Shown here one piece after another: positions 1 through 64,000 of a stretch of 64,000 nucleotides of DNA; position 1 is the stretch's first letter; each line of letters starts with the position of its first letter. Under the pieces are notes generated by a model, which saw nothing but the letters and a program-made list of their open reading frames with translations, was not told the DNA's origin and made no database searches. Source of the stretch: Haliclystus octoradiatus (taxonomy: Eukaryota > Cnidaria > Staurozoa > Stauromedusae > Haliclystidae); assembly GCA_916610825.1 (NCBI GenBank), contig OU744452.1, forward strand, positions 18,067,103 to 18,131,102, read 5' to 3'. The position numbers and the translations under genes were made by a program.

Positions 1-872
1 CATATCTAAGACTTGTTAGTAATAAGTAAATTACATATCTTTCAAACAGATTATAGATTTTAATGAAGAAAAGTTTTATGGAGAAAATTTACGATTTTCC
101 ACATTAACTTTCCACGATAACAGCCATTTTGAAAATTTTTCTGCCATATACCTAGGTTAATTTTCCCCGCGCAATAACAATAAATTCCCTGCACGATTTT
201 TGAAGGAGTTTATAGTAGAAAAGCGAGAAAATATCATAAATATACGTTTTTTATTCAAAATGTGTGAAATAATATTTGAAATCAACGCGATTGTTTATAG
301 GCTAATATCAAATCAAAAACATGGTTAATAGAGAATTTGCATTTATTCATCGAATTGCTGAATGTAAATCAAATATTTTGAACAAATTGTTATCAATTAT
401 ATTGAATCTCTATTTAGTTTCTAATGAATATAATTCACGCGTGAAGTAATAAGGATTATCGAAAAGTGTTCCAATTCCTTTGATAAGTTTATGTGAAAAT
501 GATTAATATAACTCTAATCGTTATCGTTATTTCTTCATACTTCAAGAAAATCGCCTTGATAAGGGACTTGATAAGTTTATTAATGAGGAAAATTAATAGG
601 TTGGAGAAAAACCCCTTGTGTAGTATAGCAAGATATTATTCTGAAAAACGTTAAGATGAAGAAATAACGATAATGATTAATGTTGTATTAAATTTTCGAT
701 TAATAAGTAGAAGGTGGTAGAGGGGCAAAACATTTCAGCATTTACTGAGTGAATATTTTAGAATGGATGGCATGGGCTAACTTGAGATACTTAAACCCCA
801 GATGCAGAGTTTATAAAAATTTTGAAGGGTTTTACTTGAACTTGAACAATCTAATGTTTATCATTATTTTAG
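1..872. other. Intron or 5' flank of CUTC gene, no coding exon seen
   Basis: AT-rich sequence upstream of the first visible CUTC exon, which is preceded by a splice acceptor (ttattttag). The N-terminal 20-25 residues expected for CutC are not found here, so the first exon lies upstream of the window. No repeat family recognised. Confidence 0.5.
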
Positions 873-10698
<9,826 letters not shown>

Positions 10699-10716
10699 GT
10701 GATGTTATTAAAGGTA

Positions 10717-10823
10717 AATTAACAGAGATATATGCAACATGATTTCAATATATATATTTTTCAAAAATGAATTTTAACTACCATGTAAAAGAATGATGTA
10801 TCTTTGATGGTGTTCGATACTAG
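10717..10823 (-). promoter_or_regulatory. Orphan promoter-region copy P0 of the heme-oxygenase-like gene array
   Basis: This stretch (gatttcaatatata...ctaccatgtaaaagaatga) and its continuation at 11475-11590 match the 5' flank of the two heme-oxygenase-like genes and the copy at 23110-23425. No gene copy remains on its downstream (left) side; the CUTC stop codon is at 10698. Where the live genes have TATAAAT, this copy has CATAAA (11505-11512 region). Confidence 0.6.
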
Positions 10824-11474
10824 GGCCCCAATTACACTATACCGGATAGAAATCTCCCGGATAAGTATTGCGCAATCAGAGTCAAAATCATACCGGATAG
10901 GTGAGTGATTACACTCAGACTGTATTCGCTCTGGTGAGTAATAAATCCACGCCATAATCGCAGTTTACCAAACATGGCGGCTTCTCAAGGATCTTTGTCT
11001 GATATTGAAAATTTATTTTGGACTGATGAGGAGGTCGAGTTATTGCTAATTGCAACAAAGGCTTCCATTTCAAAATGTGAAAATGACGCTGTCGACTGGG
11101 ATGGTTTAAGATCAAAATATATAAAAATCAGGGACATATTTGAAGAGAGGTACCCTACTGATCAGCCAATATCGTTCCCAAAATTTGAAGATTTAAACGT
11201 TTTTACAAGGGAAAGGATAGGATCCAAATAGTCCGAATAGTTTGAAACCGAGGCGCTGGTGGACAGAGCTATCGGATTTTATCGATTACACTACACTGCT
11301 CGGCTCAGATTTCATACCCGAGCGCTTTTCATATCACCTACGATGTGGGGTCATTTTGACTCGGCAAAAGCAAGCGAAGCGTACCGGATAGAATGCGTGT
11401 AGTGTAATTGAGAGGCCTAAACGGGTGGAAATGACTACGCTCGGTTAGCTATCCGGTATAGTGTAATCGGGGCC
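10824..11474. mobile_element. PIF/Harbinger-type element with TAG target duplication
   Basis: 651 bp bounded by inverted repeats GGCCCCAATTACACTATACC and (right end reverse-complemented) GGCCCCGATTACACTATACC. It is flanked on both sides by TAG (10821-10823 and 11475-11477). Three-base duplications and GGCC-starting ends are typical of PIF/Harbinger. An imperfect internal copy of the end lies near 11398-11418. The paralogous region at 23140-23340 is an empty site lacking this insert, which confirms the boundaries. It carries only a Myb-like reading frame, no DDE transposase. Confidence 0.85.
10974..11231 (+). CDS. Short Myb/SANT-like protein inside Harbinger-type element
   Basis: 85-residue frame starting with a good context (ccaaacATGG). 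The segment FWTDEEVELLLIA, then VDWDGLRSKYIKIRDIFEERYP, has the spaced Trp/acidic pattern of Myb/SANT-like domains that Harbinger elements encode as their second protein, which helps the transposase bind ends. It is shorter than usual and ends soon after the domain, so it is probably a truncated relic. It could still bind the element's own ends. There is no expression evidence. Confidence 0.55.
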   Translation: MAASQGSLSDIENLFWTDEEVELLLIATKASISKCENDAVDWDGLRSKYIKIRDIFEERYPTDQPISFPKFEDLNVFTRERIGSK

Positions 11475-11763
11475 TAGAAATAGCGTGCAAGAATTTACAC
11501 TCCGGTTTATGTTCTATTGTAAAAGCACAATAATCACGATCAATAGGCAGACCTTTGGAATTTTTGTCTGCGGTATTGTTTAATACTATTATGTTTTTAT
11601 GTTATTGCAAGGAAAAACAAACTGTCTTGCTATTTTATGCATATTTCTTACAACATACAAATTGATTGTTAAATCCTAATGTAAAATTGATATTGAATTT
11701 TCTGATTATAATGAACAATAACTATTATCAATTAATCTAATAACTGAGTTCATAAAGTTTGAA

Positions 11764-12747
11764 TCAATATCCTAAAATATTTGCCATTGGAAAATCACCT
11801 CTTGCAGTGAAACGTTCTGGTTTGATTTCAAGACGTCCTTCGTGTGTTGCGATAACAACATGACCAAAACTTGAATACATTTTATCAAAACTTGACAATG
11901 TTACAACAATACCTTTTTCGCATGCTTTGGCAATTTCATCTGTCATTGGTTCTGCCATCCAAGCATTTTCAGGATCAACACTTTCATCTTTTCCACTAAA
12001 CTGTGCAGTGACAGTATGTCCTGCCTCTAACATGACATGGGTATCACCAAAGTACTCCAACCTTGGAAGATCATTATCAGCTTTTACCATCCCACCGTAT
12101 ATATTTGTAAATAAACCAACAAGACCTGCTTCAACTAATTCAGCTGCAAGCATTCTCAACCTCGTATCTTCATGATAACCAATCGTTTCAGCTAATGCAT
12201 AAATTGTTCTTCTTCCGGCTGCTGCTTCGGGACACCAAACATGTCGCATAGCACCTTGAAGTGAACCAAAATCTTCCAATTTTGTACCCAATGCTTCGAA
12301 ATCATGAAGATAAAAATTGTAATGAAAATCATCTTCAGCTACATAGGCGTTGACTTGTTTCTCCAAATCTGTCAGCTCGTTTTCTGGTTTGTCTAATTTC
12401 AAAACATTACTTACAAAATCTGCAAACCCGCATGAAAATCCGCACATGTATGGTACGAAACTCATTCTTACACGTGGTGCGTATTTGTTGTCTGATAATA
12501 TTGTAAAAAATGGATTGGTTTTGATCATTACATCCTTCATTTTATTCATATATGCCATAGCATCATTAAAATTTGCAATTTTACCATCGGGTTTAACTTC
12601 ATGTAATGATGAGGTTGGTTTTGTGAATGTATAGCCATTAGCGTTCGTATTTTGTTGACTTGCTGCACTCTGTACACATCGTGCTAATCTTGCTAATTGA
12701 ATTGAAGTTGATCTTCCAACAAGTTTCGATGAAAATGATGATATCAT
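11764..12747 (-). CDS. Putative mitochondrial heme-oxygenase-fold protein, copy 1 (intronless)
   Basis: 327 residues, one uninterrupted exon. The N-terminal 30-45 residues are rich in Ser, Arg and Ala with no acidic residues, like a mitochondrial presequence. The rest looks all-helical, with His/acidic clusters suited to a metal or heme site: FVPYMCGFSCGFADFV (97-112), AEDDFHYNFYLHDFEALG (E138, D140, H142, H148, D149), the helix around E203-E206, and EYFGDTHVMLEAGH (H237, E241, H244). This resembles bacterial heme-oxygenase-like or non-heme diiron proteins; the match is from memory of the pattern, not a search. It differs from copy 2 (24867-25889) at four residues (I16, V281, V282, T314). The 5' end is altered: about 45 bp including the upstream ATG present in copy 2 are missing, so translation must start 13 codons later. 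A TATA box lies at 12884-12891. Confidence 0.75.
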   Translation of the reverse strand: MISSFSSKLVGRSTSIQLARLARCVQSAASQQNTNANGYTFTKPTSSLHEVKPDGKIANFNDAMAYMNKMKDVMIKTNPFFTILSDNKYAPRVRMSFVPYMCGFSCGFADFVSNVLKLDKPENELTDLEKQVNAYVAEDDFHYNFYLHDFEALGTKLEDFGSLQGAMRHVWCPEAAAGRRTIYALAETIGYHEDTRLRMLAAELVEAGLVGLFTNIYGGMVKADNDLPRLEYFGDTHVMLEAGHTVTAQFSGKDESVDPENAWMAEPMTDEIAKACEKGIVVTLSSFDKMYSSFGHVVIATHEGRLEIKPERFTARGDFPMANILGY

Positions 12748-12883
12748 ATTTGTACGTGAAGAACGAATTGTAGAATATTTTCAAAATCTTATAAAACAAA
12801 GCAACTTGCCTATCATATAAAAGAATGGTCTATCTTCGATGGTGTTCACGTCTAGAGAGAACGTTCTCGATTTTCCACCCCCC

Positions 12884-12891
12884 TATTTATA
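12884..12891 (-). promoter_or_regulatory. TATA box of heme-oxygenase-like gene 1 (P1)
   Basis: The minus strand reads TATAAATA about 140 bp upstream of the start codon, in a flank shared with the other three promoter copies. Position and perfect match support a core promoter; not tested. Confidence 0.55.
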
Positions 12892-13116
12892 CTTGATGAC
12901 TGTATTATACTCATGGTCAATAGGCTCCCTGTAGAAGATAGATTAGTGTGAAAGTTCTGTAGCATTTTATTTGTTTCAGCACAAATGAAAAGGTCATACG
13001 ACACAATGCTACATTATTTATGAAATTAAGATAATTAAAATGTATAGTACAGTCATTTATAAACCTTAACGTCACACACATTGTAAGTACAGAAGCATTG
13101 TTCATGAACTTTGGTC

Positions 13117-13392
13117 TCAAATTAATTGATGATTGTATTTCCGTTTCTTTTCATTCTCTTGGCTTTTGAATGAAGTAGGAAGACTTTGCTTAAGATGGCT
13201 CGGAGCGAACGGGTTGAAAACCCTTACGTCAACAAATGCTCTTTGCCCCCTTTGCCAAAATCCCCTTGCGCACACATCTAGCCTTGCTTCATCACCGCAG
13301 ATTGCACTGGCTGGTATTGGCTCACCTGTCAATGGTAATAAATGTGGCTCAATAGAAACATCATTGCACACTTTGGAAAGAAGATGCCCCAT
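13117..13392 (-). pseudogene. Retroelement fragment, restriction-endonuclease-like region
   Basis: The frame contains GDEARLDVCARGFW followed by FVDVRVFNPFAPSHLKQSLP and EKKRKYN. This pattern is common in reverse-transcriptase-associated proteins of invertebrates and resembles a PD-(D/E)XK core. There is no reverse transcriptase next to it, so it is a detached fragment. It lies directly upstream of a + strand LINE. Confidence 0.55.
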
Positions 13393-13534
13393 TACTTAAA
13401 AAATAGCACATGTTTGATGTATATGAGGTCTCGTCGCGTTATTATCTGCGTCACAGAACGCAATTCATTCACGAATTCTCTTCCTCATTAATATACTGGA
13501 AACAGATACCGCTGATATTGCTAGAACGAAATTA

Positions 13535-14320
13535 ATGAAGGCGAAGAAAATGGAATTAGTTGGAGCGTGTATCTCTTTATATGAAATGAATGTCCAGGGA
13601 AAAGGTAGTACAATAACTGAAAATGATATAGGAACCATTTTAACAACAGATGGTAATTCTCGTGAGCAAGCGCTTTTTCCCGCCAGCCATTCGAAACACA
13701 CAAACAACGTACCGAAATCAACATCTCATTTATTTCGAGACACTTCACTCTCAGTCACGAACGGCGTGCAGCCTAATATTTTACAACGTATCGAAGCCAC
13801 AGAAGCCGCCACTCAAATTATTGCACAAAAACTTGACAGACTAATTGATTTGACAGTTGAAAGTCAAATTAAAGACGCAAATAGTGAAAATTTCGTTGTA
13901 AATTCACAACAATTCTCAAGAAGTTATGCAGATGTGCTACAATTCTCAAGAAGTTATGCAGATGTGCTACAAATCCAGAAACAACAGAAATTGCATGAAA
14001 AAGCAATAAAAAACATATCTGAACAAGAAAAAAGGAAACTAAATGTCATAATCCGTGGTCTGGAACCTTGTGACAGATTCGACAAAAAAGAACAGTACAT
14101 TGAGGATATTGCCATGAATGCTATCGGCATTAATAGTAACGTAGAATCGTGCAAACGATTAGGTAAGACAGGAAACAGGACTCAGCCACTACTGGTAACA
14201 TTAAAAAGTTTTTCAGATAAAATCAAGCTTTCGAAACATTCAAAATATTTGAAAAATACTTGTATGTATATAATGTGTATGTCTCTCCAGACTACACTGT
14301 TGACGAACAAAAAGTCATGA
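13535..14320 (+). pseudogene. LINE ORF1-like protein (copy A)
   Basis: About 260 residues. The middle (PNILQRIEATEAATQIIAQK and following) looks coiled-coil, followed by a basic, nucleic-acid-binding-like region (EKRKLNVIIRGLEPCDRF, SCKRLGKTGN). A perfect 30-bp tandem duplication at about 13910-13969 repeats QFSRSYADVL. The frame drifts near the end (NTCMYIMCMS), and the expected continuation is found in another frame up to about 14430, so it carries a frameshift. ORF1 proteins package LINE RNA into particles. Confidence 0.75.
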
Positions 14321-14458
14321 CAAACCTAAGGGCATAATGTAAAATAAGAAATGAAAACTTGAATGAGCTGGGGGATCGCTGGGTGATCAGAGATTTCCAT
14401 ATCGTGCAAATAAAATCCTTAACATACAACAATAATCAAGATTGACTGATGTCTACTA

Positions 14459-15290
14459 GTGCTATTACTAGTGCTAAAACTATTATCTATTAATGTACAA
14501 TGCCTCACAAGTGAGCGATTAACAGAACTACACACCTACATAATTGAAAATAAAATAGACATAGCAATCTTACAGGAAACATGGCTTCAACCAGAATCCA
14601 TGGATTATGTCATACCTGGATACGATATATTTAGAAATGATAGAGATGGTAGACAAGGTGGTACAGCCATTTATTACATAAACAATTTAAACATAACTAT
14701 GGATGTATCCTTGACAAAAAAATCACGTGGAGTGCAACATGAACAATTGACAGTCAAAGTAAAAACATCGACCAACAGGGTATTCTACTTAGTTAATTTT
14801 TATAATCCCCGGCAGGACAATTATGAAGATGCTATAAATCAGCTACGAACAACTGTAGAAATATTATCAGAGAGAAACATCGACTTTATTCTTGCTGGTG
14901 ATTTAAATGTTAATTACTTTAAAAATTCTCCATCAAAAACTGCAATTTCAGATCTTTTGTCGCAATTCAATCTCCACTCACATAACAATGATGCAACAAG
15001 AGTTACTGAACTAACTGAAACATGTATAGATTACTTTATATCATCTAAAGCATTAAATGAGCCTATCGGTCTATGTAAACCATCATCAAGTGTGTAAATC
15101 TGATCACCTTGGATTGGAAACTACCATAGTTTGCACTACAGAGAAGCCTGAAAAGTCATTGAAAACTTTGAGATCCTATAAATACTTTAATAAAACTGCC
15201 TTCTGTGAGGATCTTCTAAATGCAGACAGGACAGAATTTAAAAAAGCGATTGATGAAAAAGATATAGAACAAGCAGCAACACTTCTATAA
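14459..15290 (+). pseudogene. LINE ORF2 endonuclease domain (copy A), frameshifted
   Basis: APE-type endonuclease motifs in order: LSINVQCLTSERL (Asn box), ILQETWLQPE (catalytic Glu), LAGDLNVN, and KSDHLGLETT (SDH box). The last box is in a second frame from about 15057, showing a frameshift near 15090. A segment of about 190 bp (from about 15170 and again from about 15356) is tandemly duplicated, bringing extra stops. This enzyme nicks target DNA to prime reverse transcription. Confidence 0.8.
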
Positions 15291-15958
15291 ACTACCTTAA
15301 CCAAAACACTAAACAAGCATATTGCACCAGAAAAACTATCGTTCTTCATCCTAACTATGCTAAATACTTTGATAAAACTGCCTTCTGTGAGGATCTTCTA
15401 AATGCAGACATGACAGAATTTAAAAATTCGATTGATGAAAAAGATATAGAACAAGCAGCAACACTTCTACAAATTACCTTAACCAAAACACTAAACAAGC
15501 ATATTGCACCAGAAAAACTATCGTTCCTCATCCTAACTATGCACCTTGGGTTACAAAAGAATTGAGAACTGAGTTAAAAAAAAAGAAATAAAATGAGATA
15601 TGTAGCAATATAAACAAAACGTCATCAAGACTGGGAAAAATATCATGTAAATAGAAATAAGGTAAATTACAAATTAAGAAAAGCCAAAATAGATTACAAT
15701 AAATTTAAATTTTCAGAATGTGGTGATAATGCAAGCGAGGTATGGAACCGCATAAAAAGAATAACCAAAAAACACAAATATAAGTGTACCGCACAGACAA
15801 AGGAAGAGCTAAACAACATCAATAAATTCTTCTGCAATGTAGGGGAGATCATCAAAAGTACTACCCACACATCACCGAATTATTCAATCATTGAACAATC
15901 AAACAAATTATTTAATTTTACTAATGTTACTGAGATCGACACAATAAAATCTATATCA

Positions 15959-16642
15959 ATGCTCCCCAACTGGAAAGCACCTGGCAACGATGGTTTTAAT
16001 AGGTATGTGATTAAAGCTGCACTTCCTGCTATAGCAAAACCACTAACAGAACTTATCAATCTCTCTATATCACTATCGGTATTTCCTTCGCTTTTCAAAT
16101 TTACATTTGTATCTCCTATACCAAAAACACCAGCAGCAAGAACACCAGATCAACACCGTCCATTGGCATTATTATCTCTATTATCAAGGGCCGTCGAAAG
16201 AGTGGTATACTTGCAACTTTACCCATTTATTTCACCCTTGCTTAATATATGTCAACATGGTTTCCAACTGGGACGCTCAACAGTTACAGCATTGTTAAAC
16301 ATTACTGAACAAATTTTTAAATCGATGGATCGCCATGATCTTTCTTTGCTAATTCTCATGGACCTCTCAAAGGCGTTTGATAGCCTTCAGCATGACATTT
16401 TGTTATCCAAACTACAATTACTTGGACTGTCTCAGCAAGTATTGTCTTGGATTAAATCCTATTTAAATGATAGTACTCAAGTGATAAGAGTTGTAAACGA
16501 TTACTCAGATGAAATTGAATGGACGTGCGGAGTACCACAGGGATCTATCCTCGGGCCACTGTTATTCTTAGTGTATGTAAATGACCTATCAAATGTGTTA
16601 AAAAATGGTGTACTTGGTCAGTTTGCGGACGACACTCAATGA
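15959..16642 (+). pseudogene. LINE reverse transcriptase domain (copy A)
   Basis: RT motifs are WKAPGNDGFNRYVIK, SPIPKTPAARTPDQHRPLAL, MDLSKAFDSLQHD (motif A with its catalytic Asp), [21 protein letters not shown] and FADDTQ (motif C). A stop follows FADDTQ directly through a small deletion, so the thumb and C-terminus are out of frame (continuing at about 16650-17118). Confidence 0.85.
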
Positions 16643-17210
16643 TGCTACAAGCCAAAATGCACTGGTGCAACCACAATCATAGAAAAAAAGATAAGCGACG
16701 ACCTGACAGCATTAACATCATGGTTTCAATCAAACTCTTCAATACTTAACTCAAAAAAGACGAAGATTGTGGCAATCGGACATAGAAATGTTAAGGATAC
16801 GCAGCTACCGACAATATTACTAAATGGCGAGAAATTAGAATATGTGAACAAAGCCAGAAATCTTGGCGTTGTGTTTGACGAAATATGAGTTTTAAGAACC
16901 ATGTACAACAAATCATAAAAACTGCAGCATACAGATTACAAGCACTAGCCAAGCAACGGAAATTTATTCCTCAAGAAATGTTTATTAAAATTGTAGAATC
17001 GAGAATCTTAGAACCAAGCCTCTATGCCATAGAAGTATGGTCTTCTTGCAACAAAACAGAAGTAAGAAAGATACAAATTAAAATACAGAATTGGGCTGCA
17101 AAATTAGTGGTTGGCTGAAAGAAATTTGAAACAATGGACAATTTACTTGACGAAATTGGCTGGCTTGACATTTCAAATCTAGCTGAATTGCGCACTGTGT
17201 GCACAGCTCT

Positions 17211-20949
<3,739 letters not shown>

Positions 20950-21736
20950 AAGTTCAGAAAAGGTGGCCGGTTGAAGTCTGATGACAAATTTATTTACAGA
21001 AACGAGGAGATAGAAATAGTTAAAAGTTACACTTACCTTGGCATTGTTCTACAAACTTCATTGGTATTCACTCAACATATCACAGACAAAAAATATAAAT
21101 TGTTAGCAACCATTGGCCTCATTAAATATTTACAGCTTGTATCCGTTTCGACAGCTATTAAAATATTTGACATGAAAATTAAACCTTCTATCACATATGG
21201 CCTAAATTTAATTTCACCATATTTATCATTATCAAACGTATTAGAGCTAGACAAGATAAAAGCAAACTTTTTGAAGCGTGTTCTTGGTATTTCGCCACGT
21301 TCATCAAATACTCTGTGCTTTATGATGGCTGGCACATCAACATTCTTTGATGAAGTCAAAACTAACTTCCCCTTCCAACAAAAAGTCATTCAAGATCATG
21401 CTGCACATATACTAGAAAAGGCAAACAAATTAGAACAGTCTGGCTTTCTAATGGCGCCTGCATTTTTATCAGAAGGGTGGAAATCATGTCAGCAACCAAA
21501 TAGAAACTTTATTACACGTCTTTCTGTTCATGGTTTCCATCACCTCATCTGTATCAATGAAAAATTTCACAATCCATCAACACAATGTATCTGTAAACAA
21601 TGTGGCATGGAAGCAAATGATAGATATCACATCATCAAATGTAAAATGATCACATCCTACATGCAATTTGTAAAATTGAAAGATTCTTGAAAAAATTAAT
21701 AAAAAACAATAATAATAAATGAATAAAAAAAAAAAA

Positions 21737-21767
<31 letters not shown>

Positions 21768-21932
21768 AAATAAAATAATGATTAATAATAATAATAATAC
21801 TAATTGATCATTGATCAACACATATCAAATATTATACTAAATTTGCTATATTAACCAATTATATTTTAACTTTTATACTGTACTTATCTTAAATTTTGAC
21901 TACCCTGCATTAGGGTGAAATAAATACGTTTA
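20950..21932 (+). mobile_element. 5'-truncated LINE of a second lineage, CTAT tail
   Basis: Starts with [20 protein letters not shown] immediately after the CTAT tract. The frame is open to 21690 (YTYLGIVLQTSLVFTQHI thumb motif; CICKQCG...HIIKC zinc-knuckle-like C-terminus, the metal-binding finger of some LINE ORF2 proteins). Its 3' UTR has AT-rich simple repeats (AAAT, AAT) and ends GTGAAATAAATACGTTTACA then CTAT. It is related to the decayed LINE at 29490-31880 (KFRRGGRLNSTD) and not to the copies at 17 kb. Confidence 0.85.
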
Positions 21933-22104
<172 letters not shown>

Positions 22105-22800
22105 ACAATCCCGAATTCCCGAACAAATTACTTTTACAACTTGTCTATGGAATGTAGAAGGACTGAATGGACTTCTCAGAATTGCCCTGAAACTGACCCT
22201 TTTCTTGATTCTGATCTAATTATTTTAAACGAAACCTTCCTCAAAGATATTCCAACCAATTTTCCAAATTATAATATGCTTTTAATATAGATGCAAGAGA
22301 CCCCACTGGTAATGGTACTTGTTCCCGTGGCGGTTCTTTAATTTTGAGCTAAGGTTCATTGAATTACAACCACCTACAGTAACATTCTTTCGTTTATTTT
22401 CCACCCACACTCAAATCTCCACTATATTTTATGAAATTTCAAGTGCTCTAACACATGTAAATTCAAATTTACCTTCAATTAATTTCGGGAAATTTAACTG
22501 CTGCATTGATTCTGAAGCACGTGGAAAATCATTAATCAATCATCTGTCAGTTATTGGTTTCTTTATATTAAACAGTAACAATGACTTCACTTATATTTCT
22601 TCTTCTGGAAACAGTACAATAGATCTTGTTTTTACGAATTGTACCTCACGAAATGTAATTGATCACCATATTGAACATTCACTATTGCGTAAACATCAAA
22701 GGATTTTTTCTAAATGGACATTTCCAAAGTCAACTCTGAAGGATGTTCATTATTATATCTATCTGTGCCTTTTCTATCTGTGTTGGGATACATACTAATT
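22105..22800 (+). pseudogene. LINE endonuclease-domain fragment
   Basis: The pieces [14 protein letters not shown] (catalytic Glu box), CSRGGSLIL, INFGKFNCCID and GNSTIDLVFTN are APE-endonuclease-like, in shifting frames with stops. No RT follows. It ends near 22800 in AT-rich sequence. Confidence 0.7.
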
Positions 22801-23078
22801 ATTCAAATATCACTGCCATATTTTTATAAATAGAAGGGATGTCAACTCAGTGTTCTTGATGCTATTTTTAAATTTGCATCCTAATATTTATCGATTAGGT
22901 GTCATCTTCTTTATACTATTTTTAGCTCAATTATCCCACGAGAGCATTGTTCTTTCTTTTATACCCACATTCCAACCTTTTCTGATGCTATTTAACAGAC
23001 CACAGCCACCTATCAGGCGTGAAAAAAGTGTTTTGGGAGCACGTTTTTCTGCTACTATCGTGCCTTTATCCTGCAAGA

Positions 23079-23425
23079 TTATTAGCTCAGTTGGCAGAGC
23101 AGCCGAACTATACAGAAAACTTTAAATATATATATTGTTTTGAAAATATAACTACCATGTAAAAGAATGATCAATCTATGATCGTGGTGTACAATATTAG
23201 AAATAGCGTGCAAGATTCCACACCCTTATTTATGTTCTATTATAATAAAAGCATAATAAACACAATCAATAGGCAGACCTTTGGAATTTTTGTCACCAGT
23301 ATTGTTTTATACTATTGTGTTTTTATGTTATTGCAAGGAGAAAACGGGTGGTTTGAATGATTGCCAACGATGAGTATAAAGTAATTGGCCGGGGCTTAAT
23401 TAAGAAAATATAAATTATAAACTGT
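23079..23425 (-). promoter_or_regulatory. Orphan promoter-region copy P2 plus short SINE head
   Basis: 23110-23425 matches the 5' flanks of the heme-oxygenase-like genes and the P0 copy at 10717/11475-11700. It shows the uninterrupted site where the Harbinger-type element inserted in P0. The core TATA position reads CATAAATA on the minus strand. A tRNA-like A-box piece (ATTAGCTCAGTTGGCAGAG) lies at 23079-23100. No gene copy remains to its left. Confidence 0.6.
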
Positions 23426-23760
23426 CTTGCTATTTCATGACTTTCATGCACTAGTCACCAAGTTACACTCAATGAGTGTAATTTGAGCAAAATAATGTTG
23501 TATTTATACCCTTACAATTAAATATCCTACATGTCATTTTGTGTACTGTGCCTTTTCATTTCAATTATTTTCAATTATTTGAATATGTTTTAAATGTCCT
23601 TGCTCTTAAAGGGGTCTGGGAGCTATAATCGTGTGCCTTCCCAAAGACTTTTGAACGTTAAGCGTTTAATCTACTTGTTCTTGTATTAGGAATTTCAGTG
23701 TTCCGTCTGTATAATTTGTTACTCGCTCTCTATAGTTCTTGGTAATCAGGGCGTAACTTA

Positions 23761-23825
23761 GCCTGCGCTCAGACCTTACTTCCTCGTTAGTAAGAAAGGT
23801 TTTCAAGTAAGGTCTGCGCGCAGGC
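23761..23825. mobile_element. 65-bp foldback element, TA flanked
   Basis: Arms GCCTGCGCTCAGACCTTACT and, inverted, GCCTGCGCGCAGACCTTACT, with a 20-25-base loop. TA is on both sides (23759-23760, 23826-23827). It sits in the left end of the MITE that follows. Confidence 0.7.
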
Positions 23826-23826
23826 T

Positions 23827-24160
23827 AGGGGTAACTCTCATATGAAGGGAATGTGGAGACGTGCCAATTTTGGGAGTCCATTTTCTAGCTGAAAAAGTAG
23901 TTTATAGAAAGTTTCAGATTCTGCATATTTTTTGGGGTCCTTTTTTTAAATTGCTAAAATTAATTTAAAATAGATTTTTGAAAAAATAAATTTGGAATCT
24001 GTCTGAAAAACTTTGAAGGACATTGAAAGAAAAATAAAAAAGTTTTTAGAACTTCTGGGGTAGCTTTTACAAGTTTTCAGAACTCTTTGGATACTTCACT
24101 TTCTCGAAGTGACACCTCCCCCCACCCCCCGTCGATGTAGAGCCAGAGATACAATTAGGG
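23827..24160. mobile_element. GGGGGTAACTTCC-family MITE (copy B), diverged
   Basis: The left part AGGGGTAACTCTCATATGAA and the right part GACACCTCCCCCCACCCCCC match the ends of the other family members. The foldback element is inserted at its left edge. It lies in a roughly 1.3-kb insertion (23426-24746) that separates P2 from gene 2 relative to the first duplicated unit. Confidence 0.45.
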
Positions 24161-24866
24161 CCTTATATTTCAAATTTATGCTAGCTATATTGTAGGATTA
24201 ATTTGTAATCTTGTGAATTACCATTGATAATTAAATCACAATTTTGAATACTGTAATTCAACACAAACGGTTTGTTTATATTTTATTTCGTTTCACTGCT
24301 GAGACTGAGGAAGTAATAAAATGCCAGACTTGTTTAGATTTTCAAGTTTCAACTCGTTCAATTCTTAATATTCGTGATGCAGGCTGTGTTTTAATTAACT
24401 AATATTATGTTGTTAACTGGAAACACATCTTCATTGCTGCAGGCTGTAGGCCTTCTTTAGTTATCGGAAAAAATTTCACACATCTATTTCTAAATTGATG
24501 ATATTTCAATTTGCACCGAAGAACGAAACGGTTTTGTTAACATTTATTTTTATATTATTGCATTTTCACTGCCGCTTTTGTTACACACACCCAGCTATCA
24601 TTATAATGTAAAAGTGCCGTTTTACAGATATAACAAAAGGGTGTTCTGCTCCAATGTTTCTAGACAATAAAACGAATCCAATAACCGATTGGATATAAAA
24701 CGGCTTCGCGAACACAAATGGAATAGCGTCAATTTAGCAGTAGATATTTCTTACAACATACAAATTGATTGTAAAATCCTAATTTAAAATTGATATTGAA
24801 TTTTCTGATTATAATGAACAATAACTATTATCAAATAATCTAATAACTGAGTTCATAAAGTTTGAA

Positions 24867-25889
24867 TCAATATCCTAAAATATTTGCCATTGGAAAATCA
24901 CCTCTTGCAATGAAACGTTCTGGTTTGATTTCAAGACGTCCTTCGTGTGTTGCGATAACAACATGACCAAAACTTGAATACATTTTATCAAAACTTGACA
25001 ATGTTAAAGCAATACCTTTTTCGCATGCTTTGGCAATTTCATCTGTCATTGGTTCTGCCATCCAAGCATTTTCAGGATCAACACTTTCATCTTTTCCACT
25101 AAACTGTGCAGTGACAGTATGTCCTGCCTCTAACATGACATGGGTATCACCAAAGTACTCCAACCTTGGAAGATCATTATCAGCTTTTACCATCCCACCG
25201 TATATATTTGTAAATAAACCAACAAGACCTGCTTCAACTAATTCAGCTGCAAGCATTCTCAACCTCGTATCTTCATGATAACCAATCGTTTCAGCTAATG
25301 CATAAATTGTTCTTCTTCCGGCTGCTGCTTCGGGACACCAAACATGTCGCATAGCACCTTGAAGTGAACCAAAATCTTCCAATTTTGTACCCAATGCTTC
25401 GAAATCATGAAGATAAAAATTGTAATGAAAATCATCTTCAGCTACATAGGCGTTGACTTGTTTCTCCAAATCTGTCAGCTCGTTTTCTGGTTTGTCTAAT
25501 TTTAAAACATTACTTACAAAATCTGCAAACCCGCATGAAAATCCGCACATGTATGGTACAAAACTCATTCTTACACGTGGTGCGTATTTGTTGTCTGATA
25601 ATATTGTAAAAAACGGATTGGTTTTGATCATTACATCCTTCATTTTATTCATATATGCCATAGCATCATTAAAATTTGCAATTTTACCATCAGGTTTAAC
25701 TTCATGTAATGATGAGGTTGGTTTTGTGAATGTATAGCCATTAGCGTTCGTATTTTGTTGACTTGCTGCACTCTGTACACATCGTGCTAATCTTGCTAAT
25801 TGAGTTGAAGTTGATCTTCCAACTAGTTTTGATGAAAATGATGATATCATATTTCTACGTGAAGAACGAATTGTAGCAATCATAGACAT
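24867..25889 (-). CDS. Putative mitochondrial heme-oxygenase-fold protein, copy 2 (intronless)
   Basis: 340 residues in one exon, nearly identical at DNA and protein level to copy 1 (11764-12747), including about 110 bp of 3' flank. It has the full N-terminus MSMIATIRSSRRNMISSFSS, a strongly basic, Ser-rich, acid-free leader expected to target mitochondria. Mature-protein motifs are as in copy 1 (EDDFH...HD; THVMLEAGH). It differs at T29, A294, L295 and I327 (copy-2 numbering). A heme-oxygenase-like helical fold with a metal or heme site is inferred; the substrate is unknown. The absence of introns is striking next to intron-rich neighbours and fits retroposition or gene transfer followed by tandem duplication. 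The TATA-like box is at 26015-26022. Confidence 0.8.
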   Translation of the reverse strand: MSMIATIRSSRRNMISSFSSKLVGRSTSTQLARLARCVQSAASQQNTNANGYTFTKPTSSLHEVKPDGKIANFNDAMAYMNKMKDVMIKTNPFFTILSDNKYAPRVRMSFVPYMCGFSCGFADFVSNVLKLDKPENELTDLEKQVNAYVAEDDFHYNFYLHDFEALGTKLEDFGSLQGAMRHVWCPEAAAGRRTIYALAETIGYHEDTRLRMLAAELVEAGLVGLFTNIYGGMVKADNDLPRLEYFGDTHVMLEAGHTVTAQFSGKDESVDPENAWMAEPMTDEIAKACEKGIALTLSSFDKMYSSFGHVVIATHEGRLEIKPERFIARGDFPMANILGY

Positions 25890-26014
25890 GATTTCAATGT
25901 ATATTTTTTGAAGGTATTTTCAAAAAGCAATTTAACAACCATGAAAAAGAAGGCCCAGGAATGATCAATCTTTGATGATGTCCGCTAGGAATAGCTTGCC
26001 AGAGATCACACCCT

Positions 26015-26022
26015 AATTTATA
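26015..26022 (-). promoter_or_regulatory. TATA box of heme-oxygenase-like gene 2 (P3), at a MITE junction
   Basis: The minus strand reads TATAAATT about 130 bp upstream of the start. It is part of a 9-bp target duplication (AATTTATAC) caused by the adjacent MITE, so a second copy lies at 26254-26262. Confidence 0.5.
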
Positions 26023-26023
26023 C

Positions 26024-26253
26024 CCGGGGGGGATAACTCGAGAAATTTCAGGGACGGGTGGGGTGCCAATAAGTTGAATTCAGAATTTGCCCCCCCCCCC
26101 CAAAAAAAAAAATTATTCAGGCCAAAATGTATACCCCAAATATTTTTATATCGAAGCATATTCAAAATTTGATTACAATTTCGTGGGTTTATATCAACAT
26201 TTTTTGCTCATTGAAAAATATGGCAACCCTCTGAAGTTACCCCCCTCCTCCGG
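26024..26253. mobile_element. Mutator-like MITE (copy C) inserted in promoter P3
   Basis: 230 bp with ends CCGGGGGGATAACTCG and, inverted, CCGGAGGAGGGGGGTAACTT, flanked by a perfect 9-bp duplication AATTTATAC (26015-26023 and 26254-26262). Nine-base duplications are typical of Mutator-like elements. Copy P1 at 12884 shows the uninterrupted promoter. Confidence 0.75.
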
Positions 26254-26262
26254 AATTTATAC

Positions 26263-27235
26263 CATGTATTCATCTATATGTTCTATTATACTGCATAAGA
26301 TTCATATCAATAGGCCCCGCAATAGGCTCCCTTTGAGTCTTTTGTGGAATTGTTTTATGTGGCCATTCAACTTCTGCCTTATTATGTGTAAGTCATTTGC
26401 GTGAATTAGTAATCTACATAGCTTGTCCTTGAGATTGTCTATATGTTTTGTCTTGCCTTTGTTCTGTAATTCCTATTATCATTCCATTACAACAAATATC
26501 ACATTGGGTATTAGTAATAATTATATTGCCTTTCGGCTGTGTCTCTAACGGCTATTTATAAGCTAATTATCAATTCATGTCATCGCGTGATTGTAGTTTT
26601 GTGTACATATCATTGTACAATACGAATGTCTCTTAGTGAGCGGCTGGCAATTACCTATTTGCCCGTAGTAATATAACGCTGCCTATGTGGGCTTTCTAGT
26701 CACTATTATTCTGCTTGTTCTCTTTTGCATTATTATTCGACGGCATGGTGCAAGTTTTCTTTGTGTTGCTTTTGCTCTGTTTACTTTTGTTTTCAATTTT
26801 GTTTTTCTTTTGATTTTTTTTGAGAGACAGACAGTACAGACAATGAAATTCAATATCTCAAATGTTGTAAAAGTGCTGGCTAGGGTAGCCAAATGAAGCC
26901 AGCATTTTCACAACATCGATCTTGTGTAAAAGCTGGCAAAATGTTGGCTTCATCAGGCCTGGGATTTTATTCTGGCAAATGAAGGAGGTCACTTGTATCT
27001 TTTTTATATTTACGCTACTTCCATTTGTATGTGTGTATGTATGTAAGGCGGGGATTCACGATGCTGTTTTAGATGCAATATACTTGAAACACATACCAAT
27101 AGATTCGTCATTAACTAGAGAGAGACTTGGCCTGCTTTATTTTTTAAATAAATACATCTAAGTTAAGAAATACCAATGAAAACTGTAACCTTTTTCAACA
27201 ACAATCATGTCTCAGACTGAAGCGCTAATTAAGTA
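26263..27235. other. Intergenic, no gene recognised
   Basis: The first roughly 80 bp continue the duplicated promoter flank (CAATAGGCTCCCT shared with P1). A hairpin lies near 26868-26915 (GCTGGCT/AGCCAGC with flanking TGTAAAA/TTTTCACA). Overlapping short frames on both strands at 26683-26896 look like chance. Confidence 0.4.
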
Positions 27236-27412
27236 TAGTCAAACCTGTTATAACGGTCACCTCTATACAGCGGCCACCTGTGTATAGTGGTCACTCTTAA
27301 AATGTCTAAAATAGTATTTTCTATTGAATCAAACCTGTATATAAAGGCAACCTGTCTATAGTGGTCAATTTATCTACCTCACGTAGCTGGCCGTTATATA
27401 CAGGTTTCACTG
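27236..27412 (+). mobile_element. pogo/Tc1-like MITE (family P)
   Basis: TA-flanked, 177 bp, CAGTCAAACCTGTTATAACG-type start (first base changed to T) and TATACAGGTTTCACTG end. Same family as 3617-3793. Confidence 0.85.
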
Positions 27413-28374
27413 TAGTTCGCACTTGAATGGATTTCTAATGTCTCGCAAATACAAAACCACACGATCCTTTGTTTTGTGATTGAAAGATAATTTGTGTATT
27501 CTCAGAATGAACTTCAAACGTAAGTAAACAAACAAAACATATATTTATTATGAAAATGAAAAAAATAAGATGTGCTATCATCAGATCTTTATTTGGAAAT
27601 TATATAACAAGAAATTATTATCGGTAAAAGATTTGGAATAGTATTAAATTATTAAATTTGTATCTATACCCGCGTTATGGAAATTAAATTACAATGTTAA
27701 AAGATATTTTCTGATAAGAATTTAATTCAGACAACCCCCGAAAATGTTGTACCTTAAAACTTTATGACACTCGGATTAGTAATGTTTCCTGGATATTTTT
27801 TGGAGGGCTATGGCTACAACTTCCACGTGCTTTAGGAGCAACTAGCGAGTACTTTATTCAGTAAATAAAATCCTGTGCATTCTACTTTTCACTTTAAAAC
27901 TTTCTGCTTCTTTCAACAGCAAACAATGAAATGGAATATTTTCTCAAGGCTTCGAATTAGATTGTCTAGGCTACATAGATTTCTTCATAAATTTATTTTG
28001 AACAGTCAAGCCAGACGATTCATATCTCAATATAAGCGTGCATTTGTATGCAACTCGAAACCTAGTTCTATAAAAATTCATCTTAACTCGTTCAGTCAAT
28101 GGTTGAGTGTCTAAACGGTACACCTTCAAAATTGAAAGTAACACTATCCCAAGCAATAATCAATAAAGTTGATGCTAAAATATTGAATGTATGTTGATGC
28201 CATTCAAATTTTAATAACCTATATGTATTATTCTTTTACTGGTAATTTAATCGCAATTAGTTAATTTAATTAATTAGCTATAATTAATGGGGGGTTTCAT
28301 TGTAAAGTTTGTATTAATCAATTTGAAAGAGTCAGTCAGATGAAATGACAGTAATGCAGGAGAAAGTAAGTAAT
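27413..28374. other. Intergenic, no gene recognised
   Basis: One short Arg-rich frame (27927-28114) has no recognisable domain and is not called a gene. The rest is AT-rich sequence with no repeat family seen. Confidence 0.35.
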
Positions 28375-28735
28375 GTTATAGACGGTGTCGCCCTACCGAA
28401 GGCACCCGTACCACTCCTCTATTTCTAGATGAGTGGCTTTTTTCGCTAAGAGCAATGATTTTAAATGCTCTTTGTTGATCTCAGCCGCGACACTGCAGAT
28501 CAATTTTATCAGATTCATTGCAGATAGGTCTCGATTGTCAATGCGCAACGATGCGCCGCAGCTACTCACAATGCAATTCCCTCTAGACCATTCCATCCGC
28601 CATCCTCAGATGGTACTCATTTGATATTTCAGATATTGTCAAGGCTGAGCTAACCTTCGGAGGATTTGAACCACAGTCGATCATATATGATCCGATCTGA
28701 AGTTAGGTTGCTCTGCCATCTGAGGTAATACAAGA
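28375..28735 (-). repeat. tRNA-derived SINE (family 1, copy 1)
   Basis: About 360 bp. On the minus strand it starts with a tRNA-like head (CTCAGATGGCAGAGCAACC A-box region; GTGGTTCAAATCC B box) followed by a body ending GGTAGGGCGACACCGTC. It shares its whole length with 33406-33777, 40873-41230 and 60852-61226. Confidence 0.85.
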
Positions 28736-29489
28736 GAAAGAGACACACCTTGCTTATGTGTCTTCTGAGTGATGCTAATTGGCTCGCAGCAAAAAATTAT
28801 CTTCTTTATAAAGCATTCCAATGAAAAAGTCATTGGCAACATTAAATTATTTGATTATTTTGACTGGACCCTGTTTGGCTTGCATCATCAACCATTTTCA
28901 AGTTATAAATATAAAAACGCAGCCAAAACTGAACAAGCAATCTGACTCAATATTAAGGGCAAATCTCTTTTAATAGTTATTCATAATTTTTTATTCTCAC
29001 CGTCATTGTATCTAAATAGCAAAATGTATAATTTTATCTTTCAAATTGAAAATGGCTGATGATACAACCTGTTAAAATGTTGATCTTCGCGCAGTACAAA
29101 AATCATCAGACAGAGTGTTGTTAGTACTCATAGTAGAATCAGCAAAATTGGAATGTAAAAGATTATATGAAAAGTATAGTATTATGTGTTCAAAGCTACG
29201 TGTATGTAAATCTAATTAGCTAACAATTGTCTATAATAATAATAATGATATATTGTTTTCTATAACAAATGGCTATTGGTGATTGTAATTAATGTTCATC
29301 TATATGAGTATAATAAATATACTATTTCCTACACAACCTGAAACGTTGTTTAAATAAAAATAAAACAAATCTTTTACTGTTGTCTATATGAATGTTTTAT
29401 TGAAATTAAATGCTAGGTTATAAATAATATATCACTTTGTTTTGATTAATTGTAAAGTTTGTGCAATATTAAACAAATAGTTCCCACTT

Positions 29490-31880
29490 TCCATGAATTT
29501 AGAACATAACCAGAGCCCGATTTGAGACTGTTGGTATGCTTTTTAAGAGCATTTGTTGATCTTACAAACTCTGACCACTACCTGATCTTACAAACAGTGA
29601 CCATTATACCTTGCGTTTCCCCAACTCTGACACTGAAAAAGATTCAATGCGATTAAAATTGTGGACTATTGTCGACATAGAAAAGCTATACCGTCACCCT
29701 CACCGAGAAATAAATTGAAAATGAAGACATTGATGCCGCTCTTCAACATTTGAACAGCTCTTGTCTCCTGCTCTTTGCGTTATGAAAATTAGCAAAAAAC
29801 ACAAAAGATGGTTTGATAAAGAATTTCACATTATAGAAAATCCTACCTTCTTTCTCTGTTTGATCTAGTATTGAAGCACCTTGAAAATCAGATAGCTCGA
29901 ACCCAATGCACGGTTAGATAAGACAATACACAAACCTAATCAAATTAAAACGAAAAAACTATAATGAGCATATTTTGCTGAAACAGCTTGAGGCATCATA
30001 GAGAAAAGAACAATTCTTGGCAAGTTTCAGCAATATAAACAAAGGAATATGGAAAACCACTTCAAATCACTGCTGGATCCCTACAACAAAGAGCCATCAT
30101 TCCCCGACTATGGTGAACAAGACTTATCAACTGATACTTGGTTCAATGCACCATTCACTGAAGATGAAGTTTTGGGGGTCATACGGTTGCATGCAGTACC
30201 CGGGATGCAACAGCTAAATACAAAGCATCAGGTATAGATAGAATCACCAATCAACGCATTACGATATCAGTAGAACAGCTTTTGCCAATTTTGACCAAGT
30301 TGTATATAATTAATGTCTCAGACTGGGGAGAGTACCATATAGATGGAAAATGAGCATAATAAAGATACTATACAAAGGTAAGGGAAGCATAGAGAAGGCG
30401 AACAACTACCGAGGAATTGCCTTGTTGTGCTACCCTTTCAAAGTTTTCATATCTGTTATCAACAGAAGAATAAATGAAAATATTTCAGATAGTATTCCGC
30501 CTACACAGTTTGACTTTCAAAAAGGAAATAATCAACTAATGCCTCTCCATGAAAGTTAATCGAAGACGACCAAAATCGCTTTCAAGAAAAACTAGGTACA
30601 ATGTCATATATATTTGTTGATTTGAAAAAGGCATTCGATAGCGTAAATAGAACTTAAATCTTATTGAAAAACTTGGAATAAATGGCTCACTTCAAATTAT
30701 TCAAAACCTTCTATTGTATAATCATATCCAAATTGATGATGGAATAAATTTATGAAAAGAAATTAAACTGCACCGTAGTGTAGCCCAAGGAGATAGTCTT
30801 TCTCTACTCTTTTTATTATATTCGTTGCTGACCTAGCTGGGATTACTTTCTTCTATACCAAACCTTTCACATCTTTTCTATGCTGACGACCTTCTAATCT
30901 ATCTATTCAACAGACCCTAGTATTGCACAATCAGGTCTAGAAAAGCCTGACATGCGGTGCATATAGAATGTCTTATAAGTTAACCTAGAGAAAACCAAAC
31001 CTATGAAATTCCGCCGTGGTGGACGACTAAATTCAACAGACATACTTCATTTCAGAAACAAACCTTTGGACTTAGCAATATATTATATTTATCTTGGTGT
31101 TACATTACAACAAACCCTAACCTTTGCGGAGCACATCAAAAAAGTAAAACACAGATCATCAATGTGTATAGTAGCACTACAACATCTTCCTCGAATGTCT
31201 TTTAAAGTTGCACTAGAAACATTTCATATGAAAATAACCTCTATGTTCTCATACGCTTTCAATGTAATCTCTCCATATCTGCGTTCAAGCCATCTTACTG
31301 AAATTAACAAAATTCTTGCAAAATTTATTGAAAAATCCCTAGAAGTCTCATCCTACACCTCAAATACTTTGATTTACTTCCTGACACAAGAACCATCACT
31401 TACAAGAACATTAACATCCGTGTACAACTTTGACCATGATGCAATTATGTCAATCGAAAACACGATCTCCAAGAAAACGCGTTTATTAATCGCTCAGGGA
31501 TACTTGGATGCTCCAATGATGAATCTCCCATGATAGAAACAAAGCAGAGCAACCAAACAAGTATATATTTACGCGTACTTTGGCTCATGGTTTTCACCAT
31601 TACATACGCGCAAACAGAACATATCATCAGCCAAATGAACAATGTTTATGTAAGGAAACCTAACTGACCATAACATCTTTCATATCTTAACATGTCCTTC
31701 TATTTCATCATATTTTTCATTTCTTAAATCGTTTGAAGCAATTAAATGTAGCTAAATAAATAAACTCATATCACGTATGTATTTTAGTAAAATTATATGT
31801 AACTCAACTCTGTGTAAATATATCAATTTTTATGTATGATAGTACTCATCTACCCTGAATTGAATGAAATATATCAATGA
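29490..31880 (+). pseudogene. Decayed LINE (second lineage)
   Basis: Broken reverse transcriptase in several frames: FTEDEVLGVIRLHAVPG, KILYKGKGSIEKANNYRGIA (30350-30559), VDLKKAFDSVN near 30620, and the C-terminal part 31003-31533 (KFRRGGRLNSTD, YIYLGVTLQQTLTFAEHI). Many stops. It is a relative of the young copy at 20950-21932. The 3' end is near 31870 (TGAATTGAATGAAATATATC). Confidence 0.8.
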
Positions 31881-33001
31881 ACTACAAATCCTGATCAACT
31901 ATGTAATTTCTCCTATATTTATGATATCACCAGGAGAAAGCTAAGATGAAAGTTGCTTGGCACGATGAATTTCAATTTCAAAGCTGCGGTCAGCCATTTA
32001 GCTTCATAGGCGTTAACCAATCAGATTGCAAGAATTATTCGGTGGCAAAATTTGCTATTCTTCTGTTCTAATATAGATTCTTGTATTGTAAGGCATTTTA
32101 ATAAAAATTATAATAACTAGCTCAGACAACTATACGAGGGTGTTTGGCAGATCCCATATGCGAAAATCTTTATTTCTGTTACTTGAGACCCAATCTAGAG
32201 AATACTGCTACAAAAATTTAGATCTGTTCATCAATCGGAACTAAAAAGTGGAGTTTTATCCCGAAACAAATGAAATCTCTCAACTGAACACAATCCAACC
32301 TTGCAGTTTTGGATTTGGTTTTGAAATAGGATAAAGAAGATGCACTATAATGGACAAAATCGTAAATTAAAATATTCCGAATATTTCTATCTTTTATTTT
32401 ATAGTGCAAAATTCTCGATTCTTCATATTTTCAAAATTGGCTCTATAATCCATTTCTTTTGCTAGCAATAACGTCTGTTTAACACCTCCACGAATATTAT
32501 TGTGCTTTGCTTTCATATTCTCAAACGAATTATCATTAGCATTACCTCTCACTGATACCACTGCCATTGACCTTGACCAATGCTTCGAAACGCGATATAA
32601 TACATCAGCAAGAACTTGTCAACATCCCACCGACCTTGGACAGAATCACACACATAATTGTTCAAAGGCACAAAATTGTTTTGCCTCGCTCAATTCCATA
32701 TCAGGAATATCGACAATGTTCATTTTCAACGCTTGCTGGACAATCATGAAATTCGTGGTCAACCTGACGGTATTTTGTATTTAAATAGTTTATTTTGTAT
32801 TTTATTACTTCTGTTAGTATTATAATGTGTATTCGTAATCCGTATCTGTACTGTCTTGAACATTGCATTCCGTCATAATGTGTGTTAAATTTAGCATGCA
32901 TGTTAACAGAGCCATAGAACAATAGATTAATTATTATGCAAATTAGAAATTAACTATATTTAACATGTAAAACTGTTTATCGATCTCTTTTACAAATTGC
33001 T
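31881..33001. other. Intergenic, no gene recognised
   Basis: AT-rich. Two overlapping short frames at 32500-32784 have no recognisable domain. No repeat family identified. Confidence 0.35.
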
Positions 33002-33029
33002 CGAAAATGATATAGGATTATATCGAAAC
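33002..33029 (+). repeat. Hammerhead-like hairpin motif (diverged)
   Basis: GATAT/ATATC stem followed directly by GAAAC and then TGTTGCAAAT, the same downstream sequence as at 36165. The CTGAAGA half is changed to cgaaaa. Confidence 0.4.
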
Positions 33030-33405
33030 TGTTGCAAATAACTGCGTTTTTACATTATCGCTGATCAATCTACATGATAAATTCTAACCAAAGTATTACT
33101 TATCCTGATTATGTTATCAAAATATCACCTAAACTAGTAGATCTAACGCTAGATAATGTATTCTATTCAAACACCGTTAGCCTGTGTGCATTACATCAGA
33201 ACTCCATTTCATACAGCGACTGAAATACAGTCTCTCGATATCATGAAGCAGAAAACGGGATGGAGGCTCTTGCCTGAATGTCTCCTATTTTTACATTATG
33301 GTGATTCCAAATGCAATACACGTATCGTAGAAATAAATTTAAAATCTAATCAAACAATCCACCACGCCTCGAGTCTAGCAAGCATCGATTTTCCCTTCCA
33401 ACAGT

Positions 33406-33777
33406 TAGGAAGGGAATTAGTGCAACCGAACTTCAGATCGGATCACATATGATCGGCTATGGTTCGAATACCCCTCAGGTCAACTCAGCCTTGACCTCAA
33501 CTCAGACTCAACTTCATCTAAAACATCAAATGAGTACCATCTGAGTATGGCGGATGGAATGGTCCAGAGGGAACTGCATTGTGAGTAACTGCAGTGCATT
33601 GACAATGGAAACCTATTTGCTATGAAATCTGTTGAAATTGATCTGCAGTGTCGCGGCTGAGATCAGTAAAGATCGTTTTAAATCATTGCTCTTAGCGAAA
33701 TGAGCCACCCGTCTATAAATAGAGGAGTGGTACTTGTGCCTTCGGTAGGGCGACACCGTCTACATAACTTTACTTAC
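33406..33777 (+). repeat. tRNA-derived SINE (family 1, copy 2)
   Basis: 372 bp between 10-bp target duplications TTCCAACAGT (33396-33405 and 33778-33787). Head AATTAGTGCAACCGAACTTC with B box GGTTCGAATACC; body ends GGTAGGGCGACACCGTC. The A box has lost several bases, so this copy is likely dead. Confidence 0.85.
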
Positions 33778-33985
33778 TTCCAACAGTGGAATCTATTAGA
33801 AAAGTATATTATAGAGTCAAAACATCTGAATCATGTTTTGAATTGGTTGTTTTTCTATATCCGGCTACTAGACAGAATATTCTGTATTAATAATCATTTG
33901 AAAAAACCTTGTATCATGATTGGTGGATTTGTACCCCGTGTTTAGCAATTATGTCAAGACAACCCACGAAATTCCATGGCACCCC

Positions 33986-34055
33986 CTAAAAGAGTGCAGG
34001 TATAGGTCTATACCCGCACGTGTGCGGTTATAGACCTATACCTGCACGCTTTTAG
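33986..34055. repeat. 70-bp near-perfect palindrome
   Basis: CTAAAAGAGTGCAGGTATAG... and its inverse ...CTATACCTGCACGCTTTTAG meet at a central CACGTG with no loop. Only about two mismatches in 34-35-base arms. It can extrude a cruciform. No second copy is seen in the window. Confidence 0.85.
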
Positions 34056-35636
34056 CCAAACAACTAGAACACATGTTTTGAAAATGGCTACTAGCTGCGA
34101 CAGATTGAATATTTTTTCATAAAATCAACTTAAATGTATAATTGAAATTGAAAATTCAATTGAGAAATTAAAAAAAAGTACCAACTTGCGATTTGCTATA
34201 TTCAGATGTAACTTTTACTATATATTTCTAATATTGCAATAATATTGAATTCTTCGTGTTACATTTTGAAATGATATTCGTAAGAATTTCATTCAAATTG
34301 CATTTAATGAAAAATCAATGACCCATTAAATTAGCCAAAACAAATCATTGTTGTAGTGAAATTGATGAGAGATAATTGATGCTCCAGACAAAGGTTATGT
34401 TACATGATTATTAAAATGATTACATCACTCTTTGTCCCTTATTAACCAATAAATTTTCTTTGATAACATCCTCCAAGTATTTATCTTACACACCAAAAAT
34501 GTTAAGAATACAAATGGAATGTGCAATAATGCATAGTTTAGAAAGCTAGTTCGCAAGGCTTGCAGCAAAAAGTAGATTTTCTAATTTCGACGTATTTGAC
34601 TAGTTTTCAATGTTAAGTTCAAGTTAAGTTCAGGACCCTTTTGGTCATAAGGCAAAATAAATTTTGAATGAGATTGGAACAATCTTAATTAACTCAACAT
34701 GGGATAACGTGCAAGGTCATTATTTATTCAAAGAGTAGACATTGCCATACAGAGTGGAAATACCACAAGCATAATGAAAACTATGAACAACGGGCAGTCA
34801 GCCAAATTAACTTTTTTATTTTGATCAACACAGGGATAATGTTTTGTAAATTTATAGACAGTGTATTATATTATAGTTAGCTGCATAGTACGGATAAATT
34901 CATATTTTATAGTTATTTTAAAAAGTTAATGTCGCAAATGTAAAATATTTATTTATGCTGAATAATATTAAGTATAAGACACAGAAAAGACAGCGTTGTA
35001 TTCGCTAGGTGTACTTGAACTGAACTGGGAAGAGAATATATTATCGATATTATTAACTTGTTTACGAGACTACAGTTATTGCTTAGGTCTGCATACAAGT
35101 GACAACAAAATACTAAATTCCAATTCGTTTGATTAAATACTCAAAATGCTATATTTTCTAAAAAAAATTCCAATTCGTGTATACATTAATTACAATTCTA
35201 AATTCATAGTTACAAAATATTTTAAAATCCAATTTATATTTATGATAATTATATTTCATTGGACATACAGAATATATAATATAGATATATAATTTTTATC
35301 ATGAGATTGTATATAATCCTATACATATTACATATTTCAAATAATAACAATGGCTTTTATATAATTTATTCAAGTATTCAATATTAAATAATTATCATAT
35401 ACGACGTGATAATGGCGTTACCATAACAACACTTTATGCAAAATTATTTCACTTCAAGTATATGCAATCTGTTCAAAACCACATATTTTGTACAGAAGCT
35501 CATTATATGAGCAATTTTCTTACATGTTAATATAATCCTTAGTTAGTATAAATATTTAATTTCTTTTGTATAAAGGTTTATTGACGTATACTTCATGATT
35601 GTATTAGCGATAAAAAGCGCACAGCAATTTGCAACG
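34056..35636. other. Intergenic, very AT-rich, no gene recognised
   Basis: No exon, repeat family or long open frame recognised. Confidence 0.4.
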
Positions 35637-35665
35637 GTTTCGATTGGATCTTAAATCATCTTCAG
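35637..35665 (-). repeat. Hammerhead-like hairpin motif
   Basis: The minus strand reads CTGAAGAT, stem GATT/AATC with loop TAAGATCC, then GAAAC. With the inverted copy at 36165-36191 it brackets about 500 bp, like the inverted terminal repeats of Penelope-like elements. Confidence 0.5.
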
Positions 35666-35814
35666 ACTTCAACTTCAGGCAAGGAGGTTCATTAAATCAT
35701 TTTAGAAAGAGTTACCTAAGTTTACATTAATATTTCTATTAAAATTTTATCTATAAGTCTATTGAATTTATTATATCTATATTATATATAATTATTAATT
35801 TAATATTAAAAGTA

Positions 35815-35960
35815 CTTATGAAGTTTTTGCAGTTATAATAGTGATCGAGGTCATGAATGTGCAGACCTATTTTGTAATGAAACAAACGCAAAAAAGCACG
35901 CTAAAATCAGACTCAAATGTTTGCTGAATGTCTGATTTTAGCATTTATTCATTACTATTT
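35815..35960. repeat. Dispersed repeat, copy 1 (partner at 37965-38115)
   Basis: Both copies contain AACAAACGCAAAAA or AATAAACGCAAAAA, a self-complementary CAGA...TCTGATTTT hairpin and TTTGCATTTATT-like ends. They are diverged but clearly related. Class unknown. Confidence 0.5.
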
Positions 35961-36164
35961 ATTAATGAAAATATTTTAACTCTTTCTTTCTACCTTTTTT
36001 ATTTTTTTTATTTTAATTTGTAGCCTTTCTTGTATAAACTTTATTTATACATATTTTCCATATTTCTTCAAATTTCATAAAAAGCTAGAATATTTAAAAT
36101 ACACGACGTGATAAAATAATTTGTTAAAAATTAGATATGCAATATAGTCTCCTGAAGGGTTTTT

Positions 36165-36191
36165 GACGATGATTTAAGATTAAATCGAAAC
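36165..36191 (+). repeat. Hammerhead-like hairpin motif (inverted partner of 35637)
   Basis: GATGATTTAAGATTAAATC then GAAACTGTTGC: stem GATT/AATC, same loop start TAAGAT. The first core half is diverged. Confidence 0.45.
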
Positions 36192-36265
36192 TGTTGCAAA
36201 TATTATTGTATGTTTTTTTGCGCCATTTGCAATCATGAAACATATATTTAATTTGTTCTTTATAA

Positions 36266-39200
36266 TTATACATAAACTTCAATATCGATAAAAACAGAAT
36301 TTGATTTTTTTTCAACAATTTTGAATTCGGTTGCTCTTAACATTGTATATTTATCCATATCTGTTCCATTTTCAACTAAAAATACAACCATTGGTAACTG
36401 TGCTTGTTGAAATGCTCTGTGTATTGGGGGCCAACCGTTTATATCTTTTGAATTTACATTAGCACCATATGATAGTAAAATACGTGCACAGTTGATATCA
36501 CCTGCAAATGAAATGATACCGTGTAATTATAATTCATGATGTAAACGAAAAAAAATATGACTTGATTTCCCGGGGTTGTAACTTCCATACTTTTGGTATA
36601 CGGTGACGCCGGCGGTGACGTTCAAATATTAGACGGTACAGTGTAACCCGCTTAAGAGCAGGCCGAAATTGCCCAACGGTTTTCAAAGCCAGGTTGCAGA
36701 TAAACGAGAATTTCACTTATCCGAATTGCACATAAGCGGGTTAAACTGTACTTATTTTCAAAATTCAGAACATTTTTAAAAAGGATCTATTACGATAAAA
36801 ATAATTAGAGTAAAAAACTTAAGCAAAAAAATTAATATCTTGAAATTCCAACTAAGCCTAATCTCCTATTCTAAATTCGATAGCAATTCAGTTTCCCTAC
36901 TAAAATGCGAGGGTTTATCAACACCTAGGGCCAAGACTTTGTTCATAGTAGAAACCATTATACATTTAGACTTGCTCAAGTCTCACTTCTGTGTTATGCC
37001 CATCTTGATGGATTGGGAAGCCGCTTTCCAGTCATGTAAATGAGGCAGCAAAAAGAAAGCGGGACTTGAGCCAGTCAATTATACATTAGAAACGAGGATT
37101 TAATGCTCATTTTGGTCAACGAATTAAAATAAAATTACCAATCAGAAAAATAGATCATCGAATAGTACATTAGAGTGTCGCGGAATGGATTAGAGTTAGA
37201 AAAATTGTGATGTCTGTTGGAGTTCATTCATTCAATATACAATAATTGAAGTGAAAAATTTATCAAAAGCTGTACTCCAATGTTTGAATAACGCACGCCT
37301 GAAAAAAGCATTAAACCCAAAAATCTCATCTATTAATATTTTAACATTCCCGTTTGCTGGACATATGGAATCTAGCCCCTCTTAGGAGTATATGAAACTA
37401 GCAGCTGTTGCTGGCTTGCATAATGTATGTTTACCTCACGTGCACACAGCTTCAATCCACAATCTTCTGAATGGGGGGAGGGGATGTTTATCAATTTTAC
37501 CCGACAAAATAGGCCTGGACTGAGACACCCCCGAAGCCCCCCATCCAGGGGGCCGTGCCCACGCGAATCGAACTGCCCAGTACTAGATCATGGTGCTGAA
37601 TTAAATATTGTTTGATGTGTCTTTCGGATTTCTACTTTGACAGTAAAAAAATAGCAAATAGAAAAAGTAAGAAATTGTTTTCACGTCATGCATATTTTCT
37701 ATATAACAAAACATTAATGCTCACTACACTTTTATTCCCTTCTTCCGAAATTTTATAATCTGTATTTATTATTACAAAACAATAGCTACCATTTTATAAA
37801 CCCAATTAAGAGTAATATTCTATCATGAAGTGTATTGATATGTTTTTTTTTTGGTAAATAAAAACTCTATACTTGCCTGATAATCGCGGTATACGAAACT
37901 CGGAGTAGCGAGAACCAAATATGTCTCTTTTTTGACTCATTTTATTTATTTATTTATTATGATAATATGTAGTCTTTGCTGTTTTAATAGTGCTAGAGGC
38001 CATAAATGCAGACTGAGCTGTTTATTAATTGAAATAAACGCAAAAAGCAGACATCCATATATGTGAATGATGTCACCACATGTCTGATTTTTGCATTTAT
38101 TTATTATTCATTTATAAGCAGAAACATTATATATTTGTAATCTGTTCAGCCGATAGAGTACTACACACGAAGTATGGGACCATCTGTTAAAATATGCTGG
38201 TGTTTTTATTTTGAAGACGACACAGACAGACCACATTCAATAAATATTGCTGAAAATGCATTGCAAGTAAAGTGTCTGTGCTTATTCAAAAACTGCTTTT
38301 TCAGATCTCAAGGAGGAAAATTCCTGATTTGTAATTCTTTATCACTAGTCTTAATTTGATTTCTTTGTTTTTAAATCTCTGAAATACTTACTCGTTACAA
38401 AAATATTTTCAGGTCTATATTAATTTGTAAAAACTAAACATTGGTCCTATACAATGGTCACAGTCGCAACGATCTGTTCTTGACCGGGGGAGGGGCTATT
38501 TCTAAAATGTAACCAACAAAATTTTCTTGGCATCCCGGCATGTTGAAACAGGAGTCGAAGCCAGAGCCTACAATGAAATCCTGGTAATTGCTTAATAATG
38601 TTGTCTGGATATTTCCATATTAGCGGCTGGATTCAAGGATTGGCTACGCAATTCAGATGACTTTTGATTTATTATATACAATTCTATATGTTTGCTTTGG
38701 GTTGACAAAATAATTAATTTTTGGACTTTTCACAGGAGTTGTCTGAAATATTTCGGATCCGGAGTCGGAATCAATTTTCAGTCTTATTTTTCGGATTCCG
38801 AGAAGGAAATTTTGACTCTGTACACGACTGCTCTGAAGGCTCTGACTGGCTCAGCTATACATATATATAGTATTGCATTTGACCCCCTAACGGTACAATC
38901 AGTAAGACAGTCTAGCTTTTAATATGATAAAACATACACAGTATATTATAATTCATACCTTGAGCCGATGCAAAATGCAATAATGTTCCACCATCGCCTA
39001 CCATGTCATTTAAATCAAATGTATTATTTTTAATAAGTTCTTCTAATTCTTCATAATTACCATTACTAATTAATTCAATCGCTGTAATTGCCGGTGAAAA
39101 AGATACATTTCGTTTGTTATTATCATTTGTATCAAGCTGTTGTAACGGTTTTTCATCATCAACGTTAATAATATCTGCTAAACTTTCTCCAGTTTCATCA

Positions 39201-39469
39201 CATCGTTTTAATATTGTTGTTGATGTTGCTTGTTTTTTAACTTTACTACCATTTTTAATCACTTGCTGTGTTGTTCTTAAAGTTGATATTAATTTCATAA
39301 ACGGCGGTGGACTGTAACTTAATGAACAGTCACTTATTTTACGATCTAATGGAATATTATTTTTCTGTATCGGTAATCCATTCTTTTTAATATAACGGTT
39401 TGATATATCTGATGGTTGAATTGTTGTTGACGAAGGTAAAGTCTTTGCTCTCGATAATATAGAATGCAT
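36266..39469 (-). CDS. PP1-regulator-like ankyrin-repeat protein (PPP1R27/PPP1R12-type), two exons
   Basis: Exon 1 is 39469-38959 and exon 2 is 36501-36266; GT-AG, phase-consistent, 248 residues. Residues 1-118 are Ser/Lys-rich and probably disordered. KRNVSF (119-124) is an RVxF-type docking motif for protein phosphatase 1. Ankyrin repeats follow: ITAIELISNGNYEELEELIK with DGGTLLHFASAQG, then DINCARILLSYGANVN and NGWPPIHRAF with LPMVVFLVENGTDMD. An RVxF motif just before ankyrins is the layout of MYPT-family and PPP1R27 subunits, which steer PP1. The ATG at 39469 has a good context (gaaaATG). The two-exon structure and short length favour the PPP1R27-like type over large MYPTs; the exact orthology is unsettled. 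Confidence 0.82.
36562..36637. repeat. GGGGGTAACTTCC-family MITE end fragment (copy F)
   Basis: CCCGGGGTTGTAACTTCCAT, then a TTTGGTATACGGTGACG segment, matches the terminal 60 bp of copy E at 43080 (inverted). It lies in the intron of the ankyrin gene. Confidence 0.5.
36639..36748. mobile_element. pogo/Tigger-like MITE, 110 bp
   Basis: Ends CAGTGTAACCCGCTTAAG and, inverted, CAGTTTAACCCGCTTATG, with TA on both sides (36637-36638, 36749-36750). Distinct from family P. In the ankyrin gene intron. Confidence 0.8.
37965..38115. repeat. Dispersed repeat, copy 2 (partner of 35815-35960)
   Basis: See the partner; this copy lies inside the intron of the ankyrin-repeat gene. Confidence 0.5.
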
Positions 39470-40872
39470 TTTCCCAGTTATTATAATTTAAATTGTACAC
39501 CACGAATTTAGTAAACAAAATTTGTAAAGCAGAGTTTTTTTAAAACTTGATTTACCGGCTTAGTTATCTCGTCCAACCACATTGTAATCGTTGGCTTATA
39601 AACAAACGACTTTTATTCATATCCCACGCAAAATTTAACAATAGATATCAAAACCGAGTATCTATCATGCTGTGGAGACAAGGACCTAACTATTCGGAAG
39701 CTATCGCTTTTGTTCTCCTAATATCAAATTGCCACGGTTTTTTCACACAAGATATAAGAATGTCCCTTCATTATGTATATTAATATAATCATTATGTCTT
39801 TTGCAAAATAACCTATCAGATTGTGCGTCTCCCAAGATATGGCTGTAGACAATGTTGATGGATGTTCTTTTGTTCGTGACCAGCCGATAACATATTGAGA
39901 CAATATACATCAGATGTCTGAACAAAAGAAGTCTTTTTGAACATTCCAATTTTACAACATTTACCTATACAAACCTTAAAAGCCAAATCCATATGCTTTT
40001 GCTCTTGTCATGAACGCAAAGAAGAGCCATAGATCGATGGCCCTGGCCATGCTCTAACTCAAAAAGGGTGGAGGATAAATGGGGATAAGTAATAAATGGG
40101 AAAAACACTACCCAGATATAGCAGGTATAACCGTAACTACCTGCTCCTGCCTGGGGGGGTATTTCTAATTTTTCCCGACAAAATAGGCGTGCATATAATT
40201 CGAAACTCGAAGCTTCAAAACTTCAACACCTTAAAATATGCACGATTTTGTAATTTTTCGTCTCAAACATGCCTGAAGTGCTTTCTTAAATCTTTATTCG
40301 GGGATTTCGAACCCTGGACACCCCCAAGATTTATGGTCGTGTAGCGACCTTGGAAATTTGTAGCCCTTCAAAGTTGGCTGCTACATTTTGATTGCGACTT
40401 TGGGGAGCTGGTTCCGTAATCCCCGTTGGATTTTAGATTTCATCATTGCGGAACCAAATCAATACACACGCAGGTCTGAGTAACTTAGGCATCCACTCAT
40501 TCCACTATCGATCTTCCTTCTTAGACGTCAGTGCTATGATAGCCTGTTAGCCATTGTGCTACAAAATACATACATACATACATACATGATAAGTAATATG
40601 CGGCCTTTCCGTGTCTGTGTGTTGTCGTATAAAAGTAATTCAGAGGTCCAAACAATAGAACCAACTACAAGAATTCTATTTTGTGAACTATATATATATA
40701 AAAAATATAAATATAAATATATGTAAAAATATCATCTGTTTGGTTCACATCACATGAGTATATCAGTCACGGATCACGGACAGTGTGTGGATGCATTTTT
40801 TGCCGCATCAAAGTGGAATTTAAATCATTGCTTTTTGAATATATTGAGATAACGAAAAGAGGGTAAAGTAAT
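39470..40872. other. Intergenic, no gene recognised
   Basis: Upstream of the ankyrin gene. Near 40155-40190 a TTCCCGACAAAATAGGCGTG segment is shared with 37500 (CCCGACAAAATAGGCCTGG), hinting at an uncharacterised repeat. A short (ATAC)n lies near 40564-40586. Confidence 0.35.
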
Positions 40873-41230
40873 GTAGACAGTGTCGCCCTACGAAGGCACC
40901 CGTACCACTCCTCTATTTCTAGATGAGTGGCTTTTTTCGCTGAGAGCAATGATTTTAAACGCTCTTTGTTGATCCCAGACGCGACACTGCAGATCAATTT
41001 CAACAGATTTCATGGTAGATAGGTCTCGATTGTCAATGCACAACGATGCGCCGCAGGTACTCGCAATGCAATTCCCTCTGGACCATTCCATCCGCCATCC
41101 TCAGATGGTACTCGTTTGATGTTTCAGATAAAGTCAAGGCTGAGTTGATCTTAGGGGGATTTGAACCACAGTCGATCAGATATGATCCGATCTGAAGTTC
41201 GGTTGCTCTGCCATCTGAGCTAATCCTCCC
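40873..41230 (-). repeat. tRNA-derived SINE (family 1, copy 3)
   Basis: Minus strand head GGGAGGATTAGCTCAGATGG (A box) and GGTTCAAATCCCCC (B box), with the body as in the other copies. Short target duplication AAAGAGGGTA on both sides. Confidence 0.88.
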
Positions 41231-41271
41231 AATAAAGAGGGTAGTGTATTTAATATAGGTGCAATATGTAT

Positions 41272-41374
41272 GCCGATATAAAAGCATTTGATTTGATTTG
41301 ATTTACAGTATTCGTCATATAAAATATAAAGAATAAATCAAATCAAAATCTAATCAAATGCTTTTATATTGGCA
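41272..41374. repeat. Inverted repeat with 20-bp arms
   Basis: GCCGATATAAAAGCATTTGA and its inverse TCAAATGCTTTTATATTGGC flank a (TTTGA)-rich middle. Unknown class. Confidence 0.55.
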
Positions 41375-41392
41375 GAAGCTACATTTCAAATT

Positions 41393-41715
41393 CCGGGGGG
41401 TATAACTTCCATTGCGATTCAACAGGGTGGTTCAAATAGAACTTTGGGGCAGAATGACCACAAAAGTTTTCACATATATACTTTTATGAACAACAGATTC
41501 AACCAACAACAAAAAACTTTTTTCACAGGAATAATTTGTTTTGCAAAATGGAAAAATGTCAAAGTATTAAAAGTAAAAAGTACAAAGAGTAAATTTTCAT
41601 AACAAAGCATACCCTAAATTTTTTTGGGATTTTGAATAAGTTACTCTTCAATATTTGAACGTCCCCTTATATCAAAAATATGGAAGCTACCTTCATCCTG
41701 GTTTTAATTACCCCC
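41393..41715. mobile_element. GGGGGTAACTTCC-family MITE (copy D)
   Basis: Begins CCGGGGGGTATAACTTCCAT and ends near 41715 (GGTTTTAATTACCCCC). The interior shares GAACTTTGGGGCAGAATG with copy E (GAACTTTGGCAGAATG). Confidence 0.55.
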
Positions 41716-41880
41716 TTTTCATTATCATTACATTCAGAAAGCAATGATTTTAAATTCCACTTTGATGCATTAAATTAAATTATAGCATGATATTAGATGT
41801 CACGTCCCTGTACCGAATATATAATTGTCTTCATTGAGAATGCAAAGTGGTAATATCCTTTCAACAAGGCATTATATTGT

Positions 41881-41953
41881 ATTTCAAATTTGAATTTGAT
41901 ATTGGTTTGTCTACTAATTTCAAATTTGAATTTGATATTGGTTTGTCTACTAA
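41881..41953. repeat. 36-bp tandem duplication
   Basis: TTTCAAATTTGAATTTGATA and the following TTGGTTTGTCTACTAA occur twice in a row, identical. Confidence 0.9.
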
Positions 41954-42035
41954 TTTTTTAGATAACAGATTCGAGATATTAAAATGATAGAAATGATGTA
42001 AATGCAATATTGATGTTTTAATTGCCATGCTGGAG

Positions 42036-42263
42036 CAGGGGTGGCACCAGGATTTCCCCGACGAGGGGGCTGGCATCCCCGACAGTGGGCTATGCCAAAT
42101 TTCCACGTTACATAGAAACAATTTAGCAATAGTCTCTATACTGGAATGGAGCTAATTCCTATTGTTTATTACCAAAAATGTTAAAAAAAATTCCCCGACA
42201 GAAAATTTAGTCTTCCCCGACGGGGGGGGCTGTAGACCCATGCCCCCTCTAGTGCCACCCCTG
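42036..42263. mobile_element. hAT-type MITE, 228 bp
   Basis: Ends CAGGGGTGGCACCAGGAT and, inverted, CAGGGGTGGCACTAGAGG, flanked by a perfect 8-bp duplication TGCTGGAG (42028-42035, 42264-42271). The ends and duplication length are diagnostic for hAT. Confidence 0.9.
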
Positions 42264-42577
42264 TGCTGGAGTATATTTAGATATATCGTATTTGTCAAAT
42301 TGAAGCAAAGACAGGCACATACAGAAAATCTAACTTCTACATCGATTTCATTTATGTCCAGCCTAATTAAATTTTAAGAATTTAAATAACAGTAAATATA
42401 AACAGAAAATTAAATCAGCTTTATTAAAAAATCGACAAAATAAACCAAAGTAGTTGATAAAAACTAAGCTTCTAGGAACAACAGCAAAATAACGAAATAT
42501 CTGTTAGTTAAAGCATGAAATAAAAAAGTAGATTCATACTTGTATCAAGTTGCTAAAAGTGCCTTAAAATATACTAT

Positions 42578-42705
42578 ACTACTGTATTCTATTCTATTCT
42601 ATTCCATTCTATTCTATTCTATTCTATACTATTTTATTCTATTCTCCTCTACTCTATTCTATTCTAGACTATTCTATTCCATATTCTATACTATTCTGTT
42701 CTATA
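42578..42705. repeat. (ATTCT)n pentanucleotide microsatellite
   Basis: About 125 bp of imperfect TTCTA repeat. Coding potential here is only apparent. Confidence 0.9.
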
Positions 42706-42754
42706 AGTCCATGTATTGCTTATCTATATTTATATGTTTGATATTATTTGATAT

Positions 42755-43080
42755 TAGTAACTTCCATTGCGCTTCGATGGGGTCGTTCAAATGGAACTTT
42801 GGCAGAATGTCCATAAAAATTTTCTACATGATGAAAAAGATACCCCAATTATATTTTTTTAAATGACAGATTTAACCAAAACAAAGTGAAAAAACAAAAA
42901 TTCATAGGCAGAATTTGTTTTGAAGAATGAAAAAATTGCAAAAGCGTCAAAAAGATTCCTCAAAAAAATGTTCATGACTAAGCATACCCTAAAAATTTTT
43001 TGTGGATTTTGAAAAAGGTACCCTTTAATATTTGAACGTCCCCGTATACCGAAAGTATGGAAGTTACCCCCCGGAATGTT
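42755..43080. mobile_element. GGGGGTAACTTCC-family MITE (copy E)
   Basis: Right end ATGGAAGTTACCCCCCGGAAT; left end AGTAACTTCCATTGCG, degraded at its first bases. Shares its interior with copy D. Confidence 0.6.
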
Positions 43081-43146
43081 ATAGAAGGTTAAAATAATAA
43101 TCGATCGTCTATTGTACATATACTCGATGTGGCATTAGGTTTAATC

Positions 43147-43203
43147 AGAGCCATATCTATTTACAAATATTTACAAATTTCATTTGTAAATAGATGGCTC
43201 TGG
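43147..43203. repeat. Hairpin-forming inverted repeat
   Basis: Arms CAGAGCCATATCTATTTACA and, inverted, CAGAGCCATCTATTTACAAA around a short AT-rich loop. Confidence 0.7.
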
Positions 43204-43817
43204 GTGTAATTACTACAGCCATCAATAGAGTTAATTAATGATAATTAATGATCTGTAATGATAATATATTTCAATTTCAGGCTGACCAATACAGACAATG
43301 TCTGAGCTGAACCTCTTCCCAGACCCTAGGATAGTATCACGACTACATGAGCTGAGATTTTGATGAGAGCTTTGACTCACGAAAGCATTCGAAGATCATA
43401 TTTCTCATCTAGCTATTGACTATGATTTGAAATGAGCCTGCAGCCTGAAATTCCAAAAATTGAATTAATTTTAATACCATATTCCTGATGTGGATGCCAT
43501 TGTTGTCATTCTTTCAAAATGCCATATTTATTTTAATATATTATAAGCTGTTTCAAAATTTTAGTTAGACTTTGTCAGTGTATTTTTCTTGGCCGATTTA
43601 CGAAGCAAAAAGGTGAATTCGTAGCCTTCCTAATTCATAGGTTCGTTCGTCCCCCCGTTAACGCCCCTTTCTGACCTACAAGTAGTCTCGTCTCTTTGTG
43701 AGTCCAGCCTCTATATTATTCAAGTATCATTTTGTTTTCGGAACCCCATTTTGAACATAATAAGAGAAATAGTTGACTACAAGTATTGTTAGATTCAAGT
43801 CATTATAATTAATAATT

Positions 43818-46800
43818 ATGGCAGTGAATTTATCTACTCATGGTAAAGATATAGGAGATGCTTGGAAAGAAGTTTCAAAGCCTGATGGAGAGAATGACTG
43901 GTACGTGATATGATTGTGGGCTTTTAATAGGCTCTGAAGTTGTGTAATTTTTTGCCAACCATAATAATTTATAATGTGCCTTCACTCACTACGCCTAGTA
44001 GTCTACGGACGAGTTTAGAATGGATATTCGTCAATATTAAATAACAACAACTATTGCTTAAAATAAAAATATAGATCAATCTGTATATATAAGGCGCATT
44101 TGAAGTGTTTAAAAACATCTTTTTTTACGTTAACCTGAAAACCAACCTAGGTTTGTTGGTCAAATTGTCATCATTGATATTTGTCTGATAGGGTGTGGAA
44201 ATCGTTTACGTGCGATCATCCCTGCTATTGTTCAAGAGGATTCAATTGAAGATACAACCCACTAATTAGAATTCTCACATGTAGCAACTCAAAGGAAATT
44301 TTTGCTTGGCGTTTTCATTTTTTTTTTTTCATTTTTGATAAAATGTCTTATTTTAGCGGATGCAAAGATTATATGACGGAAGTGCCTCTACATGATTCCC
44401 ATCAACTTCAATTTCCTTTCCATTGTCGCAAGTGTAAACATTTAAAATATCATTGTGCTGCTCATTACTCAATACGTTGCTTTCTGCTACTTTACCAGTC
44501 TATTTCTTTAATAAACTGTAGAGAACTTCATTTCATTTTTTGAGTCAAATGTTTATAGTCAGTAAAAGTTTCTTCGAAAAACATTTCAAGATAAAGGATA
44601 GCGACAAAAAATAAACAGACTTAGGTTTAAACAACGTTTCGCAATAGCTTAATTGCATCTTCAGGTTAAAAGGAATAACATATAAAATTACAAAGTATTT
44701 ATAGTAAATATTTACGTGATTATAAAATTGGGTAGAAAACAATACAACAAAGATAATATATTATTTACTTAGGTAGAGTTATACAAATAGCCTAGACCGG
44801 ACGGAATCCTTCTGAGTGTTGAGGGTCGGACTTAGCTCTTTGATTACTAGCATTTCATGAATTAAACAATCAAACTTATTGGTGCACTTCCTCAGTACAG
44901 AAAAAAGATGTCCTGAATTTTTGACATTTTTATTGTGAGTTTGTAAGTGTAAACCGACTGCCGACCCACAATGTTCGTCAATACGTTGATGTAGATGCCG
45001 GCGAGTAAAGCCGACATAACTCGCATCGCACGAGTCACACTGGAATAGGTAAACAACGCATTGACGAGACAGTAAAGCCGGCCTCGGTTCACGCACACGA
45101 ACATCGTCAATTATTTTTCTAGATTTAAAAACTGGTCGAAAGCTCTGTCCGACTTCTACACTCAGAGTTTTCAATTGTCGCCGTAGTGAATTGGCGGAAA
45201 CCTGGTCTTTGTAAGGCAAAACAATGTTAATTTCATCTCATTTGTTGTGGGTTATGTTGTCTAATTCTACATTATTAGGTAAATTAAACTTAGAAATACA
45301 AAAATTAATTAAGGAAATAGGATATTTAAGTTTTAAAAATATGTTTTTGATAGTAATACATTCAGAATTAAATAAATAATCATTAGATGATAAACGGCGT
45401 GCTCGATCAAGCATCGTTAATAGCAGCCCCCGTTTGTATTTCATGTCCACATGACTATTATAATGCAACAATAGCCCATTGTCAGTGGGTTTGCGGTAAA
45501 CCGAAGTTTCAATACTACAATTAGTTCTTTTTAGTAATGTACCGATTAATGGTAGGGGAGAGCGGGGTGAAATGGAACGGGGGTGAATCGGAATACACAA
45601 CTTCTAAAGACTCAAAAATTACAAAATTGCAGCAGAACGTTGTTCTTATATAGTTTAAACATTGTGTAAAGTTTCATTTCGATACATAAAGTAAATAAAA
45701 TATTATAAGCCTTTGAAAATTTGTACGCGCAATGCAAGTCATTCGCTTTTCACATCGCGTTTCATTTTATTTTCATTTCTTCACGGATCAGGTGTTATTG
45801 CATACCATTGTGTAGAGAATTTCCGTGTTATGACGTAGGCAGTTGTTATTTTCGTCTTTTCCAACAAACTTTCTAGTAAATAGTGTTTATGTTGCAAGAT
45901 TCACGATGGGGTTGAATGGAACACGGCGGGAAACATTTCAATCACAGTCTGGCTTCACACTGCTTTGCTTTGTTGTTGCTCCGCCTTTGATTTCACACCA
46001 AGAAGAAATCATTCAAATTAATCCATTAAATTGGTTCAATTGCCTCTTTTCATTAGTAAATAGCCTTGTATTATTTCTATGAACCATTGATCTTTTTGTT
46101 GTTTTATTTTCAACGTAAAATTAATGAGTTTGTATTGTCTTGTTTTGATTTATTATTTCCCTCGTGAATCAGTGTGAATTATAATGTAAACAAAACATTT
46201 GGATGAGCGGTTTCTTTGAATTTGACACCTTCGGAAGGAAAGCGACTTTTTCGAAGGACTGCATGAAATTAAATGCTGTTTTATACATATTGTATTGGTT
46301 AAATCTAATTAAAACCCATTTAAATGATTATCCTTACTCATATTCTCTCAATTATAACTGAAATTTGAAAAATTATACTGGTACGGGAAAATGTTATCGT
46401 GTTTTACGGAGACGCATTTTTTCGAATGGAAAATAATAATCTTATAAATTTATATTTGGAAGTAAGTTTCTTTATCTATCTAATTTATTATTGTTGATAT
46501 CAATTTTTAAAGGCTCAATAACTATGATACTCAATTTATTTGAACAAATTCGATGAAATAATGGTAAATTTGTGATCATTCCGTTTCACCCCACATTTTC
46601 GCAAAATCGCGGTTTTGAAAAAATGTCATTCTTCCTTTAAACATTGTTTCAACTTTGATTTGACAATATTCAGGTATTTTGCATTATAAACTTCAGACAA
46701 TTTCCTACAAATCGATACCAAAATTGTTAGTTTTGCGTAAGCCGTTTTGGAGCAATAATTTTTTTAAGAAAATTTGTTCCAATTCACCCCGCTCTCCCCT

Positions 46801-47571
46801 ATCTGATTTCTATCTTCTATTTCAAGAGTGAAATTTAATTCTGAATTATCATTCAATAATTTGAGAAAGCTATTAGCACTTTCATTACTACAGTGACGAA
46901 GAAGGAGGATGATCAAAATCTTTTGCGATCAAAATAAAAATCAAATAAAGGTTGTGAGCAGAGAATAGATGTAGGCTACCAATAGTCTATTCATTTGCCT
47001 TTTTTAAGGAAAAGACTGGAATAAATTACTTTGAAGCTGCTATATTTTAAAGATGCGAAAATTAGAAAAGTAGCTGCAGAAATGATCTAACTGGCTTAGG
47101 CGAATAGACTTTTAAGCTGAGATCTTTCAAAGATGCATCTACTAGACAATTAGCTGTGGAAATGATCTATTTAGCTGCGGTAACTTGACATTTGTCTATT
47201 AGACAATTAGCTGTTGAAATAATCTATTTAGATGCAGCAAAATAACTTTTTAGCTACGATTTTTGAAGTATGTGGCTATCAGTCAATTAGCTGCGGTAAA
47301 TCGACTTTTTAGCTGCGGAGTTAATTCCATGCCATCTCAAATTCTAATTATGGTTTCATAGACTACTTTTGACAAATTCACGTTTCATGTTATCGAGAAG
47401 AGTTGATGGTTATACTGTATCTACTCAATCCTTATGTGAAAGAGAAAACAACATGAAAAATCAAAGCAAGTCCAAGCAAGACTGTAAAACAACAATTCTA
47501 ATAATTTATAACTCAAATTTCTTACTTGAAAACTGATTGTAACCATTACTAACTAATGATGTTAAAACTTT

Positions 47572-47636
<65 letters not shown>

Positions 47637-50600
47637 TAATAATATTAATAGTGGATTTGTTCCACACCAGTTCTTGGTATAGCGGACGCGGACAAGCGGA
47701 CTTCGGACTTCAGATGCATGCGGACGCTTTTATTTTGCTCTTGCAATAATTCCGTTGTATCTTCGTTTATAACATTATATATTAAATAAATATTAAATAA
47801 AATCAATTCACGAAGCAGATCGAAGTTATGAAGGTATTTTAAAAATGATTCACAATTGATTGGACATGAATAACAAGAAAAAAGTAATGGCAACACGATC
47901 GCAAGACTCACAGTCACAATTAAAAGTAAAAAAGATTACGACACCGCAAGAAATAACAAAACCTGACATGATGGAGATTATAAGAGAAATTTTATCATCT
48001 TCTGCCTTCAAGGATGCAGTGAAAGAATCTGTTAATGATGCCCTACATGAAATAAAATATCAAATGGATGAGATGGAAGAACACGTAAACTGTTTAATAC
48101 AGCGTATTGATCATCAAGAAGATGAAATAAGAAAACTAAAAATTGCTGTTGGATCTCAAGAAAAAGACAAAAGTCTCAGCTACCTTCGCATAGATGGCCT
48201 GCCTGAGAATGAAAATGAAACAGCAAACATTATTAACTTAGCTGAATCTACTTTGGGTATCTCCCTAAAGGAGCATGAATTCAGTTCCAGAAAATTAGTT
48301 ACGCCATCATGGAAATTACGCAATAACAAAAATATTATTCAAGCACCTCCACCCAGCAGCGATGACAGCAATGACCTTTGTCCCGAGAACAAAGAGAACA
48401 ATGAGAAAGAAAACACTAAAGTTAACACCATAAGGAGTCCGACTGTACTTGTGTATTTTCACAACATTTGGAAGAGACAAGAAATTTACAACAATAGAAG
48501 ATTGCTAAAACATTCAGGCATATATATCTCAGAACAACTCAACAAGGACACAGCCACCATATTCTACAAATGCAGACAACTAGTAAAGCAAAAGAAGCTA
48601 TTAGCCACCTGGACGAATGACCTGAAAGTTGTTGTTAAGAAACATGACAAAGAAAACACAATCATCTCCAACGAAGAAGAGTTTTCGATCATGGCGGAAT
48701 ACTTTTGGTCGATGGCCTTGGATCCTTCCTCGTCTCAGACTGAGCAGCAGACCCCTGAAGAAAGCCAAAAATATAAGTCTACTTCTTAGCTTTAAATTTG
48801 AGACTAGCTTTTTCTTTAATTCTTTTGCTTCTGACTTTCCTCTCAATATTTTCATTGCCATGCCTGTTTTTGTTGACACGTTTGTTTATTTTTATTTATG
48901 CTTGACTGATTTGATACTCGATAACAAATCTCATTTATTTAAAAATGACTGATCACAATAATTTAAATGAAGTTTATAGTAACTGTGATTTGGTGAAACG
49001 TCTGGGATACATAACTGCTGACAGAATTCCTACTACTGAAATGTCTTTTGCAACTCAAAATGCCAGAAGCTTGCTCAAAAATAACAACAATGTAATCGAA
49101 TTCCTTGATCTTTCCAATATAAAAGTTCTTGCGTTACAAGAAATTTGGCAAGGTGGAGTTATTTCTCTCCCAAACTACAACTACATTTCCAAGGAACGTT
49201 CTGTGTCTAGAGGAGGTGGTGTAGGTCTGGTTATTCATAATTCATTTTCGTTTACAACAAATCATAAATTGTCTGAAATAAATGAGGACATTGAAACTTT
49301 GGTCGCAGAAAGTGGCCAGTATGTATTTATATCGGTGTACATTCCTCCTAGATCTAACTTGACTAACTCAATATCAAAACTAACCACAATTCTAAATGTA
49401 TATAAACACAAAACAATCTTTTTAGGTGGAGACTTTAACGTTAACATGCTTATTGAATCTGAGAAATCTCAAGATCTTTTAAATTGTTTCATTTCTTCTA
49501 AATGTATCCCTGTCAACTCTCTTCCTACTAGAATTACTCAAAAATCGTGTACGCTCATTGACAACATTTTCACAAATTCCAAATCAAACATGACTACAGG
49601 TGTAATCACCACTGAAATTTCTGATCATTTATGTCCAGTTGTGCATTTTAAAGTAAAAGAAAAGCCTTCAATTGGAACCATCTCATACCACAATATGTCA
49701 GCCAAAAACCTAGAAACACTAAAATACCTTTTAGCTGCAAACAACTGGTATCTTCCGGAAGACCCTAAATCAGCTTTCGAAAAATTTCATTATAAATTCC
49801 AAGAATGTTTAGATATTTCATGTCCATTAATCAACAAAAAGTTAAACCGCAATAAACACAAAATAAATCCATGGATGACAACTGGACTGTTAATTTCTAG
49901 GAAAACAAAAAGGAATTTATACAACAAATGGATCAATACAAAAGACAATCATATCAAAGATAGATATGACCAATACTCTCGGACTTACTTTAACCTGATT
50001 AGGAAATGCAAAATTTTATACTGGGATCATTTTTATGTAACTTATAAACATGACATGAAATTATTATGGAAAGCAACAAATAACCTTCTAGGAAGAAACA
50101 AGCAAAAAAATCGCTATCCTGAGTTTTTCAATGTCAATAACTGTAAAATTTCAAATCCAATCACCATTGCTAATGCTTTCAATGATTATTTTATAAATGT
50201 TGGTCAAAATCTTGCACATCATTTCCAATCCAATGATGATTTCACTTTTTTTTTACCTCCAAATGATGACAGATCTTTTATTTTCAAACCAGTTTCTCAG
50301 ATTACTGTAGAAAAGGTAATTGGCAAACTACAAAACAAGGCAAGTTATGCTTTTGACTTTGTCTCAAGCTCATGTCTGAAATCTATATACCATGAAATTA
50401 TCTCTCCGTTAACCTACCTCATAAACCTCTCCTTAACAACAGGCTTCTTTTCTCAAAATTACAAACTTGCAAAAATCTTACCTCTTTTTAAAAAGGGAGA
50501 CCCTCATTTACTATCCAATTACAGGCCAATTTCAATCATTTCTACCTTTTCAAAAATTTTAGAACGTGTCGCTTACAACCAATTATATTATTATTTCCAA

Positions 50601-53600
50601 GAATGTTTCCTTACTAAATTCCAATTTGGTTTTCGAAAATTCTACGAAACAACCGATTGCTTTTTAAATTTTTTACATAACATTTTTTCAAACCCAAATG
50701 ATAAATATCATATTGCCATATTTATTTATCTCAAAAAGGCATTTGACACTGTTAATCACAACATTCTATTAGCTAAATTATCTCACTATGGAATTTCTAA
50801 CCACGCATTAGTTTGGTTTACTAATTATTTGTCAAACAGAAATCAAATTGTATCCTTAAATGATAATCTATCTTCGCCTGCAACTGTCACTTGTGGTGTC
50901 CCGCAAGGAAGCATAATGGGGCCTCTTCTCTTTTTAATTTTTATCAACGATTTACCATCCTCCACTAAATTCAATGTCAACCTTTTTGCTGATAACACAA
51001 CTTTGCAATGGTCTGATAACAACCCAATTATTCTCCAAGAGAAAGTAAATGCAGAACTGAATGTTATCTCTAAATGGTTCAATGGTAATCAACTCACATT
51101 ACATGAGGCTAAAACCAAATTTATTCTTTTCAACCAACCACACACTGACATTAAAATTCAAATAAACCATACCTTGATTGAAAGATGTGGTCACAATCAA
51201 AAAGAGAAACATGTAAAATTTTTAGGTCTGATGATGGGAGAAAAATTAAATTGGAAAATCCATGTGGATTATGTATGTAAAAAGATTCGATCCCTATGTT
51301 ACAACCTGATCAAACTAAAAAACTTTTTATCCAAAAAACATAAAGCCCAAATTTATTCCTCAATTGTTAAACCCCACATCGAATACGGCTTACCTATTTG
51401 GGGTCATTCCTCAAATTGCAGGAAACTTAATACATTACACAAAAAGTGTGTAAGGATAATAGTTAATTGTAAACCACTAACTCACACTGAGCCATTGCTC
51501 AAGGCTTTAAATATCTTGAAGTTCCATGATCTCTACATATTGAAATCATTAACCTTTCTTCACAAAACCTTGTCTGCAAAATCAGCTGAAACCACGAACA
51601 CAATTTTCAATTTCATTGATAACAAAACTCGCAGAGGCAATACTTTTTTCGTACCTTTTGCTAAGAGCACTTTCCTTCAGCACCTCCCTAGCCACAGACT
51701 TCCTGTACTACGGAACTTCCAAAAGTCAATCCTTAAGTTTGAACCAACAACAGCAAGCTTTGGGATTTTTATCCAAAAGTCTTTACATGATACATATACC
51801 ACGACTTGTACAATAACGGACTGCTACGTATGCCAACAACTCACTACTTAGCTTTCATTAATTACTTATATATTTTTATTTTTTCTATCAATCAGTCAAC
51901 ACATTTCGATGTTTCCTTTCATATAATTGAATACTGTATTACCTTCTTTATTTTTTATTATTTCTAATCCTATTCTTATTCTTACTTTTCTTTTCAATGC
52001 ATATCTAATTCATAGCCAGATAATGGAAATATAAATAATTTGTGTCTCCCAATAAACAAGCATTCATGCTTACGGGATGACCACAATCACTGTAAATTAG
52101 AAAACCTGTAAATTTCACTTTGTATTTATATACCTTGTTACATTGATTGAAATAAATATCTATCTATCTATCTATATAGTACCTAATGAAATTAATCAAA
52201 GCATATTATATAAAGAATGGGAGTCAAAAATAAAACATGCTAGATTTCCGCTACTTCACGTTTCACATTCAGAAGGTGATCATCAGGCGATTTATTTCAA
52301 CTGTCCTACAAAATTTAATCCCTATCCTATATTGAGCTACTAAATTTTACGGTTGATTGATTATTGGTGATGCTATTGTTTATTTCATTTGTGGGTCTGT
52401 TTTCATTGGTGTTGTCTTTGAAGAAAAAGGCTTTCCACCTCATTTGTTTAATTATGCTCTCCACTTTCTCAATCAGACATTAAGAATAGCTGCTCTTACT
52501 AGGTATAGGTATATTCTTTGTAGAATAAATTGAATATAGTTCGTTCCATCTTTATTCCAATACAGTGAGGTATAGTGCTCGACTTAAAAGGAGCTGGTAT
52601 AATAATAATATAAGAATATTAATAGTGGGATTGTTCCACACCAGTTCTTGGTATAGCGCTTAATGAATTTAACCAAAGCATAATTTATAGAATGAGAGTC
52701 AAAATAGTTGGTCACCAGAAGGTGATCATCAGGCGATTTATTTCAAGTAATTCTAGTATGTTTCATTTTAAAACTTTTATTATCAACATTCGTTAACAGG
52801 GCTTTGTTTGGCTATGAGGGAAAAACATTTGACTTGAAATTAATTGAAAAAGGAGGTAAGTTTGCTTGTTTTATATAACCCTTCCATCTTGATGTACTGT
52901 CTTTCTATCTATGTGATTGCGTAAGCAAGCAACCGGTATAATGTATGGTATAGGCTACAATGAAACCTGTTCATAACAGCCAGCTATGAGAGGTAGATAA
53001 ATTGAACATTATAGACAGGTGGCCTTTATATACAGGTTTAATTCAATAGAAAATACTATTTTAGACATTGCAAAAATGACCACTATAGACAGGTGGCTGC
53101 TTTATAGAGGTGGCCATTATAACAGGTTTGACTGTACTGTAATATTAATAATTGCTTGATTGTTGATCTAATCGCAGTGTTATCTTGCTCAATATCATTA
53201 AATGACAGAGCTGTAGATAAATACAGTTAATAGGCCTAATAAAATAGAGTACACTTAATATACATACTGTATAGAATATACATAAATAGAGTCAATGGCT
53301 ACACATTTTTCTTTTTACTCAGAGTATCACGCTTTATGCGATCTTCAGACAGAGTTGTATATTTAGTATAATAATATATAGTGTAATATATACATAATAA
53401 GTTATGTTTATCTAATAGCAGATAATATAATGCTATATGTCTTCATTTGACAAAGCGGTGAATAATAATAATAATATATGGTGAAAGAGTCAAAGAATAC
53501 ATATTCTTTACTGTTACTCAAGTTTCACGCATTTCACTGCGATCTTCAGACAGATTTTATGTTTTAGCGGACCCTCTATGAAAGGTAGATCAATTGGTAA

Positions 53601-56600
53601 CTATATCTATATTGATATAAAGGGTTGATTCAATAGTATTATAGATATTGTAAGAGTGACGACTGTATGGAGGTGACCGTTTTAACAGATTTGAATGTAT
53701 TTTACAGATGGCGGCTTGGAAGAGCTTGAAGATGAATTTAATAGCGGTAAAATTCTTTATGCTGTATGCCGTGTTAAGGATCCAAATACATCATTACCAA
53801 AATTAGTTTTTATTAATTGGGTAAGTACTCATTGACTCAATCTTAAATATGAAAGAGAGTTGCTTCAAACATATGTACGCTAATAAGTCTCCAAATTCTT
53901 CACCATGTTTTGATCTACCTTTCTGTTTTGGTTTGTTGTTTTATTTTTGTTGTTTACTCTTTGCATCGAAACAAAATATATCTTTTCGGCTTGACTTCAC
54001 CACTGTTATTTTTCACAAAGAACCTCCCCAATCGTGGGTAGTTATTACATATAGTTTATTTAGTTGCTAGAGGCTGATTCAAGTGCTTTGGTTACAAATA
54101 ACTGCAATCTCGGAAGTCGATAGAGTGACCTCTATTAACATGTTACAAGGGTCCAAGAAAAGCTTCTGCCTTTCGGTATTCCTAAATTTTTCCCGAACTT
54201 TGCTTTGGAATTTCGCCCCACAATGTACCAAAAGACACAATCTTCATTAAAACAAGACAGAAACTTTCATTTTTACGATGTAAACCACCCTCGCAACAGA
54301 CTTAAATACATAATTGCCCTACCATTGTTGATTTTCACTATCCGAGGTCTTAAAATTGAGAATTCAGAAGACAGTAAAATCCAACTCAAGTCATCACTTT
54401 GCCAGAAATCAAATTAAAATGCCGATATAAATCCTACAAATTTTACAAAAATTACAATCTTCTGATATTTGTTCAATTCAGTTCAGACTTCCGGGATCAG
54501 GATCTAGGGATCCTGACTTTTCTCGTACACTGCAGGTGGCTGTTGTATCGAGGTGGTTACTCTAGCAGGTTGACTGTGACGTTTTTGGCCCAGTTGAAAG
54601 CGAAGTGAAAGTAAAAAGCCTAAAAAATACGGAAATTATGTTCAAAGTTTCTATATCACGGTTGAAATAGAAAACAATATTTGCAAACTATTGCAAAGAC
54701 TTGTTAAGATTTTATTATCCATTTACTTTCAGTTGTTTATTTAGAAGGGAATTGTTGATGATTTGATTGTTAATATTCACGTTTAACAGCAAGGCGAAGG
54801 TGTTCCAGCAACAACAAAGGGAAAATGTGCCAATCATTTGAGAGATGTTCAAGGACTTTTCAGGGTGAGTGACATTGATGGCTAAAATTATGATAATAAA
54901 GTTTAATCTTCTGAAGTCAAATTCTTTTGAGTTAACCTTTTGCTTATTTTCAAGAGATTTTGTAAAGGTACCCAATGAGTCCAATTGAAATCAAATTCAT
55001 TAGAATATCAAATCAATCAAATCATCATGCAAAGAAAAATAAAATCAAATCAAATTCAAAAAAGTAAATCAATCCAATCGAATGATATTAAATCAGATCA
55101 AATGAAAAAATTAACTTCAATCAAATAAAATAAAATAAATTAAAACAATATCCAAATAATATAATAATATAAAGAAATATATATCCAAATAATAAATCAA
55201 ATAAAAAACCGCAGTGAAAAAAAAACTCCAAACCCCATGCGCCTGATGCAGACGCTAAGTTATTTTTTTCGATAATTGTAAAATAAAAGTATTTTGTGAG
55301 AAATAAGCATTAGGAAAATCAAAAAATTATCGAAAAAGCTTAGCATAGTAACAGGGTCCGACAAAGTCAGGAAACTTGGAAACCTAGTTTGCGGAAGGGT
55401 AACAATATTCAGAAGGAAAAGGCAATATGCTGGATATGAAGCTAAAATAAAGTTTTGATTTTACGTTTTTATGTCAGTAACATTACTCAAACGTTTATCT
55501 AAAATCTGAGGATTGCGAAAGGTAAAACATTTTGTCGGACCCTGCAAAGTAATCACGTCACTTAGTACAACAAGTTAAAGTAAAATTTTGATTTTAGATT
55601 ATTTATGAGTCGACCCTAGGTATTTAATTATTATTGTGTTAATGTATATTTTATGCTTATCTACGTTCTATGGTCAACTATCCGTAATGCTGCTTTCCAT
55701 TGTTAATACAGTTGAACTCGGTTAATATCTTCTCTGTTGATGTCCCAGGGTGGAAAAAATTAGCATAGTAACAGGGTCCGACAAAGTCAGGAAACTTGGA
55801 AACCTAGTTTGCGGAAGGGTAACAATATTCAGAAGGAAAAGGCAATATGCTGGATATGAAGCTAAAGTAAAGTTTCGATTTTACGTTTTTATATCAGTAA
55901 AATTACTCAGACGTTTATCTAAAATCTGAGGATTGCGGAAGGTAAAACATTTTGTCGGACCCTGCAAAGTAATCACGTCACTTAGTACAACAAGTTAAAG
56001 TAAAATTTTGATTTTAGATTATTTATGAGTCGACCCTAGGTATTTAATTATTATTGTGTTAATGTATATTTTATGCTTATCTACGTTCTATGGTCAACTA
56101 TCCGTAATGCTGCTTTCCATTGTTAATACAGTTGAACTCGGTTAATATCCCCTCTGTTGATGTCCCACATCCCCACATAAAACTGATTTCTATTTTCCAT
56201 TCTCGATACAAATGCTCATAATCCTACCTCGCTTAATTAATATCCCATCTCGCTTAATGTCCCACTTTTCATCCGAACCAGAAGGGGAATATTAAGCAAG
56301 TTCAACTGTACAATGCTATTGTTATTACAAGTGGTAGAAAAATGTGATGGTTTCCTTTATTCTTAGTAAATTATTATTTATTATGTTTTTGATTTATTAA
56401 AATTGGACAAGTAATATTTATTTTCTTGACGACATTTAGAGATTATTTTGGATTTTTTGATCTCTCTGTAAAATTAAGTCAGCTCAAATTAGCCCGTCAA
56501 TACGGGTGACTCATTGCCAGTACTATATCATCATCATCATCATTTATTCAGAAAGCTTTAAGTTATACATAACTTTTTTTCAAAGGACTGATACATAGCT

Positions 56601-59600
56601 AAGTTAACAGGAAAACAGACATTAAGTAAAAAAAAGGTATAAATAACAGGAAAGAGTGGTAAGTATAAAGTATATTAAGAACGTAAGTGCTTCTCAAGGA
56701 GACGTTTGAAAGTAGGCCTGCTTTGGACTTCCTTCATTGCATACGGTAGATCGTTCCACTTATGCGCACCAGCATCTTGAAATGAATGACGATGGCTCGA
56801 CTTGATGTAAATGTCATTGTGGGCGTATGATCTTGTTCCGGTGGAATACGGCAGTCGGAAAAAGTTGGAAAGCAAAGGAGGAGCTAGTTTGAATTTAATT
56901 TTATGAGTGAACATTAGTTATATAAATCAATGTTGGCGATGTAAATGTCACTGTTGGCGTATGATCTTGTTCCGGTGGAATACGGCAGTTGGAAAAAGTT
57001 GGAAAGCAAAGGAGGAGCTAGTTTGAATTTAATTTTATGAGTGAACATTAGTTATATAAATCAATGTTGGCGATCAGGCCAGATGATAGCCTGCGTACAG
57101 ACATACTTTTTCTGAGCATTAGCATGAGAATTATACAGAGTGTTAGTTCCATATTTAGCGTAATGATTGTTCTTTCCACTACAGTCAAACCTGTTATAAC
57201 GGCCACCTCTATGGAGCAGCCACCGGTCTATAGTGGTCACTCTTGCAATGTCTAAAATAGTATTTTCTATTGAATCAAACCTGTATATAGGCCACCTGTC
57301 TGTAGTGGTCAAATTATCTACCTCTTGTAGCTGGCCGTTATATACAGGTTTCACTGTACCGTTTTTTCGGTAGTATGTTGTGCTTGCCTAAAAAAATATG
57401 AACAGTTGGCAAATATTTTAAAGTAATGAAAATTGAGTAATGACAGGAAACCACACCGTGTAAATGTTTTTAATATGAATTAGGTATTACAAACATTTAG
57501 TACGCGATACTCGACACCAACAAGCAGACGGACAATACAAAGGAAAAGTCTGTCTGCATGCATGGTAGCTAGCCAGATGAGAGAAATTCCAGATTCTAGG
57601 GATTTCTTTAAAACGTGTCCCATAACTTTTTGTCGCATCACATCAACGACATTGAGTGTTCTAAATATTGGCCAAGCCCTTTCTCCAGCAAGGGTTCAAT
57701 AAAAGAGTGGATCCTGGGTCCTAGATCACATACTTCTAGAGCAAATTCAGAGGAAAATTGATAATTTTCTGATTTATAGGCCGAACCTCAACAAGAAATT
57801 CAGAAGAAAATGTTGAGAATGTTTTGAGATTCCGGAAGGCTAAAGCTTTACCGAGCACTGGTCCCAGCTATCCCCCTCTCGTTCCTGACGACGACTACAA
57901 AACTTATTTCTTGATACAGTAAAACCTGTTATAACAGTCACCTCTATAAAGCGGCCACCTGTCTATAATGGTCACTCTTGCAATGTCTAAAATAGCATTT
58001 TCTATTGAATTGAATATGTATATAAAGGCCACCTGTCTATAATGGTCAATTTATCTACCTCTAGTAGCTGGCTGTTATATAAAGGTTTCACTGTATAACG
58101 CTCACCTCTATACAATGTCCACCTGTCTATAGTGGTCACCCTTGCAATGTCTAAAATAGCATTTTCTATTGAATCAAACCTGTATATAAAGGCCACCTGT
58201 CTATCATGGTCAATTTATCTACCTCTAATAGCTGGCTGTTATATACAGGTTTCACTGTATAACGCTCACCTCTATACAATGTCCACCTGTCTATAGTGGT
58301 CACCCTTGCAATGTCTAAAATAGCATTTTCTATTGAATCAAACCTGTATATAAAGGCCACCTGTCTATCATGGTCAATGTATCTACCTCTAGTAGCTGGC
58401 TGTTATATACAGGCTTCACTGTAATTGTTTCAACAGGGTACTCATGTGACAATCAATGCGAGGAATGACGATGACGTTGATCCAGATTCAATTCTTGATA
58501 AAGTCAAATCATCATCTGGTGCTAATTATAGTATACATAAAGAAAAAGCCAAAGCACCAGAACCATTTCAACCTGTGGTAAGACGTATTCATTGTACAGC
58601 TAGATATAGCCGAGCTTAATTATTGTAGAAAAACTCACAGAAAAGATGCCTGTATAAGTGTATATATATATTACAATTCATGAGCGGTTCTTAAACAGTT
58701 CATAAAGAGTTCATGTAAAACAAGCCATTCAAAGTTCATGGAAGATTCATGAACAGTTCATAAGGTGTTCATGAAGTATTCAATGTCCATAAGATGTTCA
58801 TGAACTGCTCAATGTATGTAAGATGTTCATAAACAGTTTGTGAAAGGTGTTCACAAGCTATTCAATGTTCATAAGATGTCCATGAACAGTTTGTGAAGGA
58901 TGTTCATGAACTGTTCAATGTCCATAAGGTGTTGATGAACTGTTCAATGTTTATAAGGTGTTCATGAGCAGTTCACGAAGGGTGTTCATGAACTACAGTA
59001 TTCAACGTTCATAAGGTGTTCACGAACAGTTCATGAACTAAATACTATATTTGTAGAGGTGGTTATAACTCGTTGTATTGGTAGTTCTAGTTTAAGCATT
59101 CTGGCTGGCACATCGTTAAAAAGAAATGTGCCGGTATCCTTGAAATTTCAAACACACTGAACCAACCAATCACTTTGCGAGATTACATTTGATTATGACA
59201 TCTTATTTCAGAATTATTATTTTTCAAAGTGATCAAATGTTACATCATTTATCAAACTCATATTTACCCAGGATGTTATTGTAGACACTGTGGTGTGACA
59301 TCAGATCTGTTCACTAAGCACTACTGTTGATAACTATAAGCAAGATATTATAATAGAAGCAAGATAGTCTAACTCAGATTTGTGTTTTAAAGAGATTTAA
59401 ACAGGCCATAATATTATCTTACCTTTGGGAAAATCAACCAAATAAAATGTATTTAACATCCTCAAGTATTAAATAACTCAAATTTAAAAGCAACATCTTC
59501 GTCCGACATCAATAACATCCTCAAAAATCTATCTTTGTCGACCCAATATCGATCATTTCCAAACATTTTGATCTGTTCTGCCAAGGCAAAATCACTGAGA

Positions 59601-60456
59601 ATTGGCCTCAAAAGCTATTTTAAGATCATCTTGTTTCGATGCGAAAACATTTCTGGGTGTCAGGTTATCAAGCAAACCATCTGAACAGCGCGTATAAATG
59701 TTTTACTTTTCACAAGAAACTAAGTTTGTTTGTTTGATAATCTGAACCCTCTTGGTTCTATTATGATATCTTGCTATAAGCCTTGATCACATACCTGACA
59801 AAATTTTTCGCTTATTAGTGCCTAAGAGAATTGCAATTTTGAGGAAATTCAGTGTAACAGTTGATTTCTGAAATAGCGCTCAGTGCAAAAAGCGAAATCG
59901 TTTCTTTGCTAGTTTTTTGCAAACACTGCATGCTTTTCTTTGTGAGTCTTATGAAGATTTTTCAAGTACAATGAAACCTGTACATAACGGCCAGCTACGA
60001 GGGGTAGATAATTTGACCACTATAGACAGATGGCCTTTATATACAGGTTTGATTCAATAGAAAATACTATTTTAGACATTGCAAGAGTGACCACTGTAGA
60101 CAGGTGGCTGCTCCATAGAGGTGGGCGTTTTAACAGGTTTGACTGTAGTAGTTGAAGGTAATCATACGGTTTCTATTTGATTCTGGATTAATTTACAAAA
60201 TCTTAATTTGAATTTGAGATCTGAATTTACACAATATCAACATATCTTTCTTATAAACATTCTCTGATAGACGTTTACTGCATTTCCTAAGTTGTGTCTG
60301 CAGTTTTGGTTCTCAGATATAATAATGTTAACTTAATTTAACTTTTTATATTGTTACATCTGCTTTCATTTACCAAAGGGAACAAATTATAAAAGAGCTA
60401 CTCCAATTCAAGATATTACAACAAGTAAACGAGACCAATTCTGGACAAAACAGGAG
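43818..60456 (+). CDS. DBNL: Drebrin-like / Abp1 actin-binding protein, six exons, 3' partial
   Basis: Exons 43818-43900, 52800-52855, 53708-53820, 54790-54864, 58437-58577 and 60379-60456; all GT-AG with consistent phase, 182 residues so far. [20 protein letters not shown] then [76 protein letters not shown] and GANYSIHKE form the ADF-homology domain that binds actin filaments. [13 protein letters not shown]...RDQFWTKQE matches the linker before the coiled-coil region. The SH3 domain expected at the C-terminus must lie beyond the window. DBNL links actin to endocytosis. The first intron is about 8.9 kb and packed with retroelements; a DDE-transposase-like gene sits downstream of the last visible exon. 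Confidence 0.93.
44636..44664 (-). repeat. Hammerhead-like hairpin motif at end of Penelope-like element
   Basis: The minus strand reads CTGAAGAT, stem GCAAT/ATTGC with loop TAAGCT, then GAAACGTTGTTT. It lies just downstream of the Penelope-like coding end, where hammerhead motifs are known to occur in such elements. Confidence 0.6.
44779..46930 (-). pseudogene. Penelope-like retroelement: RT end plus GIY-YIG endonuclease, interrupted
   Basis: Read from right to left: [20 protein letters not shown] (about 46801-46930), an insertion (45555-46799), then [39 protein letters not shown] (RT C-terminal), an in-frame TGA at 45238-45240, and [16 protein letters not shown] with [13 protein letters not shown], the GIY-YIG nuclease typical of Penelope-like elements. 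The C-terminus ends [11 protein letters not shown]. The nuclease domain itself is intact. 5' truncated; lies in DBNL intron 1, antisense. Confidence 0.85.
45555..46799. mobile_element. Tc1/mariner-type non-autonomous element in the Penelope-like element
   Basis: 1245 bp with 24-bp inverted repeats (GGGGAGAGCGGGGTGAA start; one mismatch between ends) flanked by TA (45553-45554, 46800-46801). The host frame reads LEIEDRNQ on one side and PLIGTLLKR on the other. No transposase recognised; an interior frame at 45843-46082 has no known domain. Confidence 0.85.
47030..47330. repeat. Degenerate minisatellite with TTAGCTGCGG motif
   Basis: Roughly 50-70-bp diverged units, each with a variant of AATTAGCTGTGGAAATGATC and TTTAGCTGCGG. 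At least five units. In DBNL intron 1. Confidence 0.65.
47577..47640. repeat. (AAT)n microsatellite
   Basis: About 60 bp of AAT units, leading into the sequence AGTGGATTTGTTCCACACC that recurs at 52626. Confidence 0.9.
47860..48789 (+). CDS. LINE ORF1 protein (full-length element)
   Basis: 309 residues, open. [17 protein letters not shown] is a basic start. A strongly charged predicted coiled coil follows (about 50-95: [32 protein letters not shown]). A middle region has [15 protein letters not shown] and a Lys/Arg-rich stretch (SWKLRNNKN), and the C-terminal third is [20 protein letters not shown] with [18 protein letters not shown], the RRM-like/C-terminal region of LINE ORF1 proteins. It would bind LINE RNA and form trimers. 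ORF2 starts 156 bp downstream, so reinitiation or a separate start is needed. Confidence 0.8.
   Translation: MDMNNKKKVMATRSQDSQSQLKVKKITTPQEITKPDMMEIIREILSSSAFKDAVKESVNDALHEIKYQMDEMEEHVNCLIQRIDHQEDEIRKLKIAVGSQEKDKSLSYLRIDGLPENENETANIINLAESTLGISLKEHEFSSRKLVTPSWKLRNNKNIIQAPPPSSDDSNDLCPENKENNEKENTKVNTIRSPTVLVYFHNIWKRQEIYNNRRLLKHSGIYISEQLNKDTATIFYKCRQLVKQKKLLATWTNDLKVVVKKHDKENTIISNEEEFSIMAEYFWSMALDPSSSQTEQQTPEESQKYKSTS
48945..51851 (+). CDS. LINE ORF2: APE endonuclease and reverse transcriptase, RT active site altered
   Basis: 968 residues without a stop. The endonuclease (about 30-240) has its key boxes: [26 protein letters not shown] and [11 protein letters not shown] (about 480-760): [20 protein letters not shown], then motif [14 protein letters not shown] where the usual catalytic Asp (DLKKAFD) is Tyr (codon 595), motif [15 protein letters not shown], and motif C FADNTT where the second Asp of FADD is Asn (codon 684). 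The thumb [18 protein letters not shown] and a C-terminal [10 protein letters not shown] follow. The long open frame implies recent insertion, yet two of three catalytic Asp are changed, so this copy should be reverse-transcriptase dead. The relative at 19757 keeps FADD. Confidence 0.9.
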   Translation: MTDHNNLNEVYSNCDLVKRLGYITADRIPTTEMSFATQNARSLLKNNNNVIEFLDLSNIKVLALQEIWQGGVISLPNYNYISKERSVSRGGGVGLVIHNSFSFTTNHKLSEINEDIETLVAESGQYVFISVYIPPRSNLTNSISKLTTILNVYKHKTIFLGGDFNVNMLIESEKSQDLLNCFISSKCIPVNSLPTRITQKSCTLIDNIFTNSKSNMTTGVITTEISDHLCPVVHFKVKEKPSIGTISYHNMSAKNLETLKYLLAANNWYLPEDPKSAFEKFHYKFQECLDISCPLINKKLNRNKHKINPWMTTGLLISRKTKRNLYNKWINTKDNHIKDRYDQYSRTYFNLIRKCKILYWDHFYVTYKHDMKLLWKATNNLLGRNKQKNRYPEFFNVNNCKISNPITIANAFNDYFINVGQNLAHHFQSNDDFTFFLPPNDDRSFIFKPVSQITVEKVIGKLQNKASYAFDFVSSSCLKSIYHEIISPLTYLINLSLTTGFFSQNYKLAKILPLFKKGDPHLLSNYRPISIISTFSKILERVAYNQLYYYFQECFLTKFQFGFRKFYETTDCFLNFLHNIFSNPNDKYHIAIFIYLKKAFDTVNHNILLAKLSHYGISNHALVWFTNYLSNRNQIVSLNDNLSSPATVTCGVPQGSIMGPLLFLIFINDLPSSTKFNVNLFADNTTLQWSDNNPIILQEKVNAELNVISKWFNGNQLTLHEAKTKFILFNQPHTDIKIQINHTLIERCGHNQKEKHVKFLGLMMGEKLNWKIHVDYVCKKIRSLCYNLIKLKNFLSKKHKAQIYSSIVKPHIEYGLPIWGHSSNCRKLNTLHKKCVRIIVNCKPLTHTEPLLKALNILKFHDLYILKSLTFLHKTLSAKSAETTNTIFNFIDNKTRRGNTFFVPFAKSTFLQHLPSHRLPVLRNFQKSILKFEPTTASFGIFIQKSLHDTYTTTCTITDCYVCQQLTT
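52958..53134 (-). mobile_element. pogo/Tc1-like MITE (family P)
   Basis: 177 bp, TA flanked, inverted relative to the 3617 copy (CAATGAAACCTGTTCATAAC ... AACAGGTTTGACTG). In DBNL intron 2. Confidence 0.85.
53324..53552 (-). repeat. Two hammerhead-like hairpin motifs in tandem
   Basis: The minus strand of 53522-53552 reads CTGAAGAT, stem CGCA/TGCG with loop GTGAAA, then TGAAAC. 53324-53350 is a diverged copy (CTGAAGATCGCATAAAGCGT then GATAC). They lie about 200 bp apart in the same orientation, as expected for repeats flanking a deleted or solo element. Confidence 0.5.
53565..53705 (-). repeat. Degenerate family P MITE directly before DBNL exon 3
   Basis: TTGATTCAATAGTATTATAG, GTGACGACTGTATGGAGGTG and TAACAGATTTGAATG are diverged family P segments ending a few bases before the exon 3 acceptor (53708). 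Confidence 0.6.
55340..56169. repeat. 420-bp tandem duplication carrying a hAT MITE
   Basis: 55340-55749 and 55760-56169 are about 98 percent identical by eye. Each contains the same hAT MITE (55352-55544, 55772-55964; ends CAGGGTCCGACAAA; flanks CATAGTAA/CAAAGTAA). The duplication therefore happened after MITE insertion. In DBNL intron 4. Confidence 0.9.
55352..55544. mobile_element. hAT-type MITE (in tandem unit 1)
   Basis: 193 bp; inverted ends CAGGGTCCGACAAA; 8-bp flanks differing at one base. Same family as 2981-3184. The second copy is at 55772-55964. Confidence 0.85.
56129..56309. mobile_element. pogo/Tigger-like MITE, 181 bp
   Basis: Ends CAGTTGAACTCGGTTAATAT and, inverted, CAGTTGAACTTGCTTAATAT, with TA on both sides (56127-56128, 56310-56311). 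Its left part also appears truncated at about 55709 because the 420-bp duplication breaks inside it. Confidence 0.8.
56529..57074 (-). pseudogene. LINE 3' end (ORF2 C-terminus) with 134-bp duplication
   Basis: The minus strand frame at 56675-56914 reads [48 protein letters not shown], the typical C-terminal end of CR1/L2-like ORF2 proteins. It is followed by a 3' UTR ending AATAAATGATGATGATGA. A 134-bp segment (56804-56937) is repeated at 56938-57071. Confidence 0.8.
57182..57356 (+). mobile_element. pogo/Tc1-like MITE (family P)
   Basis: TA-flanked, CAGTCAAACCTGTTATAACG start, TATACAGGTTTCACTG end. Confidence 0.88.
57917..58421 (+). mobile_element. Tandem array of three family P MITE units next to DBNL exon 5
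   Basis: A complete unit (57917-58093) is followed by two more 164-bp units joined head to tail, sharing single termini (repeat start TATAACGCTCACCTCTATAC at about 58093 and 58257). The last end (CAGGCTTCACTG) lies only 15 bases before the exon 5 acceptor at 58437. Confidence 0.88.
58678..59045. repeat. GTTCATGAAC palindrome-rich array (copy 3)
   Basis: About 365 bp of roughly 30-40-bp irregular units such as AAGGTGTTCATGAACAGTTC and AATGTTCATAAGATGTTCAT, every one centred on GTTCATGAAC variants. In DBNL intron 5. Same motif family as 1156, 6088 and 63643 but longer and without clear terminal repeats. Confidence 0.8.
59046..59968. other. DBNL intron 5, no feature recognised
   Basis: AT-rich intronic sequence. 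An AGCAAGATATTATAATAGAA segment at 59340 and a similar inverted ATTATGATATCTTGCT at 59760 form a loose inverted pair about 420 bp apart, possibly an old element. Confidence 0.35.
59969..60145 (-). mobile_element. pogo/Tc1-like MITE (family P)
   Basis: TA-flanked, inverted orientation (CAATGAAACCTGTACATAAC ... AACAGGTTTGACTG). Confidence 0.87.
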
Positions 60457-60497
60457 GTAAAATGCAAGCCCATATTTATTTCAACTATTTTCTTTGT

Positions 60498-60751
60498 TTT
60501 AATAAGAAAAGTCAGCGAAAAAATGTTTAAATTTTTATTCATATTAACAAACAACGTTTCGATTGCATTATGCAAAAATGGTAAAATGTATTTATTATCC
60601 TATGTATATTGTATTGAATTAGCCCTTATAAATAGTCCTATAATAAATTTTACCCTTTAACTTGAAAATGATTGCATGATGCAATCGAAACGTTGTTTGT
60701 TAATATGAATAAAAATTTAAAACATTTTTTCGTTGATTTTTTCTTATTAAA
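60498..60751. mobile_element. Foldback element with about 90-bp arms
   Basis: Left arm runs TTTAATAAGAAAA... to TTTCGATTGCATTATGCAA; right arm is its inverse with few mismatches (TTGCATGATGCAATCGAAAC ... TTTTTTCTTATTAAA). The inner part of the right arm is a hairpin GATTGCA/TGCAATC followed by GAAACGTTGTTT, as at the Penelope-like end (44636). Probably a pair of inverted Penelope-like terminal repeats without a body. Confidence 0.6.
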
Positions 60752-60851
60752 TCAACACCAAAGAAGCTTTTTATATTTTCTTTGTATTTTATTATTATAC
60801 AATTGTATTATTATTATTATTATTGTATTGTATGTTTCAATGTCATATTTA

Positions 60852-61226
60852 AAATAATGTAGACGGTGTCGCCCTACCGAAGGCACCCGTACCACTCCTC
60901 TATTTCTGGATGAGTGGCTTTTTTCGCTGAGAGCAATGATTTTAAACGCTCTTTGTTGATCTCAGCCGCGACACTGCAGATCAATTTCAACAGATTTCAT
61001 GGCAGATACGTGTTGATTGTCAATGCGCAACGATGCGCTGCAGCTATTTACAATGCAATTCCCTCTGGACCATTCCATCCGCCATCCTCAGATGGTACTC
61101 ATTTGATGTTTCAGATAAAGTCAAGGCTGATTTGACCTTAGGGGGATTTGAACCACAGTCGATCAGATATGATCCGATCTGAAGTTCGGTTGCTCTGCCA
61201 TCTGAGCTAATCCTCCCTCGATGTCA
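60852..61226 (-). repeat. tRNA-derived SINE (family 1, copy 4)
   Basis: Flanked by a 17-bp target duplication TTTCAATGTCATATTTA (60835-60851, 61227-61243). Minus strand head GGGAGGATTAGCTCAGATGG and GGTTCAAATCCCCC, body ending GGGCGACACCGTCTACA. A and B boxes intact: the best preserved copy. Confidence 0.92.
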
Positions 61227-61793
61227 TTTCAATGTCATATTTAGCTTGGATATAAGGGTATTTAGCTGATATTTCCATTTGATTAGGCTAAACTATACTC
61301 AGCTTTTTAATGTAGATATTTTTCTGTTTCCTTTACTCAAAGTTTATTTAAACCCTGGTTAGATATTCCCCATTCTCTTCCAGCAACAAATCGAGCGGAA
61401 GTAGAAATAGTGCAAATAGCCACACATAATATTTATTGGAAAATTGCAGTACAACGTCCACTATGGTGGCCCATCGTCTTCATTGAAAATGTTTTTAAAA
61501 AAATAAAAATTAAATAAAAAATATACAATTTTTCATCGATAAATTAAACTCGAAAATAAAAATGACTTTAAATAACAACTTTTATTTCATCGATGCGATA
61601 ATTCGATGAACAAATAGCAAATTAATTACATTTGTCGGAAATGAAAAATTTGACTTATGAAATTGAAATCGCATGTCGAGGTTTCAAAAGTTCAATGCGG
61701 CCCAGCATATTCATAGACCATCACGCATTTCGGCGTTGCCATGATAACTGCCTCGTACAGAGTTCGTGTGGAGGAGGGGTATGTCTTTTCAAC

Positions 61794-63998
61794 ATGGCTA
61801 CCGCAAGTTCTGCCACGATGATAGCTTGCAGCAGAACAAATGATTGGCAAACTGACACAGCACTTGAAGAATACTTATGTGAGCTTGTATTGAAAAACTA
61901 TAGTAGATCAGAAGCTCTTGATTTTGTCGAAAAGAAGTTTCCTATGTATGCTTGGAGTCTTGGGAGTTTTGATCGGAGACGGCGATTTTTTGACATCAAG
62001 TACATTGACTACTCCATCGATGTAGACACTGTAATCAAAGCCTTTAAAGAGGAAAATAAAGGACCAGGTATGTTACTTGGCTACCGTGCAATGCACAAGA
62101 AGTTACGAGAGAAGTATGGCCTTGCTGTCCCTCGAAATTTGGTTTATGACGTTATGGCTAAAGAGGATAGTGACGGACTTGGACGTAGGAGAGTCGTTGG
62201 TGGAGCCAAGCGCAAGAGAGGAGGCGTCGGTACATTCATTTCACTGGTAAGAGTAATTTGGAATATCCTTTCCAGCCACCGATCATTTTTTATTTGAGCA
62301 GTGGATAGGTTAAATAATTAACTTGGCACAAGTTATCTGATACTATTTATTTGATTTCAATTTCAAATGTATTCTAGGGATCGAATCATACTTATTCAGC
62401 CGACGGTCACGATAAGCTGATGGGATTTCAAAAGGACACTTTTCCTCTGGCTGTTTACGGATTTCAGGACGTATTCAGTAATAAAATTCTTCTTCTAAAG
62501 CTATGGACGTCAAATTCAGACCCACAGATGATCGGGAGATGGTATCTGAATATGATTAGTGAATCTGGAGGTAAGTCTCTGCATGCGTATAAAGAAGCAT
62601 TAATACGATAATCTTATATCGAAGAGTACTGGAATTGATATCTGGACCAAATTCAAGCAACATTATTTACTGATTATCTACAGTATAGCCATAATAATCT
62701 GATAGGTGTGACATTTTTCACATTATTTTTTTTTCATTTGCTCTACCTTAATTATAGTTACTAGTCAAAGACTACGACTTGACAAGGGGTCTGAGACAGG
62801 AACAACGGCAACAATGCATGGATTCCTTCATGGTCGAAAAAATCCTGAGGTGAATATTGATCAAACTGTTTTCTATGGGCCATCCACCTCCAACAAGGTA
62901 TGTGAAACAGCATCAGTACACAGTATAAATTCTACTCATGATTTGCAATGTAATTTTGAAATATTATTTTACTTTCAGATAGAAAGATGGTGGAGAGAGC
63001 TTCATGAGAGATTGGAAACTTATTTCAAGAGTCAATTGTTGATGCTTTTGAATAACGGTCTTTATGACACAAATAGCACACTTGACAGGCAGTTGCTAGC
63101 TTTTGTATATATACCAGTTATCCAATCTGAAATGGATGACTTCCGCTCACTCTGGAACTCACACAGAGTGAGAAAGCAAAGGAAGTCTAAGGTCCCCAAA
63201 GGAATTCCTGATCATCTTTATGAGTTCCCTGAGTTGTATGGTGCTGAACAGTGTGGTAAGCTACCATATTTCGCAAATTAGCTAAAATTAATTGAACTAG
63301 AAAATTTTCAAAGGTACCACCAATTCAAATTTGATGAGTTCATGGACTCAGTTCCAGTTCCTAAACAAACCAACAAATAGAATAACACATGCAGGCAGGT
63401 CAAAAGGCATCTGTAGCCCTGTAGGCTATTATTTTGTAGCAACTTAATTCCTATTTTTGCAAATACGGTCAACCTTGAAACCTGTTACGGCAGCCACCTG
63501 TCTATAGTGGTCACTCTAGCAGTGTCTAAATTAATATTTTCTATTGAATCAAACCTATATATAAAGGCCACCTGCACCCACTTGCATACATAATGGTCAA
63601 TTTATCTACCTCTCGTAGATGGCTGTTATATCCCATGCAAAAAAGTTCATGAGTTCATGAACTTGAAATTGCCCAAAAGTTCATGAACTGTTCATGGACC
63701 CACAAATTTCATGAACCGATGGATTTTTTTCGCACGGGATACAGGTGTCAATGTATCCTGTGTTTTGATTTGAGGATCTCATCTATTATGTATATATGTT
63801 GCTATAGGACTTGAGGTGCTTGAAGATGATGTTGCTGAATTAGAGTCCCTTTCTGGTGTGGGAAGCTACAAAGATTTCCTGCCTGAAGCAGTTCGTCGTA
63901 AATGTGAGGGTTTAGTGGAGGATGTTGGTAATATCCCTGTTACTGAAGCTGCAAACATTTATATGCTGTTGAAAAGTTCATACATTCCTGATGAATAA
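61794..63998 (+). CDS. DDE-integrase-like (rve-related) protein, five exons, complete
   Basis: Exons 61794-62246, 62378-62570, 62758-62897, 62979-63255 and 63808-63998 (TAA); 417 residues, all junctions GT-AG and in phase. The N-terminal third (EEYLCELVLKNYSRSEALDF, FDRRRRFFDIKYID, GPGMLLGYRAMHKKLREKYG) looks like a helix-turn-helix head. The integrase core follows: YSADGHDKLMGFQ (D160), RLRLDKGSETGTT (D224), IERWWRELHERLETYF (E264), i.e. a D-D-39-E triad with the IERWW box found in a family of integrase-core proteins widespread in invertebrates and fish. The start at 61794 (aacATGG) has a strong context; an in-frame ATG at 61641 would add 51 residues. No terminal repeats were seen, so it may be a transposase in a large element or a domesticated gene. 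Intron 4 carries a MITE-in-MITE. Confidence 0.85.
63463..63753 (+). mobile_element. Degenerate family P MITE in transposase-like gene intron, with nested insert
   Basis: ACGGTCAACCTTGAAACCTG to CAGGTGTCAATG; the terminal segment GTTATATACAGG is split at 63642 by the palindrome element at 63643-63739. Confidence 0.7.
63643..63739. mobile_element. GTTCATGAAC element (copy 4) nested in a MITE
   Basis: 97 bp with inverted ends CCCATGCAAAAAAGTTC / CCCGTGCGAAAAAAATC and GTTCATGAAC cores inside. Removing it with one AT restores the family P end GTTATATACAGG exactly, proving it is a mobile insertion with a 2-bp (AT or TA) duplication. Confidence 0.75.
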
Positions 63999-64000
63999 AA

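Follow-up and report, generated by a model that had tools for sequence, protein, structure and literature searches.

The only convincing relative of solved structure for the proteins reported here is AetD, a cyanobacterial diiron nitrile synthase of the aetokthonotoxin pathway that is described as converting tryptophans to indole nitriles (structures: PDB 8JI2-8JI7, 8TWN, 8TWT, 8TWW, 8ZVG and 8ZVH). Replacement of AetD metal ligands with alanine is reported to abolish activity (PMC10654658). According to published descriptions, Tyr167 and Phe44 of AetD secure the head group of the amino acid and stack against its indole, and Ser214 contacts the 7-bromo substituent. A second characterised member, SktA, reportedly converts 5-bromo-tryptophan to 5-bromoskatole (PMC13108848), and the title of its primary paper gives the reaction as tryptophan to skatole and cyanide.

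Both enzymes are heme-oxygenase-like diiron oxidases (HDOs). Related HDOs are described as catalysing quite different reactions with similar ligand sets (PMC13108848), and family membership therefore does not reveal substrate or product. The same review, from 2026, describes the superfamily from bacteria, and its text contains no instance of eukaryot-, animal or metazoa (PMC13108848). A search of mostly open-access literature showed no animal HDO.

An AetD-family gene pair and its predicted metal-ligand positions

We analysed a 64,000-nucleotide stretch of chromosome 7 of the staurozoan Haliclystus octoradiatus (the window). It contains two intronless coding sequences on the minus strand, 13.1 kb apart: w1 (11764..12747, 327 residues), assigned to the AetD family of diiron oxidases by ligand alignment, and w2 (24867..25889, 340 residues), assigned by phmmer and family alignments. 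A reading made from the sequence alone had described them as near-identical single-exon genes whose product carries a leader before a bacterial-looking core, and had guessed at a heme-oxygenase-like or non-heme diiron protein. These points hold up well. Both open reading frames were found, with 974 of 984 nucleotides identical in their common part (ten differences, six silent and four amino-acid-changing); the 340-residue product has no Asp or Glu in its first 60 residues; relatives of the core occur in 50 bacterial loci; and the diiron guess was right at the level of sequence, as the following searches and ligand comparison indicate.

A phmmer search of the PDB matched AetD at E 3e-10, with the next chains at E 0.5 and above; these were four chance-level sequences returned at an E limit of 10, the best being PbaA (E 0.5). 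A 47-row family profile, run over 177,635 PDB sequences, hit AetD at E 3e-75; no further chain came in at E 1 or below. An animal-only profile of three rows aligned to AetD by hhalign with a probability of 98 percent (E 1.6e-13), and animal and AetD sequences are 27 percent identical over 165 columns. AetD was the sole credible chain by either phmmer or profile, and the searches gave no support to heme oxygenase proper, TenA or UndA-like proteins as candidates. UndA, BesC, SznF, CADD, PolF, HrmI and MboA are described as sharing the heme-oxygenase-like diiron (or Fe/Mn) superfamily and its general chemistry; the family profile drew none of them from the PDB at E 1 or below, and those with PDB chains thus lie far outside the family.

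Pfam yielded no family for w1 or w2, and neither did NCBIfam or PADLOC for those window proteins that were scanned. Within the 47-member family set, Haem_oxygenas_2 is matched by three proteins (best E 2.6e-5), TIGR00052 by nine (best E 2.4e-4) and a c-di-GMP-binding model by one (E 3.7e-10); the remaining model matches are weak and scattered.

All six diiron ligand positions of AetD, three histidines and three carboxylates, are aligned in both w1 and w2. In w2, D152, H155, E219, H250, E254 and H257 correspond to AetD D76, H79, E140, H172, E176 and H179. The HX3EX2H motif and the D-x-x-H of core helix 1 read HVMLEAGH and DDFH in both proteins. The motifs quoted in the sequence-only reading, EDDFH...HD and THVMLEAGH, are present, and EDDFH and THVMLEAGH contain metal-ligand positions. 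The complete set is found in five of six Haliclystus copies and in 78 of the 82 bacterial rows; in four, Glu stands in for Asp76. (The 82 rows do not contain L037 and L088 as a pair, these being one protein that a 59-row count includes twice, and they include L079 and L117, which are identical in the tree columns; ORF L054_b, a second frame over the same match, was left out of the residue counts.) These comparisons place the family with AetD among the HDOs, and homology to AetD would imply a seven-helix heme-oxygenase-like bundle.

Substrate pocket and candidate chemistry

Tyr245, Phe117 and Phe121 of w2 correspond to AetD Tyr167, Phe44 and Phe48. The Tyr167 and Phe44 equivalents recur in every one of the six animal copies. 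Position 48 is Phe in w1, w2 and a third chromosome-7 copy (L009), Ala in C11 and Val in C10 (the two copies off chromosome 7, on chromosomes 8 and 9) and Leu in L010, also on chromosome 7. None of the six therefore carries the extra Glu of auxiliary helix 2 at position 48, as in the substrate-triggered type of HDO.

The pocket departs from AetD at three positions. The AetD nitrile-synthase residues Met139, Ala142 and Ser214 are replaced in w2 by Val139, Gly142 and Phe214. Across the animal copies, position 139 is Val, Phe, Thr or Ala and position 142 is Gly; Phe214 is present in all five Haliclystus rows counted (w1 excluded) and in 74 of the 82 from bacteria. SktA, known here from its published description rather than its sequence, is predicted to have the same ligand set and shares Phe214 with the animal proteins, but has Thr139 and Thr142 where w2 has Val139 and Gly142. 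The animal pocket would thus be SktA-like rather than AetD-like at position 214.

The explanation that we favour as a whole, with somewhat better than even confidence, is an animal oxidase of the AetD/SktA family that acts on tryptophan or a similar amino acid. The mature protein would bind two irons through its three histidines and three carboxylates. The carboxylate and amine of the amino acid would dock on Fe1 and trigger O2 activation, aided by Tyr245 and Phe117; a peroxodiiron(III) species would form, and the amino-acid side chain would then be oxidatively broken. Family placement narrows the putative substrate, which the sequence-only reading had left blank, to a Trp-like amino acid, though this is not proven; tryptophan, or an aromatic amino acid like it, appears likeliest. 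The likeliest product would be of the indole type, either a carbonitrile (as with AetD) or skatole plus cyanide (as with SktA). The low identity to AetD (27 percent) and the pocket replacements in w2 speak against this explanation, as does the loss of Phe48 in the intron-bearing copies.

The main competing account, which we regard as possible though clearly the less probable, is that these are AetD-family diiron oxidases of some other substrate (another amino acid, an amine or a fatty acid) working in ordinary mitochondrial metabolism. The wide variation of HDO reactions despite similar ligand sets favours this account, as do the pocket departures at 139, 142 and 214 and the differences among the copies themselves at 48 and 139. 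So does the variety of open reading frames near bacterial relatives, which include O-methyltransferases, transporters, TonB receptors, a glycosyltransferase and flavin monooxygenases; these neighbourhoods are diverse and indicate no single pathway. Against it, the two nearest characterised members both act on tryptophans, and the residues that hold the amino-acid head and indole in AetD are conserved throughout the animal copies. One bacterial relative (L040) is fused to a flavin monooxygenase and another (L038) adjoins one. We considered these monooxygenases as AetF-type halogenases and set the idea aside: their PDB matches are ordinary flavin monooxygenases and Baeyer-Villiger enzymes, with nothing named AetF among the matches listed.

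If the animal enzyme acts on tryptophan, it would be an uncommon way for an animal to form a nitrile, skatole or cyanide. Indoles are reported to make polyps of discomedusan scyphozoans and of a cubozoan metamorphose into medusae, and to have no such effect in a coronate or two hydrozoans; Staurozoa are not among the animals described as tried, and whether polyps produce endogenous indoles was given in 2017 as an open question (PMC5744923). Haliclystus carries genes for a kind of enzyme known elsewhere from descriptions in bacteria, and an animal may make indole compounds by this means. Under the tryptophan reading, the family would be a direct candidate source of endogenous indole in medusozoan metamorphosis. 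A fuller version, that the animal uses a captured bacterial-type oxidase to make its own indole (indole-3-carbonitrile, or skatole and cyanide) as a developmental signal or defence, is a speculation to which we assign a very low probability. HDO chemistry would reach into Metazoa with an animal family that has introns, a leader and every ligand position, and its proteins would provide an expressible test case.

N-terminal leader and upstream elements

The animal protein, encoded in an animal nuclear genome, also differs from AetD at both ends: it starts with a leader of about 65 residues, and its C-terminus is longer. The w2 leader (25695..25889, minus strand; approximately residues 1-65) has an approximate boundary. 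Its first 60 residues include 8 Lys/Arg and 20 Ser/Thr. Within the first 40 residues, w2 and L009 have no acidic residue and C11 and L010 have one each; the hydrophobic moment of the leader is 0.57-0.70 in these four copies. Alignment rows of bacterial relatives start at the core or at most about 30 residues before it, with no long leader.

By composition, the w2 leader fits the mitochondrial type and would probably direct at least the 340-residue copy to the mitochondrion. C10 lacks a leader altogether and w1 lacks its first 13 residues, which weakens the case for a general mitochondrial role. A mitochondrial location would also be odd for a cyanide-releasing enzyme. Each window gene has an upstream TATA-like element, identified by consensus match only: TATAAATTA (26014..26022, minus strand), some 130 nt from the start codon of w2, and TATAAATA (12884..12891, minus strand), some 140 nt from that of w1.

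Introns, bacterial relatives and family history

A whole-genome protein search identified six family loci on three chromosomes of the Hi-C assembly. The four chromosome-7 loci (w1, w2, L009 and L010) are intronless with full open frames, whereas C11 and C10 have two introns each, with GT-AG ends. The sequence-only reading had taken the genes to be intronless and had seen this, together with the bacterial-looking core, as a sign of transfer or retroposition followed by gain of an organelle leader. Its description stands for both window genes but does not extend to the family at large: since two paralogues have introns, intronlessness is limited to the chromosome-7 copies, is no evidence of a recent transfer and says little about transfer in general.

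Those relatives that we found beyond the Haliclystus genome are all bacterial, the collections searched having included no eukaryotes. Five phyla were sampled, and cyanobacteria account for most of the loci. These uncharacterised AetD-like proteins (from cyanobacteria, Burkholderiales, Steroidobacter, Myxococcota and others) have the same core and motifs, with 23-31 percent identity to the animal proteins over best segments, but lack introns. Two scans of viral contigs found no viral carriers. We infer that the family is ultimately bacterial in origin.

The animal proteins form one clade on a long stem in two trees, but the two trees and two AU tests (p 0.319 and 0.324) did not single out a donor lineage; the AU groups were picked after viewing the tree, and a quick LG+G4 tree was used. 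The trees omitted w1, as a near copy, and L088, which encodes the same protein as L037. Later trees omitted re-found loci (L097, L098, L104, L105 and both L111 frames), the second tree in addition L035 and L010, the latter being degraded, and the AU analysis further L099-L103, AetD and L117. In the first tree the animal sequences meet the long row L035, which drew a warning. In the second, the animals joined L101, a very long row from the Myxococcota draw, with 99/82 support; this join drew a long-branch warning and was set aside. Composition was also considered and dropped as a sign of long residence: GC is 0.35-0.39 in the animal copies and 0.33 in the host window, and low-GC cyanobacterial loci are alike at 0.35-0.41.

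A scenario in which a bacterial gene without introns arrived recently, was duplicated in tandem and later gained introns in the chromosome-8 and -9 copies would accommodate both the bacterial character of all outside relatives found and the intronless chromosome-7 copies. We nevertheless consider it unlikely, given the approximately 20-32 percent identity between the animal proteins and the bacterial relatives compared, the single long-stemmed animal clade and the presence of leaders already in both lineages. It would also take two intron gains at exact coding positions, that is, two events against one retroposition. Precise loss of both introns through retroposition in the chromosome-7 lineage is thus the simpler account than recent bacterial transfer, though not a proven one; no poly-A tract or target-site duplication was seen by eye around w1 and w2. 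Under our favoured explanation, a bacterial gene would have become an animal gene, gaining introns, a leader and a place on several chromosomes. The chromosome-7 copies would then have lost both introns, most simply as one retroposed copy that subsequently multiplied in tandem.

The metal site of L010 is ruined, with four of six ligands gone (H79Q, H172D, E176L and H179R). Pairs that include this copy have dN/dS of 0.27-0.45, compared with Nei-Gojobori values of 0.15-0.30 for ten pairs of intact-site copies (dS >1 in eight of the ten). A birth-and-death array of decaying or non-catalytic copies, some of them pseudoenzymes, would draw on the state of L010 and on the damaged 5' ends of w1 and C10. 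We regard this as rather improbable for the family, in which all four chromosome-7 frames are fully open, five copies have every ligand and dN/dS between intact copies is well below 1. Contamination or a symbiont gene, which would fit the bacterial outside relatives and a GC content that does not separate the animal copies from low-GC cyanobacteria, is scarcely credible: the six loci sit on three Hi-C chromosomes and two of them have GT-AG introns, and the window genes have TATA-like elements upstream and share the window with reverse-transcriptase elements.

Those elements emerged from a Pfam scan of 10 of the 90 listed open reading frames of the window, which found, above cut-off, reverse transcriptase in two (one together with an endonuclease) as well as integrase core, GIY-YIG and ankyrin domains.

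The likeness of w1 and w2 extends over a block at 11641..12780 that corresponds to approximately 24744-25883 (right edge approximate). Identity is 94-100% per 50 nt from 11651 to 12750; outside this range, at the same fixed offset, it is 64% at 12751-12800 and falls to 20-42% in the next 50-nt segments. The block is a recent duplication or gene conversion of the coding sequence plus about 120 nt of 3' flank. An upstream alignment shows that w1 lacks the first 13 leader residues, the shorter protein resulting from deletion of the region that holds the start codon of the other copies. Upstream of w1, the fixed offset is disrupted by a deletion, and a gapped alignment retains partial likeness to w2. 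A 103-nt repeat is present 3' of both w1 and w2.

A predicted AetD-like metal site and its possible chemistry

Two open reading frames on the minus strand, w1 (window positions 11764-12747, 327 residues) and w2 (24867-25889, 340 residues), lie where a sequence-only reading had placed them. Neither protein matches Pfam at E values up to 10, and the one scanned against NCBIfam gave no match. A phmmer search of PDB sequences aligned w2 residues 90-261 to AetD, a cyanobacterial diiron nitrile synthase (E 3e-10), with subsequent chains at chance level (E 0.5 and above). With a profile built from 47 family members, AetD scored E 3e-75 and was the sole chain matched at E up to 1. An hhalign comparison of AetD with a profile made from three animal rows gave a probability of 98 percent and 27 percent identity across 165 columns.

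AetD binds Fe1 through H79, H172, and E176 and Fe2 through D76, E140, E176, and H179, and alanine mutants of these ligands lose activity (PMC10654658). All six ligand positions are kept in five of the six jellyfish copies and are exact in 78 of 82 bacterial rows, Glu standing for Asp in 4 of 82. Two AetD residues contact the substrate, Tyr167 by a bond to its carboxylate and Phe44 by stacking against its indole (PMC11611611); equivalents of both residues are present in 6/6 jellyfish copies, and that of Phe48 in w1, w2, and L009, another chromosome 7 copy. The match to AetD, whose fold is solved, and the ligand positions in both window proteins thus speak, at sequence level, for the predicted likeness to heme-oxygenase-like or non-heme diiron proteins. 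The AetD-like family is covered by no Pfam or NCBIfam model in the copies scanned. Within the 47-protein alignment, three members touch Haem_oxygenas_2 and one matches a c-di-GMP-binding model (E 3.7e-10).

By analogy with the family, the enzyme would bind two ferrous ions, dock an amino-acid substrate on Fe1 via its carboxylate and amine, add O2 to form a peroxodiiron(III) species, and oxidatively cleave the amino-acid side chain. AetD converts 5,7-dibromo-tryptophan to a nitrile, also accepts 5-bromo-tryptophan, and accepts plain tryptophan less well (PMC10654658). The related skatole-forming enzyme SktA converts 5-bromo-tryptophan to 5-bromoskatole, and related heme-oxygenase-like dimetal oxidases differ widely in reaction (PMC13108848). 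The residue at position 214 is Phe, as in SktA, in all five animal rows of the alignment and in 74 of the 82 bacterial ones, whereas AetD has a Ser that touches the 7-bromine. This SktA-like residue favors a tryptophan-like substrate without a 7-halogen as the probable choice of the jellyfish enzyme; w2 positions 139 and 142 are unlike both AetD and SktA. Cyanide is reportedly also a product of SktA, going by the title of the primary paper.

Because characterized family members convert tryptophans to simple indoles, our boldest reading is that the jellyfish enzyme could be a candidate source of endogenous indoles. According to one study, every discomedusan scyphozoan examined and a cubozoan undergo metamorphosis in response to indole compounds, with no such effect in a coronate and two hydrozoans, and L-tryptophan alone induced no strobilation in one Aurelia line (PMC5744923). 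Its authors regard endogenous indole production by polyps as an unsettled question and would welcome Staurozoa data (PMC5744923). Term counts in a review of medusozoan chemical defense found indole, nitrile, and tryptophan nowhere mentioned (PMC12194522).

Bacterial relatives

A tblastn search of 72,556 plasmid records returned six relatives. A scan of genome contigs with a single peptide pattern (ED[DG][FHR]H[YW]...) matched 81 stretches, 50 of which are relatives with 23-31 percent identity in their best segments; the scan therefore missed relatives lacking the pattern, and its hits necessarily have part of the motif in common. These 50 relatives in bacterial contigs bear out the earlier impression of a bacterial-looking core. 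Pattern-free profile searches with the animal alignment (E up to 1e-6), in which every phylum draw contained one genome identified beforehand as positive, returned 21 positives among 292 Cyanobacteriota, 5 among 282 Myxococcota, and one each among 398 Pseudomonadota, 294 Planctomycetota, and 296 Actinomycetota. Of the five phyla drawn, Cyanobacteriota are thus where the family is best represented.

In trees, the animal proteins group as a single clade (support 100/100 and 100/99), with a stem approximately two changes per site long. AU tests on a quick tree rejected neither the forced grouping of animals with a cyanobacterial clade nor that with a Burkholderiales-type clade (p = 0.319 and 0.324), and therefore pick out no single donor. 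From the distribution across the bacterial collections and the Haliclystus genome covered by our searches, we infer a bacterial origin of the animal family.

Twenty ORFs, hand-picked from a longest-ORF listing of 34 bacterial loci and including the L040 fusion itself, were scanned for families. O-methyltransferases adjoin L039, L047, and L048, MFS transporters lie near L043 and L068, TonB receptors adjoin L077 and L080, a response regulator adjoins L059, and a glycosyltransferase adjoins L074; other families occur singly, and 4/20 ORFs gave no family. The Acaryochloris fusion (L040:6016-8685, 890 aa) joins an AetD-like oxidase to a flavin monooxygenase, and PDB searches place that monooxygenase part and a Calothrix neighbor among ordinary flavin monooxygenases. 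Judged from these sequences, the bacterial setting looks like small-molecule metabolism and points to no particular pathway. Cyanobacterial loci L039, L041, L044, L046, and L069 carry AetD-like tandem pairs, with pair members in separate tree clades.

The gene family in the Haliclystus genome

The assembly searched comprises 33 contigs and 261,861,806 bases, and the window sits on a 21.35-Mb contig that is chromosome 7 of the published assembly, described as 33 scaffolds (longest 39,977,743, N90 20,733,292) with an 18.3-kb mitochondrial genome (PMC9975415). An 18,316-base contig carries code-4 mitochondrial frames, the frame naming being our own. The total is ~37 kb less than the 261,898,343 bp of the genome paper (PMC9975415), and individual contigs checked agree.

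A whole-genome protein search gave eight matches that resolve to six loci, a lower bound: four lie within ~130 kb on chromosome 7, and contigs C11 and C10 carry one each. Searching with a query taken from the Cyanobacteriota draw recovers the same six and none further at E up to 0.1. The four chromosome 7 copies are single open frames. Gene models from sequence give the C11 paralogue three exons (9481004-9481655, 9482132-9482312, and 9483559-9483688) and GT-AG introns of 476 and 1,246 bases, and give the C10 paralogue (G000:C10:14771638-14773673, ligand positions intact) introns of 819 and 392 bases at the same two places. The first intron falls within the Asp codon of NDLP, a motif that the chromosome 7 copies encode without a break. 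Intronlessness had been taken as a sign of transfer, an argument undercut by these intron-bearing paralogues. A single retroposition that stripped out both introns before the copies multiplied in tandem would need fewer events than intron insertion twice at precise coding sites; inspection by eye revealed no poly-A or target-site repeats near w1 or w2.

The fourth chromosome 7 copy (L003/L010; L010:5818-6813, equivalent to G000:C8:17963817-17964812) retains a full open frame in which 4/6 metal ligands are replaced, and is likely a pseudoenzyme or decaying copy. Nei-Gojobori dN/dS is 0.15-0.30 for 10 pairs of intact-site copies and 0.27-0.45 for five pairs involving the L010 copy, ratios that are rough because dS exceeds 1 in 8/10 intact-site pairs.

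The first 60 residues of w2 include 8 basic, 0 acidic, and 20 Ser/Thr residues, and its leader segment has a hydrophobic moment of 0.57. L009 has no acidic residue in its first 40 positions and two in 60, and C11 has one in 40 and three in 60, with 12 basic. Aligned bacterial rows start at the core or within ~30 residues of it. The composition of the animal leader fits a putative mitochondrial presequence. Compared with C11, the leader-encoding part of C10 contains one inserted base, and the first in-frame start of C10 is therefore downstream of the leader.

The w1/w2 pair and its surroundings

The two window genes differ at 10 of 984 common nucleotides (six silent, four amino-acid-changing), and the near-identity spans the coding sequence and ~120 nt of 3' flank. 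Beyond this block, fixed-offset identity is 20-42 percent in the next blocks and 64 percent at the 5' edge; upstream of the genes a deletion in w1 breaks the offset, and gapped alignment there recovers partial likeness. Recent duplication of the coding block, or gene conversion across it, would fit this pattern. The w1 protein is shorter because its start codon region is missing. Both genes have a TATA-like element, by consensus match only, ~130-140 nt upstream of the ATG.

A 103-nt repeat (window 11515-11617 and 23241-23343, 89 percent) lies 3' of both copies at a spacing unlike that of the genes, and a long 8-base tandem satellite lies between them (18626-19117 and onward). Reverse-transcriptase frames occupy 15614-16639 and 48915-51848, the latter being an open frame of 978 aa that combines endonuclease and reverse-transcriptase domains and that we read as non-LTR type. 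A GIY-YIG match lies at 44782-45237 and an integrase-core (rva_4) match at 62712-63278.
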